64,000 nucleotides of DNA, taken from positions 1 through 64,000 of the forward strand of contig NZ_JAJCTH010000002.1 of the NCBI RefSeq assembly GCF_020594515.1. The letters run 5' to 3'. Every line of letters starts with the position of its first letter. Position 1 is the stretch's first letter. The stretch comes from Rhodoferax sp. U2-2l (lineage in GTDB: Bacteria > Pseudomonadota > Gammaproteobacteria > Burkholderiales > Burkholderiaceae_C). This document shows positions 1 to 64,000 of this stretch, piece after piece. The translations under genes and the position numbers were made by a program. The notes beneath the pieces are model-generated. The model worked only from the letters and a program-made list of their open reading frames with translations. It was not told where the DNA came from and made no database searches.

Positions 1-35
1 ACACGGAACGACCGCATTTATCGCTGAAAATGCAA

Positions 36-60
36 ACGCCCGATGTGGTGCATCGGGCGT
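36..60 (-). terminator. Hairpin, possible terminator of the leftward gene run
   Basis: A perfect 10-bp stem (ACGCCCGATG with CATCGGGCGT) encloses a 5-nt loop. Read leftward it is followed by a T-rich stretch (TTTGCATTTT), so it could end transcripts from the minus-strand genes that begin downstream. It lies about 190 bp past the phosphatase stop. The T-tract is imperfect, so this is only a candidate. Confidence 0.4.
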
Positions 61-247
61 CTATCGCCGGTTAACCCCGGCACTTTTCAACCGTTCTGAG
101 TGTCAACGCAATTCAGGACGGGTCATGCCACGCCGTCCTGAGTCAGCCAACAAAGTGCGAAGTGTGAAGAATTCAGTCTCGGCCCATCCACAGTTTCGCC
201 CCCCTGTCATCGGTTCCTGATACTGCAGAGCGGTTGTTGCAGCCGTT

Positions 248-916
248 TCAGCCGTGGGTGATCCAGCTGTCAAATTCGATGCTGTCCATATGCGGCAGGG
301 TGTTGTAGGTTTGCAACGCGAGATGTCCGGGATCGAAGGCGAATTCGGTGACCGAGGTGTGGCGCAGGCGCAGGTTGAGTTCCACCGTGGCGGCGGGCGG
401 TGTGGCCAGCACCTGGCCGATGGCACAGGCGATCGGGCCGCCGCTTGAGACCAGCAACACGTTGTCAGCGCCGCTGGCCTGCACCTGGGTGAGCACCTCC
501 ATCACCCCCTGACGAAAATCCGCCCAGGGTGGCAAGCCGACGGGTTGGTCGCGACCCAGCATCCATTGCAGCAAGACCTGGCGCAACAGCCGGGCCTGCT
601 GGCCGAAGAGACCGGCGGGGCTGGCGTCTGGCAGGGGCTCGGGGTGCACCGTCGCCATCAGCTTCTGGCTGTCGTAACCATCCAGACCTGGCCAGGTTTG
701 GGCTTCGAGCGCGGTGCCCATGCCCTCGCTCACACCGGCCAGGGTCTGGGTATGGCGGTGCCGGGTGCCACTCAGGATCAGGTCAAACCGCTGTTGCCTA
801 GCCGCAAAGTGGCGACCCAGCTGCACACTTTGCCTCTGCCCCAAGGGGCTGAGCGCACCGTCCGCGGCCGTGCCAAACGATGCCTGGGCGTGACGAACAA
901 GGAACAGGGTGGCCAT
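248..916 (-). CDS. Histidine phosphatase (phosphoglycerate mutase-like) family protein
   Basis: The 222-residue protein opens with LVRHAQ, the phosphohistidine motif of the histidine phosphatase superfamily (His9). The substrate cannot be told from sequence. The second superfamily histidine, normally in a SHGG context, is replaced here: the protein reads VSSGGPIA near residue 157. This matches a GGPI-type subfamily I have seen in proteobacteria, so catalysis may be altered rather than lost. It is the last gene of a minus-strand run that includes a PhzF-like protein, an aminotransferase and transporters, 37 bp downstream of the PhzF stop. Family assignment is firm; function is open. Confidence 0.85.
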   Translation of the reverse strand: MATLFLVRHAQASFGTAADGALSPLGQRQSVQLGRHFAARQQRFDLILSGTRHRHTQTLAGVSEGMGTALEAQTWPGLDGYDSQKLMATVHPEPLPDASPAGLFGQQARLLRQVLLQWMLGRDQPVGLPPWADFRQGVMEVLTQVQASGADNVLLVSSGGPIACAIGQVLATPPAATVELNLRLRHTSVTEFAFDPGHLALQTYNTLPHMDSIEFDSWITHG

Positions 917-953
917 GCCGCAGATTTAAGCACGGTCGTGCTTGTTTGGCGCG

Positions 954-1889
954 TCAGAGGTGAACAAAGCCCGCAATACACGTCACCGAGTCGCCACCCA
1001 CCCACACCTGGCCGGTGTTGTCCTGCGAAATAAACACCTGGCCGTGGCGGCCCAGGCAGGTGCCCTGGGTGGCGATGTAGCGGGTGGGGGCGACGCCTTC
1101 CGCGATCAGCCACTGCGCCAGACTGGCGTTCAGACTGCCGGTGACCGGGTCTTCCGGCACACCAATCGGTGCGGCAAAGGCACGCACGGTCAGGCCGGGC
1201 GCGTCAACCGGGTGGCCGACCGTGCCCGATCGCTGGCCAAAAGCGCGTGCCTCGCGGTTGGACCGGGCGACTAGCGTTGTGGCGGTGTGACCTGGATCAA
1301 CATGGACCAGCCCCACTTTTTGCCCCAAGGCCTTGAGGCGCTGGTGGTCGGGCTGCAGGGCCAGCAGCACCTCCAGGCTGTTGATCTGCAAGCCGAGCCA
1401 GACCGGCCCGTTGTCCAGCAGTTGGCTGGCCAGGATGTGCTGCGCCTCCAGCCCGAGCGCGGCCGCCACCTGGCCCACCAGCGCCGGGTCAGGCTGGCTG
1501 CGTTGCAAGGGTGGGGCGGCAAAGGCAAGCTGGCTGCCGTCGCGACGCAGGGTGACCAGGCCTTTGGCACATTCCTGCACGATGTGGGTGTGGGCTTGCG
1601 GGACACCACCCGCCTGCAGCCAGGCGTGGCAGCTGCCCAGCGTGGGGTGACCGGCAAACGGTAGCTCCCCGCCAGGCGTGAAGATGCGCACGCGGTAGTC
1701 GGCACCTTGCGCACGTGCTTCGTCGCTGGGCGGCAACACAAAGGTGGTCTCAGACAGGTTGGTCCAGCGGGCAAAGTGCTGCATGTCGTCGCTGTCCAGC
1801 CCGGTGCCGTCCAGCACCACGGCCAGCGGGTTGCCCAGATAAGGGGTGTCGGTGAAGACGTCGACTTGGTTGAAGGGGCGTTGTGGCAT
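954..1889 (-). CDS. PhzF family isomerase/epimerase-like protein
   Basis: The start is set at MPQRPFNQVDVF because AAGGAG lies just upstream; an upstream in-frame extension is not conserved in character. The protein is about 311 residues, normal for the PhzF/diaminopimelate-epimerase fold. It shows the N-terminal DVFTDTPYLGNPLAVV motif, a central FAGHPTLGSCHAW motif and a C-terminal EDPVTGSLNASLAQWL motif. The presumed catalytic glutamate lies in LSETTF. Most members have no known substrate, and there are no other phenazine genes here, so phenazine synthesis is not implied. It lies 47 bp downstream of an aminotransferase on the same strand, which suggests a role in amino acid turnover. Confidence 0.9.
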   Translation of the reverse strand: MPQRPFNQVDVFTDTPYLGNPLAVVLDGTGLDSDDMQHFARWTNLSETTFVLPPSDEARAQGADYRVRIFTPGGELPFAGHPTLGSCHAWLQAGGVPQAHTHIVQECAKGLVTLRRDGSQLAFAAPPLQRSQPDPALVGQVAAALGLEAQHILASQLLDNGPVWLGLQINSLEVLLALQPDHQRLKALGQKVGLVHVDPGHTATTLVARSNREARAFGQRSGTVGHPVDAPGLTVRAFAAPIGVPEDPVTGSLNASLAQWLIAEGVAPTRYIATQGTCLGRHGQVFISQDNTGQVWVGGDSVTCIAGFVHL

Positions 1890-1936
1890 GGTGATAGCTC
1901 CTTGCTCGATGCGGTTTGAACTCGTCGCGCGCTTTG

Positions 1937-3208
1937 TCAACGGCAGAGCGCGGCGTATTGGCTGATCGCCAGCGCGAGCGCCGCCACGCCCCGGTGAATT
2001 TCGGCCACGCTGGGGGTGACAAAACTCAGGCGCAGCGTGCGCTCATCGCCGTGGTCGGCGTAAAACGGTGCGCCGGGCACAAAGGCCACGCCGTGGTCCA
2101 CCGCCAGCGGCAGCAGCGCCTCGGCGTTCATGCCCTTGGGCAGGCGTGCCCACAAAAACATGCCGCCCGCCGGTTGGTTCCAGACCAGACGCGCATCCCG
2201 TTCGTCAAGGGGCGCATCCGCGGCGGGCAGGGCGCCAAAGTTGTGCGCCAGTGCGTCCAGCATCGCATCACGCTGGGCCTTGTAGAGTGCGCGGATGGTG
2301 GGGACGTGGCGGTCCAGAAAACCGTCTTTCATCACCTCGGCCACCATGCGCTGGTTGAAACCGGGGCTGTGCAGGTCAGCCGCCTGCTTGGCTTGCAGGA
2401 GTTTGGGGAACACCGCTTTGGGCGCCACCAGAAAGCCCAGCCGCAGGCCCGGCGCCAGCACTTTGGAAAACGAGCCCAGGTAAATGCAGCCCTCGGGGTT
2501 GCGGGCGCTCAGGGGGGCCGGTGGTGGCGTGTCAAACCACAGGTCACCGTAGGGGTTGTCTTCGATCAGCGGCAGGTTCAGCTCGGCAGCTACTGTGCTC
2601 AAGGCCGCGCGGCGTGCTTCGCTCAGGCTGTTGCCGGTGGGGTTCTGGAAGTTGGGCAGCACATACAAGAAACGTGCGCCCTCGGCCTTGGCCCGCAAGT
2701 CGGCCATGTCCACCCCCTCGTCATCGCTGGCCACACTCACCACCTCGGGCTCCATCGGCATGAAGGCCATCACCGCGCCCAGGTAGGTCGGCGACTCGAC
2801 CAGAATCTTGCTGCCCGCATCCACCAGCACCTTGGCCACCAGGTCCAGGCCCTGCTGGCTGCCGGTGGTGATCAGCACCTGCGCCGGGTCCACGGCCCAG
2901 GTCAGGCCAGCCGCAGCGGCTTGGGCGCGCAACTGCTTGGCCACCATCTGGCGCAGTGGGGCAAAACCTTCGCTGGCGGCGTATTGCAGCGCACCTTGCG
3001 GGTCGTCTTTGAGCACTTTGGCGCAGGCCGCCTCAAACTCGACTACCGGAAAGGTCTTGGGCGAGGGCAGACCCCCGGCAAAACTGATGATGCCGGGCTT
3101 TTCCGTGACCTTGAGGATTTCGCGGATCACCGAGGGGTTCATGCGCCCGGCGCGGCGGGACAGCTGCCAGGGGGAGTGAGGGGCGCCCGGGGGCAAGGAG
3201 GCGGTCAT
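1937..3208 (-). CDS. PLP-dependent aminotransferase, class I/II (2-aminoadipate/LysN-like)
   Basis: The 423-residue fold-type I aminotransferase starts at MTASLPPGAP, preceded by AAAGGAAA. Visible motifs are ISFAGGLPSPKTFP near the N-terminus, LQYAASEGFAPLRQ, the Asn-Pro pair in NFQNPTGN, and the PLP lysine in GSFSKVLAPGLRLGF. These fit the LysN/2-aminoadipate aminotransferase group, which takes aromatic, branched or long acidic amino acids; the true substrate is unknown. Its start codon overlaps the stop of the upstream DMT transporter gene as ATGA (3208-3205), so the two are probably translationally coupled. This supports a shared metabolite for enzyme and exporter. Confidence 0.92.
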   Translation of the reverse strand: MTASLPPGAPHSPWQLSRRAGRMNPSVIREILKVTEKPGIISFAGGLPSPKTFPVVEFEAACAKVLKDDPQGALQYAASEGFAPLRQMVAKQLRAQAAAAGLTWAVDPAQVLITTGSQQGLDLVAKVLVDAGSKILVESPTYLGAVMAFMPMEPEVVSVASDDEGVDMADLRAKAEGARFLYVLPNFQNPTGNSLSEARRAALSTVAAELNLPLIEDNPYGDLWFDTPPPAPLSARNPEGCIYLGSFSKVLAPGLRLGFLVAPKAVFPKLLQAKQAADLHSPGFNQRMVAEVMKDGFLDRHVPTIRALYKAQRDAMLDALAHNFGALPAADAPLDERDARLVWNQPAGGMFLWARLPKGMNAEALLPLAVDHGVAFVPGAPFYADHGDERTLRLSFVTPSVAEIHRGVAALALAISQYAALCR

Positions 3209-4131
3209 ACAGTTTCCTTTGATACAACGATGAAAACAGGCGCGGGCGTCGAAAAACGTTTGCCCAGAAAAACGGTGGCCATCACGGCCAGGGCAAAGCC
3301 CAGTGTGACGATCTCCAACGGCTCGCCCAGCAGCGGGACGGCGGCCAGAATACTCAAAAACGGCTGCAGCAACTGGGTCTGGCTGACACGCAGCGCGCCG
3401 CCCATCGCCATGCCGCGGTACCAGGCAAAAAAGCCGGCCCACATGGAAAACACGCCCACGTACACCAGGCCCAGCCAGGCCGACATGGCCACGCTGTGCG
3501 CGGGCCAGGTCAGCAGCGCGCCGGGCACACTCAGCGGCAGCGCCATCACACACACCCAGCAAATCACCCGCTCGGCGCCCAGCGCGTGGGTCACTTGCGC
3601 GCCGTACACGTAGCCGATGGAGGCGGCCAGCACCGCACCCAGCAACAGCAAGTCAGCCCATTCCAGGCCAAAACCATGCCCCTGTTGGACCGCGCGATAC
3701 AGTGAAAACACCACCACCAGCGCGCTGCCCAGCCCGGCAAACACCCAAAACCCCAGCCGCGCCCGCTGGTGCAGCACCAGCGCCGCAATGGCCGCCGTGG
3801 TGAGCGGCAGCAGCGCGGTGATCACCGCTGCGTGGCCCGAGCTGACGTGGCGCAGCGCAAACCCCAGCAGCAGCGGGTAACCCAGGGCATTGCCCAGCAG
3901 CGCCATGGCCAGCGGCTTGCGCTGCGCCGGGGTGGGCAGGGCAGAACGGGTGACCCACAGAAACACCACCGACAACGCGCCCGCCAGCGCGGCCCGGCCA
4001 AACGTGACAAACCACGGCGACAACTGCGGTGCCTCGGCCGTGCCGGTGGCCAGGCGCGTCATCGGCAACGTCACCGCAAACATGGCGACCCCCAGCACGC
4101 CCAGCCACATGCCCAGCGTTTCGTGTGGCAT
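3205..4131 (-). CDS. EamA-type DMT superfamily transporter
   Basis: The 308-residue hydrophobic protein has about ten predicted membrane segments in two EamA halves, typical of amino acid or metabolite exporters. The start chosen is MPHETLGMWLGV; the longer reading frame upstream is Arg/Pro-rich and unlike a transporter. The stop overlaps the aminotransferase start by four bases (ATGA). Upstream, 67 bp separates it from the racemase. The substrate is not identifiable from sequence, but the neighbours (racemase, aminotransferase, LysE exporter) point to an amino acid or derivative. Confidence 0.9.
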   Translation of the reverse strand: MPHETLGMWLGVLGVAMFAVTLPMTRLATGTAEAPQLSPWFVTFGRAALAGALSVVFLWVTRSALPTPAQRKPLAMALLGNALGYPLLLGFALRHVSSGHAAVITALLPLTTAAIAALVLHQRARLGFWVFAGLGSALVVVFSLYRAVQQGHGFGLEWADLLLLGAVLAASIGYVYGAQVTHALGAERVICWVCVMALPLSVPGALLTWPAHSVAMSAWLGLVYVGVFSMWAGFFAWYRGMAMGGALRVSQTQLLQPFLSILAAVPLLGEPLEIVTLGFALAVMATVFLGKRFSTPAPVFIVVSKETV

Positions 4132-4198
4132 GGACTTCAAAGCGCAGACCCCCGGCGGCCTGGCAAAACCAGGTGTTGGCGCATCCGCTGGCCGTGCC

Positions 4199-4915
4199 TC
4201 ATGGCCTGCCTTTCGCCGACCCATCCGACAGCGCCCACAGCGCGGCGCTTTGGGCGTGCAATGCGGTGGTGTCAAACAGCGGCAAATCGCAGTGCTGTGG
4301 CCCGATCAACATGGCGATCTCGGTGCAACCCAGGATGATGGCTTGAGCGCCTTGGGTCTGAAGGTCTTGGATGATGCGTTGGTAGGTCTGGCGCGAGGCA
4401 TCCAGCACCTGGCCCAGGCACAGCTCGTTGAAGATGATCTGATGCACCAACGCCTGGTCGTCGGCAGGGGGTGTGAGTACCGTCAAGCCGTGCTGGTCTT
4501 CCAGGCGGCTGCGGTAAAAGTCTTGCGCCATGGTGAAACGGGTGCCGAGCAGGCCCACGGTGTCGAACCCCGCCTGCCGGATGGCCTGCGCGGTCGGGTC
4601 GGCGATGTGCAGCAGCGGGATGGTCACCGCGCTTTGCACGGCGTCGGCCACCTTGTGCATGGTGTTGGTGCAGATCACCAGCGCGTCGGCACCGGCAGCT
4701 TCCAACTTGCGGGCGATGTTGACAAGCAGGCTGCCTGCGGCGTCCCACTGGCCGGTCATCTGCAACTGCTCCACCTCGGCAAAGTCGACGCTGTAGAGGA
4801 TGATCTTGGCCGAATGCAGCCCGCCCAGTTGCTGGCGAACCGTTTGGTTGATCTGCTGGTAATACGGCACGGTGGACTCCCAGCTCATGCCGCCTATCAG
4901 GCCCAGTGTCTTCAT
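4199..4915 (-). CDS. Aspartate/glutamate racemase family protein
   Basis: The protein starts MKTLGLIGGMSWEST, a hallmark of the YgeA/aspartate racemase group, with CGGAG upstream. It is about 238 residues. The paired catalytic cysteines are visible in VICTNTMHKVAD and in ILGCTEIAML, so a PLP-independent two-base racemase mechanism is plausible. Broad-specificity amino acid racemases occur in this family, so the exact amino acid is uncertain. The start codon forms ATGA with the stop of an open frame that runs through the 75-bp repeats upstream. Confidence 0.9.
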   Translation of the reverse strand: MKTLGLIGGMSWESTVPYYQQINQTVRQQLGGLHSAKIILYSVDFAEVEQLQMTGQWDAAGSLLVNIARKLEAAGADALVICTNTMHKVADAVQSAVTIPLLHIADPTAQAIRQAGFDTVGLLGTRFTMAQDFYRSRLEDQHGLTVLTPPADDQALVHQIIFNELCLGQVLDASRQTYQRIIQDLQTQGAQAIILGCTEIAMLIGPQHCDLPLFDTTALHAQSAALWALSDGSAKGRP

Positions 4916-4930
4916 GGTGTACTCCGTAAG

Positions 4931-5176
4931 TCTTGATCTGTCACACAAGGCCAACAGCCGGACAGCCATTGATCAGTTGGTAACAGAGCAAATTTGCTCC
5001 GCAAATCTTGGTCTGTCACACAAGGCAAACAGCCGGACATCCTCTGATCAGTTGGTAACAGAGCAAATTTGCTCCGCAAATCTTGGTCTGTCACACAAGG
5101 CAAACAGCCGGACATCCTCTGATCAGTTGGTAACAGAGCAAATTTGCTCCGCAAATCTTGATCTGTCACACAAGGC
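4931..5176. repeat. Tandem 75-bp repeat array (3.3 copies)
   Basis: Units start at 4931, 5006, 5081 and 5156, an exact period of 75. Units 2 and 3 are identical; unit 1 differs at several bases; the fourth stops after 21 bases, next to the stop of the LysE-family gene. Each unit holds the perfect palindrome GAGCAAATTTGCTC. On the minus strand each can also form a short hairpin (ATTTGC-GGA-GCAAAT). Because 75 is a multiple of three, one minus-strand frame stays open from an ATG at 5196 to a TGA at 4914-4912. That frame reads four repeats of a roughly 25-residue peptide (CVTDQDLRSKFALLPTDQ...). Its stop overlaps the racemase start codon. Function unknown. Confidence 0.95.
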
Positions 5177-5177
5177 A

Positions 5178-5789
5178 TCAGAAGGTACTCATCCATGCTG
5201 CTGTCGCCACCAGCACCGCCGCCATGCTGCGGTTGAACCAGCGCAGGCGTCGCCCGCCATGCGCTGCGTCGGCCAGCCAGCGGCGCAGCAGGGTGCCGAT
5301 CAGCGCGTACGTGAGGTTGCTGGCCAGGCCAAACAGCAGCAAGATGGGCAGCACCATGGCAAAACGCAGCAGCGCATCGTCGCGCCCGGCCAGCCAGCCC
5401 GCCACCACGGTCAGTGCCAGCATCCAGGCCTTGATGTTCAGAAACTGCAGCATCACGCCCTGCCAGAAGGTCACCTTCAGTTGCCCGGCATCGGCCTGTG
5501 CCAGCGTGTTGGCGCGGTACAGCTTGCTGGCCAGCCACAACAAATACCCCACACCCACGATTTGGACGCCGATGCGCAGCGCGGGCACCGCCATCACCAG
5601 CGCGCCCACACCCGCCGCGCACAGGCTGAACAACAGGCCCCAGCCCACCGGCACCGAGAGCACAAAACGTAGCGCGCGCTTCAGGCCCAGGTTGGCCGCC
5701 AGCGCGGTTGAAAGCGTGGTGTTGGGGCCGGGCGTGAAGCTGGCGGCCGTGCACAACACCAGCAGGGCGGTCAATTCAGCAGCAGTCAT
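5178..5789 (-). CDS. LysE/RhtB family amino acid exporter
   Basis: The 203-residue membrane protein opens with the family signature region SFTPGPNTTLSTALAANLGLKRAL and has about six hydrophobic segments. LysE/RhtB proteins export amino acids such as homoserine, threonine, lysine or others by proton antiport; the substrate is unknown. It is divergent from a MocR-type regulator across a 139-bp spacer, a common arrangement for exporter control. Its 3' end abuts the 75-bp repeat array. Confidence 0.92.
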   Translation of the reverse strand: MTAAELTALLVLCTAASFTPGPNTTLSTALAANLGLKRALRFVLSVPVGWGLLFSLCAAGVGALVMAVPALRIGVQIVGVGYLLWLASKLYRANTLAQADAGQLKVTFWQGVMLQFLNIKAWMLALTVVAGWLAGRDDALLRFAMVLPILLLFGLASNLTYALIGTLLRRWLADAAHGGRRLRWFNRSMAAVLVATAAWMSTF

Positions 5790-5928
5790 GGTGGCGGTGG
5801 TGGCGTGTCATGGCCTTGACTGTAGCTTTAAAGACAATACAGCTGCAGTACACTTTAAGAAACATTGAACGAATCTGTATTGTTCTGTTGAACCACACAG
5901 CCGCCACCGCCTTCACAGAAAGCCGCCC
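5790..5928. promoter_or_regulatory. Divergent control region with inverted repeat (LysE / MocR)
   Basis: Between the two divergent starts lies a perfect 9-bp inverted repeat: ACAATACAG at 5834-5842 and CTGTATTGT at 5875-5883, centres 41 bp apart. An 8-bp palindrome CTTTAAAG lies at 5826-5833. The separation of about four helical turns suits a dimeric MocR regulator contacting two sites. That it is the MocR operator is inference. Confidence 0.55.
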
Positions 5929-7374
5929 ATGTTGGTCAAAACCCTCACCCAGTCACTGTCCGGGCAACTGGCGGCGCGTTTTGCTGAGCGCATCGCCACC
6001 GGCTTGCTGGCACCGGGCAGCCGCTTGCCCTCGGTGCGCTTGTGTGCCCAGCAGCAGGGGGTGAGCCCCAGCACGGTGGTGGCAGCTTACGACCAACTGC
6101 TGGCACAGGGCCTGGTGGAGGCGCAGCGCAACCGCGGGTTTTTCATCAGGAACCGGGCGGTTGCGGCGATGGATCAACGGCCGGACGCCGTTCAAGGCGT
6201 GGCCTCGCGCAGCCTGGGCACCGCACCCTTGGCGGGGGTTGTGCCACAGCATGTGCCGGTCAACGCCACCGCCTTGATCCGGGGCATGTTCCAGGGCGGC
6301 AGCGACAAACCACAACCGGGTCTGGGTGCTTTTCCGCCGGACTGGCTGGACACGCCTTTTTTGCCCGCCGCCATCCGCCGCGTCACCAGTGGTGCGCAAC
6401 TCAAGGCGTTCTCGCTCCAATATGGTGAGCCCGAAGGCGACCTGGGTCTGCGCCAGGCGCTGTCAGTGCGGCTGCAGGCCTTGGCCATTCCGGCATCTGC
6501 CCAGCAAATCATCACCACCGTGGGGGCCACCCACGCGCTGGACATTGTCAGCCGCACGCTGCTGCGCGCCGGTGACTGCGTGATGGTGGAAGAGCCCGGC
6601 TGGGCCATCGAATTTGCCCGGCTGGACGCTTTGGGCATGCGCATCCTGCCGGTGCCACGCGGGCCCGACGGGCCGGACCTGGCGGTGATGGCGCGCTACT
6701 GCGAGCTGCATAGCCCGAAGCTGTTTGTGAGTGTGAGTGTGCTGCACAACCCCACCGGCTACTGCCTGAGCCCGGGCAGCGCCCACCGCTTGCTGCAGTT
6801 GGCCCATGCGCACAACTTCCTTATCGTGGAAGACGACACCTACAGCCACCTCGCGCCCGAGCACGCCACCCGCCTGAGCGCGCTGGACGGGCTGCAACGC
6901 ACCCTGTATGTCAGCGGGTTCTCCAAAATTCTGGTGCCAGGCTGGCGCGTTGGCTTTTTGGCGGCGCCCACGCACCTGTTTGAGTCCTTGCTTGACACCA
7001 AGCTGCTGGCCACCCTGACCACCCCGGCCTTGCTGGAAAAGGCGCTGGCCTGGTGCATGGAACAAGGCCAGTTGCGCCGGCACGCCCAGCAGGTGCGCAC
7101 CCGACTGGACCAGGCGCGGGGTCGCAGTGTCAAACTGGCGTTGGCGGCAGGCTGTACCTTTGCTGCGCCCCCGGCGGGCCTGTTTGGTTGGGTGGATACC
7201 GGGGTAGATACCGACACGCTGGCCCAGCGCATGCTGGATGTGGGGTATTTGCTGGCGCCCGGTTCGCTGTTTCATGCCAACCGCACACCGGGCACGCTGA
7301 TGCGCATCAACTTCTGCACCACGCAGGAGGCACCGTTTTGGCAGGTCTTTCAAAAGGTTTGCGCCTCGATCTGA
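5929..7374 (+). CDS. MocR-like transcriptional regulator (GntR HTH fused to aminotransferase)
   Basis: The 481-residue protein has an N-terminal winged-helix GntR domain (about residues 1-75, with GSRLPSVRLCAQQQGVSPSTVVAAYDQL) joined by a linker to a class I aminotransferase domain (about 120-480). The PLP lysine motif is visible in YVSGFSKILVPGWRVGF, and NPTGYC is present. Such regulators sense amino compounds through PLP. The divergent LysE exporter is the likely target. Full length for the family, with no sign of damage. Confidence 0.93.
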   Translation: MLVKTLTQSLSGQLAARFAERIATGLLAPGSRLPSVRLCAQQQGVSPSTVVAAYDQLLAQGLVEAQRNRGFFIRNRAVAAMDQRPDAVQGVASRSLGTAPLAGVVPQHVPVNATALIRGMFQGGSDKPQPGLGAFPPDWLDTPFLPAAIRRVTSGAQLKAFSLQYGEPEGDLGLRQALSVRLQALAIPASAQQIITTVGATHALDIVSRTLLRAGDCVMVEEPGWAIEFARLDALGMRILPVPRGPDGPDLAVMARYCELHSPKLFVSVSVLHNPTGYCLSPGSAHRLLQLAHAHNFLIVEDDTYSHLAPEHATRLSALDGLQRTLYVSGFSKILVPGWRVGFLAAPTHLFESLLDTKLLATLTTPALLEKALAWCMEQGQLRRHAQQVRTRLDQARGRSVKLALAAGCTFAAPPAGLFGWVDTGVDTDTLAQRMLDVGYLLAPGSLFHANRTPGTLMRINFCTTQEAPFWQVFQKVCASI

Positions 7375-7479
7375 CTAGCAGACCGGCGCGGCCCAATCTG
7401 AGGTACAACCCTCAGGGTTCACCGGCCAGCCAGGCGTGCAACGCCGCATCGGTCCGTATCAACGCAATCAGGAGTTCTC

Positions 7480-8730
7480 ATGGTCACACTCTCTCAATGG
7501 GCAAGCGCCGTGGTCTGTGTGGTGGCGGTGTCAACAGCCATGGCCGGCGAGGTGGAGGTTTTGCACTGGTGGACATCGGGTGGCGAGGCCAGATCGGTCG
7601 GTGAGCTGAAAAAAATCATGCAGAGAAAAGGCCACACCTGGAAAGATTTTGCGGTGACCGGTGGGGGTGGTGACAACGCCATGACCGTGCTCAAGAGCCG
7701 GGTGATGGCCGGCAACCCGCCCGCGGCCGCCCAGATCAAAGGCCCGGCCATTCAGGCGTGGGCCAGTGAAGGGGTGCTGGCCAATCTGGATGCCACCGCC
7801 CGGGCCGAGAAGTGGGACAGACTGCTGCCCAAGGCGGTGGCGGACAGCATGAAGTACAAGGGCCGTTATGTTGCCGCGCCGGTGAATGTGCACCGCGTGA
7901 ACTGGATGTGGGTCAACGTCGCGGTGCTGAAACAAGCCGGTGTGACGGGCGTGCCCAAGACCTGGGAGGCGTTTTTTGCCGATGCCGAAAAAATCAGGAA
8001 GGCGGGTTTTATCCCGGTCGCCCACGGCGGCCAGGACTGGCAGGACTTCACCACGTTCGAGTCGGTGGTGCTGGGTGTGGGGGGCGCCAGGTTTTACCAG
8101 GACGCATTGGTCAAGCTGGACCCCAAAGCGCTGACCAGCCAGACCATGGCCCAGGCGCTGGCAACCTTCCGCAAGGTCAAGCGTTACACCGACGCCGCTT
8201 CCCTAGGGCGCGACTGGAACCTGGCCACCGCGATGGTGATCCAGGAAAAGTCCGCCTTTCAGTTCATGGGCGACTGGGCCAAGGGTGAGTTCACCGCCGC
8301 TGGCAAGGTGCCGGGCAAGCACTATCTCTGCGCGGCGGCACCTGGCACCGGCAACGCTTACACCTTCAACGTGGATTCGTTTGCCATGTTCAAGCTGAAA
8401 GATGCCAAGGCCCAAAAAGCCCAAAGCGACCTGGCTGCAGCCATCATGGGGGCGGAGTTCCAGGAGGTGTTCAACCTGAACAAGGGGTCGATCCCGGTGC
8501 GCCTGGCCATGGACATGGCCAAGTTTGATGATTGCGCCAAGCTGTCCAGCCAGGACTTCATGGCCGCCAGCAAGGCCGGCAGCCTGTTGCCGTCGGTGGC
8601 GCACGGCATGGCCATCAGGCCCGCAGCCGAAATCGCCATCAGGGCGGCTGTCAGTCAGTTCTGGAACGACGACACCCTCCGTGTGGCCGATGGCCTGACG
8701 CGCATCGCCCAGGCGGCTGAAGTGCGGTGA
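7480..8730 (+). CDS. Extracellular solute-binding protein, family 1 (sugar type)
   Basis: The 416-residue protein has a signal peptide (about 1-22, cleavage likely after AMA) and begins its mature part EVEVLHWWTSGGEARS. This is typical of glucose/mannose-type periplasmic binding proteins of ABC importers. AGGAG lies 6 bases before the ATG. No permease or ATPase gene is adjacent; downstream is an unrelated minus-strand gene. The protein is therefore an orphan here and may serve a transporter encoded elsewhere. Upstream is the MocR gene, with 105 bp between them. Confidence 0.9.
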   Translation: MVTLSQWASAVVCVVAVSTAMAGEVEVLHWWTSGGEARSVGELKKIMQRKGHTWKDFAVTGGGGDNAMTVLKSRVMAGNPPAAAQIKGPAIQAWASEGVLANLDATARAEKWDRLLPKAVADSMKYKGRYVAAPVNVHRVNWMWVNVAVLKQAGVTGVPKTWEAFFADAEKIRKAGFIPVAHGGQDWQDFTTFESVVLGVGGARFYQDALVKLDPKALTSQTMAQALATFRKVKRYTDAASLGRDWNLATAMVIQEKSAFQFMGDWAKGEFTAAGKVPGKHYLCAAAPGTGNAYTFNVDSFAMFKLKDAKAQKAQSDLAAAIMGAEFQEVFNLNKGSIPVRLAMDMAKFDDCAKLSSQDFMAASKAGSLLPSVAHGMAIRPAAEIAIRAAVSQFWNDDTLRVADGLTRIAQAAEVR

Positions 8731-8754
8731 GCCGGGGAGATCGTCGCGGTCTGA

Positions 8755-11394
8755 CTAAATCGACCATTCCGGCTGTGCGGCGGCGTCCACCTGCGCGGCG
8801 GCCTCCAGCAGCAGCTGGCGTGTCCACACAAAGTCGGCCACCGACACCGGGCGCGAGAACAGGTAACCCTGGCCATAGTCACAGCCCGCAGCAGCCAGCA
8901 GCGCGCGCTGGTGTTCGGTCTCGATGCCTTCGGCAATCACCTGGATGCCCAGCGCATGCGCCATCACGATGATGGCCTGGCACAAGGCCAGGTCGGTCGA
9001 GCCGGGTACCAGTTGCCGCACAAACGACTGGTCGATCTTGATGAAGTCAATGTCAAACTTCTGCAGATACGCCAGCGACGAATAGCCGGTGCCAAAGTCG
9101 TCCAGCGACACCTTGATGCCGTCGTCGCGCATGGTCAGCAGCTGTTCCACCACGCCCTCGCTGGTGGACAGCAACAGGCCTTCGGTGATTTCCACCACGA
9201 TGCTGTCGCCGCCCAGCCCGCGCGTGCGCAACTGCTCAATCCAGGGGGTGGCCTGAGGATTGGGGTTTTCAAACTGTACCGGCGACTTGTTGATGCTGAT
9301 CTGGAACTGCGGATGCAAGGTCTGGCGCCACTGGCGCACCTGCTCGGCCACCTGCTGGAACACCCATTCGCCCAGCGCCACGATCAGCCCGCTGCTCTCA
9401 GCCACCGGGATGAACTCACCCGGGCTGATCAGCCCGCGTGTGGGGTGCTGCCAGCGCACCAGCGCCTCGGCCTTGTGGATGGCGCCGGTGGCCAGTTCCA
9501 CAATGGGCTGATACACCACACGGAACTGTTGCTCGGTCAACGCGGTGCGCAAGTCGCGGGTGAGCTGGGCCCGCCACTGTGCGGCTTCCTGCAGCGCCTG
9601 GGTGAAAAAACTGAAACGGTTGCGCCCGCCGCCTTTGGCCACGTACAAGGCCTGGTCGGCGTTTTTCAACAGGTCTTCGATTTCCTGGGCATCGCCCGGG
9701 TAGAGGGTCACACCGATGCTGGCCGAGATGAACACCTGGTCCAGCCCGAGCTGGAACACCGCCCCCAGCGAGGCCAGCAGTTTGTGCAACACCCCCTCCA
9801 GGTCGGTCACCTGCGTCAACTCGGTCACGATCACCATGAACTCGTCGCCGCCCATGCGCGCCACCGTGTCGACCTCGCGCAGGCAGGCGGTGATGCGTCG
9901 CGCCGCATCCATCAGCAGTTGGTCGCCGCGGTCGTGGCCCAGCGTGTCGTTGACCTCCTTGAAGCGGTCCAGATCGATGAACAGCAGCGCCAGTTGCTGT
10001 TCGTCACGGCGGCATTTCTTGATCTCCTGGGCCAGGCGCTCGCGCATCAGGCGGCGGTTGGGCAGGCCGGTCAGGGTGTCGAAGTGGGCGTGTTGCCAGA
10101 TGGTCGCCTCCGTCGCCTTGCGTTCGCTGATGTCGGTGTGGGTGCCGATCATGCGCAGCGGCTGGCCTTGCGGGTCGCGGCTGATCACCATGCCGCGGGT
10201 CAGCACCCATTTCCAAGAGCCGTCCTGGCAGCGCACCCGGTGCTCGTTGACATAGGTTGGGCTCAGGCCATCAAAGTGGGCCTGGCGCGCCTGCTCCATC
10301 TGCGCGATGTCATCGGGGTGGGTGCGCTGGTCTATTCCCCCTGGGTGGTTGGCGATGTCGTCTTCGCTCAGGCCGTACATGTCGAGCAGACTTTTGGAAA
10401 AAAACGCCTCACCGCTGGGAATGTGCCAGTCCCAGACGCCGTCGCCCGTGCTCTCCAGGGCCAGTTTCCAGCGCTCTTCATTGCTCTGCAGCGCCTGCTT
10501 AATCAGGATGTAGTCGGTGACATCGGCGAAGGTGCGCACCATGGTGCCATCGTCGAGCAGTTTGCTTTTGACCTCCAGGATGCGCCCCTGCGGGGTTTCG
10601 CGCAGATAGTGCGGCGGTGGCTCGCCCATGCCGGTGCTGTTGACGTAGTCGCGGGCGTGTTCCGCCACCCGGGTGGTCTGCGGGCCAAAATCGCCTTTGC
10701 TGTGTTGCAGCGCGTTGAGCTCTGCCAGCAGCGGTCGGGCGGCCAGAAACTCGGCACTCACCTCCAGCAGCTCACACACGCGCGGGTTGAAACCAATGAT
10801 GCGTTTGTCCGCATCAAACAGCAGGATGCCCTGGCTGATGTGGTCCATCGTGGTGCGCAGCAGGCGGGTCTTTTCCTGCAGGTGGGCATTGAGCTGGACC
10901 AGCGCTTGTTCGGCCGCCTTGCGCTCGGAGATGTCGGTGTGGGTGCCGATCATGCGCAAGGGTCGGCCCTGGGCATCGCGGCTGACGATGGTGCCGGTGG
11001 ACAAAAGCCACTTCCAGCGGCCGTCTTGGCTCCGCATGCGCAGTTCAATCACGTAATCGGGCGAATCCCCGGCCAGGTATGCCGCGATGGCGTCTTGCAA
11101 GGGGGCCACATCATCCGGATGCACGTGCGTCAGAAACTCGGTAAAGCTCGGGGTAGGCTGCCCGGCATCAAAGCCCAGGATCTCGTCCCAGCGCGCCGAG
11201 TGGCGCTGCGCACCGGTGAGCAAATCCCATTCCCAGATGCCTGCGCCCGAGCCTTCCAGTGCCAGCCGCCAGGGGTTGTCAGCCTCGTCAGCAGGGGCGG
11301 GGCGGCTCACGCCAGCAGGCGCGCTGTCGTTCGCCGCCGTGGTGGGGTCACTGGCGGTGGTGGGCAGGTGGGCGGTGTGGGCTGCTTGTTTCAC
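8755..11394 (-). CDS. PAS-GGDEF-EAL bifunctional c-di-GMP signalling protein
   Basis: Three PAS-like sensor modules come first: LALEGSGAGIWEWD, then DHISQGILLFDADKRIIGFN, then LALESTGDGVWDWH. A GGDEF domain follows with intact ARMGGDEFMV, then an EAL domain with KAEALVRW and later IDFIKIDQSFV. Both cyclase and phosphodiesterase motifs are intact, so either activity is possible. No membrane segment is evident, so it is probably cytosolic. The start is uncertain: a GTG at 11394 gives about 879 residues, but no good ribosome site is visible. The frame stays open further, into the neighbouring kinase gene, with low-complexity Arg/Pro residues that I doubt are translated. It lies 118 bp downstream of the sensor kinase on the same strand. 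Confidence 0.88.
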   Translation of the reverse strand: MKQAAHTAHLPTTASDPTTAANDSAPAGVSRPAPADEADNPWRLALEGSGAGIWEWDLLTGAQRHSARWDEILGFDAGQPTPSFTEFLTHVHPDDVAPLQDAIAAYLAGDSPDYVIELRMRSQDGRWKWLLSTGTIVSRDAQGRPLRMIGTHTDISERKAAEQALVQLNAHLQEKTRLLRTTMDHISQGILLFDADKRIIGFNPRVCELLEVSAEFLAARPLLAELNALQHSKGDFGPQTTRVAEHARDYVNSTGMGEPPPHYLRETPQGRILEVKSKLLDDGTMVRTFADVTDYILIKQALQSNEERWKLALESTGDGVWDWHIPSGEAFFSKSLLDMYGLSEDDIANHPGGIDQRTHPDDIAQMEQARQAHFDGLSPTYVNEHRVRCQDGSWKWVLTRGMVISRDPQGQPLRMIGTHTDISERKATEATIWQHAHFDTLTGLPNRRLMRERLAQEIKKCRRDEQQLALLFIDLDRFKEVNDTLGHDRGDQLLMDAARRITACLREVDTVARMGGDEFMVIVTELTQVTDLEGVLHKLLASLGAVFQLGLDQVFISASIGVTLYPGDAQEIEDLLKNADQALYVAKGGGRNRFSFFTQALQEAAQWRAQLTRDLRTALTEQQFRVVYQPIVELATGAIHKAEALVRWQHPTRGLISPGEFIPVAESSGLIVALGEWVFQQVAEQVRQWRQTLHPQFQISINKSPVQFENPNPQATPWIEQLRTRGLGGDSIVVEITEGLLLSTSEGVVEQLLTMRDDGIKVSLDDFGTGYSSLAYLQKFDIDFIKIDQSFVRQLVPGSTDLALCQAIIVMAHALGIQVIAEGIETEHQRALLAAAGCDYGQGYLFSRPVSVADFVWTRQLLLEAAAQVDAAAQPEWSI

Positions 11395-11512
11395 TTGAAA
11401 GCGTTGCTGCGGCTGTCCGCCAAGGGGGCAAGACCAGCGTGAGCGAGGCGATGATTCAGTATCGCACGGCAGCGGCTGGCGCTGCACCCCGGGCAGCACT
11501 TTGGCGCGTGGT

Positions 11513-12939
11513 TCAGCCGGGCGGCGCGGCGGTCGTGCCCAGGGGCGGCAACCGCAGTTGCACCCGCAGCCCGTGCGGCACGTTGGGCAACACCGCTGCC
11601 TGGCCACCGTGGCGCAGCGCGATCTCTTTCACAATGGCCAGGCCCAGGCCGCAGCCGCCGGGCAGCTCACTGGCGCGCCAGAAGCGCTCAAACACCCGCG
11701 TCATGTCCTGTGCCGACAGGCCCACGCCGTTGTCCTGCACCTCCAGCACCACCTGGCCTTCGAGCAGATGGGCCATCAGCGTCACCTCCGTGCCGGGGCC
11801 GGCGTAGGTCAATGCGTTGTCGATCAGGTTGCTGAGCGCCTCGCGCAGCAGCAGGGGCGCGCCGTCCACCATCAGATGGTCAGCACCTTCAAACCCCAGG
11901 TCGATCTTCTGCGTCACCGCGCGCGGCGTCCACTCGCGCGCGACCTCGCGCGCCAGCGCGGCCACGTCCAGCGGCTGCAGCTTGACTTCCACCTCGTTGC
12001 GCGCCAGCGACAGCAGCTGGTGCACCAGGTGGGCGCTGCGCTGCGCGCCCGAGAGCACCTTGTTCAGCCGCGCGCGCAGGGCTTGCGGGTCGGTCTCGGT
12101 CAAGGCCAGCTCGGTCTGGCTGATGAGCCCGGCCAGCGGCGTGCGCAATTGGTGTGCGGCGTCGTTCAAAAAGCGTTTTTCCTGGCCCAGACTGCGCCGC
12201 ACCGCCGACAGCAGCTGGTTCACGGCGGTGGCCAGTGCGTGTACCTCTTGCGGCGCCTGCGTCAGCTCGATGGGCGACAGCGCGGACACGCTGGGGGTGT
12301 GCCGACTGCCCAGTTGCGCCTGCAGTCGAATCAGCGGCTGCAGCCCGCGTGTGATGCCGCCATACACCAGCATGCTCAACAGGGCAGCCAGCAGCAGCAA
12401 GGGCGCCAGCATGTCAGCGATGAGCTCGTTGGTCAGGCGCTGTTGCACCGCCAGGCCTTTGGCCACCTGCACCCGCAGGCGCTGGGGCGCGTTGGCCTCG
12501 CCGTAGTCCAGCTCCAGCAGGGCCAGGCGCATCGGTTTGCCATCGACGGCCGTGGTGTAGAGCAGAACCTGGTCGTTGCGGGTGTCTGCCGCCGCATCGG
12601 GCAGCTTGGCGTTGCCCAGCAGAAAACTGCCGGGCGGCGACGACACCATGTAGCTGACCCGGTCGTCCGGGTCCTGTTCGATGATGTCCTGGGCGGCGCG
12701 CGGAAAGTCGATCAGCAGGCCGGAGCCAATCGGCTTGACCTGCCGCGACAGCGAGCGGACCAACTGGGTCAGCGACTGGTCAATGGCCTTGTTGGCATAA
12801 CTCTGCGCCACCCGGTACGCCAGCGCCCCGCCCACCAGCAGCAGCACCAGTTGGGGCAGCAGCAGCCAGATCAGCAACTGGCGCTTGAGCGACAGCCCCT
12901 GGCCCCCGGGTGCCGCCGGTGCCGGGCTGTCCGTGTCGG

Positions 12940-12943
<4 letters not shown>
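11513..12943 (-). CDS. Sensor histidine kinase (TctE-like)
   Basis: The 476-residue inner-membrane kinase has an N-terminal membrane helix (about 21-43), a periplasmic sensor part with the TctE-like opening ANKAIDQSLTQL, and a second helix (about 170-190). A HAMP-like linker follows, then the phosphoacceptor histidine in NDAAHQLRTPLAG and an ATPase domain with NLIDNALTYAG, DNGVGL and GCGLGLAIV. TctE-type kinases often sense tricarboxylates, but no tricarboxylate transporter is nearby, so the ligand is open. Its start overlaps the response regulator stop as ATGA (12943-12940). Confidence 0.92.
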
Positions 12944-13662
<719 letters not shown>

Positions 13663-13736
13663 GTCGGCAAGCATACCTGAGCGCCGGGTTCCCACGCCGT
13701 TCTGACGTGGCTCTTACATATTCTTTTGATGCGGCT

Positions 13737-14993
13737 TCAGCACAACGGCGCGGCTTGCACCGCCGCCACCCGCGCCTGGTGAATCAGTTCGCCTACCTTT
13801 TGCCCGCCAGCTCCGCTCGCCATGGCTTCCGAGGCGATGGTTTGGGTGTCCACCGCCTGCATGGCCGCCAAGGCCGTCAGCAGGCGCTGGCGCTGCGGGT
13901 AGGCGGTCTCAGAATGGCCCAGCCTGCCGCGCACATCCGCTTCGCAGGCCCGCAGGATGTCATGCATGCGCTGCGGTTTGCGCAGCGCGTCGCAGCGCTC
14001 CAGCAGGCGTGTCAGGGCGCTAGCGCCGAAGTCCAGACAGCGGTGGATGTTGCTGTGTTCACGCGCCACCACGTCGGCCAGTTCGCGGCAGGCCACCGGC
14101 ACGCGCAGGCGTTCGCACACACTTTTGAGCAGCTTGGCGCTGCGTTCCTCATGGCCCAGGTGGCGCGGCAACACGTCTGGCGGGGTGTTGCCCTTGCCCA
14201 GGTCATGGCCCAGGCAGGCAAAACGCACCGGCAGCGGGGCCTGCAGGCGGGCCGCCATGTCCAGCACCATCATCACGTGCACGCCGGTGTCCACCTCGGG
14301 GTGGTAGTCGGCGCGCTGCGGCACGCCCCACAGGCGGTCCAACTCGGGCAGCAGTCGTTGGAGTGCGCCGCAGTCGCGCAGCACGGCAAACAGGCGCGAC
14401 GGGGTGGCTTCCATCAGGCCGCGGCTAAGCTCCTGCCAAACGCGCTCCGGCACCAGGTGATCCACCTCGCCGTTATCCACCATCTCGCGCATCAGCGCCA
14501 GCGTGTCGCTCGCCACGCTGAAGTCGGCAAACCGCGCGGCAAAACGCGCCACACGCAGGATGCGCACCGGGTCTTCACGAAACGCCGGGCTGACATGCCG
14601 AAACACCTTGTTGGCCAGGTCCTGCTGGCCGTGGAACGGGTCAATCAAGTCTTGCGAGTCGCTTGGGCAGCCGGCCTGGAGCCAGCCGGGCCGGGCGGCG
14701 ATGGCGTTGATGGTGATGTCGCGCCGCGCCAGGTCGTCCTGTAGCGTCACATCGGGCGCGGCATGGATGGCAAAGCCGTGGTAACCCGGCGCGGTTTTGC
14801 GTTCGGTGCGCGCCAGCGCGTATTCCTCATGGGTTTTCGGGTGCAGGAATACCGGGAAGTCTTTGCCCACGGGCACATAGCCCAGGTCAAGCATGGCCTG
14901 CGGTGTAGCGCCCACCACCACCCAGTCGCGGTCACTCACCGGCAAACCCAACAGGGCATCGCGTACCGCACCACCAACCAGGTAAGTTTGCAT
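13737..14993 (-). CDS. cca: CCA-adding tRNA nucleotidyltransferase
   Basis: The 418-residue protein starts MQTYLVGGAVRDALLGLPVSDRDWVVVGAT, the class II nucleotidyltransferase signature that adds or repairs the 3' CCA of tRNAs. The central neck region contains EDPVRILRVARFAARF, which helps select nucleotides. A C-terminal HD domain (ACLGHDLGKG) makes it the bifunctional or multifunctional type with phosphohydrolase activity. Length is normal and all key motifs are intact. Confidence 0.96.
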   Translation of the reverse strand: MQTYLVGGAVRDALLGLPVSDRDWVVVGATPQAMLDLGYVPVGKDFPVFLHPKTHEEYALARTERKTAPGYHGFAIHAAPDVTLQDDLARRDITINAIAARPGWLQAGCPSDSQDLIDPFHGQQDLANKVFRHVSPAFREDPVRILRVARFAARFADFSVASDTLALMREMVDNGEVDHLVPERVWQELSRGLMEATPSRLFAVLRDCGALQRLLPELDRLWGVPQRADYHPEVDTGVHVMMVLDMAARLQAPLPVRFACLGHDLGKGNTPPDVLPRHLGHEERSAKLLKSVCERLRVPVACRELADVVAREHSNIHRCLDFGASALTRLLERCDALRKPQRMHDILRACEADVRGRLGHSETAYPQRQRLLTALAAMQAVDTQTIASEAMASGAGGQKVGELIHQARVAAVQAAPLC

Positions 14994-15092
14994 GCCCGCA
15001 GTTTACTGAAAACCGACCTTTCAGCCCACAGCCTACAATTTGCCGGACATAAACAAGAACATATCAATTCGGCGTTAGCCCGCCAGGAGGAC

Positions 15093-15617
15093 ATGATGTT
15101 GAGCACCGTTTTGCGGATACGCCCCATGGTGTGGGTGCTCGGGCTATTGGTCTTGGCGCCCCTGGCTTCGGTGGCACAGGCCTTGAGCAAGCCTGTGGGA
15201 CCGGTGGTGTTGCAGGTCAGCGGGAAAATTGCCCAGACCAATGCGCCGGGTTTGGCTGAATTTGACGCCGCCATGCTGGATGCTCTGCCCGTAGCGGAGA
15301 TCGTCACCGCCACGCCCTGGCAAAAAGGCGTTGTCACTTTCACAGGTCCGTCTCTCAAAGCCGTGCTCGACGCGGTGGGGGCCCGGGGCCAGAGGCTGCG
15401 GATGGTGGCGCTGGACGACTATTTTGTACGGGTCCCGGTCAGTGATGCGGCCCAGTTCAATCCGGTGCTCTCGCGCCGAATGAACGGCGTGGTGCTGAAG
15501 GTCAGAGACCGTGGTCCGATCTTCCTGATTTATCCTTTTGACGACCGGCCTGCTTTGAGAGACGAGTTGTACTACAACCGCTCGATCTGGCATCTGACGC
15601 GCATCGTGGTCGAGTAA
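15093..15617 (+). CDS. Periplasmic molybdopterin-binding-fold protein
   Basis: A strong AGGAGG (15085-15090) precedes tandem ATG codons at 15093 and 15096; the second has better spacing. The roughly 174-residue product has a signal peptide (hydrophobic about 12-30, ending VAQA) and then a single domain like the sulfite-oxidase molybdopterin-binding fold, with VTFTGPSLKAVLDAVGA and LYYNRSIWHLTRIVVE. It lacks an evident cofactor cysteine, so it may be a ligand-binding rather than catalytic member. The stop is only 6 bp before a membrane diguanylate cyclase gene, implying that it feeds a signal to that enzyme. Confidence 0.8.
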   Translation: MMLSTVLRIRPMVWVLGLLVLAPLASVAQALSKPVGPVVLQVSGKIAQTNAPGLAEFDAAMLDALPVAEIVTATPWQKGVVTFTGPSLKAVLDAVGARGQRLRMVALDDYFVRVPVSDAAQFNPVLSRRMNGVVLKVRDRGPIFLIYPFDDRPALRDELYYNRSIWHLTRIVVE

Positions 15618-15623
15618 GCCGAC

Positions 15624-16886
15624 ATGCGCACACCTTTCAAGTCCTGGTTGCTTGACCTGGGCGTGATCACGCCAGAGCAGCCGCAGAGCTCAGTATTTCA
15701 GCGTGTGCTGATGCTGGTGTTGTTTGTGGCCGTGCTGGGGGTACCGGCCTTTGCCTGGGTGCAATACCGACAGGCGCAAAACCTGGAGCGGCTGACCTCG
15801 CAGGATTTCACCGGCTTTGAGTGGGATGCCGTCAAGCTGCAATTTCGCAGTTTGCAGATGCACAGTGCGCTACGCGAGGCCGTGCAACACCCGCAGTCCA
15901 TTGACGCCCTCACTCAGGCCAGCATGCAATACAACCTGATGGTTGCGCAGGTGCAGTTGATGACGCAGCGTGCACCTGTTCAGGGGGTGGACGACGAGCC
16001 AAGTTTCAAAATTGGCCTGTCGCACGCGGGCGCCTTCATGCGTCAGGCTGATCCCCTGCTGGAAGAGGTGTCGACCCAGGCCAACGGCCAGGCATTGCAG
16101 GCGCTTTTGCCGCAAGCCGAGGCCTTGCGCACGCAGATGTACCAGTTGCTGGTGGCCGCGCATGACCTGCGCCTGGAGCGCTCCAAGCAGTTCATTGACG
16201 AGGTGGCGCGGCTCAATTTGTACTTTGCGGTGCTGTCGGGGTTTGGGGTGGTTTTGGGCGCGGGCTGGGCACTGTCGGCCATGCGTAACCTCAAGTTGTC
16301 TGCAGCCCGTCAGGAAGCGCTGGCCAGACAGGTGGAGGAAAACAGTTTCAACGCTTCGCACGACTTTTTGACCGGCCTGGCCAACCGCCGGCTGCTGCTT
16401 GATCAACTGGACCATGCCATGGCCAGTTGCAAGCGCCACAACACCATTGGCGCCATCATCATGATGGACTTGGACAACTTCAAACCTGTCAACGATCGTT
16501 ATGGCCACAACACGGGTGACTTGCTGCTGGTAGAGGTGGCCAGACGCATCAAAGATGGCGTGCGTGATGTGGATACCGTGGCGCGCGTGGGGGGTGACGA
16601 GTTTGTCGTGCTGCTCAGCCAGGTGGATGGCCAGCCCGACGGCGCAGGTCAGGTGGCTGAAACGGTTGCCCGCAAGCTGCTGGCGGCGGTGGCGGTGCCC
16701 TTGGTGTTGGCACCCTCGGGCCACCCGGGTGACGCCAACGTTGTGACCTGTCACTGCACCGCCAGCATGGGGGTGTCCATCTTTTCCAAAGACACCACCG
16801 ACGCGGATGAACTTCTCAGGCGGGCCGATGCGGCCATGTACCTCGCCAAGCAAGGAGGCGGTGGCCGGGTGGAAGTGGCGGTGTAG
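15624..16886 (+). CDS. Membrane diguanylate cyclase (GGDEF)
   Basis: The 420-residue protein has a membrane helix near 27-46, about 150 residues predicted to be periplasmic, and a second helix near 200-220. A cytoplasmic GGDEF domain follows (about 245-420) with intact ARVGGDEFVVLLSQ. It should make c-di-GMP in response to a periplasmic signal. The upstream gene, six bases away, encodes a secreted molybdopterin-fold protein that is a natural candidate for sensor partner. No EAL domain is present. Confidence 0.92.
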   Translation: MRTPFKSWLLDLGVITPEQPQSSVFQRVLMLVLFVAVLGVPAFAWVQYRQAQNLERLTSQDFTGFEWDAVKLQFRSLQMHSALREAVQHPQSIDALTQASMQYNLMVAQVQLMTQRAPVQGVDDEPSFKIGLSHAGAFMRQADPLLEEVSTQANGQALQALLPQAEALRTQMYQLLVAAHDLRLERSKQFIDEVARLNLYFAVLSGFGVVLGAGWALSAMRNLKLSAARQEALARQVEENSFNASHDFLTGLANRRLLLDQLDHAMASCKRHNTIGAIIMMDLDNFKPVNDRYGHNTGDLLLVEVARRIKDGVRDVDTVARVGGDEFVVLLSQVDGQPDGAGQVAETVARKLLAAVAVPLVLAPSGHPGDANVVTCHCTASMGVSIFSKDTTDADELLRRADAAMYLAKQGGGGRVEVAV

Positions 16887-16907
16887 GTTGGCCGCCTGGC
16901 ATCGCGT

Positions 16908-17591
16908 TCAGCGGCGCAGGCGGTAGGGCTCTTCAAAGTCAAGAAAATCCTGCTCCGCGCAGGCACCATCAATCCAGGCTTTGACACCTGGCAAGGCGCA
17001 GACACGCTGCACATAGGCGGCGATGTCCTCTGGCAACGGCAGCGCATAGGTGACAAGTCGTGTGCAAATCGGGGCAAAGTAGGCGTCGGCCACCGAGAAG
17101 TCACCAAATAGCATCGGGCGGCCGTGGGCTTGCAGCAGCGGGCGCCACATCTCAATCAGGCGCGCCACATCGGCACGTACACCGGGCTGGTCGCGCCAGA
17201 GCAGGGCGCCGGTGTCGGGCAGGTGGGCTTCGATGTTCATCGGGCAATGGTTGCGCAGGCTGGTGAAGCCGCTGTGCATCTCGGCGCAGATGCTGCGCGC
17301 ACGAGCCCGTGCTACTTTGTCAGCGGGCCACAGCTGTTTGTCGGGAAACTGCTCGGCCACATACTCGGCAATCGCCAGCGTGTCCCACACCACCAGCTCA
17401 CCGTCCACCAGCACGGGCACCTTGCCGGTGGGGGAAATGGGTTTGAGCGCGGCTTTGAACTGCGAGTCGGGCGTGAAGGCGTCAAACCGGACCATGATTT
17501 CCTCAAACGCAATACCGGCGTGTTTGAGCAGCACCCAGGGCCGCATCGACCACGAGGAATAGTTTTTGTTGCCAATGTAGAGCTTGATCAT
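16908..17591 (-). CDS. Glutathione S-transferase family protein
   Basis: The 227-residue protein starts MIKLYIGNKNYSSWSMRPWVLLKHAGI. It has the thioredoxin-fold N-terminal domain with GKVPVLVDGELVVWDTLAIAEYVAE (cis-Pro loop and the glutathione-binding segment) and an all-helical C-terminal domain. The SSWSMRP start is typical of a bacterial GST subgroup of unknown substrate. Its start overlaps the stop of the lytic transglycosylase gene (ATGA, 17591-17588), so it is probably expressed from that gene's transcript. Confidence 0.92.
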   Translation of the reverse strand: MIKLYIGNKNYSSWSMRPWVLLKHAGIAFEEIMVRFDAFTPDSQFKAALKPISPTGKVPVLVDGELVVWDTLAIAEYVAEQFPDKQLWPADKVARARARSICAEMHSGFTSLRNHCPMNIEAHLPDTGALLWRDQPGVRADVARLIEMWRPLLQAHGRPMLFGDFSVADAYFAPICTRLVTYALPLPEDIAAYVQRVCALPGVKAWIDGACAEQDFLDFEEPYRLRR

Positions 17592-19561
17592 GGCAGCTCT
17601 CGGTTGGTGAGGGCGCTCACGTCGCGCGGGCCAACCTGTCCCAGGCGGCCTTTGAGCGACTGGGTTTGCCCGGTGATCAGGGCGGCATAAATGGTGGTGT
17701 TGGCCAGTACTTTTTTCACGTAGTCGCGGGTTTCCGTGAACGGGATGTTTTCGGCCCAGATGGCGGCTTCCAGCGACGGGTCACCGACTTGGCCGCGCCA
17801 GGCACGTGGGCGCCCGGGGCCGGCGTTGTAGGCGGCTGCGGCCAAGGGCATGGAGCCGGCAAAGTCGTCCAGTACGAGTTTGAGGTAACCGGTGCCAATG
17901 GCGATGTTGGTGTCGCGGTCATGCAGCTGGTCGGGCTTGAAGTCGGTCAGGCCGATCTTTTTGGCGGTCCAGCGGGCGGTGGCAGGCATCACCTGCATCA
18001 GCCCGGCAGCCCCCACCACCGAGCGCGCATCCACGATAAAGCGGCTTTCCTGGCGGATGAGTCCGTACACATAGGCCGGGTCCAGGTCAATGCTGCGGCT
18101 GCGCTCAATCACCGCCTGGCGGTGTGGCATGGGGAAGCGTTGCACCAGGTCGATGACGCTTCGGGTGCGCTCGCTGGTGTTGATGCAGCGGTCCCACACG
18201 GCTTGCTGGCAGGCCAGGTCTGCGGCGGCCAGCAGTTCGCGGTCATTCATGCCGCCGGGGCTGTGCAGGTTGGTGGTGTAGTTCCACTCTTTCACGCCCT
18301 CGCTGCGCAGGCCCAGCGCGATGGCGGCCAGGGCGCGCTGCAGGCCCGGGTTGCTGCGGGCACGCTCTTTTTCCAGCGCGGTGAGTGGCGCGGGCGCGGC
18401 AGGCGGGTCGATCGGCTGGCCCAGTTCTTCCAGCGCCAGCATCGGGTAGAAGCCGCGCACACTGGCCACATCCTGCAGCGCCTGGCGGGCGTTTTGGCGT
18501 TCGGTCTCGGTGCGACCGGGTTGCAGCAAGGCACGGGCCCGCCAGTAAACCCAGGTGCTGTCGCTGGCGGCGTCCGGGCTCATGGCGTCGATGCTGTCCA
18601 GCGCGTCCTGCCACTGGTGCTGGCGCAGCGCGGCACGGGCACGCCAGGCCAGTTGGTCATCACTCATGCCCTTGTGGCTGGCGCTTTGAAAGTACCTCAA
18701 AGCACTGTCGGAAAGCTTGAGCGCCGCCTGTTTGCCAATGGCGCCCCAAGCCCAGCCGCGCTGGGCGTTGCTGAGGTGTTTGCCCCAGCGTTCGCCCAGC
18801 GCCTGCGCGGCAGCGTCAGGGTCGCTATCTGCCCAGCGGATCAAGGCCAGCACGGCCAGCTCTTGCGTCTGGCGCTGGTTGGACGGCGTGCGTTTGAGCA
18901 AAAAACGTGCGGGTTGTTTCAGCGCTTCGTCCAGCGCCACGGCCGCATCCGGGGCGACCAGGGCCACCACCTGCCGGGTGCTGTTGAGTTGGCGGGCCTC
19001 GGTGGTCAGGCGTGCCTTGCGCCAGATGTCGGCCTCAGCCAGCTGACCGGCGGCCAGGTGGCTTTGCGCCGCCAGGGTGCAGCCGTCACCGGCGTCTTTT
19101 TGGGCATACCACTGGGTTTTGACCTCGTCGGCCGAGTCGACCCGGGCCAGGATGTGTTCCATGGCCAGGGTGTAGCAACGCACCTCGCGGTCGTCGTTCA
19201 TGCGGAAGTCGTTGGCCACACCCGCATAGGCGGCCCAGTCGCGGCGCTGGCCCAGCAACAGCAACCAGTCGTTGCGCAGGCGGTCTTCCTGGTAGGTGTT
19301 GCGGTAGCGGCTGAAAAACGCGGCTACCTCGTCCGGGCTGGCGGTCTCAAGGCGGGCGCGCAACTCCCAGTAGGCGGCCCAGGGCGCCAGCAAGTGGCCA
19401 CGGGTTTCGGGCAACAGGGCGGTCAGGCGGGCGCTGTCGCCCTTCTTAAACGCCTGGTTCATTTCCAGCAACACGGTGTCTGACGCCGACTGCGCCCCCA
19501 CTGGCGGTGCGACAAGCGCTACGGCCAGGCCAATCAATGTCAAAATCGTTCTGAACTGCAT
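17588..19561 (-). CDS. slt: Soluble lytic murein transglycosylase
   Basis: The start is MQFRTILTLIGLAVALVAPPVGA, a clear signal peptide; the longer upstream frame lies antisense to the cyclo-ligase gene and is rejected. The 657-residue periplasmic enzyme has a long helical superhelix (U and L domains) and a C-terminal SLT domain. The catalytic glutamate is in YGLIRQESRF, followed by GAAGLMQVMPATA and YNAGPGRPRAW. It cleaves peptidoglycan glycan strands to 1,6-anhydro products. Its start lies only about ten bases from the divergent cyclo-ligase start, so its promoter must lie inside that neighbouring gene. Confidence 0.94.
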   Translation of the reverse strand: MQFRTILTLIGLAVALVAPPVGAQSASDTVLLEMNQAFKKGDSARLTALLPETRGHLLAPWAAYWELRARLETASPDEVAAFFSRYRNTYQEDRLRNDWLLLLGQRRDWAAYAGVANDFRMNDDREVRCYTLAMEHILARVDSADEVKTQWYAQKDAGDGCTLAAQSHLAAGQLAEADIWRKARLTTEARQLNSTRQVVALVAPDAAVALDEALKQPARFLLKRTPSNQRQTQELAVLALIRWADSDPDAAAQALGERWGKHLSNAQRGWAWGAIGKQAALKLSDSALRYFQSASHKGMSDDQLAWRARAALRQHQWQDALDSIDAMSPDAASDSTWVYWRARALLQPGRTETERQNARQALQDVASVRGFYPMLALEELGQPIDPPAAPAPLTALEKERARSNPGLQRALAAIALGLRSEGVKEWNYTTNLHSPGGMNDRELLAAADLACQQAVWDRCINTSERTRSVIDLVQRFPMPHRQAVIERSRSIDLDPAYVYGLIRQESRFIVDARSVVGAAGLMQVMPATARWTAKKIGLTDFKPDQLHDRDTNIAIGTGYLKLVLDDFAGSMPLAAAAYNAGPGRPRAWRGQVGDPSLEAAIWAENIPFTETRDYVKKVLANTTIYAALITGQTQSLKGRLGQVGPRDVSALTNRELP

Positions 19562-19570
19562 GTGGAGATT

Positions 19571-20170
19571 ATGAATAACTCTGATGAACAACGTGCGCTG
19601 GACAAAAAAGCCTTGCGTCAACAGCTGCTGGCGCAGCGCCTTCGCCTGCCAGACCGCGAGCGGCGTGTCGATCTGCTGCGCCGCGTCATGCGCATCTGGC
19701 TGGTGGGGCGCCCGGACACGGTGATTGGCGCCTATTGGCCGATCAAGGGCGAGTTCAACCCGCTGCCCGCGTTGCACCGCTGGAAGGAAGACGGCGAGCT
19801 GGTGGAGCGCCCGCAGTTGCGCAAGATCGGCCTGCCGGTGGTGGACAAGGTCAACAAGACCATGACCTTTCACGCCTGGTACCCCGGCTGCCCGATGGAA
19901 GACGACGCCTACGGCATTCCCAAACCCAAAGACACCGAGGTGATCACGCCCACGCTGCTGTTTGTGGCCTGCGTGGGCTACGCGCCGGGTGGCTACCGGC
20001 TGGGTTATGGCGGTGGTTTTTACGATCGCATGCTGGCCACGCTGGACCCCAAACCGTTCACCGTGGGCTTGGGTTTTGGCACCGATTTTTTGCCTGATTT
20101 CGAGCCCGAACCCCACGACATGCCGCTCGACGCCATCCTGAACGACCACGGTGTCGTCTGGCCGGTGTGA
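19571..20170 (+). CDS. 5-formyltetrahydrofolate cyclo-ligase
   Basis: The roughly 199-residue protein shows IGAYWPIKGEFNPLP, a Lys/Arg-rich N-terminal phosphate-binding region and the C-terminal family motif GYGGGFYDRML. It converts 5-formyl-THF to 5,10-methenyl-THF with ATP. The ATG at 19571 has GGAG shortly upstream; a GTG at 19562 is an alternative start. It is divergent from slt with almost no intergenic space. Confidence 0.93.
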   Translation: MNNSDEQRALDKKALRQQLLAQRLRLPDRERRVDLLRRVMRIWLVGRPDTVIGAYWPIKGEFNPLPALHRWKEDGELVERPQLRKIGLPVVDKVNKTMTFHAWYPGCPMEDDAYGIPKPKDTEVITPTLLFVACVGYAPGGYRLGYGGGFYDRMLATLDPKPFTVGLGFGTDFLPDFEPEPHDMPLDAILNDHGVVWPV

Positions 20171-20185
20171 CCCGAACCTCGGGGC

Positions 20186-20242
20186 ATGTCATCCTGGTCC
20201 CTGATTTTGGGCCGCATGCGATGGCAGCTCGGGCCCGCCGTG
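20186..20242. repeat. Possible decayed REP-like element
   Basis: This intergenic stretch begins TGTCAT and ends GTGACA, with GGCC and GCCCGCC segments spaced as in the clearer palindromic elements at 51268-51338 and 62812-62883. Several positions have drifted, so membership of that family is tentative. Confidence 0.3.
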
Positions 20243-20294
20243 ACAAGCATTGCGCCGCAGACTTGGCGTGCCGCATTTTTTGACTGGGCCGCCC

Positions 20295-21575
20295 ATGTTT
20301 GACACCCTTCTTGACCCCCTCATCGACGCCTCTCACAAAGGTTTTCCCCACGCCAGCGCTGCGTTGCGCCTGTCTCAAATCGGCGCGCAGCGCTGGAATG
20401 TGCTGCGGGGCGACCTGCCGCTGCCCTTGGCCGTGATCCGCCAGGACCGCCTGCAGCACAACCTGGCCTGGATGCAGCAGTTTGCCCAAAGCCGCGGCCT
20501 GGGCCTGGCGCCGCACGGCAAAACCAGCATGTCGCCGCAACTGTTTCGCCGCCAGCTCGACGCCGGGGCCTGGGGCATGACCTTTGCCACGGTCACGCAG
20601 GCGCGCATTGGCGTGGCGGCGGGCACCCGCGCCTGCCTGATTGCCAACCAGGTCTTTGCCGACGGCGACCTGGCCGCCATTGACGACCTCAAACGCACCC
20701 ATCCGGGCCTGCGGGTGATCTTTTGGGTGGACTCGGTGGCGCAACTGATGCTGATTGAAGGGTGGCACCAGCGCCACCCGGCGCCGCTGGCCCATGAGGT
20801 GCTGCTCGAAATCGGCGTGCCCGGTGGCCGCACCGGCTGCCGCACGTTCGATCAGGCCATGAATCTCGCCGAATGGTTACACGACAGCGCCGCCGTGCGC
20901 CTGGTGGGGGTGGCATGTTACGAAGGCCTGGGTGCGTCCGGTGACACCGCCAAAGACGCCCCCACTGCCAACGCCCTGATGGCGTTGGTGCAAAACGTGG
21001 CCCGCGCCTGCGACGCGCAAAACCTGTTTCATGGTGAAGAGGTGCTGCTGACCGCCGGTGGCTCCGCCATTTTTGACTTGGTGGCGCCCGCCCTGAAGCT
21101 GGAACTGAGCCGCCCGGTGACCGGCCTGCTGCGCAGCGGCTGCTACGTCACCCACGACCAGGGCAGCTACCAACGCATGATGAGTGCGGTGAGCCAGCGC
21201 ACCGGCTGCGGCGCCGCTCTGGAGGCGGCGTTGGAAGTCTGGGCCTATGTGCAGTCCTGCCCCGAGCCCGGGCTGGCCATTTTGGCGGTGGGCAAACGCG
21301 ACATCTCTTATGACTGGGCTTTGCCGACGCCGTTGCACGTCAACCCGCGCGGCACGTGTGAGTTACAAGCCGCCCCGGCCGACTGGTCCATCATCCAACT
21401 CAACGACCAACATGCTTATTTACAAGGCATCGGGCCAGAGCACGCCGCCCTGCAGGTGGGCGACACCGTCTGCCTGGGCATCTCGCACCCTTGCACCACG
21501 TTTGACAAATGGCGCTGGCTGCCGCTGGTGGATGGTGATTACAACGTGGTGGATGCGGTGGCAACGTGTTTTTAG
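20295..21575 (+). CDS. D-serine deaminase/D-threonine aldolase-like PLP enzyme (alanine racemase fold)
   Basis: The 426-residue protein has the fold-type III PLP barrel N-terminus with the cofactor lysine region APHGKTSMSPQLFRRQL and a later GSAIFDLVAPALKLE. A C-terminal beta domain (DYNVVDAVATCF) carries the zinc/active-site region of DSD1-like enzymes. Members deaminate D-serine or other D-amino acids or cleave beta-hydroxy-D-amino acids; which applies is not visible. The start MFDTLLDPLID is chosen over an upstream ATG because the extra residues are not conserved in character. Confidence 0.88.
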   Translation: MFDTLLDPLIDASHKGFPHASAALRLSQIGAQRWNVLRGDLPLPLAVIRQDRLQHNLAWMQQFAQSRGLGLAPHGKTSMSPQLFRRQLDAGAWGMTFATVTQARIGVAAGTRACLIANQVFADGDLAAIDDLKRTHPGLRVIFWVDSVAQLMLIEGWHQRHPAPLAHEVLLEIGVPGGRTGCRTFDQAMNLAEWLHDSAAVRLVGVACYEGLGASGDTAKDAPTANALMALVQNVARACDAQNLFHGEEVLLTAGGSAIFDLVAPALKLELSRPVTGLLRSGCYVTHDQGSYQRMMSAVSQRTGCGAALEAALEVWAYVQSCPEPGLAILAVGKRDISYDWALPTPLHVNPRGTCELQAAPADWSIIQLNDQHAYLQGIGPEHAALQVGDTVCLGISHPCTTFDKWRWLPLVDGDYNVVDAVATCF

Positions 21576-21691
21576 AAAAATCGGATGAGGTTTGCCAGCT
21601 CCATTTGCCCCGGGTTGTTTCATGCTGGATGATCAAATAAAAACGTTTTGGCGTGTGCATGGCCCGATCAACCTGTTGTTGTTGAAGAACT

Positions 21692-22150
21692 ATGAGCCCC
21701 TTGCAAACTGCGTTACCCGACCTGTCCACTATCGTTGACTACGTTGACCCCTTCCACCGCCAGCAGGTGGTGGCGCTGTGGACCACGGTGTTTGCGTATG
21801 ACGCCGCACACAACCGGCCTGACCTGGTCATCGACAAAAAATTGGCGGTTCAGGATGATCTGCTGTTTGTGGCCCTGGACGGTGCGACCGTGGTGGGCAC
21901 TGTGATGGCGGGTTATGACGGCCGCCGTGGCTGGCTGTATTCGGTGGCGGTGCATCCAGCGCATCGCCATCGGGGTGTGGGCGCCGCATTGGTGCGCCAT
22001 GCCGAGCAGGCCTTGGTGGCGCTGGGCAGCGTCAAGATCAACCTGCAGATTGCGGGCGGCAATGAGGCGGTGGCGCCGTTTTACGAGTCGTTGGGTTATG
22101 TGGTGGAGAAGCGCGTCAGCATGGGGAAACCGGTGCCCCAGAACACCTGA
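21692..22150 (+). CDS. GNAT acetyltransferase, YpeA type
   Basis: The 152-residue single-domain GNAT protein has the acetyl-CoA loop HPAHRHRGVGAALVRHAEQAL and the YpeA-like C-terminal PFYESLGYVVEKRVSMGK. The substrate is unknown. It stands alone, 116 bp after the deaminase and upstream of a toxin-antitoxin pair. Confidence 0.9.
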   Translation: MSPLQTALPDLSTIVDYVDPFHRQQVVALWTTVFAYDAAHNRPDLVIDKKLAVQDDLLFVALDGATVVGTVMAGYDGRRGWLYSVAVHPAHRHRGVGAALVRHAEQALVALGSVKINLQIAGGNEAVAPFYESLGYVVEKRVSMGKPVPQNT

Positions 22151-22224
22151 TTCGCCCGACGGCGATCAAAATAAATAGCTAGCCGCGCTTATCCGTCAAA
22201 GGCTGGCAGCCTATGTAAACAAAA

Positions 22225-22254
22225 GTGTCAGTATATTGTCCGGACTGGTATGAT
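22225..22254 (+). promoter_or_regulatory. Promoter with palindromic operator candidate for the TacAT-type pair
   Basis: A -10-like TATGAT (22249-22254) lies 18 bp after GTGTCA (22225-22230). The perfect palindrome GTCCGGAC (22238-22245) sits between them, where a bound antitoxin would block polymerase. The autoregulation is inferred from the family. Confidence 0.45.
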
Positions 22255-22281
22255 CAAAGCTTGCTCTCAACGAAAGCCACC

Positions 22282-22560
22282 ATGAGCACATTGAATACTT
22301 CCAAGTCCGAACGCATCGATGTCCGCGCCAGCCTGACCGTGAAGTTACTGCTGCAGGAGGCCTCGCGTGCCTGCCACAAGAACGTCAGCGAGTTTTTGCT
22401 CGATGCAGGCGTGTTGGCCGCCAACCAGGCGTTGGCAGACCGTCGGCAATTTTCGCTGGATGAGGCGCAGTGGCAGGCCTTCCAGGCGGCGCTGGATGCA
22501 CCGATTCAGCCCAAGCCACGTCTGAAAAAACTGCTGACTGAACCCGGGGTGCTGGATTGA
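22282..22560 (+). CDS. DUF1778 (TacA-type) antitoxin
   Basis: The 92-residue protein MSTLNTSKSERIDVRASLTVKLLLQEAS has an N-terminal ribbon-helix-helix DNA-binding domain, with CHKNVSEFLLDAGVLAAN typical of DUF1778. The flexible C-terminal part usually wraps around the GNAT toxin. It is the first gene of a pair and its stop overlaps the toxin start (TTGA). Autorepression through the upstream palindrome is likely. Confidence 0.9.
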   Translation: MSTLNTSKSERIDVRASLTVKLLLQEASRACHKNVSEFLLDAGVLAANQALADRRQFSLDEAQWQAFQAALDAPIQPKPRLKKLLTEPGVLD

Positions 22561-23063
22561 GCCCAGCCTACGAGCCAGTTCGCAAACTGACCGCGACCGA
22601 TGGTGTTGATGCGTTCGATTGTGGGCAGCCAGCCCTGAACCAGTTTTTGCAGCGGTATGCGCTGGTCAACCAAAAAGCCAACAGTGCACAAACTTACGTG
22701 TGCTGCCAATCGGGCGAGGTGAGGGGTTTCTACAGTTTGGCGGTGGGTGGTGTTGATGTGGACGTGGCATCAAAGCGGGTGACCCAAGGGCTGGCGCGCC
22801 ACCCGGTGCCGGTGATGGTTCTGGCTAGGTTGGCGGTGGATGCGCAGCACCAGGGCCAGGGGCTGGGCCGGGCGCTGCTGAAAGATGCGCTGCTTCGCAC
22901 GGCACGTGCCGCAGACATTGCCGGTATTCGCTGCCTGCTGGTGCACGCCAAAGACGATGCGGCGCGGCAGTGGTACCAGTCCTGGGAGTTTGAGCCGAGC
23001 CCGTCTGACCCCTACCACTTGTTTCTGCTGATCAAAGACCTCAAGAGCTTGCTGGCGGACTGA
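22557..23063 (+). CDS. GNAT-family toxin (TacT/AtaT-type)
   Basis: The 168-residue GNAT toxin has [22 protein letters not shown] near the N-terminus and the acetyl-CoA motif [19 protein letters not shown]. Toxins of this family acetylate charged tRNAs and stop translation. It starts with TTG overlapping the antitoxin TGA (22557-22560), giving tight coupling and probably lower toxin yield. Length and motifs are intact. Confidence 0.9.
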
Positions 23064-23067
23064 TTTC

Positions 23068-24468
<1,401 letters not shown>

Positions 24469-24501
24469 AAACGGTGTGTGAGGGGTTGAAGAGCGGGGGG
24501 C

Positions 24502-25395
24502 TCAGTGTGCCATCAGCGCGCGGGCGTCGTCCTCCAAGCCTTTGAGCTTGGTCGCCATTTTTTGCCGCTGCTCGGGGGATGCGCTGTTGTGCAGCTGGGC
24601 AAAGGTGTCGCAGTTGGCTTGGACCAGCTGGTCGATCTGGGCGCGGTAACTGGTGTTGGGCGACTGCAGGGTGCGCACCAGCAGGGCGCGGATGCTGTCT
24701 TGCGCTTGTGCCAGCGTTGGGGTGCCGCCTGCCAGGGTGCGCAGGGTGTGTTGCAGGTCCTGGTGGCGGCGCAGCGACTCTTGCTCGGCCAGCGCCGTGT
24801 CGTAAGGCGTGGCCATCACACCCGCGCGCAGCAGCTTGGTTTGTGCGTCGGTCAGCGGGCCGTAAAAGCTTTCGCTGCGTTCCACCAGGCGCTCCAGGCG
24901 GCGTGCCTGAATCTCGGCGGGTGGGGCGTTGAGCCACTCATCGCGCCATGTTTGTTCGCGCTTGTCCAGCTGGTGCTTCAAGTGCTGTAGCTGCTCGGGC
25001 TTGATGCTCATGGCCAGGCGGGCAAAAGCGGGCTCGGCTTGGGTCAGCACCACCTCCAGCCGCGCCTTGAAGCGTTCGGCCATCTGGCACACCTGGACCG
25101 CGGTGGTGTCTTGCCCGGCCTGGGCGCGCAGTTCGGCCAAATCGCGTGCCAGCAGGGGCAATTCCTGGCGCCGGTGCCAGCTGTGCAGCGCCTGCAGGTC
25201 TGCCCGCAGCGCCTCACTTTGAGGCGTGCTCAGGTCCAGATAGCCGTCCACCCACCAGTGGCTCAGATTGGGCAGCTGGCCGTAGCCCAGCCTCACCATG
25301 CTGCAGCCGCCCAGCAGCGCGGCCGTCAGCAGCGGCCACAGCAGCGCACGGATAATGCGCCAGACAACATCTTGATTCAACCGGGAGCGAGGCAT
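24502..25395 (-). CDS. Predicted lipoprotein, DUF6279-like
   Basis: The 297-residue protein has a hydrophobic leader and a lipobox (LLGGCS, Cys31), followed by the family-like YGQLPNLSHWWVDGYLDLSTPQ. The rest is helical and charged. No function is known. Its ATG shares the bases CATG with the divergent glmU start, so both start codons overlap on opposite strands. The ribosome site is weak, and a TTG five codons in is an alternative start. Confidence 0.8.
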   Translation of the reverse strand: MPRSRLNQDVVWRIIRALLWPLLTAALLGGCSMVRLGYGQLPNLSHWWVDGYLDLSTPQSEALRADLQALHSWHRRQELPLLARDLAELRAQAGQDTTAVQVCQMAERFKARLEVVLTQAEPAFARLAMSIKPEQLQHLKHQLDKREQTWRDEWLNAPPAEIQARRLERLVERSESFYGPLTDAQTKLLRAGVMATPYDTALAEQESLRRHQDLQHTLRTLAGGTPTLAQAQDSIRALLVRTLQSPNTSYRAQIDQLVQANCDTFAQLHNSASPEQRQKMATKLKGLEDDARALMAH

Positions 25396-26827
25396 GTCGG
25401 AATCTCACAAACTTTTTTCAGAGGCACCGCTGGATGTGCTGATCATGGCGGCGGGCAAGGGCACCCGCATGAAAAGCAAACTGCCCAAAGTGTTGCACCT
25501 TTTGGCTGGGCGCGCCTTGGTGCAGCATGTGATAGACACAGCGGCCGTGTTGTCAGCCCGCCAGGTGACCGTGATCACCGGGCACGGTGCGCCAGAAGTG
25601 GAAGCCGCCATCACCGCTTCAACCCAGGCTGGCAGCCAGTTTGATCTGAACTTTGTGCGCCAGGAGCCGCAGCTGGGCACCGGCCACGCGGTGCAGCAGG
25701 CCGTGCCGGTGCTGCGTGACGACGGGCTGGTGGTGGTGCTCTCGGGCGACGTGCCGCTGACCCAAGCCGACACGCTGACGCAATTGATTACCAGCTGCGC
25801 CGGTGACAAGCTGGCGCTGCTGACCATCGACTTTGCCAACCCCACCGGTTACGGGCGCATCGTGCGCACGGGCGACGCGGTGCAGGCCATCGTTGAGCAA
25901 AAAGACGCCACACCGGCGCAACTGAAAATCACCGAGGTCTACAGCGGCATCATGGCCGTGCCTGCCAAACAGCTCAAAACCTGGCTGGCGCGCCTCGACA
26001 ACAAAAATGCCCAGGGCGAGTACTACCTGACCGACATCGTCAAATTTGCCGTGGCGGACGGCTTTCCGGTGGTGGCACACAAAATCATAGACGCCGCTCA
26101 GGTGGCTGGTGTCAACAGCCCGGTGCAGCTGGCCGACCTGGAGCGCGCCTACCAGAAGCGGGTGGCGCTGCAGCTGATGGAGCAAGGCGTGCGCCTGACT
26201 GACCCGGCGCGGCTGGACGTGCGCGGCAAACTCAGCTGCGCGCAAGACGTGTTTATTGACGTGAACTGCGTGTTTGAAGGCGTGGTCAGCCTGGGCGAGG
26301 GTGTCAAGATCGGCCCCAACTGTGTGATCAAAAACGCCAGCATTGCTGCGGGCGCGGTGATTCACCCGTTCACCCACATTGAAGGTGGCGAGCCGGGTAG
26401 CAAAAACGCGGTGGAAGTGGGTCCGGGCGCGCTGATTGGCCCGTTTGCCCGCCTGCGCCCCGGCGCCAAGCTGGGCGCCGAGGTGCACATCGGCAACTTT
26501 GTCGAGGTCAAAAACTCCACCCTGGCCAAGGGTGCCAAGGCCAACCACCTGGCCTACCTGGGTGACGCCACCGTGGGTGAACGCGTCAACTACGGTGCCG
26601 GCAGCATCACCGCCAATTACGACGGCGCCAACAAACACCGCACCATCATCGAGGCGGACGTGCACATTGGCAGCAACTGCGTGCTGGTGGCGCCGGTGAC
26701 CATTGGCGCCGGTGGCACGGTGGGCGGTGGTTCCACCGTGTCCAAAGACGCCCCGCCGCTGGCACTCACCGTGGCGCGCGCGCGCCAGATGAGTGTGGCC
26801 AACTGGAAGCGGCCCGCGAAAAAATGA
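25394..26827 (+). CDS. glmU: Bifunctional UDP-GlcNAc pyrophosphorylase / GlcN-1-P acetyltransferase
   Basis: The 477-residue enzyme has the N-terminal uridyltransferase motif IMAAGKGTRMKSKLPKVLH (about 15-35) and a C-terminal left-handed beta-helix with hexapeptide repeats. The acetyltransferase active-site segment NFVEVKNS is present, as is the ending GGGSTVSKDAPPLALTVARA. It makes UDP-GlcNAc for peptidoglycan and lipopolysaccharide. GGAG precedes the ATG. Its stop overlaps the next gene start (ATGA 26824-26827). glmS lies about 2.4 kb downstream, so two steps of one pathway are near each other. Confidence 0.97.
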   Translation: MSESHKLFSEAPLDVLIMAAGKGTRMKSKLPKVLHLLAGRALVQHVIDTAAVLSARQVTVITGHGAPEVEAAITASTQAGSQFDLNFVRQEPQLGTGHAVQQAVPVLRDDGLVVVLSGDVPLTQADTLTQLITSCAGDKLALLTIDFANPTGYGRIVRTGDAVQAIVEQKDATPAQLKITEVYSGIMAVPAKQLKTWLARLDNKNAQGEYYLTDIVKFAVADGFPVVAHKIIDAAQVAGVNSPVQLADLERAYQKRVALQLMEQGVRLTDPARLDVRGKLSCAQDVFIDVNCVFEGVVSLGEGVKIGPNCVIKNASIAAGAVIHPFTHIEGGEPGSKNAVEVGPGALIGPFARLRPGAKLGAEVHIGNFVEVKNSTLAKGAKANHLAYLGDATVGERVNYGAGSITANYDGANKHRTIIEADVHIGSNCVLVAPVTIGAGGTVGGGSTVSKDAPPLALTVARARQMSVANWKRPAKK

Positions 26828-27600
26828 GCGAGCTTGAGCATTTGCAGCGCCAGCTTGAGGCAAGCCGGGCCGAGCTGCAAGACTTTGTTTCCACGGTGTC
26901 GCATGACCTGCGTGCGCCCTTGCGCCACATCAACGCCTACGCACAAGTCATTGCCGAAGACTGGCCCGAGCTGCCCGCCGAGATGGCGGACCACCTGAGT
27001 ACCATCCGCGAGTCAGCCCAGTTGCTCAGCCGCCAGCTCGACGGCTTGACGCAGCTCTCGCGGCTGGCTGGGTTGCCGGTCAGTCTGGAACCGGTGAATG
27101 TGAGCACGCTGGTTCGGGAGGTGGCGGATGATTTGGCGAAACACCCGTCCACCACCGCGGTGGACTGGCAGCTGGCGTGCGATGTGCCCCCGGTGCTGGC
27201 CGACAAGACAATGTTGCGTCAGGTGCTGGTGCAGCTGCTGGGCAATGCACTCAAGTTCAGCCGCGGTCGGGACACGGCGCAGATTTCGCTGAGCTGGCAA
27301 TGCACAGCCGCCGGTCAGTCGCATCCGTCAGAGCCGTCAAACGCTTTGGGCTCTGAGGCTGACAGCCCCACCTGCTGCCTCCGCATCACCGACCAGGGGA
27401 TAGGTTTCAGGCCCGAGCAAGCCGGCAAGCTGTTCAAGGTGTTTGGCAAGCTGCACCCGGCGCGCGAGTTTGAGGGGCTGGGCCTGGGGCTGCTGCAGTG
27501 CCGCAAGCTCATGGCGCGGCAGGCGGGCGCGATCAGCATCAGCGGTGCGGTGGATCAGGGGTGCTGCGTCACGCTGCATCTGCCCCTGGCCAGCGCCTGA
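26824..27600 (+). CDS. Small soluble histidine kinase (HisKA-HATPase)
   Basis: The 258-residue protein has a short coiled start, the phosphoacceptor histidine in FVSTVSHDLRAPLRHINAYAQ, and an ATPase domain with LLGNALKFSRGRD, ITDQGIGF and GLGLGLLQCRKLM. This resembles the kinase core of bacteriophytochromes but has no sensor domain and no membrane segment. No response regulator is adjacent. Its start overlaps the glmU stop by four bases, so the two are co-translated. The partner and signal are unknown. Confidence 0.88.
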   Translation: MSELEHLQRQLEASRAELQDFVSTVSHDLRAPLRHINAYAQVIAEDWPELPAEMADHLSTIRESAQLLSRQLDGLTQLSRLAGLPVSLEPVNVSTLVREVADDLAKHPSTTAVDWQLACDVPPVLADKTMLRQVLVQLLGNALKFSRGRDTAQISLSWQCTAAGQSHPSEPSNALGSEADSPTCCLRITDQGIGFRPEQAGKLFKVFGKLHPAREFEGLGLGLLQCRKLMARQAGAISISGAVDQGCCVTLHLPLASA

Positions 27601-27617
27601 AGCCAACGGCAAAAGTT

Positions 27618-28109
27618 TCAGATCTGGGTCGGCAGCGGTACCCGCGCCCCGAACTTGCTGCGTTTGAGGCTGAAAAAGCTCTTCACATTGCGCACATTGG
27701 CATCCGCCGTGAACAGCCGCTGGGTGAGCGCCAGGTAGTCCGGCATGTTGGCGGCGTGCACCACCAGGCAAAAATCCGGCCCCGGTGACACCCGGTAACA
27801 CTGCTGCACCGCGTCTTCATGCTGCACGCGCTGCTCAAAAGCAACGAGTGCGGCCTGGTCTTGCCGGTCCAGCGTGATTTCGACCACGGCGGTCAGCCCG
27901 TAGCCGATGCTGCCCGCCAGGGTGTCCACGCTCAGCACGGCAATCTCGCGCTCGATCAGGCCCAGCTCTTTGAGGCGCTTGACCCGGCGCAGGCAGGTCG
28001 GGGGCGACACGTGCACGCGTTCGGCCAGGTCCTGGTTGGACAGGGCGGCATCGGTTTGCAGTTGGTTGAGCAAAAGCAGATCAATGGTGTCCAGTGCGAT
28101 GGGGGTCAT
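27618..28109 (-). CDS. Lrp/AsnC family transcriptional regulator
   Basis: The 163-residue protein has an N-terminal helix-turn-helix (about 8-55, LSNQDLAERVHVSPPTCLRRVKRL) and a C-terminal RAM ligand-binding domain (about 70-150). It follows a DMT transporter gene on the same strand after 57 bp. Lrp-type regulators commonly control amino acid transporters, so that transporter is the likely target; this is inference. Confidence 0.92.
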   Translation of the reverse strand: MTPIALDTIDLLLLNQLQTDAALSNQDLAERVHVSPPTCLRRVKRLKELGLIEREIAVLSVDTLAGSIGYGLTAVVEITLDRQDQAALVAFEQRVQHEDAVQQCYRVSPGPDFCLVVHAANMPDYLALTQRLFTADANVRNVKSFFSLKRSKFGARVPLPTQI

Positions 28110-28166
28110 GTCAGCCTCTGCGTCAACGGGGGGGCAGTTGTTGGTCGTCAGGCGCGGTGGTGCCGC

Positions 28167-29054
28167 TCAGCGCTTCAGTCGCTTGCGCAGCAGCGGCCAC
28201 AGCAGGTTGAGTGCCAGCCCGGTCATCACCAGCGCGGCGGCAATCAGTTTCCAGGCGGGCAGGCTCTCGCCCAGCCACCAGGCCGAGCTGCCCATGCCAA
28301 ACAGCGGCACCAGCAGCGCCATCGGCGTGATGGTGGCGGCGCTGTAGCGGCTCAGCAGCCAGCCCCAGGCGGCGTAACCAAAAATCGAGTTGCCCCAGGC
28401 CTGCCAGGCCACTGCCGCCCACGCCGTCGCATCCGCCTGCTGCAGCCCGGCCTGCAGGGCAGACCAGCCCTCCACCCAAAGTGACAGCAACGCCAGCGGC
28501 GGCACGGCAAACAGGCTGGACCACACCACATACGCCACCATGTTGATGCGCCCGGCGGCGCGGCTCACCAAGTTGCCCCCGGCCCAGGACAGCGCGGCCA
28601 GCAACACTAGCCCCAGGCCCAGCAGCGTGGTGCTGCCGTCGGTGTGGGCCACGATCACACCCAGACCACCCGCAGCCAGCGCCAGCGCCAGCCACTGCAC
28701 CCGCTGCAGGGTTTCGCCCGCCAGCATCATCGCCAGCCCGATGGTGAAAAACACCTGCACCTGGATCACCAGCGAGGCCAGCCCGGGCGAAATGTGCCCG
28801 TTCATCGCCACAAACAGCAGGCCGAACTGGCCGACACCAATCAGCAGCCCGTAGCCCGCCAGGTTGTGCCAGGGCACCGCTGGACGCGGCAAAAAGAACA
28901 CCATCGGGAAGACCACCACGCAGAAGCGCAGCGTGGCAAACAGCAGTGGCGGCATCTGGCCCAAAGCCAGCTTGATCACCACAAAGTTGCTGCCCCAGAC
29001 GGCCACCACGGCCAGGGCGAGCAAAAAGTGGCGCAGTGAGATTGATGTTTTCAT
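28167..29054 (-). CDS. EamA-type DMT superfamily transporter
   Basis: The 295-residue protein has about ten hydrophobic helices in two EamA repeats and starts MKTSISLRHFLLALAVVAVWGSNFVVIKLALGQMP. Members export amino acids or other metabolites. The gene is divergent from glmS and followed by an Lrp-type regulator. The substrate is unknown. Confidence 0.92.
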   Translation of the reverse strand: MKTSISLRHFLLALAVVAVWGSNFVVIKLALGQMPPLLFATLRFCVVVFPMVFFLPRPAVPWHNLAGYGLLIGVGQFGLLFVAMNGHISPGLASLVIQVQVFFTIGLAMMLAGETLQRVQWLALALAAGGLGVIVAHTDGSTTLLGLGLVLLAALSWAGGNLVSRAAGRINMVAYVVWSSLFAVPPLALLSLWVEGWSALQAGLQQADATAWAAVAWQAWGNSIFGYAAWGWLLSRYSAATITPMALLVPLFGMGSSAWWLGESLPAWKLIAAALVMTGLALNLLWPLLRKRLKR

Positions 29055-29189
29055 TCAAAAAATTAAATTATTTGGAATATTTAAACACAGATCATCATGC
29101 ATGAAATATTTGATTATTTGTCATAAAAAATAGATCACTAATTTCACTCGTGAACTTCTACGATGCAGCCTCACTCAACGGAGCAGCTT
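29055..29189. promoter_or_regulatory. AT-rich divergent promoter region (DMT transporter / glmS)
   Basis: This 135-bp spacer is strikingly AT-rich compared with its surroundings, with runs such as AAAAAATTAAATTATTTGG. It must hold the glmS promoter and that of the transporter. Such composition suits Lrp-type binding, but I cannot assign exact boxes. Confidence 0.4.
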
Positions 29190-31055
29190 ATGTGTGGCAT
29201 TGTCGGCGCGGTATCGAATCAAAACATCGTCCCCATCCTGGTGCAAGGCCTGGCCCGGCTGGAGTACCGAGGTTACGACTCGTGCGGCGTGGCGGTCTAC
29301 GCCAACGGCCTGCAACGCGCCCGCAGCACGGCGCGTGTGTCTGAGCTGATGGACCAGATTACCACCACCCATTTGCAAGGCAGCACCGGCATCGCGCACA
29401 CCCGCTGGGCCACCCACGGCGCGCCAGCGGTGCACAACGCGCATCCGCATTTCAGTCACGGCCCCGGAACGGACGCCTACGACAAGCCGGGCCGCGTGGC
29501 GCTGGTGCACAACGGGATCATTGAAAACCACGACGACTTGCGCGCTGCCTTGCAGGCCAAGGGCTATGTGTTTCAGAGCCAGACCGACACCGAGGTCATC
29601 GCCCACCTGATCGACAGCCTGTACGACGGCGACCTGTTTGAAGCGGTCAAAGCCGCGCTGGGCTCGCTGCGTGGCGCCTACGCCATCGCCGTGTTTTGCA
29701 AGGACGAACCGCATCGCCTGATTGGTGCGCGCGCCGGTTCGCCGCTGATTCTGGGTGTCGGGGCCGACGGCGCGCACTATTTGGCCAGTGATGCGATGGC
29801 GCTGGCTGGCGTGACCGACCAGATCGTTTATCTGGAAGAGGGCGACGTGGCCGACATCCAGCTCGGCAAATACTGGCTGGTGGACAAGGCGTTCAAACCT
29901 TTGACCGCGACGCAGCGCCCCGTCAAAACCGTGCACGCCCACAGTGGCGCAGCCGAGCTGGGCCCGTACCGCCACTACATGCAAAAAGAAATTTTTGAGC
30001 AACCACGTGCCATTGCCGACACGCTGCAGGGCGTGGACAGCATCATGCCGGAGCTGTTTGACGGCGCCCAGGTGAGCGCTGCGCGCGTCTTCAAAGACAT
30101 CGACTCGGTGCTGATCCTGGCCTGCGGCACCAGCTACTACAGCGGCTGCACCGCCAAATACTGGCTGGAAAGCATCGCCAAAATCCCCACGCAAGTGGAA
30201 GTGGCCAGCGAATACCGCTACCGCGACTCGGTGCCCAACCCCCGCACGCTGGTCGTCACCATCACCCAAAGCGGCGAAACCGCCGACACGCTGGCCGCGC
30301 TGCGCCACGCCCAAGGCCTGGGTATGACCCACACGCTGACCATCTGCAACGTGGCCACCAGCGCCATGGTGCGTGAGTGCGAGCTGGCCTACATCACCCG
30401 CGCCGGGGTGGAGATTGGTGTCGCTTCCACCAAGGCGTTCACCGCGCAGCTGGCCGGGTTGTTTTTGCTCACCTTGGCGCTGGCGCAGTCTCGCGGTCTG
30501 CTGAGTGATGCCGAGGAAGCGCGCCACATCAAGGCCATGCGCCATTTGCCAGCCGCACTGCAAAGTGTGCTGGCACTGGAGCCGCAGGTGATCGCCTGGT
30601 CGCAAGACTTTGCCGCCAAGGAAAACGCGCTGTTTCTGGGCCGGGGCTTGCACTACCCGATTGCGCTGGAAGGCGCCCTCAAACTCAAGGAAATCAGCTA
30701 CATCCACGCCGAAGCCTACCCAGCCGGTGAACTCAAACACGGCCCGCTGGCGCTGGTGACCAGCGCCATGCCGGTGGTCACCGTGGCGCCGAACGACGCG
30801 CTGCTGGAAAAGCTCAAGAGCAACATGCACGAAGTGCGTGCGCGCGGCGGCGTGTTGTATGTGCTGGCTGACGCTGACTCCCATATCGAAAGCGGCGACG
30901 GCCTGCATGTGATCCGTATGCCCGAAAACTACGGTGAGTTGTCACCCATGCTGCACGTGGTGCCGCTGCAATTGCTGGCGTACCACACGGCCTGCGCACG
31001 CGGCACCGATGTGGACAAACCCCGCAACCTGGCCAAATCGGTCACGGTGGAGTAG
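29190..31055 (+). CDS. glmS: Glutamine-fructose-6-phosphate aminotransferase (isomerizing)
   Basis: The start is [15 protein letters not shown], with GGAG upstream; Cys2 is the catalytic nucleophile of the N-terminal glutaminase, so the upstream in-frame start is rejected. The 621-residue enzyme has two SIS domains ([18 protein letters not shown]) and ends with the classic [13 protein letters not shown]. It makes glucosamine-6-phosphate. The conserved 3' end of this gene is the recognition site of Tn7-type TnsD proteins, and a large island begins 23 bp past the TAG. Confidence 0.98.
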
Positions 31056-31073
31056 CCGTCTGCTGCCGGCGTC

Positions 31074-31078
31074 AACAC
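31074..31078. repeat. 5-bp direct duplication (left), AACAC
   Basis: AACAC lies directly outside the left inverted end of the island and recurs directly outside the right end at 45862-45866. A 5-bp duplication is the Tn7 hallmark, though some IS21 elements also make one. Confidence 0.65.
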
Positions 31079-31192
31079 TATTCCGCGCAATTAAAGTCGT
31101 AAACAGGTCATTAAAGTCGTAAACACGGGCCTAGCATTCATGCGGGTTTGCGGGATGTTGGATTTTGGAGACGTTGTTTAAAGTCGTAAACA
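31079..31192. repeat. Left island end with three end-repeats
   Basis: Copies of the ATTAAAGTCGTAAACA motif end at 31105, 31126 and 31192 (the last with TTTAAAG). The block AGCATTCATGCGGGTTTGCGG between the second and third is also found, inverted, in the right end. The first two copies are spaced 21 bp, as for adjacent transposase binding sites. Confidence 0.8.
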
Positions 31193-31471
31193 CACCGACT
31201 TTTTGACTTGCTCAGCAGGTGGCGGCGGTGCCTGATCAGGGCCACAGCTGCCGCGCCATCACCGCAGTCTGATGGACCGCCGCCTCAAACCGGAAACTGC
31301 TGGATCGCAGCGCGCCATACAACCTGAATGGCAGCTCTCGTAAGCTGCGCACTGATGGTGACGACCCTTAAGAGACAGTCGTGACTCGGTTGGCTATGCG
31401 ACTTGCTGAACTCTGCCGCCGCTCACGCGACTTGACGAAAGTGCCTGAGTCCTGGGATTTGGTGACTACGT
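31193..31471. other. Non-coding stretch inside left island end
   Basis: About 280 bp without a credible gene. It contains scattered short direct and inverted motifs (for example GGCAGCTCTCGTAAGCTGC) but nothing I can assign. Confidence 0.5.
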
Positions 31472-32302
31472 CTACCCTAAATGATCGGCGTGAAACCTGA
31501 AGTGCTCGCCGATAAAGCTCGCGATGAAATAGTAGCTATGGTCGAAGCCTGGGCGGAAGTTGAGTTGTAATGAATATCCGGCAGCTTGACAGGCCTCCCG
31601 AAGAAGGTGTGGTTTCAATTGAGATTCGAGAAATTCGTCTGCCTCACCCTGGTCAACGAGCAAGGGCAGTTCCTGTGGCCGTGACTTCACCAACTCGACC
31701 GCATCATATTGTTTCCACACCTCACGGTCGTCTCCCAGATACATCGAAAATGCTTTCTCGCCCCAAGGTACCTGGCTGGGTGCCACGATTGGCGCAAACG
31801 CAGATACGCATCGGTAGCGCCCAGGATTGCGCAGTGCGATGGTCAATGCGCCGTGCCCACCCATCGAGTGGCCACTCATCGAACGCGCACCGCTGGCCGG
31901 GAAATATGTTTCGATCAGCTCAGGCAGTTCATCGACGATGTAGTCATACATCCGATAGTGCTTTTCCCACGGTTGCCGCGTCGCATTAAGATAAAACCCT
32001 GCACCTTGACCAAGGTCGTAGGCCTTATCGTCGGCTACATCCGGGCCGCGCGGACTTGTGTCTGGCGTGACAACGATGATGCTGTGGGCGTCGGCGTAGC
32101 GCTGAGCCCCTGCTTTCGTTATGAAATTCTGCTCGGAACAGGTCAGGCCCGAAAGCCAGTAGAGCACTGGACATTTTTGGCCGCGTATAGTGGCACTGGG
32201 CAGATAAATGCCAAATCTCATTTCACAGCCAACGGTGCAAGAGGTGTGCTTCCACACCTCCTGAAATCCACCGTAGCTGGCGTGTCGCTCAATGCGCTCC
32301 AT
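31472..32302 (-). CDS. fghA: S-formylglutathione hydrolase
   Basis: The 276-residue serine esterase starts MERIERHASYGGFQEVWKHTS. The nucleophile Ser is in RSMSGHSMGGHGAL, with the family's LSGLTCSEQNF oxyanion segment and a late FDHSYYFI histidine. It hydrolyses S-formylglutathione to formate and glutathione, the second step of glutathione-dependent formaldehyde oxidation. It lies 25 bp downstream of the dehydrogenase gene on the same strand. Base composition of this operon looks lower in GC than the core genes, consistent with acquisition. Confidence 0.96.
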   Translation of the reverse strand: MERIERHASYGGFQEVWKHTSCTVGCEMRFGIYLPSATIRGQKCPVLYWLSGLTCSEQNFITKAGAQRYADAHSIIVVTPDTSPRGPDVADDKAYDLGQGAGFYLNATRQPWEKHYRMYDYIVDELPELIETYFPASGARSMSGHSMGGHGALTIALRNPGRYRCVSAFAPIVAPSQVPWGEKAFSMYLGDDREVWKQYDAVELVKSRPQELPLLVDQGEADEFLESQLKPHLLREACQAAGYSLQLNFRPGFDHSYYFIASFIGEHFRFHADHLG

Positions 32303-32327
32303 GCCGGTACGTCTCCGTCAAAAAGGT

Positions 32328-33748
<1,421 letters not shown>

Positions 33749-34436
33749 GCTTTAAGCCTTCACATACCGTGAGGTGGGATGTTAAGCCATGCTGTATGAC
33801 AGTATCAATAGCGTTATAAGGGTAAGTTATTCCTTTTAGCAGCTTGCGGCAGATTACGACCCCATTGGAGTCATAGCGGCTGTCCAAATTGATACCCGAA
33901 AGCCGACATTCACGCGTATACAGTTTTTTGCCGCCAATGTCCGCTACCGAGGTTGCCCATCTTCAAAGTGGTCGTCTCGTGACGACCAGGAGCCGCTATT
34001 GGGGAGTGGTGCTCGAAAGCAGCCGTTCGACGAACCGAATTCTCCATACTGGTCACTCGCGGTGAAATTTCCCCTGGTGGTCGTGGATTGCTCTTGTGCA
34101 GCGATTGAAGTCATGGGTGTTTTGGCCGTGGCGGGCTTGTCAAGACCCAATGCGGCAATAGCTATTTGCGACAATACGGTTCTAAAGGCGACAGTCGAAC
34201 CACAGTTTTTCTGCCAGTTTTATCGCAGTGATTTCGCAAGCCCTTGCACTGGCCGGAAACAGGCGCAATACGTTCAGGCCCACACGGATGTGCCGCAGTA
34301 ACCTGTCAAATTGCTGAATTCAGAAATCGGAACTGGCCGGTGTTTCTCGCCCATTGCAACGTTACTCGACGCGCCGCGAACCTTTGGTAAAAACGTATGG
34401 CTTTTTGGTGGCACACAGCCAAACGAACATATGTTT
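33749..34436. other. 688-bp spacer: frm promoter region and unexplained sequence
   Basis: The part next to frmR (33770-33830) must hold the frm promoter; it contains CATACCGTGAGGTGGGATG, loosely like CsoR-family operators with their G/C tract. A hairpin with an 8-bp stem (TGGTCGTC...GACGACCA, 33969-33988) lies further on, without a T-tract. Short open frames here have compositions unlike proteins, and I assign no gene. Confidence 0.45.
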
Positions 34437-35846
34437 TCAAGCTGCAGGCAGCATCAGCACAGCGCGCAAGCCACCCAAATGTGAATCCATCAGCGTAACT
34501 TTGCCACCATACAGGCGCGCCAAGTCATCCACAATGGCCAGCCCGAGCCCCGAACCGGGAACCTGCTCATCCGCGCGCACGCCACGCTGGCGCACGGCCT
34601 CGCGCTGGTCGGGGGGCAAGCCCGGACCATCGTCATCCACCGTGATGATGACATTTCTGGCCTGGCTTTGGGCGCTCAGGGTGACCTGATGCGTGGCCCA
34701 TTTGCAGGCGTTGTCCAGCACATTGCCCAGCATTTCCTGCAAATCCTGCGTCTCCCCCCGAAAAGCCAGCGTCTCGGGAATGGGCTGCAACGTCAACGCC
34801 AGGTTGCGCTCGGCGTGGATGCGCCGCATCACCCGCACCAAGCCATCCACCACAGGCAGTACAGCCGTTTTGGCACCGGGCATGCGGCTGGTAGCAGCGG
34901 CCTGGGCGCGGGTCAGGTGATAGTTGACTTGTTGGCGTGCAATTGCCACCTGCTCGGTCACCAGGTGCGCCAGTTCGGATGCCGGGCGCGGTGCATCCTT
35001 GTTGGCCTGGGCGGCGTTGGCCAGCACGCTCAAGGGGGTTTTCAGCGCATGCGCCAAATTGCCTGCATGGGTGCGGGCCCGCTCCACCACCTCGGCGTTT
35101 TGCACCAGCACGTTGTTGAAATCGTCAATCAGCGGCATGACTTCCAGCGGAAAGTCACCTTCAAGCAGCTGGGTTTCAGCGCTGCGCACCCGGCCCAGCG
35201 CATGGCGCAAGGCACGCAACGGTGCCAGCCCCACCAGCACCTGCACCACAGCGGCCACCACCAGTCCGCCAGCCAGCGCCGCCAGCGCCAGCCACATCGT
35301 GCCGCTGAACTGCGCCACAGGTTCCAGCATGAAACGCTCATCGGCTGCCGCCATCAGCCGAAAACTCGTCGCTGGCTCGCCCTGCTGGCGCTCGACCTGC
35401 ACGCTGCGCACCACGGCACTCAACCACTGCCCCTGCGGCCCGGCGATGCGTACGACATGAATCTTGCCGTCGGCTGCGGTCGGTGCAGGCAACACCAGCA
35501 CATGGTCCCAAAGCGAGCGGGACCTCAGGGGGTTGGCGTCAACCTTGCCCGAGGCCAGGGTCGGACCAACCCGGTCAATCTGCCAGTAGTAGCCCGAAAA
35601 CGGTCGCGTCAGGCGCGGGTCGCTCAGTGCGATCTGCAGCTTTGGCTGATTCTGTTCATCCAGCGTGAACTGGGCTGTCAACTGGTCTAGATGGCTGGTC
35701 AGCTCGGCCTGAAACTGGGCTTGCACATGCTGGTGAAACAAACCACTCAGGCCCCAACCCGCCACCAGAACGGAGGCCACGATCCAGAACAAGGTGCCCA
35801 CCAGCAGGCGCATGCGCAGCGAACTGCGCAGCTTCAGCAGGCTCAT
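34437..35846 (-). CDS. Sensor histidine kinase (PhoQ/QseC-like)
   Basis: The 469-residue inner-membrane kinase has a first helix at about 13-33, a periplasmic region of about 150 residues, and a second helix near 180-203 (LALAALAGGLVVAAVVQVLVG). The phosphoacceptor histidine is in NLAHALKTPLSVLANAAQ, and ATPase boxes are NVLDNACKWA, VDDDGPGLP and GSGLGLAIVDDLARLYGG. It overlaps its response regulator gene by four bases. With the PepSY gene upstream it forms a three-gene regulatory unit facing the SHP operon. The signal is unknown; redox, metal or oxygen/NO state would fit the target. Confidence 0.93.
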   Translation of the reverse strand: MSLLKLRSSLRMRLLVGTLFWIVASVLVAGWGLSGLFHQHVQAQFQAELTSHLDQLTAQFTLDEQNQPKLQIALSDPRLTRPFSGYYWQIDRVGPTLASGKVDANPLRSRSLWDHVLVLPAPTAADGKIHVVRIAGPQGQWLSAVVRSVQVERQQGEPATSFRLMAAADERFMLEPVAQFSGTMWLALAALAGGLVVAAVVQVLVGLAPLRALRHALGRVRSAETQLLEGDFPLEVMPLIDDFNNVLVQNAEVVERARTHAGNLAHALKTPLSVLANAAQANKDAPRPASELAHLVTEQVAIARQQVNYHLTRAQAAATSRMPGAKTAVLPVVDGLVRVMRRIHAERNLALTLQPIPETLAFRGETQDLQEMLGNVLDNACKWATHQVTLSAQSQARNVIITVDDDGPGLPPDQREAVRQRGVRADEQVPGSGLGLAIVDDLARLYGGKVTLMDSHLGGLRAVLMLPAA

Positions 35847-36505
35847 GCGGGGACAGCCAGCCGGTAACCCAGGCCGCGCACGGTTTCAATCAGACCCGCG
35901 GGCAATTTCTTGCGCAATCGGCCAATGAACACCTCGACCGTATTGGAGTCGCGGTCAAAGTCCTGGGCATAAATGTGCTCCACCAGCGCGCTGCGCGACA
36001 CCACCTGGTCACGGTGATGCATCAGGTACACCAGCACCCGGTATTCGTGGCTGGTCAGGGTGAGTGCCTGGCCCGCAACCGTGACCCGGCTGTTGCGGGT
36101 GTCCAGGCTCAGCGGGCCACACACCAGCTCGGCGCTGGCTTGCCCTACCGACCGCCTGATCAGTGCCCGCAGCCGGGCCAGCAACTCCTCCATGTGAAAC
36201 GGTTTGGCCAGGTAATCATCGGCACCGGCGTCGATGCCCGCCACCTTTTCGTGCCAGCCATCGCGCGCTGTCAGGATGAGCACCGGCATGTTGCGATGCG
36301 ATGCGCGCCATTTGCGCAGCACCGACAGACCATCCATCCGGGGCAAACCCAGGTCAAGAATCACCGCGTCATAGGGCTCGGTGTCGCCCAGGTGGTGGGC
36401 ATCCACCCCGTTGTCGGCCAGGTCGACCACATAACCAGCTGCACCCACGCCATCAGCGAGCTGGAGGAGCAAGGTGGGTTCGTCTTCAACGATCAGGATG
36501 CGCAT
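35843..36505 (-). CDS. OmpR-family response regulator
   Basis: The start is MRILIVEDEPTLLLQLADGV; the longer upstream frame overlaps PepSY and is rejected. The receiver has the phosphoacceptor in VILDLGLPRMDG and Lys in YLAKPFHMEE. The C-terminal winged helix ends FIGRLRKKLPAGLIETVRGLGYRL. It lies 22 bp after the PepSY gene and overlaps the kinase. Likely binding sites are the TGAACGC repeats at 36963-37000. Confidence 0.94.
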   Translation of the reverse strand: MRILIVEDEPTLLLQLADGVGAAGYVVDLADNGVDAHHLGDTEPYDAVILDLGLPRMDGLSVLRKWRASHRNMPVLILTARDGWHEKVAGIDAGADDYLAKPFHMEELLARLRALIRRSVGQASAELVCGPLSLDTRNSRVTVAGQALTLTSHEYRVLVYLMHHRDQVVSRSALVEHIYAQDFDRDSNTVEVFIGRLRKKLPAGLIETVRGLGYRLAVPA

Positions 36506-36527
36506 GCGCGTTTCTCTTTGCAAAAAG

Positions 36528-36908
36528 TCATTTGGGCTGCGGCGCATTGTCAGGGGCTTGGGCATCTTGGCCTTTGCCTTTGCGACTGATCAGGGCGCCA
36601 CTGCGCGCGTCCACCTTGAGCTTGACCAGCCTGCCATCACTACGCAGGAGCTTGATCTTGTACATCCAGCGCGCCACGCCGTGGTCAGTTTCGCGGTCCA
36701 GCTCCACGTCCAGAATCTGGCCCGGCACCTCGCGCTCCAGCCGCTGCAGAACGGTGCCCAGCGGCAGCACTTCACCGGCTTGAAGGGCTTGGCGGGCCCG
36801 GTCGTGGTCATTGTCCGCCAGAGACAACCCGCTGGCGCCCCACAGGGCCAGTGCACCCAGCAGCGCCCAGCGCGTGCGCCAGAAAGATGGTTTGGTTGGG
36901 TTCAGCAT
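36528..36908 (-). CDS. Periplasmic PepSY-domain protein
   Basis: The 126-residue protein has a signal peptide (hydrophobic about 13-31, ending SLA) and a PepSY domain (LQRLEREVPGQILDVELDRE, then YKIKLLRSDGRLVKLKVDARSGALIS). PepSY proteins next to two-component genes can act as periplasmic modulators of the kinase. It is the first gene of the regulatory operon and is divergent from shp. A second PepSY gene lies within the opposite operon. Confidence 0.9.
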   Translation of the reverse strand: MLNPTKPSFWRTRWALLGALALWGASGLSLADNDHDRARQALQAGEVLPLGTVLQRLEREVPGQILDVELDRETDHGVARWMYKIKLLRSDGRLVKLKVDARSGALISRKGKGQDAQAPDNAPQPK

Positions 36909-36962
36909 GGTCAGGTGATGTGTCTGTGCAGGGGTAAAGGTCTTCTTTATAGCCTGACCAAC

Positions 36963-37000
36963 ATGAACGCGGGATGAACGCCAGGTTCACCTTGCGTTCA
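36963..37000. promoter_or_regulatory. Response-regulator binding site candidate: TGAACGC repeats
   Basis: ATGAACGC occurs at 36963-36970 and again at 36974-36981, exactly 11 bp apart, and GCGTTCA (the inverse) at 36994-37000. Eleven-bp direct repeats are the usual layout for OmpR-family dimers. The site lies in the 143-bp gap between divergent PepSY-RR-kinase and shp-dhc operons, so it may control both. Confidence 0.55.
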
Positions 37001-37051
37001 GTTGAGCGTGCGCATAGTCGAGCCCATACACCACTTCACCAGGAGCTCACC

Positions 37052-37474
37052 ATGAACCGTTACCTGACCGCCCCGCTGCTCACCGCAGCTCTGGCAATGA
37101 CCTTCTCGACCGCCAGCCTGGCTGGCCCGCGCGAAGATCTGCTGGCCCACTACGCCAGTGCCGCCCGGGCCGCCGACCCGGCTTTCAAAGCCTTTTCAGC
37201 CGAACGCGGCAAAACCCTGCACACCCAGACCTTCACTGGCGGCAAGCCCGCCACCCCTAGCTGCACCAGTTGCCACGGCACCAACCCACGCGCCGCAGGC
37301 AAAAACGCCACCGGCAAGGTGATTGATGCGGTGGCCGTGTCAGCCACCCCCACACGCTACACCGACTCCGCCAAGGTCGAGAAATGGTTCAAACGCAACT
37401 GCACCGAAGTGCTGGGTCGCGAATGCAGTGCCACCGAAAAGGGCGACTGGCTGAGCTTCGTCCTGAGTCAATAA
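37052..37474 (+). CDS. shp: SHP-type monoheme cytochrome c (DUF1924)
   Basis: The 140-residue periplasmic protein has a signal peptide (about 1-24), one heme site CTSCHG, and the SHP-type ending KWFKRNCTEVLGRECSATEKGDWLSFVL. SHP (sphaeroides heme protein) is an unusual high-spin cytochrome c that uses an asparagine ligand and binds oxygen or NO when reduced; the Asn in KRNC is the likely ligand. AGGAG precedes the ATG. It heads an operon with a diheme cytochrome, a PepSY protein and a flavocytochrome. Confidence 0.9.
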   Translation: MNRYLTAPLLTAALAMTFSTASLAGPREDLLAHYASAARAADPAFKAFSAERGKTLHTQTFTGGKPATPSCTSCHGTNPRAAGKNATGKVIDAVAVSATPTRYTDSAKVEKWFKRNCTEVLGRECSATEKGDWLSFVLSQ

Positions 37475-37505
37475 CGCCAAACGCTACACAACATTGGAGT
37501 CCACC

Positions 37506-37997
37506 ATGACTATCCCGTTTCGTGCGATCACCCTGGGTTTGTTGGCACTAGGTTTCTCTGCTTTGGTGCTCAGTCGTGCCCAGGCGGGCAGTGGCCACTA
37601 CTTCGCTCCAGTGAGCAACCCGGTGGTCCAGGAAGAGTGCGGCAGCTGCCATATGCCTTTTGCTCCATCGATGCTGCCTGCCAGTTCCTGGAAGCGACTG
37701 ATGGGCGACCTGAAGAACCACTTTGGCGACGATGCCAGCGTCGATGCAACGCTGGCCAAAGAGATTGGCGACTACCTTGCCGCCAACGCCGCAGACACCG
37801 GTGGCAAGCCCTACAGCGGCAAGCTGATGCGCGGTGTGTCGGCAACGGCCGCCCCCCTGCGCATCACTGAGTTGCCGAAATGGGTGAGTGCCCACCGCAA
37901 GGTCCCTGGTTGGGAATGGCAGCACAAGGATGTGCGCACCAAGGCCAATTGCGCCGCCTGCCATGCCAGCACCGAGCTTGGCTACTACGACGAGTGA
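37506..37997 (+). CDS. dhc: Diheme cytochrome c (DHC), SHP electron partner
   Basis: The 163-residue periplasmic protein has a signal peptide (about 1-27) and two heme sites, CGSCHMPF near residue 45 and CAACHAS near the C-terminus. Middle text (MGDLKNHFGDDASVDATLAKEIGDYL) matches the diheme cytochrome family known as the SHP donor. It lies 31 bp after shp; the in-frame TTG at 37494 is just upstream of the better ATG, with GGAG between. Confidence 0.92.
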   Translation: MTIPFRAITLGLLALGFSALVLSRAQAGSGHYFAPVSNPVVQEECGSCHMPFAPSMLPASSWKRLMGDLKNHFGDDASVDATLAKEIGDYLAANAADTGGKPYSGKLMRGVSATAAPLRITELPKWVSAHRKVPGWEWQHKDVRTKANCAACHASTELGYYDE

Positions 37998-38051
37998 TCT
38001 CCCATGGACCTGAACAGCTCTCCAAATCACAAACAACCCAAGGTATCCACC

Positions 38052-38492
38052 ATGAAGCTGACACCTTACTTGACCGCCCTCATTTTGGGTAGCGCACTCC
38101 TCTTGAGCAGCGCCTGGCTGTCGCCCGCCCTGGCCAAGGACAAGCCTACTGACCCATCCAGCCAACGCGGCTGGCTCTCCATCGGACAGGTCCACCAGCG
38201 CCTCGAAGCAGCGGGCTACCGCGATGTCGAAAAAATTGAACGCGAGCGCGGTGGCTATGAAGCCCGGGCCACCAACCGCCAGGGCGAGCGAACCAAACTT
38301 ACCGTGAATCCGCAAACGGGCGACATCACCGACCGTCGTGCGTCCGACCCGCGCGCCAACAACGCCCAAAATTCACCGCGACGAAATGCGCTGGAGTGCA
38401 ACAAGCGCCGCTGCCGCGACGACCTGCAGCCCAACCCGGTCAACCCACCCAGTTCGGCCAGCCCCCCGGCTGCGGCCAAGTCGTCTCGCTAA
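38052..38492 (+). CDS. Secreted PepSY-domain protein
   Basis: The 146-residue protein has a signal peptide (about 1-28, ending ALA). A PepSY-like region follows (IGQVHQRLEAAGYRDVEKIERERGGYEARATN, then KLTVNPQTGDIT), then a basic, Pro-rich tail with two cysteines (ECNKRRC). It lies between dhc and the flavocytochrome gene. A role in assembling or tuning the redox chain is possible but not shown. Confidence 0.85.
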   Translation: MKLTPYLTALILGSALLLSSAWLSPALAKDKPTDPSSQRGWLSIGQVHQRLEAAGYRDVEKIERERGGYEARATNRQGERTKLTVNPQTGDITDRRASDPRANNAQNSPRRNALECNKRRCRDDLQPNPVNPPSSASPPAAAKSSR

Positions 38493-38545
38493 CCTGTTGG
38501 CCGCCTGACCCCTGATCCATTTTGACCCTTGATGAACCAACTGCC

Positions 38546-39853
38546 ATGAAAACCCTATTGTTGAGTCTGTTGTCCCTTGTCACCCTGGCCTGGGGGTGGG
38601 ATGTGTTTGCCACAGCCACACCTGCTGGCGCCACCATCTGGTGGGTCGCCCGCCAAGAGGTGTTGAACCTGAGCGGACTGCTGTCGGTGGCCATGATGTC
38701 GCTGGTGATGTATCTGGCGACACGCCCGGCTTGGCTGGAGGCCCCCCTGGGCGGCATGGACCGCATCTACCGCACGCACAAATGGGCTGGTATTCTGGCC
38801 GTGGCGTTTGCAGCGGTGCACTGGCTGACAGAGTTGTCTGGCGACATTCTCAAATCCATGTTTGGCCGCACAGGCCGTGTGCCCAAGGAACAATTCACCG
38901 GTTTCCTGGACGTTCTGCGCGACTTGGGCAAAGACATGGGTGAATGGGCCATCTACGCCGTGCTGGCCATGCTGGTCATCACGCTGTGGAAGAAGTTTCC
39001 GTACCGCGCCTGGAGCCTCCTGCACCGCGTCATGCCGGTGCTGTACCTGATGCTGGCATTGCATGCCGTGATGCTGTCACCCACCAACTACTGGGCACAG
39101 CCGGTGGGCATGCTGATGGCGGGGCTGCTCCTCGCTGGCATCTATGGTGCCATCGAATCACTGCGCAACGGCATTGGCAAAACCCGTGAGACCGCTGGCG
39201 AAGTGGTGGGCCTCAGCCAGTTGGGCGGCGACATCACCACGGTGCATTGCCGACTCAGTTCCGCATGGCGCGGGCACCGGGCCGGCCAGTTCGCCTTTGT
39301 CACCTTTGACGACAAAGAAGGCGCGCACCCTTTCACCATTGCCAGTGCTGACCGCGGCGACCACACCCTCAGCTTTGAAATCAAGGGTCTGGGTGACTAC
39401 ACCCGGGGTCTGGGGCAACGCCTGCGCGTGGGGCAGAGTGTGCGTGTCGAGGGACCTTACGGTCGCTTTGACCTGAGTCGGCGCAACCCCCAGGCCAAAC
39501 AGATCTGGATCGCCGCTGGCATTGGGGTCACCCCGTTTCTGGCCTGGCTGGAGTCGCTGCAGACCGACCCCACGAACGCCCCGGCGGCCGAGCTGCACTA
39601 CTGCACCCGCGACGACGCCACCGATGCCTTTGTGCCGCGCCTGCAGGCGCTGTGCGCGGGGCTGCCGGGCATCAAGCTGCACATTCATGGCGCTAAACAG
39701 GGTGCCAACCTGAAAGCCCAAAACCTGGGTGTCTCGGGTCACACCGAAATCTGGTACTGCGGTCCAACGGGTCTGGCCAATTTGCTGCGCGACGGTCTCA
39801 AGTCATTGGGCTTGTTGCCCCGCTTTCACCAAGAAGCGTTCGAAATGCGATAG
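38546..39853 (+). CDS. Ferric-reductase-like flavocytochrome (membrane b-heme with FAD/NAD(P)H domain)
   Basis: The 435-residue protein has about six membrane helices in its first half with histidines suited to b-hemes (YRTHKWAG, AAVHWLTE, RVMPVLYLMLALHAVML). A ferredoxin-reductase-type domain follows, with FAD motif HPFTIASA and NAD(P) motif IAAGIGVTPFLAW. It should pass electrons from cytosolic NAD(P)H across the membrane, here presumably to DHC and SHP. In the described shp-dhc clusters the third partner is a small cytochrome b, so this is a variant with its own electron input. Confidence 0.9.
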   Translation: MKTLLLSLLSLVTLAWGWDVFATATPAGATIWWVARQEVLNLSGLLSVAMMSLVMYLATRPAWLEAPLGGMDRIYRTHKWAGILAVAFAAVHWLTELSGDILKSMFGRTGRVPKEQFTGFLDVLRDLGKDMGEWAIYAVLAMLVITLWKKFPYRAWSLLHRVMPVLYLMLALHAVMLSPTNYWAQPVGMLMAGLLLAGIYGAIESLRNGIGKTRETAGEVVGLSQLGGDITTVHCRLSSAWRGHRAGQFAFVTFDDKEGAHPFTIASADRGDHTLSFEIKGLGDYTRGLGQRLRVGQSVRVEGPYGRFDLSRRNPQAKQIWIAAGIGVTPFLAWLESLQTDPTNAPAAELHYCTRDDATDAFVPRLQALCAGLPGIKLHIHGAKQGANLKAQNLGVSGHTEIWYCGPTGLANLLRDGLKSLGLLPRFHQEAFEMR

Positions 39854-39895
39854 CGCTACCACCTGTGATTCTGTCTCGACAGGTCAGCGAGTAGG

Positions 39896-40035
39896 TTGGT
39901 CCAAACACTGGACGACTGGAGCGGTGGGCTGGTGTGTGACGACTTCGCAGAATACAAGGCCGGGTTTGGCACAGCCATCACCGAGGTGGGCTGCATGGCG
40001 CACGCCCGGCGCAAGTTCTTCGATCACCTCCAACA
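39896..40035 (+). pseudogene. IS66 transposase fragment
   Basis: About 45 codons read LVCDDFAEYKAGFGTAITEV then GCMAHARRKFFDHL, a core segment of IS66 TnpC. There is no rest of the gene on either side. It is fused at about 40035 to the end of the IS21-type istA remnant. Confidence 0.8.
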
Positions 40036-41400
40036 CATCCTGATGGGTCGGACGAAGGCGGTCATAACGCGCCGTATCCGCCTTGGGAGCGTTGGTCAGC
40101 GTCAGGGCTGTTTCTGCCCGCTCGGGTTGTTCTGGTGCGTTGAGCCGCGCCAACACGTTGCGTACATGCTCGATGCTGATGCTGCCGTTGGGAGTGGTGC
40201 CGTCAAGCACCAGATCCACAGCCACCAACAGCGCCTCAAGACCGGCTTGCGGCACCGCGGCCAGCACCTCAGCCATGAGCCGATCCCCACCCGCGTGGCG
40301 TAACAGCGATTGGCGCAGACGCAGCAGCGGTGCGGGCAGGTCCAGAAACGGCGCACCGTTTCGCAATGCGCCGGGCTTGCGTTGCACCAGGTCGATGTAG
40401 TGTTGCCAGTCGTAGGTGGTTTGAGCGGCACCGGCCATCCTGGCGTGGCTGGCCACAATGGTGTCGTTGGCGGCCACCTCTACGTGGTTGGGATACAGCC
40501 GGGTGCTGACCATGTGGCCGGCCCATTCGCAGGGCACGGAGTAGCGGTTGCGTGCCACGGCCACCAGGCAGGTGCTGCTCACGCGGGCGACCTTCTCCAC
40601 GTAAGCGTCAAAGGGCGCGGGCATGGACATCAGATGCGCTCTCTCCAATTCCAGCATCTCGGCCACGGTGAATTGTTTGTGGACCGGGTGTTGGGTGTCA
40701 GCCCAGATGGCACGCACACGCTCACCCAGCCAGGCGTTGAGTTCAATGAAGGAGCCAAAACGACGGGTACCAGCCTCGATCCAGATGCGACGACGGCTGT
40801 CTTGCACGTTCTTCTCGACCACGCCTTTCTCCCGGCCGGAGGCGACGTTGCAGAAGTCAGGATCGAACAGATAATGGCTGCACGTGGCCGCAAAGCGGGC
40901 GTTGACGATGCGGCCTTTGCCCTTTTTGACCTTATCCACGGCTGTCTTGGCAAAACCCCAAGTCCACATGTTGTCGTAGATGCCGCGTCGGGTGACACCT
41001 CCCAATGCCTGAAAGGACCGGGTGTGGGCGTCAAACAGCATTTCATGACCCTGGCTGGGGTAGGCCACCAGCCAGAAGGCGCGACTGGCGCACAGTTTCA
41101 AATGGGCCACTTGCACCTTGTAGAACACACCACCGACGATGAGTCCCTCATCGCTCCAGTCAAACTGGAAGGCTTCGCCGAGTTCGAAGTTCAGTGGTAC
41201 GAATGCCTTGGTCACCGATTGACCCGCGCTCTCACGCCAGGCCCGTGTGAAGTCGGTCACTGCGCTGTAGCCGCCTTGATAGCCTTGCCCCTGGATTTGC
41301 ACCAGCAATGCTTTGGCACTGCGTCGGGCGTGTTTGGGGCGCTGGGCATCGGCTTTGAGGGCCTGTGCCGCTGGAGCTGCTGGACCTGTCGCCCTCGATC
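40036..41400 (-). pseudogene. istA: IS21-family istA transposase remnant
   Basis: The frame reads from about 41400 leftward (ALKADAQRPKHARRSAKALL, then GQGYQGGYSAVTDFTRAWRE) through the catalytic core FQFDWSDEGLI, GVTRRGIYDNM and REKGVVEKNVQ. It ends near RYDRLRP. The first 50-60 residues (helix-turn-helix) are absent, and no istB follows; an IS66 scrap replaces it. No open start is evident, so it is a relic. Its ends are not next to any recognisable IS21 termini. Confidence 0.85.
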
Positions 41401-41422
41401 GGGCTCTGAAAGGCCGGATCAG

Positions 41423-42472
41423 ATGGCCATCGACACCCTGTGGTACACCCGCTGCCCAGCGCCAACGGCGGCCTCAATTGCCATCCGCCAGGGCTGGCTG
41501 GCGCAGGAATTCGCCGGCGACGGCATTGAAGTGCGCTCGCTGGCCTCGTCCGCAGACAAAGAAGTCCAGCTGTCGCATTACCGGCACAGTCAGCCCAACT
41601 CGTTTCGCTTTGGCGGCTATGTGCCGCCGCTGATCTCACGGGCGCGCGGTGCCGAGTTGAAAGTCATCGGCATCAGCTGGCACGACCGGGTGCACGGCTT
41701 CTTTGCCCTGCCCGGCTCGGGCATCCGCGAGCTGGCCGACCTCAAGGGCAAGCGGCTGGCGGTCCCGCGCCGGGTCCATGACGATGTGGACTGGTGGCGC
41801 GCCAGCGTGCTGGGCGGTATTCAGGCTTGGACATCATCAGGCGCCCTGTCGGCAGGTGATGTGGAACTCGTCGAGGTGCTGATCGAGCGCGAATACATCG
41901 CCGACGCACGCACCGGCAGCCAGGCCGGCCAGTCTCTGTGGGGCGCCGTCAGTCAGTTCGCGGTTCAGCGCGAAGAGGTGGCGGCCCTGTACCGCGGTGA
42001 AGTTGACGCCATTTACGCCGACGGCGCCCTGAGCGCGATCTTGCGGGCAACGACGGGCGCGGTCCTGGTGGCCGCGCTGGCTGGCAACGAGGATGACCAA
42101 TCCGGCTTTGGCACGCCCTGCGTGCTGACCGTATCAAACGGTCTGCTCAAGCAACGGCCCGATCTTGTAGCCCGCTGGGTCAGGCGGCTGCTCGACGCGA
42201 AAGCCTGGGCGCTGGACAACCTGGACGCGACCCACCGGCTGTTTGCGCAGGAAACCGGGCTACCCGAAGACCTGCTGCAACTTGGCTACTCTAGCCGCCT
42301 GGCTTCGCAAACAGACCTGTCGCTGGCACCCAACCGCATCGCCCTGCTGCGCAGCAAATACCAGCATCTGCTCGACATCGGAGCACTGGCAGAAACCTTT
42401 GATTTCGATGACTTTATCGACCCCCAGCCGCTTGCCCAAGCTCTTGCACTTAGGGAATGTCGGCCAAGTTAA
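41423..42472 (+). CDS. DszB-like sulfinate desulfinase homologue (SsuA/periplasmic-binding fold, no signal peptide)
   Basis: The 349-residue protein starts MAIDTLWYTRCPAPTAAS with AAAGG upstream. It resembles DszB, the 2'-hydroxybiphenyl-2-sulfinate desulfinase, which has the fold of sulfonate-binding proteins. The DszB triad appears kept: Cys11 (for Cys27), His52 (for His60) and Arg62 in FRFGGY (for Arg70), with the following Gly65. Like DszB and unlike transport binding proteins it has no signal peptide. The mid-region FGTPCVLTVSNGLLKQRPDLVARWV also fits. The substrate is unknown and no dszA or dszC is present. The gene begins 22 bp after an IS21 relic, so its promoter may be disturbed. Confidence 0.75.
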   Translation: MAIDTLWYTRCPAPTAASIAIRQGWLAQEFAGDGIEVRSLASSADKEVQLSHYRHSQPNSFRFGGYVPPLISRARGAELKVIGISWHDRVHGFFALPGSGIRELADLKGKRLAVPRRVHDDVDWWRASVLGGIQAWTSSGALSAGDVELVEVLIEREYIADARTGSQAGQSLWGAVSQFAVQREEVAALYRGEVDAIYADGALSAILRATTGAVLVAALAGNEDDQSGFGTPCVLTVSNGLLKQRPDLVARWVRRLLDAKAWALDNLDATHRLFAQETGLPEDLLQLGYSSRLASQTDLSLAPNRIALLRSKYQHLLDIGALAETFDFDDFIDPQPLAQALALRECRPS

Positions 42473-42593
42473 GTTTTGGTCAATTTCGGCGCTACCGATG
42501 CCTTACGTACATTTCAGGTCAAAGTGTTAGCCGGGTTTGAACCACCCCGAAACATAAGACTGAACGTCATCATCACACGAACATCTTGAAACC

Positions 42594-44798
42594 CTAGCTG
42601 GCCATAGCTGCCGCATTGGCCCGCGCCATGTGCAGTTTTTTGTAGCTGTCGATCAAGCGGTGGTGCCGCTCAAGCCCCTCTAACTTCATGCTGGTGGGCG
42701 CCAACCCGAAGAAGCGCACGCTGCCGTCCACGGCCCCCAACACCGCGTCCATGCGTGCATTGCCAAACATTCGTCGGAAATTGACAAGGTAGTCCTCCAG
42801 CTCCAGGTCGTCATCCAGTTGCACTTCCAGCACCACGTTCAAGGCTTGGTAAAACAGACCTCGCTCGCGCGAGTTGTCGTTGTATTGCAAGAAGGCGCCC
42901 ACCAACTCATGCGCCTCATCCCATTGCCGCAAGGCGAGTTGAATCAGCAGCTTGAGCTCAAGAACGGTCAACTGTCCCCAGGCGGTGTTCTCATCGAATT
43001 CGATACCGATCAGCGTGGCGATGTCGGAGTAGTCGTCCAGCTCACTGTTGTCCAGACGCTCCAGCAGCGCTTGCAGGCTCGTGTCGTCCAGCTGGTGCAG
43101 GTTCAGGATGTCTTCGCGGAACAAGAGCGCTTTGTTGGTGTTGTCCCAGATCAGATCTTCGACCGGATACACCTCCGAATAACCGGGCACCAGAATCCGG
43201 CAGGCGGTGGCGCCCAGCTGGTCGTACACCGCCGTGTAGACCTCTTTGCCCATGGCTTCCAGAATGCCGAACAAGGTCGCGGCTTCCTCGGCATTGGCGT
43301 TCTCGCCTTGGCCGGAAAAATCCCACGCGACAAACTCGACATCGGATTTGGCGCTGAAAAAGCGCCACGACACCACACCGCTGGAATCAATGAAGTGCTC
43401 CACAAAGTTGTTGGGTTCGGTCACCGCGTTGCTGGTGAAGGTGGGCTGCGGCAAATCGTTCAGGCCTTCAAAACTGCGGCCCTGCAGCAACTCAGTCAGG
43501 CTGCGTTCCAGCGCAACCTCCATACTCGGGTGCGCGCCGAACGAGGCAAACACACCGCCGGTGCGCGGGTTCATCAGGGTGACACACATCACCGGGTACA
43601 CCCCACCCAGCGAGGCGTCTTTCACCAGCACCGGAAAACCTTGCTCTTCCAACGCTTGGATACCCGCCAGGATGCCCGGGTATCTCGCCAGCACCTCGGG
43701 CGGTACATCAGGCAAGGTGATTTCGCCTTCCAGAATCTCGCGTTTGACCGCCCGCTCAAAAATTTCAGACAAGCATTGCACCTGCGCCTCGGCCAGCGTG
43801 TTGCCAGCACTCATGCCATTGCTGACGAACAGGTTTTCGATCAGGTTGGACGGGAAATACACCACCGCACCGTCCGACTGCCGCACAAAGGGCAGCGAAC
43901 AAATACCACGCTTGACATGGCCGGAGTTGGTGTCGATCAGGTGTGAGCCACGCAATTCACCGTCGGGGTTGTAGATCTGCAGGCAGTAGTCATCCAGGAT
44001 GCCGGCGGGCAACGCATCTTTGCGGCCCGGCTTGAACCAGCGCTCGTTCGGGTAGTGCACAAACGCGGCGTTGGCGATGTCTTCGCCCCAGTACGACCCC
44101 GCGTAAAAGTGGTTGTTGTTCAGGCGCTCGATGTATTCGCCCAACGCCGACGCCAACGCGCTTTCCTTGGTCGCACCCTTGCCATTGGTAAAACACATCG
44201 GCGAGTGTGCGTCGCGGATATGCAGCGACCACACATTGGGAACCAGATTGCGCCACGAAGCGATTTCAATCTTGATGCCCAGATTGGCCAACACGCCCGA
44301 CATGTTGGCGATGGTTTGCTCCAAGGGCAGGTCTTTGCCCGCGATGTAGGTGTGGGTGTCAGCGGAAGGCTTCAGGGTCAGCAAGGACTGCGCATCAGCG
44401 TCCAGGTTCTCGACCTCTTCAATCACAAATTCTGGCCCGGTTTGCACCACTTTTTTGACCGTGCAACGTTCGATGGAACGCAAAATGCCTTGGCGATCTT
44501 TGGCAGAAATATCCGCTGGCAACTCAACCTGGATCTTGAACGTCTGCTTGTAGCGGTTTTCCGGATCCACGATGTTGTTCTGCGACAAGCGGATGTTCTC
44601 GGTGGGGATATTGCGTGTGTCGCAGTACAACTTCACGAAGTAAGCTGCACACAGGGCCGATGAGGCCAGAAAGTAATCGAACGGGCCCGGCGCCGAGCCG
44701 TCACCCTTGTAACGAATCGGTTGATCGGCGATAACCGTGAAGTCATCGAATTTGGCCTCAAGACGAAGCTTGTCGAGAAAGTTGACCTTAATTTCCAT
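42594..44798 (-). CDS. OsmC-YcaO fusion protein
   Basis: The 734-residue protein has an N-terminal OsmC-like domain (about 1-135, MEIKVNFLDKLRLEAKFDDF, with a lone Cys in SSALCAAYF). A YcaO domain follows (about 150-540) with the ATP-binding motifs GKGATKESALASALGEYIERL and SEIFERAV, then a helical C-terminal region (about 560-734) like that of E. coli YcaO. YcaO proteins activate amide bonds with ATP; the E. coli type supports RimO-dependent methylthiolation of ribosomal protein S12. The OsmC module suggests thiol or peroxide chemistry. No RiPP precursor is evident nearby. Confidence 0.9.
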   Translation of the reverse strand: MEIKVNFLDKLRLEAKFDDFTVIADQPIRYKGDGSAPGPFDYFLASSALCAAYFVKLYCDTRNIPTENIRLSQNNIVDPENRYKQTFKIQVELPADISAKDRQGILRSIERCTVKKVVQTGPEFVIEEVENLDADAQSLLTLKPSADTHTYIAGKDLPLEQTIANMSGVLANLGIKIEIASWRNLVPNVWSLHIRDAHSPMCFTNGKGATKESALASALGEYIERLNNNHFYAGSYWGEDIANAAFVHYPNERWFKPGRKDALPAGILDDYCLQIYNPDGELRGSHLIDTNSGHVKRGICSLPFVRQSDGAVVYFPSNLIENLFVSNGMSAGNTLAEAQVQCLSEIFERAVKREILEGEITLPDVPPEVLARYPGILAGIQALEEQGFPVLVKDASLGGVYPVMCVTLMNPRTGGVFASFGAHPSMEVALERSLTELLQGRSFEGLNDLPQPTFTSNAVTEPNNFVEHFIDSSGVVSWRFFSAKSDVEFVAWDFSGQGENANAEEAATLFGILEAMGKEVYTAVYDQLGATACRILVPGYSEVYPVEDLIWDNTNKALLFREDILNLHQLDDTSLQALLERLDNSELDDYSDIATLIGIEFDENTAWGQLTVLELKLLIQLALRQWDEAHELVGAFLQYNDNSRERGLFYQALNVVLEVQLDDDLELEDYLVNFRRMFGNARMDAVLGAVDGSVRFFGLAPTSMKLEGLERHHRLIDSYKKLHMARANAAAMAS

Positions 44799-45766
44799 CG
44801 ATGAATTCCAAAATAGTGCTGATGATGATTGGCCTTGCGTTTCGGTGCTGTCGTCTTTGTCGTGAAGCCAAACAGGATTCGACGATCAACATTAGCGGTC
44901 GTGGCCAGGACGCTGTAAATAAATAGTTATCTACTCTAGGTTCCCACGATGAAAAGTCGTGGGCTGAGGCGTTCATTGTCGTGGGTCGACTGCGTTGCAT
45001 GTTACTGACGACTAAAAGTGATTTACCCAAACGCTTCGTCAAGGACAAATCACGCAGGCCACTCGTAAGTAATTTTAGGCAGCCCTCGCTGCACACCGGC
45101 CTCAGAATTCGCTGCCGGCATTGTCGACATTGGAATATCTGGCGGAGTCAGATGATGGGCCGTTTTTGAAGTCTACACAGTGATAGCTTTCTGCCTCCCG
45201 TAAGCTGCCACCGGTGAGCACCCGCTTCTGGTCGTTGGCGGGTGCAGCGACCCTCGAAATCGACGTCACATTGCTGACTGTCAGGCTACTGGGGTGACTG
45301 ACTGGTCTGGAGCGAGCATTTCGGGGAAACCTATGTCAGGAACCGCTGCCCTGCCGACCGCCAAACGGAAAATTTGATCCTGAAATTTGAATGACTGCTT
45401 TGGCTTGTCCGGCCGAACCCGCGAACGTCCGGTCCTCACTTTGCCCACTGACTCCTATGGGCACGAAGGTGCCCGCTGCGAATGACAGGTACTCGGTTTA
45501 CCGATGGCACTGGAATTTACTGATCCAAAGCAGTCACTTGCGAGTGGCAGCAACTGGCCCCACCCAGTCGTTCCCCCACCGCGCCAGAATGGGAAAGTTG
45601 GCGCTTATGTTGTATTTGCGCTGTCAATATCGTGACAGTATGAGTTTTGGGGGCCGGCTGAGGTGCGCGTCAGTTAGCCACCATGGGCAAATTTGATGAA
45701 CCAAGAGTCATCCTTGGCGAATTTAGCCATTGCATGAATGAATGGCTGAGGCCGGTGGTGTAGGGT
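44799..45766. other. Roughly 970-bp non-coding stretch before the right island end
   Basis: I see no credible gene. A perfect 12-bp inverted pair (TGACTGCTTTGG at 45392-45403, CCAAAGCAGTCA at 45525-45536) encloses 121 bp. Other stretches look like eroded sequence of unknown origin. The upstream part must hold the promoter of the OsmC-YcaO gene. Confidence 0.5.
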
Positions 45767-45861
45767 TGTTTACGACTTTAATTCGAGGTGTTGTCAATTT
45801 GAGACGCCGCAAACCCGCATGAATGCTCAGCCCCTGTTTACGACTTTAATTGCGCAGAATA
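45767..45861. repeat. Right island end with two end-repeats
   Basis: TGTTTACGACTTTAATT occurs at 45767-45783 and 45835-45851. The stretch 45833-45855 is the exact inverse of 31085-31107, and the block between the copies includes the inverse of the left-end AGCATTCATGCGGGTTTGCGG. Confidence 0.8.
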
Positions 45862-45866
45862 AACAC
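45862..45866. repeat. 5-bp direct duplication (right), AACAC
   Basis: Matches 31074-31078 outside the left end, in the same orientation. Confidence 0.65.
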
Positions 45867-45896
45867 CGGCCATACCGATCCGGTCGCGACAACGCC

Positions 45897-47042
45897 TCAC
45901 ACCCGCAGAAACGTCAGCAGCGCATCGTTGAAGGCCTGCGCGTGCGACACGTTCAAGCCGTGCGGCGCACCGGCCACCCGCACCAGCTGGCTGTGCGGCA
46001 CGGCGCGGTGGGTGCGCAGGCCCGAGCCTTCGATGGGCACAATGCTGTCGGCATCGCCATGAATCACCAGCGTGGGCACCGTCACCCGCTTCAGGTCTTC
46101 ACGGAAATCGGTGGTGGCAAACGCGTCCATGCATGCCAAGGCGGCATGTTGCGCTGACTGCTGGCACAGCGCGACGGCCTGACTGCGCTGCGACTCGGTG
46201 ACCTGCAACACACCGTTGGCCGAGAAGAAGTCTTTGGTGAATTGCTCAAAGAAGGCCTGGCGGTCCTGCTCCAGCGCGATCGTCATCTGCTGAGCGTTCT
46301 GCTGTGTGAGCGGCCCGTCGGGGTTGTCGGCGGTCTTCATCAGATATGGCGGCACGGCGGCGGCAAACACCACGCTGTGCAGGCGCGATTCGCCGTGGCG
46401 GGCCACGTAGCGCGCCACCTCGCCCCCGCCCATCGAGAAACCCACCAGCGTCACGTCCTGCAGGTCGCACTGCGCCAGCACGCGTTGCAGGTCGTCGGCC
46501 AGCGTGTCGTAGCTGTAGCTGGACTCCGGCTTGTCAGACCGCCCGAAGCCCCGGCGGTCATAGGTGACCACGCGGTAGCCCGCCGCTTGAAGCACCGACA
46601 CTTGCGGCGCCCACGCTTGGGCTGACAGCGGCCAGCCATGGATCAGCACCACCGGCCGGCCGCTGCCGCCGCTGTCGTCGATGTGCAGGCGCACGGATTC
46701 TGCGGTGCCCGGGTCGGCGGGCATCGCCTCGTCGGGATTCGCCGCGGCGCCCGCAGCCGCGCCGCCCATGGCACCGGCAACAGCACCCACCGAGGCACCC
46801 ACCAGCACGCCAACCGGGCCGGCCACCGCCATGCCAACGGCTGCCCCTGCAGCAGCGCCCGCCATCACGCCGCCGCCGATCAGCACCGAGTTGGCCTCGC
46901 GTTCGGCGTCCTCGGGGGCCAGCAGCGTCTGCGCGGCGGCATCCGGGTCTTGTGACGGAATTCCGTGGCCGGGGTTGGCCTGCTCGGCCATGTCGTCGTC
47001 AACCGGTTCGGTGTGGGACGGCGGGGTGATCAATGGGTTCAT
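45897..47042 (-). CDS. Alpha/beta hydrolase with N-terminal glycine-zipper segment
   Basis: The start is MNPLITPPSHTEP with GGAG upstream. The roughly 380-residue protein has an acidic head, then a long Ala/Gly-rich glycine-zipper (about 53-98, e.g. GGGVMAGAAAGAAVGMAVAG). An alpha/beta hydrolase domain of the chloroperoxidase type follows, with VLIHGWPLSAQAW, nucleophile GFSMGGGEVARYV, acid in HGDADSIVP and His in GAPHGLN. The zipper could insert in or associate with membranes; the fusion is unusual for this hydrolase group. Confidence 0.88.
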   Translation of the reverse strand: MNPLITPPSHTEPVDDDMAEQANPGHGIPSQDPDAAAQTLLAPEDAEREANSVLIGGGVMAGAAAGAAVGMAVAGPVGVLVGASVGAVAGAMGGAAAGAAANPDEAMPADPGTAESVRLHIDDSGGSGRPVVLIHGWPLSAQAWAPQVSVLQAAGYRVVTYDRRGFGRSDKPESSYSYDTLADDLQRVLAQCDLQDVTLVGFSMGGGEVARYVARHGESRLHSVVFAAAVPPYLMKTADNPDGPLTQQNAQQMTIALEQDRQAFFEQFTKDFFSANGVLQVTESQRSQAVALCQQSAQHAALACMDAFATTDFREDLKRVTVPTLVIHGDADSIVPIEGSGLRTHRAVPHSQLVRVAGAPHGLNVSHAQAFNDALLTFLRV

Positions 47043-47402
47043 AAACTTCTCCAGGTGCAGGTGTAAAGATGGCATGAGCCGCTGCTCAGCCGGTCAGGGG
47101 ACGAATGACGATAGGCCCGCCATGACTGCTGTGTCCGTGTGACAGCGTACGTTTGGCCCATTGGGGATGCCGCACCGGAAATGAAGGCGTGCCGCGTGCG
47201 CTGTGGCGGGGCGTGAAACGTTGCAGGTTGACGGTCACAAACGGTTACATTTTTGGCCCCGACTTGCCCGGGGCCGGTGCGGTACCGCACATAATGGTCT
47301 GCAGCGCAAGGCGTGAAGCCGGTCTGACCTCCTTGGCGGCCGAGCCACCCCACCGCCGAATAGATGACAGCCGATGAATGTCACGTTAAAAAGGGAGATT
47401 CC
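47043..47402. promoter_or_regulatory. 360-bp divergent spacer with 14-bp palindrome
   Basis: Lies between the divergent hydrolase and receiver-protein genes. It holds a perfect palindrome GTGCGGTACCGCAC at 47277-47290 and a TTGACG box at 47228-47233. No gene is seen. Confidence 0.4.
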
Positions 47403-47822
47403 GTGCACGAAATTTCAACATCCTCCCCCGAGCACACTTTGTTGGTCATTGGCAGCGACCCTGCCAACATGCAGCTGATGACGCAATTGATTTCCCGGCG
47501 CGATGACTTGACGCTGTTGACGGCCGACAACGGCCAGGACGGCTTGAACCTGGCGGAAACCTCTTTGCCCGGGGTGGTTGTTCTGGACACCTCGCTGTCA
47601 GACCTTCGCGCCAGTGAGGTCTTGAAGGGGTTGCGTCGCAACCCGCACACATCCCATATCCCGGTCATCGCCGTGTCGGCGGACGCCTGTGCGGCCCATA
47701 TCCAGGCGGGGCTGCAAGCGGGGTTTGCCCGGTACCTGACCAAACCCTACAAATTGACCGATCTGCTGGAGGCCATTGACCGTTTGCTGAGTGACCGCCA
47801 GACAAAAGTGGGCGCCTGCTGA
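47403..47822 (+). CDS. Single-domain receiver (CheY-like) protein
   Basis: The GTG start has AGGGAG upstream; a longer frame from 47364 lacks such a site. The roughly 139-residue product is one receiver domain with phosphoacceptor Asp in GVVVLDTSLSDL and Lys in YLTKPYKLTDL. The first acidic pair is reduced to one Asp (VIGSDPAN), so phosphorylation chemistry may differ. There is no output domain. No kinase is adjacent. Confidence 0.82.
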   Translation: MHEISTSSPEHTLLVIGSDPANMQLMTQLISRRDDLTLLTADNGQDGLNLAETSLPGVVVLDTSLSDLRASEVLKGLRRNPHTSHIPVIAVSADACAAHIQAGLQAGFARYLTKPYKLTDLLEAIDRLLSDRQTKVGAC

Positions 47823-47997
47823 CCCTGACCCAGGTGTCCACGGCACTTGTCAGTTTGTTGCGATTGGTAACAGTCCCCTCCGCCCGTTCGTGCGACACCG
47901 AACAAACCACGCGGGTGGCAACCCCTAAAGTGCAACCGGGCATCAACCGCCCCCGTGACTGAAATTCCTCCCTTCACTCACGGCTCGAAAGAGACTT

Positions 47998-48025
47998 GGC
48001 CCAGCCCTTGTGCTGGGCCTTTTTT
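47998..48025 (+). terminator. Rho-independent terminator
   Basis: Stem GGCCCAGC / GCTGGGCC with a 6-nt loop, followed by six T. It lies 175 bp after the receiver gene. The upstream gap shows no open frame, so this could end a short RNA as well as the receiver transcript. Confidence 0.8.
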
Positions 48026-48161
48026 GTATTTGCCTCTTATGTTCGTTGGCATACCGACAGCCCTTGCCTGGCGCGGTGAAATGGCAACCCGGATGGCCTG
48101 GATGGATTCAGGTAACCCATTCGACCCTGAAATTTTTCATCTCCAACCAAAGAGGTAACTT

Positions 48162-48236
48162 ATGAGCAGCATCGTTTATCTGGTCGGCGCCGTTGTGATC
48201 ATTCTTGCGGTCTTGTCTTTTTTTGGCTTGCGTTAA
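48162..48236 (+). CDS. 24-residue predicted membrane peptide
   Basis: A clear AGAGG stands 6 bases before the ATG. The product (MSSIVYLVGAVVIILAVLSF then FGLR) is a single hydrophobic helix with a basic end. It lies alone between a terminator and the Rrf2 gene. Similar tiny proteins occur in other betaproteobacteria as I recall, but function is unknown. Confidence 0.65.
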   Translation: MSSIVYLVGAVVIILAVLSFFGLR

Positions 48237-48341
48237 AGCGGTAGCACGGTGCGGGTGTCCGGCAAGCGGGTTCGTCACGCTGGCCTGGCTGGATGTGCCT
48301 TTATCCCATCGAGGTTGGTTGCCCTGGCAGGAGTATTCAAC

Positions 48342-48866
48342 ATGCGTTTAAGTACCAAAAGCCGCTTTGCCGTGACCGCGATGATCGACGTCGCCTTGCG
48401 TGAAGGTCTCGGACCGGTATCGCTGGTCGACATCGCATCGCGCCAGCACATCTCGATGTCTTACCTGGAGCAGTTGTTCAGCAAGCTGCGCCAGCACGGG
48501 CTGGTCACCAGTGTGCGCGGACCCGGTGGCGGCTACGCTATCAGCCGTGAGGTGGAGGGCATCACAGTGGCAGACATCATCTGCGCGGTCGAAGATGCCC
48601 CACCCAAAGCCCGGCCGAAAGACGCGTCCCCGGTGCATGACATGACGCAAGACCTGTGGGATGCCATGAATGCCACCGTGCTGGACTTCACCCACTCTGT
48701 CACCTTGAAGAGTCTGGTGCTTGGCCAGTTGGCCTTGGGGCTCAAGATTGAGCAAAAAACGGCACCCCACCGCGGCGTGTTCAAGAAACCGGTGGCCTTG
48801 TCCACCCGGCCCAATGTGCCCAATTCGGTGTTTGCTCTGGGGCACATATCAAGAACCTATGGTTGA
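48342..48866 (+). CDS. Rrf2 family regulator, IscR-like without cluster cysteines
   Basis: The start is MRLSTKSRFAVTAMIDVALRE, with CAGGAG upstream. The 174-residue protein has the winged helix (HISMSYLEQLFSKLRQHGLVTSVRGPGGGY) and a dimer helix (LWDAMNATVLDFTHSVTLKSLVLGQL). The loop where IscR carries three cysteines reads DAPPKARPKDASPVHDM and has none; no cysteine occurs in the protein. It cannot hold the usual iron-sulfur cluster and may act as an apo-type regulator. It lies 27 bp upstream of the alternative oxidase gene, its likely target. Confidence 0.9.
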   Translation: MRLSTKSRFAVTAMIDVALREGLGPVSLVDIASRQHISMSYLEQLFSKLRQHGLVTSVRGPGGGYAISREVEGITVADIICAVEDAPPKARPKDASPVHDMTQDLWDAMNATVLDFTHSVTLKSLVLGQLALGLKIEQKTAPHRGVFKKPVALSTRPNVPNSVFALGHISRTYG

Positions 48867-48893
48867 GCCTGGCCACAGCGGCTGGTGCACGGG

Positions 48894-49571
48894 ATGCGCC
48901 GCGGTGGACCGTGCCGGGCAGCCCACCTCACCGCTCCCCCTGTGACCAACGCTGAGCGCAGCCCACACCGGCAACCTGCGGGTTGGGGTGATTGGTTTGC
49001 CTACCGGCTGGTCAAGCTCATGCGATTTTTTGCCGACACATTGTTTGCCAATCGGTATGGCCATCGCGCGGTGGTGCTGGAAACCGTGGCAGCGGTGCCG
49101 GGCATGGTGGCGGGTGCGCTGCAACATTTGCGCGCACTGCGCCGTATGGAAAGTGATGGGGGCTGGATCCGCGTGCTGCTGGACGAGGCTGAAAATGAAC
49201 GCATGCATTTGATGACCTTCATCGCCATTGCGCAGCCGTCGCGGCTGGAGCGGCTGCTGATCGTTCTCGCGCAAGGGGTTTTTTACAACCTGTTTTTTCT
49301 GCTGTACCTGCTGTCACCCAAATCGGCGCACCGGATGGTGGGCTACCTGGAAGAAGAGGCGGTTTACAGTTACACCGAGTACTTGGCCGGCGTCGACCGT
49401 GGCACCTATGCGAATGTGCCGGCACCGCAGGTCGCGCTGGACTACTGGCAGTTGCCGCCTGGCAGCTTGCTGCGCGATGTCATCGTCGTGATCCGCGCCG
49501 ATGAGGCGCGCCACCGCGAAGTCAACCACCAGTTTGCCGATGAGCTGACCCACGCGCCGGCGGCAACTTAG
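48894..49571 (+). CDS. aox: Alternative (cyanide-insensitive) ubiquinol oxidase
   Basis: The roughly 225-residue di-iron protein shows all ligand motifs: [33 protein letters not shown] and [12 protein letters not shown], with hydrophobic stretches that would sit on the inner membrane. It oxidises ubiquinol and reduces oxygen to water without pumping protons. The start is uncertain (GTG 48885, ATG 48894 or GTG 48942). The 3' end overlaps the convergent diguanylate cyclase by 50 bp. The adjacent Rrf2 regulator suggests control by stress or nitric oxide, as for other bacterial AOX genes. Confidence 0.92.
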
Positions 49572-50409
49572 CGTTGTCATTGGCAAAGGCATAACCGCTG
49601 CGGGTTTGCTTGGCCTGGTACATCGCAGCGTCGGCATGGGCGATCAAGGCTGCTGCCGTGTTGCCATGGGTGGGATACAACGCAATGCCAACACTGGTGC
49701 TGACGCTGAGCTCCCCGACGCTGGTGGCACAAGGCAGGTGCACCGCCTGGATGATTTTTTCTGCCACGATGGCGGCATCCTGCCTGTCGTTGACGTCCAT
49801 CAGCAGGTACAAAAATTCGTCGCCACCATGGCGGCTGATCGTGTCGTCCGTACGGGTGGTGTCGGTCAGCCGCTGGGCAATCGACAGCAGCACCGCATCA
49901 CCCACGTCGTGGCCGTGGGCGTCGTTGATGACCTTGAATTGATCGAGGTCCAGAAACATCACGGCCAGCGTCCAGCCTTGTCGTTTGGCCTGCTCGATGC
50001 CATGTTCCAGCCGATCGTTGAACAGCACGCGATTGGGCAGGCCGGTCAACGCATCATGCAGCGAGGCATGATGCGCCTGCTGTTGTTGGTCGGTGACGCG
50101 GGCCAGTTCCTGTTCCAGCAGGTGTCGTTCTTGCACCTCGTTCTCCAACGCCAGATTCACCTGCGACAGTTTTTCTGACGCGTCTTGCACTTTGACCTCA
50201 ACGGCTTCGCTTTTGGCCAGGGCGGACCCCATTTCATGCGGGCTGATCCCGTCTGACAATCCATCACTGAGGACCTGGTTGACGGACGCCAGTTCCTCGG
50301 CAGATTCTTTGACCATGCCCCAGGCGTGCTCGCTGTCGTTCAACACCCCTTTCAAGGACTTGGCTGCGGGGGGGCCTTCGGGCAATGTCGAGAGAGGTTC
50401 ATGTGTCAT
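49522..50409 (-). CDS. Diguanylate cyclase (GGDEF) with coiled-coil N-terminus
   Basis: The start is [21 protein letters not shown]; 295 residues. The N-terminal part (about 20-115) is a helical, probable coiled-coil region ending [21 protein letters not shown]. The GGDEF domain has intact [12 protein letters not shown]. No membrane segment, so cytosolic. The last 50 bases overlap the AOX gene in the opposite direction. Confidence 0.9.
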
Positions 50410-50536
50410 GACGAGGCGCCAGGGCGCTGTTGTGCTGATCGCGTGCCGCGAGCCATCCACTTATTCTGGGCGTTCCACCGGAAAAGCTCTGTGCGGTAGC
50501 TTACATTTGGCCCGTCCAGATTCTCCATAAGGTTCC

Positions 50537-51265
50537 ATGCCGAAATCATCCAAGCCCTCCGTGCCCGACCCGAGGCAAAACCAGATTCTGGCCGCGCTGC
50601 CCAAAACGGAGTTTGAACGCCTGCTGCCCGACCTGGAACTGGTGGCCATGCCGCTGGGCTGGACCCTGTCGGAGTCTGGCGACCATGTCAAATTTCTGCA
50701 TTTCCCGATTTCCGGCATCGTCTCGCTGATCTACGCCCTGGAAGACGGCTCGTCGAGCGAAATTGCCCTGGTCGGCAACGAAGGCCTGGTCGGCATCTCG
50801 ATTTACATGGGGGGCGAAAGCATGCCCAGCGCCACCGAGGTGCAAAGCGCGGGCCAAGCCTATCGGCTCAGCCGCAAAATCATGAAGCGCGAGTTTGAAC
50901 TGGGTGGCAAGCTGCAGCACCTGGCGCTGCTCTACACCCAGGCGCTGATTTGCCAGACATCGCAGACCGCCGTGTGCAACCAGCACCATGCCGTGGAGCA
51001 ACAGTTTTGCCGCTGGCTGCTGATGAGTTTTGACCGTCTGCACAGCGACAAGATGACCATCACCCAGGAGCAGATTTCGCACTTGCTGGGCGTTCGCCGC
51101 GAAAGCGTCACCCAAACGGCCGGCAAGCTGCAAAAAGAAGGCTTGATCGCCAAGGCGCGCGGCAGCATCACCGTGCTGGACCGCGCCAAATTGGAGGAGC
51201 GCGCCTGCGAGTGTTATGCCGCGGTCAAAGAGGAATGCGAGCGCCTGCTGCCACAACCCAAATAA
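50537..51265 (+). CDS. Crp/Fnr family transcriptional regulator
   Basis: The 242-residue protein has an N-terminal cyclic-nucleotide-type beta barrel (about 20-140) and a C-terminal winged helix with ITQEQISHLLGVRRESVTQTAGKLQKEGLI. It lacks the N-terminal cysteine cluster of true FNR, so it is not an oxygen sensor of that type. It resembles stress-type Crp/Fnr regulators. The ligand is unknown. Confidence 0.92.
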   Translation: MPKSSKPSVPDPRQNQILAALPKTEFERLLPDLELVAMPLGWTLSESGDHVKFLHFPISGIVSLIYALEDGSSSEIALVGNEGLVGISIYMGGESMPSATEVQSAGQAYRLSRKIMKREFELGGKLQHLALLYTQALICQTSQTAVCNQHHAVEQQFCRWLLMSFDRLHSDKMTITQEQISHLLGVRRESVTQTAGKLQKEGLIAKARGSITVLDRAKLEERACECYAAVKEECERLLPQPK

Positions 51266-51267
51266 GA

Positions 51268-51338
51268 TGTCTTTGCGGGCCACGACCCGCAATCCATTCC
51301 CCGAACGCCTGGATGCCGGGTCGTAGCCCGGCATGACA
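51268..51338. repeat. REP-like palindromic element, copy A
   Basis: Reverse-complemented, this 71-bp intergenic element matches 62812-62883: TGTCATGCCGGGC...CCCGGCATCCA, then a GGGCCA/GCCCGC stem. Two hairpins sit side by side. It lies just after the Crp/Fnr gene and before the convergent esterase. Confidence 0.8.
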
Positions 51339-51354
51339 ATTCTTTTCTTTCCCG

Positions 51355-52446
51355 TTAACCCAGGCCGGTACGGTTGGCAAACTGTTTTTTCATGAATGAC
51401 CAGGCCATGCGCGAGGCATCGGGGCCCTTGGGGTCGCTGTAAGCCGCGCCCGGTGCGCCACCGCTCCAGGCGTGACCCAACCCGCTGATCGAACACAGGG
51501 TGGCCACCAGCCGGCCCCGGTGGCGGTAGTCCGTGACGGTGGCCGAATAACGTTTGCCACGTTGCACGGTGCGTGGCAAACGCGCCTGCGCGCCTTCCCG
51601 ATCTGCCCACAGCTTGGCCGCCTGGGCGCCGTTGGACGCTGCCACGATGGGGTCGGCGCTGCCTTGGATCACCAGCAGGGCGGGCAGGTGCAAGCCCGCC
51701 GCCAGCGGCGCCAGCGGCACCGCCACCCGGCGTCCGCGCATCGCCGCCAGTGCGGTAGCCGACGAGCTGGCCAGGCCTGGAGCGACACCGGAGTGCATCA
51801 CCACCGCCTGAAAGCGCCCGGGTTGGCGCACCGCCAGCAAGCTGGCCAGACCGGCCCCGGCTGACAGGCCCACCACCGCCACGCGCTGCGGGTCCACCGG
51901 CTGCGTCAGACAGAGTTGGTCAACGGCAGACGCCACCGAGTCGGCTTCGCGCTGCGCACGGCCCGCGCGCGTGTCGTACCAGTTCCAGCAGTTTTGCAGA
52001 TTGGCCAGCCGGTCTTGCTCGGGGTACAGCACCATGAAGCGTTCAGCTTGCGCCAGCCGGTTCATTTGGGTGCTGGCTGCCATGGCCTGGGCGTCCTGGG
52101 CACAGCCATGCAGCATCACCACCAGCGGCAGGCGTTCGCCACGCAACACGCCCGTTGGTTTGAAAAGCCGGTAGCGCCGGGCACCACCGGCACCCGTCGC
52201 CATGCCCGTGGTCCACTGCAGCCGTGACGTGCGCGCCAGCTTGCTGGCAGAGGGGGCCGCGGCAGCCGACGCACGGCCGGTTGCAACGCGCTTGGTTGGG
52301 GTGGGGCGAGACAGCTTGGGCTTGATGACGCCTGGTTTGCGCTGTTTTTTGGCGGGCTTCATGGCCAGCTTCATCGCTTTGGCGCCGTTGCGAAGCGCCA
52401 AGCGCGCCATGGCATTGAAAGAGCGCTGGAGGGTGCGGCTCACCAT
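51355..52446 (-). CDS. PHB depolymerase-family esterase
   Basis: The start chosen is MVSRTLQRSFNAMARLALRN; 363 residues. The N-terminal 90 residues are Lys/Arg/Ala-rich. The esterase domain has PLVVMLHGCAQDAQAMA, the nucleophile GLSAGAGLASLLA, the acid in QGSADPIV and His in GLGHAWSGG. This fits the LpqC/PHB-depolymerase group. No signal peptide is evident, so the substrate could be internal polyhydroxybutyrate or another ester. Confidence 0.88.
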   Translation of the reverse strand: MVSRTLQRSFNAMARLALRNGAKAMKLAMKPAKKQRKPGVIKPKLSRPTPTKRVATGRASAAAAPSASKLARTSRLQWTTGMATGAGGARRYRLFKPTGVLRGERLPLVVMLHGCAQDAQAMAASTQMNRLAQAERFMVLYPEQDRLANLQNCWNWYDTRAGRAQREADSVASAVDQLCLTQPVDPQRVAVVGLSAGAGLASLLAVRQPGRFQAVVMHSGVAPGLASSSATALAAMRGRRVAVPLAPLAAGLHLPALLVIQGSADPIVAASNGAQAAKLWADREGAQARLPRTVQRGKRYSATVTDYRHRGRLVATLCSISGLGHAWSGGAPGAAYSDPKGPDASRMAWSFMKKQFANRTGLG

Positions 52447-52661
52447 GACAGCGGACGAACGCCTGGCCAGCGCAGCCCGCGGGTGTGCGGGTGAAGGGAA
52501 TGACAAATGGGCAAGGGGGTCTCCGGCAGCTTGTGCCGTCAAGTGTCAGGCCGGGTGGGTTGTGCGTCCGTTGGATGGCACACATTCAGGCCCAACGTGT
52601 GCGTTCTTGCACCTTCACGTTCCAGCCCGCCCTGATGTTGCTTCGGGCGGGCTGCGTCAGC

Positions 52662-54302
<1,641 letters not shown>

Positions 54303-54387
54303 GGTGGGTTCTGGTTTGTAAGTGTTGGGTAAGACTCGATTTTCCACCATATCACACAAGCTGCTGGCGTCGCGCTACGATGGGGTT

Positions 54388-55188
54388 ATGAAAAAATCCA
54401 AAAACGGCCAGCCCGGTCCCTTGGGCAAAAGTGATTACTTTGACAAGCTGGAGCCGCTGCAGCATGAGCTCAATGACTTGGCGCGCTGGCTGGCGCACAC
54501 CGGCAAGCGCCTGATGGTGGTGATCGAGGGGCGCGACACCGCCGGCAAGGGCGGCGTGATTTCAGCCATCTCCGACACCTTGAACCCGCGCCAATGCCGC
54601 ACGGTGGCGCTGGGCAAACCTGGCGAGCGCGAGCAGAGCCAGTGGTACTTTCAGCGCTACGTGCCGCACCTGCCAGCGGCAGGTGACATCGTGCTGTTTG
54701 ACCGCAGTTGGTACAACCGGGCGGGCGTGGAGCGGGTCATGGGCTTTTGCACCGAGGCGCAGACCCAAGCCTTTTTGAAGCAGGCGCCGGTGTTTGAAAA
54801 AATGCTGGTGGACGACGGCATTTTGCTCTTCAAGTACTGGCTCACGGTGGACCAGGCGCAGCAGGAAGAGCGTTTTGCCGAACGGCTGGCCGACCCGCTC
54901 AAGCGCTGGAAACTGAGCCCGATCGACAGACAAGCGCGGGAAAAATACGCCGAGTACGGCCAGGCGCGTGACGCGATGCTCAAAGCCACCCACACTAAAC
55001 ACGCCCCCTGGACGCTGGTCGACTTCAACGACCAGCGCGCCGGTCGCCTCACGCTCATCCGTCACCTGCTGGACCACATCCCGGACCGCAAGGTGCCCGA
55101 GGCCCGGCTGGACTTTCCGCCGCTGGGCCATGACCCCCTGCGCGAGAAGTTTGGCACCGCGCTGGCGCCGATCAAGCCCCAGGTTTAA
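54388..55188 (+). CDS. ppk2: Polyphosphate kinase 2
   Basis: The start is MKKSKNGQPGPLGKSDYF; 266 residues. Walker A (VIEGRDTAGKGGVISAI), Walker B (FDRSWYNRAGVERVMGF) and the lid KYWLTVDQAQQEERF are intact. It transfers phosphate between polyphosphate and nucleoside diphosphates, single-domain class. A REP-like sequence follows its stop. Confidence 0.95.
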   Translation: MKKSKNGQPGPLGKSDYFDKLEPLQHELNDLARWLAHTGKRLMVVIEGRDTAGKGGVISAISDTLNPRQCRTVALGKPGEREQSQWYFQRYVPHLPAAGDIVLFDRSWYNRAGVERVMGFCTEAQTQAFLKQAPVFEKMLVDDGILLFKYWLTVDQAQQEERFAERLADPLKRWKLSPIDRQAREKYAEYGQARDAMLKATHTKHAPWTLVDFNDQRAGRLTLIRHLLDHIPDRKVPEARLDFPPLGHDPLREKFGTALAPIKPQV

Positions 55189-55203
55189 CGGGAAGATCCT
55201 CGG

Positions 55204-55256
55204 CTGTCATCCCGGACTCGAGGACATGGCTGGCGGGTCGTGGCCCGCTCAGTGCC
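55204..55256. repeat. REP-like element, shortened copy B
   Basis: Begins TGTCATCCCGGACTCG and ends with GGCGGGTCGTGGCCCGCTC, related to the elements at 51268-51338 and 62812-62883 but lacking the middle. It slightly overlaps the mtfA stop. Confidence 0.55.
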
Positions 55257-56079
55257 AGCTCGCCGGGTCCACCTTGTAATAACCACACAGTTCCTGGTAC
55301 AGCGCCGGGTAGTGTTCTGCCATCTCGGTGGCACGCTCGAAAAATGTCTCGGTGGCCACGGCAAAAAACTCGGCCGGGTTCTGGGCGCCGTAGGGGTTGA
55401 GCAACCCCTGTTCGCCGCGCCGTGCCTGGCGTTGCAACTGGCGATAGGCCTGGCTGAACACTTGTTTCCAGCGCTCGGGGTTGTGTTGCCGGTCGCCCGC
55501 GGCGGGTGGCGGGGCGCCCTGGGCGGCGCCGTTTTCCTGGTCCAGTTGGTGGGCAAACTCGTGCAGCACGACGTTATGCCCATCATCGGGCCAGGCCGCG
55601 TCTTCCAGTGCGTCCTGCCATGACAGGATCACCTGCCCCTGCTCCCAGGATTCGCCCGACAGGGCCTGCCGCTCGTCCTGCTGCAAACCCAACTCATCGG
55701 TGACGGTGCGCTGGGTGACGAAGGTGCCGGGGTAGACCAAAATTTGGCGCACATGTGCGAAATGCGCCATGGAGCGGTTCATCACCAGCAAACAGGCTTG
55801 CGCGGCGATGACCACACGCATTTCTTCGGTCACTTGCAGACCGGCGCAGCCGATGAAGGCTTTTTCAGCAATGAAGATCTGGATGCGTTTTTTCAGCTGC
55901 AGCTGCAAATCTGCCGGCATACGCCGCAGCAAGGGCACACGGCGCTGCAACACCTTGCGCCAAGCGGCGGGAAAGGGGTGCATCGCGACCCGACGCTGGC
56001 GGTACGCGCGCCAGTGCGGTTGCACCAGCAGCACCAGAATCAGGCCCAAGGCCGCGGCGCACAAGATAGCGAAGGCCAC
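55249..56079 (-). CDS. mtfA: M90 (MtfA) zinc metallopeptidase
   Basis: The 276-residue protein has an N-terminal hydrophobic segment (about 2-20) that may anchor it. The zinc motif is VVLHEFAHQLDQENG, with a further Glu in NPAEFFAVATETFFE. In E. coli MtfA binds the repressor Mlc and tunes glucose uptake; whether that holds here is unknown. Confidence 0.92.
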   Translation of the reverse strand: MAFAILCAAALGLILVLLVQPHWRAYRQRRVAMHPFPAAWRKVLQRRVPLLRRMPADLQLQLKKRIQIFIAEKAFIGCAGLQVTEEMRVVIAAQACLLVMNRSMAHFAHVRQILVYPGTFVTQRTVTDELGLQQDERQALSGESWEQGQVILSWQDALEDAAWPDDGHNVVLHEFAHQLDQENGAAQGAPPPAAGDRQHNPERWKQVFSQAYRQLQRQARRGEQGLLNPYGAQNPAEFFAVATETFFERATEMAEHYPALYQELCGYYKVDPASWH

Positions 56080-56190
56080 GCGTTTCCCTTCCGGTCCGGT
56101 TGATGCACAAGCCCGCTAACTGGGACTGTTTCCGTGCTTTTCAATACGGCGCGGTGCGAAACCCTTTCAACAAAGCGTGTGCAGCGGCGC

Positions 56191-57429
56191 TCAACCCTTT
56201 GGCGTGGCTGGGTTGCGCAGGCCCAATGACACCAGAAAACCGGCCAGCAAAAACGCCGCACCGACGTAGAACGCGTAAGTAGAGGCGTTCTGCGGGTAGT
56301 TGTCGCGCAGCCAGGCCACCAATTGCGGCCCCACAATACCGGCCGAGCCCCAGGTGGTGAGCAGCGCGCCGTAGGCCACCGCCATCATCTTGGCGCCAAA
56401 GGTGTCCGACACAAAGGCAGGCAAGGTGCCAAAACCGCCGCCGTAACACAGCAGGATGTAACACACCAGCACGCCAAACACCCACGGGCTCTCGACAAAA
56501 CCCAGGCCCACAAACGCGGCAAACTGGCTTAGCAACATGATGCGAAACACGGTAACGCGCCCCAGTTTGTCCGACAGGCTGCCCCAGGCAAACCGGCCCA
56601 CCCCGTTGAACAAGGCGCTGAAAGCGATCAGCGTGGCGCCATAACTGGCCAGTTGCTCCACCGTCAGGCTGGCGTCCTGGCGGCGCCACAACTCCTGCAC
56701 CATGGGGGATTGAAAGCCGATGAACATGATGCCCGCCACCGTGTTGCAAAACATCACCAGCCACATCAAGGCAAAGCGCCCGGAGGTCAGCAAAGCACGT
56801 GTGCTGGGGTACTGCACGACACCCGCGCCCGAACCGTAGCCACCACCCTGGGTGCTGCCGCTAGGTGGGTCTTGCAGACCCCAGGCCAGCGGGGTGGCCA
56901 ACACCAAAAATATCACACCCAACACCGCAAACACGCTCGGAAAGTGGTGGTCGGCGGCCTGCAACAACATCGGCGCGATCAGTTTGGACATCACCATCGC
57001 GCCCAAGCCAAAGCCCATGATGACCATGCCGGTGGCCAGGCCCTTTTTGTCAGGGAACCATTTGGCGACCGTGGCCACGGGTGGCACGTAAGCCAGCCCG
57101 ATGCCGGTGCCACCCACCACGCCGTAACCCAGATACAGCAATGGCAAGGACTCAACATACAGCGCCAGCGCGCCCAGCAGGTAACCGCTGCCAAACAACA
57201 CGCTGCCCAGCACCGCCAGTTTGCGCGGGCCATAAATGGGCAGCTTGGTGCCGCCCACGGCGGCGCCCAGGCTCAGAAACAGGATGGTGGTGCTGAACAC
57301 CCAGGCCACCTGGGTGTTGTTCCAGCCATAGGTCTGGGCCAGCGGGTTCTGGAAATAACTCCAAGCGTACACCGTGCCAATGCACATCTGTAAGGCCGTG
57401 CCCATCAGGGCCATCCACCAGCGGTTCAT
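56191..57429 (-). CDS. OFA-family MFS transporter (oxalate/formate-type)
   Basis: The 412-residue protein has twelve predicted helices and the OFA opening NRWWMALMGTALQMCIGTVYAWSYF. Position in a pfl operon suggests it moves formate, pyruvate or a related monocarboxylate; this is inference. Its start overlaps the stop of the CBS-domain gene (ATGA 57429-57426), giving co-translation. Confidence 0.92.
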   Translation of the reverse strand: MNRWWMALMGTALQMCIGTVYAWSYFQNPLAQTYGWNNTQVAWVFSTTILFLSLGAAVGGTKLPIYGPRKLAVLGSVLFGSGYLLGALALYVESLPLLYLGYGVVGGTGIGLAYVPPVATVAKWFPDKKGLATGMVIMGFGLGAMVMSKLIAPMLLQAADHHFPSVFAVLGVIFLVLATPLAWGLQDPPSGSTQGGGYGSGAGVVQYPSTRALLTSGRFALMWLVMFCNTVAGIMFIGFQSPMVQELWRRQDASLTVEQLASYGATLIAFSALFNGVGRFAWGSLSDKLGRVTVFRIMLLSQFAAFVGLGFVESPWVFGVLVCYILLCYGGGFGTLPAFVSDTFGAKMMAVAYGALLTTWGSAGIVGPQLVAWLRDNYPQNASTYAFYVGAAFLLAGFLVSLGLRNPATPKG

Positions 57430-57893
57430 GGTTTGTCCTTGTTTTTCTTCGGTCCCAGAATGTCGGTGAGGTCACCTTCCTGGTGGTGCGAGTCTTCGAT
57501 CAGGGTCAGCACGTGCTGCAGCAAGTCTCGCGAGTACAGGACGCCAATCGGGTTGCGTCGGGCGTTGATCACCGGCAGGTGCCGGAAACCGCGCGTGCGG
57601 ATGATCTGGATGCACTCGGCCACCGGGGTGTCGGCGGTCACCGCGGTGGGGTTGGGCGTGAGCACGCTGCCGACCGTGGTGGTTTCGGGATCGCGACGGC
57701 GTGCCACCACACGTTGCAGGATGTCGCGCTCGGACAGGATGCCCACCAGCCGGTCGTTGTCCACCACCAGCAGCGCGCCCAGATTGGCGTCCACCATGCG
57801 CGTGGCGGCCGTCACCACGGTTTCATAGGGGGTGGCGGTGGTCAAGCGCGTTTTCATCAGTGCGGCCACGGTGCCCAGCTTCATCGCGTTCAT
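57426..57893 (-). CDS. Two-CBS-domain protein
   Basis: The 155-residue protein is a tandem CBS pair (about 10-70 and 75-135) with LLVVDNDRLVGILSERDILQRV and RHLPVINARRNPIGVLYSRDLLQHV. Such modules bind adenine nucleotides. It lies 10 bp after pflA and overlaps the OFA transporter start, so it may adjust the transporter or PFL to energy charge. Confidence 0.9.
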   Translation of the reverse strand: MNAMKLGTVAALMKTRLTTATPYETVVTAATRMVDANLGALLVVDNDRLVGILSERDILQRVVARRRDPETTTVGSVLTPNPTAVTADTPVAECIQIIRTRGFRHLPVINARRNPIGVLYSRDLLQHVLTLIEDSHHQEGDLTDILGPKKNKDKP

Positions 57894-57903
57894 GGGTGTC
57901 CTT

Positions 57904-58707
57904 CTAGATCTCGACCGTCAAGTTGTACTGGCGAAAGGTGTCCACCACTTGTTGCACCTGCGCCGCGGTGGGGGAGGGGGTGTCCTTGAGCTCGTAGTCA
58001 AAGCCCATGCGTTCCCACTTGTATTCGCCCATCTTGTGAAACGGCAGGATCTCCACCTTCTCGATGTTGCTCATGGGGGCGAGGAACTTCGCCAGACCTT
58101 CCACGTTTTGCGGCTGGTCGGTGATGCCCGGCACCAGCACAAACCGGATCCAGGTGGGCTTGTGGATGCTGTGCAAATACTCGGCAAAGCGCAGCGAGGG
58201 CTCGCGCGGCACGCCGGTGAGTTTGGTGTGGATGTCAGGGTCAAACGCCTTGATGCACAACATCACCAGGTCCACGTGTTCCAGCACGGTGGCGGCCACG
58301 CTTTGGCTGGCAAAACCCGAGGTGTCCAGCGTGGTGTGGATGCCCAAAGCCTGGCAGCGGCGAAACACCTCGGCGGTGAAGTCGCGTTGCATCAGCGGTT
58401 CACCCCCGGTGATGGTGACGCCACCACCGGTGAACTTCATGTAAGAGCGGTATTTGGTGATCTCCGCCATCAGCGCGTCGACACTGATCTCACGCCCGTC
58501 ACACAGGGCCTGGGTGTCGGGGTTGTGGCAATACAGGCAGCGCAGCGGGCAGCCCTGCGTGAACACCACAAAGCGGATGCCCGGGCCGTCCACCATGCCG
58601 CCGCTTTCCAGCGAATGGATGCGGCCGCTCAGCGGCGGGGCTTCGGACGGCGCCACATCGCGTGGCGCCAGCCTGGCCCGCATGTCAACCAGGTGCTGCG
58701 TGGACAT
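57904..58707 (-). CDS. pflA: Pyruvate formate-lyase activating enzyme
   Basis: The 267-residue radical SAM enzyme carries the cluster motif GCPLRCLYCHNPDTQ and the SAM motif TITGGEPLMQ. It installs the glycyl radical on PflB with S-adenosylmethionine. It lies 14 bp after pflB. Length is typical; the N-terminal 25 residues extend before the usual start of the fold. Confidence 0.97.
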   Translation of the reverse strand: MSTQHLVDMRARLAPRDVAPSEAPPLSGRIHSLESGGMVDGPGIRFVVFTQGCPLRCLYCHNPDTQALCDGREISVDALMAEITKYRSYMKFTGGGVTITGGEPLMQRDFTAEVFRRCQALGIHTTLDTSGFASQSVAATVLEHVDLVMLCIKAFDPDIHTKLTGVPREPSLRFAEYLHSIHKPTWIRFVLVPGITDQPQNVEGLAKFLAPMSNIEKVEILPFHKMGEYKWERMGFDYELKDTPSPTAAQVQQVVDTFRQYNLTVEI

Positions 58708-58721
58708 CGGACTGGCCCCGC

Positions 58722-60947
58722 TTAAATGCGCTCGTGCAGGGTGCGGTTGATCACATCAAGCTGTTGCTCACGCGTGAGCTTGATGAAGTTGACCGCGTAG
58801 CCCGAGATGCGGATGGTGAGCTGCGGGTACTGCTCGGGGTGCTCCATCGCGTCCTTGAGCGTCTCGACATTGAACACGTTCACATTGATGTGGTGACCAC
58901 CATCGGAGAAGTAGGCGTCCAGAATGCCGCACAGGTTGTCGACCCGCTCCTTGTCGGACTTGCCCAAGGCTTTGGGCACGATCGAGAAGGTGTACGAGAT
59001 GCCGTCCGCTGCGTATTCGTAGGGCAACTTGGCCACCGAGGCCATCGAAGCCACCGCGCCGTTGTGATCCCGCCCGTGCATCGGGTTGGCACCCGGCGCG
59101 AAGGGTTCACCCGCTTTGCGACCGTCCGGCGTGTTGCCGGTGGCTTTGCCGTAGACCACGTTGGAGGTGATGGTCAGGATCGACTGGGTCGGCACCGCGT
59201 TGCGGTAGCAGGTGTGTTTGCGGATTTCGGTCATGAAACGGGTCATGATGTCCACCGCAATCTGGTCCACGCGGTCGTCGTTGTTGCCGTATTGCGGGTA
59301 CTCGCCTTCAATCTCGTAGTCCACCGCCAAGCCCGCTTCGTTGCGGATGATCTTGACCTTGGCGTATTTCATTGCTGAGAACGAGTCAGCCACCACCGAC
59401 AGGCCGGCCATGCCGCAGGCCATGGTGCGCAGGATGTCGCGGTCGTGCAGCGCCATTTCCAGCCGCTCGTAGCAATACTTGTCATGCATGTAGTGGATGA
59501 CGTTGAGCGTGTTGACGTACAGGCGAGCCAGCCATTTCATGAACTGCTCGTAGCGGTACATCACCTCGTCGTAGTCCAGGTAGTCACCGGTGATCGGTGA
59601 GAACGGCGGGCCAACTTGCTCGCCGGATTTTTCGTCAATACCGCCGTTGATCGCGTACAACATGCACTTGGCCAGGTTGGCGCGGGCGCCAAAGAACTGC
59701 ATCTGCTTGCCAATCGTCATGGCCGAGACGCAGCAGGCAATGCCGTAGTCGTCGGTGTAGAGCGGGCGCATCAGATCGTCGTTTTCGTACTGCAGCGAGC
59801 TGGTGTCGACCGACACCTTGGCGCAATACTTCTTGAAGTTGGCCGGCAGACGCTCGGACCACAACACGGTCAGGTTTGGCTCGGGCGCGGCACCCAGGTT
59901 GTACAGGGTGTGCAGGAAGCGGAAGCTGGTCTTGGTGACCATCGGCACACCGGCTTGCGACATGCCACCCAGCGCTTCGGTGACCCAGGTCGGGTCGCCC
60001 GAGAACAGCGCGTTGTATGCTGGCGGACGCAGGAAACGCACCATGCGCAACTTCATGACGAAGTGGTCAATCAGCTCCTGGGCAGCAGACTCGTCGAGCG
60101 CACCGCTGAGAATGTCGCGCTGCAGGTAGATGTCCAGGAAGGTCGAAACCCGGCCCAGCGACATGGCCGCACCGTCTTGCTCCTTGATCGCGCCCAGGTA
60201 GGCGAAATACGTCCACTGGATGGCTTCTTTGCCGTTGCTGGCAGGCTGGCGGATGTCAAAATCGTAGCTCTTGGCCATGGTGATCAGCTCTTTGAGCGCG
60301 CGGATCTGTTCGGCGGTTTCTTCGCGTTTCTGGATGGTGTCGCTGTCCATCACGTCAAAGTCCAGCGAGGTCAGTTGCGCCTGTTTGTCTTCAATCAGGC
60401 GGTCCACACCGTAAAGCGCCACGCGGCGGTAGTCACCAATGATGCGGCCACGGCCATAAGCGTCGGGCAGGCCGGTGATGATGCCGGAGCTGCGCACGGC
60501 CATCATCTTCTTGGTGTAGGCGTCAAACACGCCGTCGTTGTGGGTTTTGCGGTATTTGAAGACGCGCTCGGTTTCCGGGTCCATCTCGCGGCCATAGGCC
60601 TTGAGGGCGCTTTGCACCGTGCGGATGCCGCCAAACGGCATGATGGCGCGTTTCAAAGGCGCGTCGGTCTGCAGGCCGACGATTTGCTCTAGGCTCTGGT
60701 CAATGTAGCCCGCGCCCGAGGCGTCGATGCCGGCAATGATGCGGGTTTCCACATCCAGAATGCCTTTTTTGATCTCTTCCTTCATCAACTCTTTGACTTG
60801 GCCCCAGAGCGCGTCGGTGCGCGGCGTGGTGGGTGCCAGGAAGGCGCTGTCGCCGGTGTAAGGTGTGAAATTCTCCTGAATGAAGTCGCGCACGTTGATT
60901 TCGCGCGCCCATTTGCCTTGTTTGAACCCGTCCCAAGCTGAACCCAT
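58722..60947 (-). CDS. pflB: Pyruvate formate-lyase (formate C-acetyltransferase)
   Basis: The start is [21 protein letters not shown] with AAGGAG upstream; the longer frame is rejected. The 741-residue glycyl-radical enzyme has the catalytic Cys-Cys in [12 protein letters not shown] and the radical glycine in [19 protein letters not shown] near the C-terminus. It cleaves pyruvate with CoA into acetyl-CoA and formate under anoxia. It heads the pflB-pflA-CBS-OFA operon, with a perfect FNR-type box about 200 bp upstream. Confidence 0.98.
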
Positions 60948-61312
60948 TGTTAGCTCCTTTTCAAAAAAATGAAGGTCTGAGATATCAGCCTGGGCGAAGG
61001 CTCCAGGATCACACGTCAAAGTGTCGTTGACCTGCGGACTCGGAACGGTTCTATGAGGCTGATTCAACGGTCTAAATATTTCACCGTATGAACAGCATTG
61101 TCGCTAAATGGATTCTAGAACGCACACGCGAAATTCATGAAACACCGTTCCAATTGATCGACATCAACAATATTTGAAAAATAATTATCGAATTTCGATC
61201 AAATTCGCACAATTTGTATCGGATTTCCAACATCTCGCTGGGCGATGGTTTTTTGTCAGCCGACGGTGGTTTTGGGCTGCCCAGCTTGATGTGGGGCAAT
61301 GCCGCTGCGCCC
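60948..61312 (-). promoter_or_regulatory. pflB upstream region with FNR/ANR box
   Basis: TTGATCGACATCAA at 61154-61167 is an exact match to the FNR consensus (TTGAT-N4-ATCAA). It points to anaerobic activation of the pfl operon. A possible -10 (TAGAAT on the minus strand, 61117-61112) does not sit at the standard 41.5-bp distance, so the transcription start is undecided. The rest of the 365 bp is AT-rich near 61170-61210 and holds no gene. Confidence 0.75.
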
Positions 61313-62080
61313 TTACAGCATTTTTTCGAGAAACGCGCGGGTTCGCGGGTGTTGTGGTGCGGCAAACAGCTCACGCGCCGGGCGCGCTTCCACCACCACG
61401 CCGCCGTCCATGAACACGGCGCGCCCCGCCACTTCGCGGGCAAAGGCCATCTCGTGGGTGACTACCAGCATGGTCATGTGTTCTTCTGCCAGTTCGCGCA
61501 TGGTGCTCAGCACCTCGCCGGTCAGCTCGGGGTCGAGCGCCGAGGTGGGCTCGTCAAACAGCATGATGTCGGGCTCCATCGCCAGCGCCCGGGCAATCGC
61601 CACGCGCTGTTTTTGCCCGCCTGACAGGCGCGACGGGTAGCTGTCGCGCTTGTCATACAGGCCCACCTTGCGCAGCAGCGCCTCGGCCTTGGGCACGATC
61701 TCGTCCCGGGGGGCGCCCTTGACTGTGAGCGGCGCCTCGATCAAGTTCTGCAACACCGTCAGGTGCGGGAACAGGTTGAAGTGCTGGAACACCATGCCCA
61801 TCTTGCGGCAGACCCGGCTGATCTCGGCGGGCGGCACATAGTGGCAATGGCCCTGGGCGTCGGTGCTGACCAGCGTTTCGCCCTCGATCTCGATGGTGCC
61901 ACGGTGGATGGTTTCCAGGTGGATCAGGCAGCGCAGGAACGTGCTTTTGCCTGAGCCGGACGGGCCAATCACGGCGATCACCTCGCCCTTGTCAACGTCC
62001 AGCGAGACGCCCTTGAGCACCTCCACCGCGCCGAAACGCTTGTGCACATCGCGCGCACGGATCATCAGGCTATTCGTCAT
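61313..62080 (-). CDS. Polar amino acid ABC transporter, ATP-binding protein
   Basis: The 255-residue ATPase has Walker A GPSGSGKST, the Q-loop FQHFNLFPHLTVLQN, signature LSGGQKQRVAIARA and Walker B IMLFDEPTSALDPEL. This is the GlnQ/HisP class. It overlaps the permease end by 11 bp and completes a three-gene importer. Confidence 0.95.
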   Translation of the reverse strand: MTNSLMIRARDVHKRFGAVEVLKGVSLDVDKGEVIAVIGPSGSGKSTFLRCLIHLETIHRGTIEIEGETLVSTDAQGHCHYVPPAEISRVCRKMGMVFQHFNLFPHLTVLQNLIEAPLTVKGAPRDEIVPKAEALLRKVGLYDKRDSYPSRLSGGQKQRVAIARALAMEPDIMLFDEPTSALDPELTGEVLSTMRELAEEHMTMLVVTHEMAFAREVAGRAVFMDGGVVVEARPARELFAAPQHPRTRAFLEKML

Positions 62081-62723
62081 AAACCGCGTATTTCTTTTCC
62101 AGGCGCTGGAACCCGTAGGTCAGAACCAGGGTCATGATCAGGTAAAAAGCCGCCGCCACCACAAATGGCGAGGTGGTGAAGTCGCGCTGCACAATGCCGC
62201 GCGCAGCGCGCAGCAAGTCGTTCATGGCCAGCACGTAAATCAGCGAGGTGTCTTTCACCAGCGTGATGGTCTCGTTGCTCATCGGCGGCAGGATGCGCTT
62301 GATCACCTGCGGTAGCACGATGCGGCGCATGGTCTGCGGGTAGCTCAAACCCAGCACCTTGGCGCCTTCGTACTGGCCGCGGTCGATCGACTGGATGCCG
62401 GCGCGGAAGATCTCGGCAAAGTAGGCTGAATAGTTCAGCACAAAGGCCAGAATGGCCGACGGAAAATCCGGCAGCCGGACACCGATGATCGGGATGAACG
62501 GCAGGGCAAAGTAGATGAACAGCATCTGCAGCATCAGCGGCGTGCCGCGCATCAGCCAGATGTAGCCGTTCACCAAGCCACCCAAAAATTTGAAACGGGA
62601 GATGCGGACCAGCGCCAGCCCCAGCCCCAGCGGCACGGCCAGTACCAGCGTGATCAGGAAAACCTGCAGTGTGACCGCGCTGCCCTGCAACAGGGGCGGC
62701 AAGATGGTGGCGATGTAATCCAT
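62070..62723 (-). CDS. Polar amino acid ABC transporter, permease
   Basis: The start is MDYIATILPPLLQGSAVTLQ; 217 residues with about five helices and the HisM-type EAA loop (EIFRAGIQSIDRGQYEGAKVLGLSYPQTMRRIVLPQ). Only one permease gene is present, so it may work as a homodimer. Confidence 0.94.
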   Translation of the reverse strand: MDYIATILPPLLQGSAVTLQVFLITLVLAVPLGLGLALVRISRFKFLGGLVNGYIWLMRGTPLMLQMLFIYFALPFIPIIGVRLPDFPSAILAFVLNYSAYFAEIFRAGIQSIDRGQYEGAKVLGLSYPQTMRRIVLPQVIKRILPPMSNETITLVKDTSLIYVLAMNDLLRAARGIVQRDFTTSPFVVAAAFYLIMTLVLTYGFQRLEKKYAVYDE

Positions 62724-62811
62724 GGGGAAAGTGTCAGAGCCTCTGAAGGCAACATCCAACCGGGCAACTTGGGCGTGTCAATGTGAAGGTCATCGGTTGT
62801 TTTGGACGGGC

Positions 62812-62883
62812 TGTCATGCCGGGCTTTGACCCGGCATCCATGCTTTCGGGGTCATGGATGGCGGGCCGGAGCCCGCCATGACA
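62812..62883. repeat. REP-like palindromic element, copy C
   Basis: A 72-bp element beginning TGTCATGCCGGGC and ending CCCGCCATGACA, with two hairpins. It sits between the binding protein and permease genes of the ABC operon, where it could stabilise the upstream mRNA and set a higher level of the binding protein. Confidence 0.85.
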
Positions 62884-62900
62884 GCCGGTGGGGCGTCAGC

Positions 62901-63701
62901 TTATTTCTTGACGATGTCGCTGCCAAACCACTGGGTGGAGATTTTCGCGGCGGTGCCGTCGGCCTTCATGTCGTCGAGCGCCTTGTCGAGCTTGGCGGCC
63001 AGTTCGGTGTCGCCCTTGCGGGTGCCCACGCCATAGTCTTCGGTGCCGAAGTTTTCTTCCAGCACGCGGTATTCGCCGGGCTTCTTGCCGGTGTAATAGC
63101 GGCCCACGATTTCATCGACCACCAGCGCATCCAGGCGGCCTGCGGACAGGTCCATCAGCGCGGTCACGTTGTCGGCAAACTTCTTGAGTTCCTTGATCGA
63201 CTTGGCGGTGGCTTCGTCTTTTTGCACCGCGTCCACCGCGCTGCTGCCGTCTTGCACACCGACCACCTTGCCCGCCAGCGCCGCCTTGTTGGTGATGGGC
63301 GACTTGTCGGTCACCACCACAATCTGGTGGTTTTCCAGGTAAGGCTTGGTGAACAGGATGTTGGCCTTGCGCTCTTCGGTGATCGTCAGACCGTTCCACA
63401 ACACGTCAATGCGGTTGCCGTTGAGCTCGGACTCCTTGGCGCTCCAGTCGATCGGCTTGAAGGTGACTTCCACGCCCAGGCGCTTGCCCACTTCTTTGGC
63501 CAGGTCGATGTCAAAGCCGACCAGCTCGTTTTTTTCATCGCGAAAACCCATCGGCGGGAAGTTGTCGTCCAGGCCAATCACGATGGCTTTGGCTGCCACC
63601 GGTGCTGGGGCCGCGACCACCGGCTCTTCTTTTTTGCCACAGCCTGCCAGCACCATCGCTGCCATCAGCCCTGCCACCGTCCATAAAACACGCTTTTTCA
63701 T
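62901..63701 (-). CDS. Polar amino acid ABC transporter, substrate-binding lipoprotein
   Basis: The start is MKKRVLWTVAGLMAAMVLAGCGKK; the lipobox is LAGC (Cys21). The 266-residue protein has the family 3 opening IVIGLDDNFPPMGFRDEKNELVGFDIDLAKEVGKRL. The amino acid bound is not evident. It is the first gene of the transporter operon, separated from the permease by a REP-like element. Confidence 0.94.
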   Translation of the reverse strand: MKKRVLWTVAGLMAAMVLAGCGKKEEPVVAAPAPVAAKAIVIGLDDNFPPMGFRDEKNELVGFDIDLAKEVGKRLGVEVTFKPIDWSAKESELNGNRIDVLWNGLTITEERKANILFTKPYLENHQIVVVTDKSPITNKAALAGKVVGVQDGSSAVDAVQKDEATAKSIKELKKFADNVTALMDLSAGRLDALVVDEIVGRYYTGKKPGEYRVLEENFGTEDYGVGTRKGDTELAAKLDKALDDMKADGTAAKISTQWFGSDIVKK

Positions 63702-63814
63702 TGCTTCGTCCAGAGTTGTGAAAAGCATGAATTATCGGTGCGTTGACAGGCCGCCAAAGTGGTGTAGATTGACACCCTTGATCCCCGCCAAAAGGCTTCA
63801 CCGGAGTCACCCCC

Positions 63815-64000
63815 GTGCATGACCAACCCAACCGTCAGTTGGCGCTTGACCAATACCGGCTGCGCGCCCGGTTCTACGATGCGGAACTGGCCGCCTTTGA
63901 GCCGGTTCGGCGCCGGGCGATTGCGTGTCTGGCGCTGCAGCCTGGCGACACCGTGCTGGATGTGGGTTGCGGCACCGGCTTGAGTTTTGAGCTGCTGCAA
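63815..64000 (+). CDS. Class I SAM-dependent methyltransferase (5' part, cut by window end)
   Basis: From a GTG with GGAG eight bases upstream, 62 codons run open to the window end: HDQPNRQLALDQYRLRARFY..., then the SAM-binding motif VLDVGCGTGLSFELLQ. The family is clear but the substrate is not. It is divergent from the ABC transporter operon. Confidence 0.85.
   Translation, partial: MHDQPNRQLALDQYRLRARFYDAELAAFEPVRRRAIACLALQPGDTVLDVGCGTGLSFELLQ

Follow-up and report, generated by a model that had tools for sequence, protein, structure and literature searches.

How did a 14.8-kb island with inverted ends on both sides come to lie behind glmS, when no transposition genes are visible in it? 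We addressed this question on a stretch of 64,000 nucleotides (the window), in which the island occupies positions 31079-45861, and on related genomes that were searched for the same ends. In the following, G, C and L numbers denote genomes, contigs and loci, respectively, G000 being the window's own genome.

Boundaries, repeats and cargo of the island

The preliminary description of this locus had claimed a 5-bp AACAC duplication around inverted ends, an insertion 23 bp past the glmS stop codon and a repeated motif at each end. We found the coordinates of the duplication to be exact (Table 1), and the distance from the TAG (31053-31055) to the first island tip is indeed 23 bp. The motif is present as exact copies of TTAAAGTCGTAAACA, three at the glmS-side end and two at the far end. 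These are the only five copies in the window at up to 3 mismatches (100 shuffles gave a mean of 0.24 and a maximum of 2), and no copies beyond them were observed across the 4.23-Mb genome at up to 1 mismatch. The repeats begin at offsets of 13, 33 and 100 from the tip on the glmS side and of 13 and 81 on the far side. The spacing of the inner two glmS-side repeats (67 bp) is nearly equal to that of the far side (68 bp), the glmS-side end having one additional repeat. Two inverted arm pairs were identified, 31079-31107/45833-45861 (29 nt, 97%) and 31110-31153/45807-45850 (44 nt, 93%). A block, GCATTCATGCGGGTTTGCGG, lies between the repeats at both ends, and 29 of the 51 left ends from the GTDB scan described below retain it when 3 substitutions are allowed. 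In all our end labels, 'left' is the glmS-proximal and 'right' the glmS-distal end; by the naming convention of Tn7, the glmS-proximal end is the right end. The TTAAAGTCGTAAACA repeats are putative TnsB sites, and the glmS 3' end is presumed to be the target of TnsD (attTn7).

Table 1. Coordinates of glmS, the island ends and the cargo in the window
Feature	Position	Strand	Support
glmS	29163..31055	+	630-aa ORF; copies with the same ends behind glmS in relatives
Target-site duplication AACAC, 5 bp, glmS side	31074..31078		
Left end: tip TATTCCGCGC; exact TTAAAGTCGTAAACA copies (0 mismatches) at 31091-31105, 31111-31125 and 31178-31192	31079..31192	+	Conserved in relatives
Conserved non-repeat block TAGCATTCATGCGGGTTTGCGG	31132..31153	+	Far-end copy 45807-45829; within the 44-nt inverted arm
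S-formylglutathione hydrolase (fghA)	31472..32302	-	NCBIfam TIGR02821 equivalog, E 1.2e-116
S-(hydroxymethyl)glutathione dehydrogenase (frmA type)	32328..33488	-	TIGR02818 equivalog, E 2.2e-218
Two-component system: histidine kinase and OmpR-type regulator	34437..36565	-	Pfam HATPase_c, Response_reg, Trans_reg_C
126-aa ORF, PepSY-like by eye	36528..36908	-	ORF only
DUF1924 protein, dihaem cytochrome c (DHC), 162-aa ORF, ferric-reductase-like flavoprotein	36974..39853	+	Pfam DUF1924, DHC, Ferric_reduct
IS21 istA piece	39884..41473	-	Mu-transpos_C_2; 85% identical to annotated IS21 istA
NMT1-like substrate-binding ORF, Pfam match to stop	41630..42472	+	NMT1 E 5e-6, residues 441-486
OsmC-YcaO domain protein	42594..44798	-	TIGR03549 equivalog, 1468.6 bits
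Right end: exact TTAAAGTCGTAAACA copies (0 mismatches) at 45767-45781 and 45835-45849; tip TATTCTGCGC read inward	45767..45861	-	
Target-site duplication AACAC, 5 bp, far side	45862..45866		

Among the cargo genes, the open frame of the NMT1-like protein comprises 720 aa, starts at 40310 and runs across the istA piece, which we read as a passenger in the island. A Pfam scan of 10 island ORFs revealed no tyrosine or serine integrase. The cytochrome/flavoprotein stretch matched 9 of the 60 genomes searched (own genome included; 67-76% identity elsewhere), and the fghA-frmA stretch matched 23 of the 60, again including its own, mostly through the dehydrogenase part. This patchy spread fits accessory genes, and it is plausible that a Tn7-like element delivered the formaldehyde and redox genes to the glmS locus.

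We also considered a terminator that would form when the flanks are joined via one AACAC (-14.5 kcal/mol). This idea was dropped because such a value is common: it was equalled or beaten by 460 of 2000 right-flank shuffles, and 1027 of 2063 window stretches folded equally well or better.

The same ends in related bacteria

We searched 100 genomes with a 35-base left-end pattern (up to 3 mismatches) and obtained matches in six, all of the same genus and including the window's own. In G004, G005, G032 and G045, the tip is located 22-25 bp past the glmS stop with differing flanks. In G010, which is a single contig, a right end lies ∼9 kb past glmS behind a Wadjet cluster. It is directly adjoined by the left end of another element, whose right end is ∼44 kb further. 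Wadjet genes were observed beside family ends in two congeners (L049, 1341-8923; L103, 1272-8836); the PADLOC scan covered jetA, jetC and jetD of both, and jetB of G032.

A wider scan of GTDB genomes with the pattern AAAGTCGTAAACA-N7-AAAGTCG yielded 51 stretches in 46 genomes of Rhodoferax, Acidovorax, Polaromonas, Simplicispira, Curvibacter, Ramlibacter and Rubrivivax, and in one Nitrosomonas MAG. Most of them belong to Comamonadaceae. The glmS 3' end is within 80 bp of the tip in 35 of the 51 stretches, with varied flanks, and the distance from tip to glmS stop is 21-25 bp in 33 of these 35 (5 and 28 bp in the remaining two). In all 35, the multi-site end faces glmS, the end that the search pattern itself required. 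The other 16 stretches include contig-edge matches, arrays next to another end (L138, L141, L142) and non-glmS sites, two of which are behind ammonium-transporter genes. In both of the latter (L129 of G119, 3385-3391; L149 of G005, reverse complement, 7656-7662), the tip is 7 bp past the transporter stop. The L129 gene matched TIGR00836 with an E-value of 3.4e-92, below the model cut-off, and that of L149 was named by its likeness to L129's. The 3' end of the ammonium-transporter gene is a possible second attachment site in these two genomes.

The interiors bounded by the shared ends are mostly unrelated. We compared the 44 loci having at least 300 nt past the left end (median 4.2 kb, maximum 7.9 kb; 7 of the 51 were left out) with each other and with the window. 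Megablast matches of at least 300 nt joined L116 with L151, and L143 with the window through the istA stretch; L128 also matched the G118 element described below, which is the same locus. A left end with a TGTTC tip was also observed on the conjugative plasmid 1 of Polaromonas sp. JS666 (L242, 20001-20116), where no right end was found in 70 kb on the inner side.

Eleven end pairs, including the window's, were compared for target-site duplications, and eight of them have an exact 5-bp duplication. All four pairs lying on one contig are exact (window, AACAC; G118, GCTGG; G108, CCGGC; G129, GGTAT), as are four of the seven cross-contig pairs (G032, GGTAT; G045, GATAT; G121, ACGCT; G104, GGGGC). 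The pairing in the cross-contig elements, including these four of the eight exact matches, was inferred, because the ends span two contigs. A second G129 element (left end on C4, right end on C1) has GGTAT only when its final T is also counted as part of the tip; taken strictly, the duplication is 4 bp. The cross-contig pairs of G107 and G120 showed no matching duplication. Four cases were excluded from the pair count: G133 (second end type unclear, flanks unlike), G145 C50 (no proper end), G004 C24 (left-type end whose flank fits by chance) and the inner left end of G010 (tip lost).

Both tips of the window island are TATTC and not TGT/ACA, for which the preliminary description had offered either a new family or eroded ends. 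Tips were counted on the fetched loci other than the window's, each 85-base context once, with an expression that requires T at positions 1, 3 and 4 and would miss other tips; GGTTC (L132) was seen by other means. Among 46 two-copy ends, 35 have TA and 11 have TG, while all 17 one-copy ends have TA. In twelve of these 17, the next repeat is at 80-81, and we took them as right-type, a label that is ambiguous by sequence alone for L138, L141, L201, L226 and L231. The other one-copy ends are left-type (L069) or have no second repeat (L011, one end of L054, L202 and L204). At the 35 glmS-adjacent tips we counted 24 TATTN, 10 TGTTN and one GGTTC. TATTC is a family trait, the usual tip of these ends, and its recurrence across the family excludes erosion; the suggestion of a new family stands in so far as the family may be new to the literature. 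In a literature search with few subscription journals, we found nothing joining 'Tn7-like' with Rhodoferax, and the 13-base repeat core was seen solely in a fungal context.

An empty glmS site orthologous to that of the window was not found among the 60 genomes searched. In the same set, the right flank of the window matched 11 relatives besides its own genome. The four strong ones start where the hydrolase gene has its 3' end or slightly within it, and they are located on a contig other than that of glmS or, in G010, ∼190 kb from glmS. The matching duplications of other family members take the place of an empty-site comparison.

Tns genes in relatives and their absence from the island

In Acidovorax sp. 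210-6 (G108), a 74.6-kb element with both ends and a CCGGC duplication encloses tnsA, tnsB, tnsC, tniQ and tnsD. Its tnsA, tnsB and tnsC are 51, 47 and 56% identical to those of G032, its tniQ is 40% identical to that of G004, and its tnsD matched at 47% identity. In G032, the genes inward from the right end on contig C5 are a regulator, a Wadjet jetABCD cluster (PADLOC), other genes and then tnsA, tnsB and tnsC, followed on the opposite strand by tniQ and tnsD; this tns set is 14-22 kb inside the right end, and the left end is on a separate contig, C8. The same set is present on G004 C9, 7-15 kb inside the glmS-side end; the far end of this element was not located. Between G032 and G004, identity is 77-82% for TnsA, TnsB and TnsC and only 45% for TnsD (L103 and L104 versus L045), so that the target selector either diverges faster than TnsABC or was exchanged.

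Pfam identified the G032 TnsA (PF08722), TnsC (AAA_22) and TnsD (PF15978, E 4.7e-55) and the G004 TniQ (PF06527). The family TnsB had no match in Pfam or NCBIfam, and NCBIfam gave none for three other Tns proteins. TnsB of the family matched Tn7 TnsB (7pik) with an E-value of 6.7e-34, and TnsD matched Tn7 TnsD (8glu) with 1.9e-10.

In the island, on the other hand, the earlier reading that no tnsA-E genes are visible was confirmed: tblastn with 18 Tns/Tni proteins revealed no tns gene or fragment in 31001-46000 (best E 0.027). That reading had nevertheless proposed a Tn7-like element or one with borrowed machinery, and had suggested searching databases for the end motif together with tns genes. 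This proposal is upheld by the same ends and the same site in relatives and by the full tnsABC-tniQ-tnsD set between the G108 pair, and the search is answered by that pair and by two congeners carrying the set on the element side.

The family TnsB was not detected in the window's own genome at an E-value of 1e-20, and it was found in 3 of the 100 relatives searched. Among the 46 genomes holding the 51 stretches, 11 have a TnsB match, 10 of them clear (46-100% identity) and one a 30% partial match; the clear TnsB genes of G102 and G129 contain one internal stop each. The search reaches distant members of the family, since G104, G108, G126 and G144 were matched at 46-49%, and the absences are uncertain because of the draft genomes. 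Since the search of its genome gave no tnsB that fits the family, the island is probably immobile now.

The window's genome contains a different TnsABC set with TniQ/TnsD on contig C30 (L108) and a TniA-TniB-TniQ set on contig C27 (L109). We rejected both as helpers of the island: no copy of the island 15-mer at up to 3 mismatches was present on C30 as a whole or in the first 20 of the 21 kb of C27. The inner 13 bases of the repeat, at up to 2 mismatches, gave one match on C30.

A tns-less element of 6.4 kb was also observed in G118 (L223, 2027-8395), with a GCTGG duplication and one recognisable repeat at its far end. It adjoins a short ORF of truncated appearance, which we take to be DUF1810-like. 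No TnsB was found in the G118 genome.

Origin of the island and comparison with known elements

The aforementioned data strongly support insertion of the island by Tn7-type transposition. We consider it very probable that the island belongs to a Tn7-like family occurring mostly in Comamonadaceae and is a cargo-only member without tns genes, because the family ends enclose a tns set in relatives, whereas no tnsB of this family was found in the window element or its genome. On this basis, we infer the following route. TnsB would bind the TTAAAGTCGTAAACA repeats, three near glmS and two at the far end, and TnsA together with TnsB would cleave the DNA at the TATTC tips. TnsC would be recruited by a TnsD homologue bound to the glmS 3' end, and insertion ∼23 bp past the stop, the three-site end facing glmS, would create the 5-bp duplication.

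The inverted repeats could in principle surround a glmS-adjacent gene cluster by chance. They are unique to the island ends in the window and the genome, and their recurrence in the genus and in the GTDB scan refutes this reading, the probability of which we regard as negligible. An IS21-family composite, in which the istA piece would be what is left of the island's transposase and the repeats at its ends would be those of IS21, is suggested by the presence of this piece with its Mu-transpos_C_2 domain inside the island. IS21 elements have repeated ends and make duplications of 4-8 bp. However, the related IS21 elements L243 (85%) and L244 (74%) bear the inverted repeat GTGCCG..TTGACCAGGG beside istA/istB, their loci have no island repeat at up to 3 mismatches, and island-type ends enclose tnsABC in G108. 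We therefore rejected an IS21 origin of the ends, which are unlike those of the two related elements, the island having an istA piece only; a composite of this kind is very improbable.

Within a Tn7-like origin, it has to be asked how the island came to be without tns genes. An autonomous transposon could have lost tnsABCD in place and never have moved without its own machinery. Autonomous relatives with the same ends exist, and the IS21 piece shows that the inside of the island was rearranged in the past. On the other hand, no tns remnant was detected in the island, and the tns-less state recurs in the G118 element, which has both ends in a genome where no TnsB was found. We give this history slightly less than an even chance. 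The other history, mobilisation in trans through the Tns proteins of a helper in a congener or on a plasmid, in the manner of a large non-autonomous transposon, also falls just short of even in our judgement. It agrees with the finding that only 10 of the 46 genomes bearing the ends have a clear tnsB (at least 46% identity), that G000, G010 and G045 have ends at or near glmS and no TnsB match, and that a left-end copy is on the conjugative Polaromonas plasmid. However, many of the genomes are draft or metagenome-assembled, so that a helper may have escaped assembly, the comparison of 44 interiors caught no island at two sites, and 70 kb on the inner side of the plasmid copy revealed no far end.

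Extending the cargo-only reading from this island to the family, we suggest only tentatively, and with some doubt, that most copies are cargo-only islands depending on rare helpers and sharing just their ends, mostly with TA tips, with glmS as the main site and the ammonium-transporter 3' end as the second. If this is true, censuses anchored on tnsB miss most of the population.

Tn7 is described as inserting next to glmS with a 5-bp duplication and repeated end sites (PMC2918618), and three and four TnsB sites are given for its ends (PMC8649781). The island resembles Tn7 in being inserted just past glmS with a 5-bp duplication and with repeated sites per end, and TnsA, TnsB and TnsD of the family match Tn7-type models or proteins. 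Unlike Tn7, the window island has no tns genes, its tips are TATTC and it has three plus two exact sites; the tns-bearing relatives carry two TniQ/TnsD proteins. Loci with dual TniQ-TnsD proteins are reported for Tn7-like elements (PMC10293859). The relatives are like these in having TniQ and a larger TnsD beside tnsABC, and the window island has neither.

As far as the main text of the census by Benler et al. (2021; PMC8649781) goes, inverted arrays of TnsB-like sites surround variable cargo, Wadjet included, features that the present family shares, and amtB is absent from it. According to that text, ends were looked for around tnsB, so a tns-less island would escape the census. In the part of PMC11406308 that deals with ends, tips are typically TGT/ACA, some Tn7-like elements deviate, and the reason is not understood; non-TGT ends are given there for some I-F3 CASTs and for the I-D McCAST. 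The tips of the present family likewise depart from TGT/ACA, although no CRISPR genes caught our eye in passing. Here TA and TG tips share one repeat, which makes the conservation of TGT ends, described in that part as not yet understood, testable in one system.

The significance of the family is that one set of ends parks unrelated gene sets, themselves lacking a transposase, behind glmS, namely genes for formaldehyde detoxification and cytochromes in the window and Wadjet defence in two congeners. Hunts for Tn7-type cargo that are based on tnsB overlook such islands.

Finally, a second element with end repeats of the AATAAAGTCCGTCGG type was observed in G032, nested in the left end of the first family (from L047 ∼1230 to L048 ∼7240). 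Its genes are in the order tnsA-B-C-D, with TnsA and TnsC named by position. Its TnsB match is short and weak, and its TnsD is 36% identical to that of the first family over nearly the full length.
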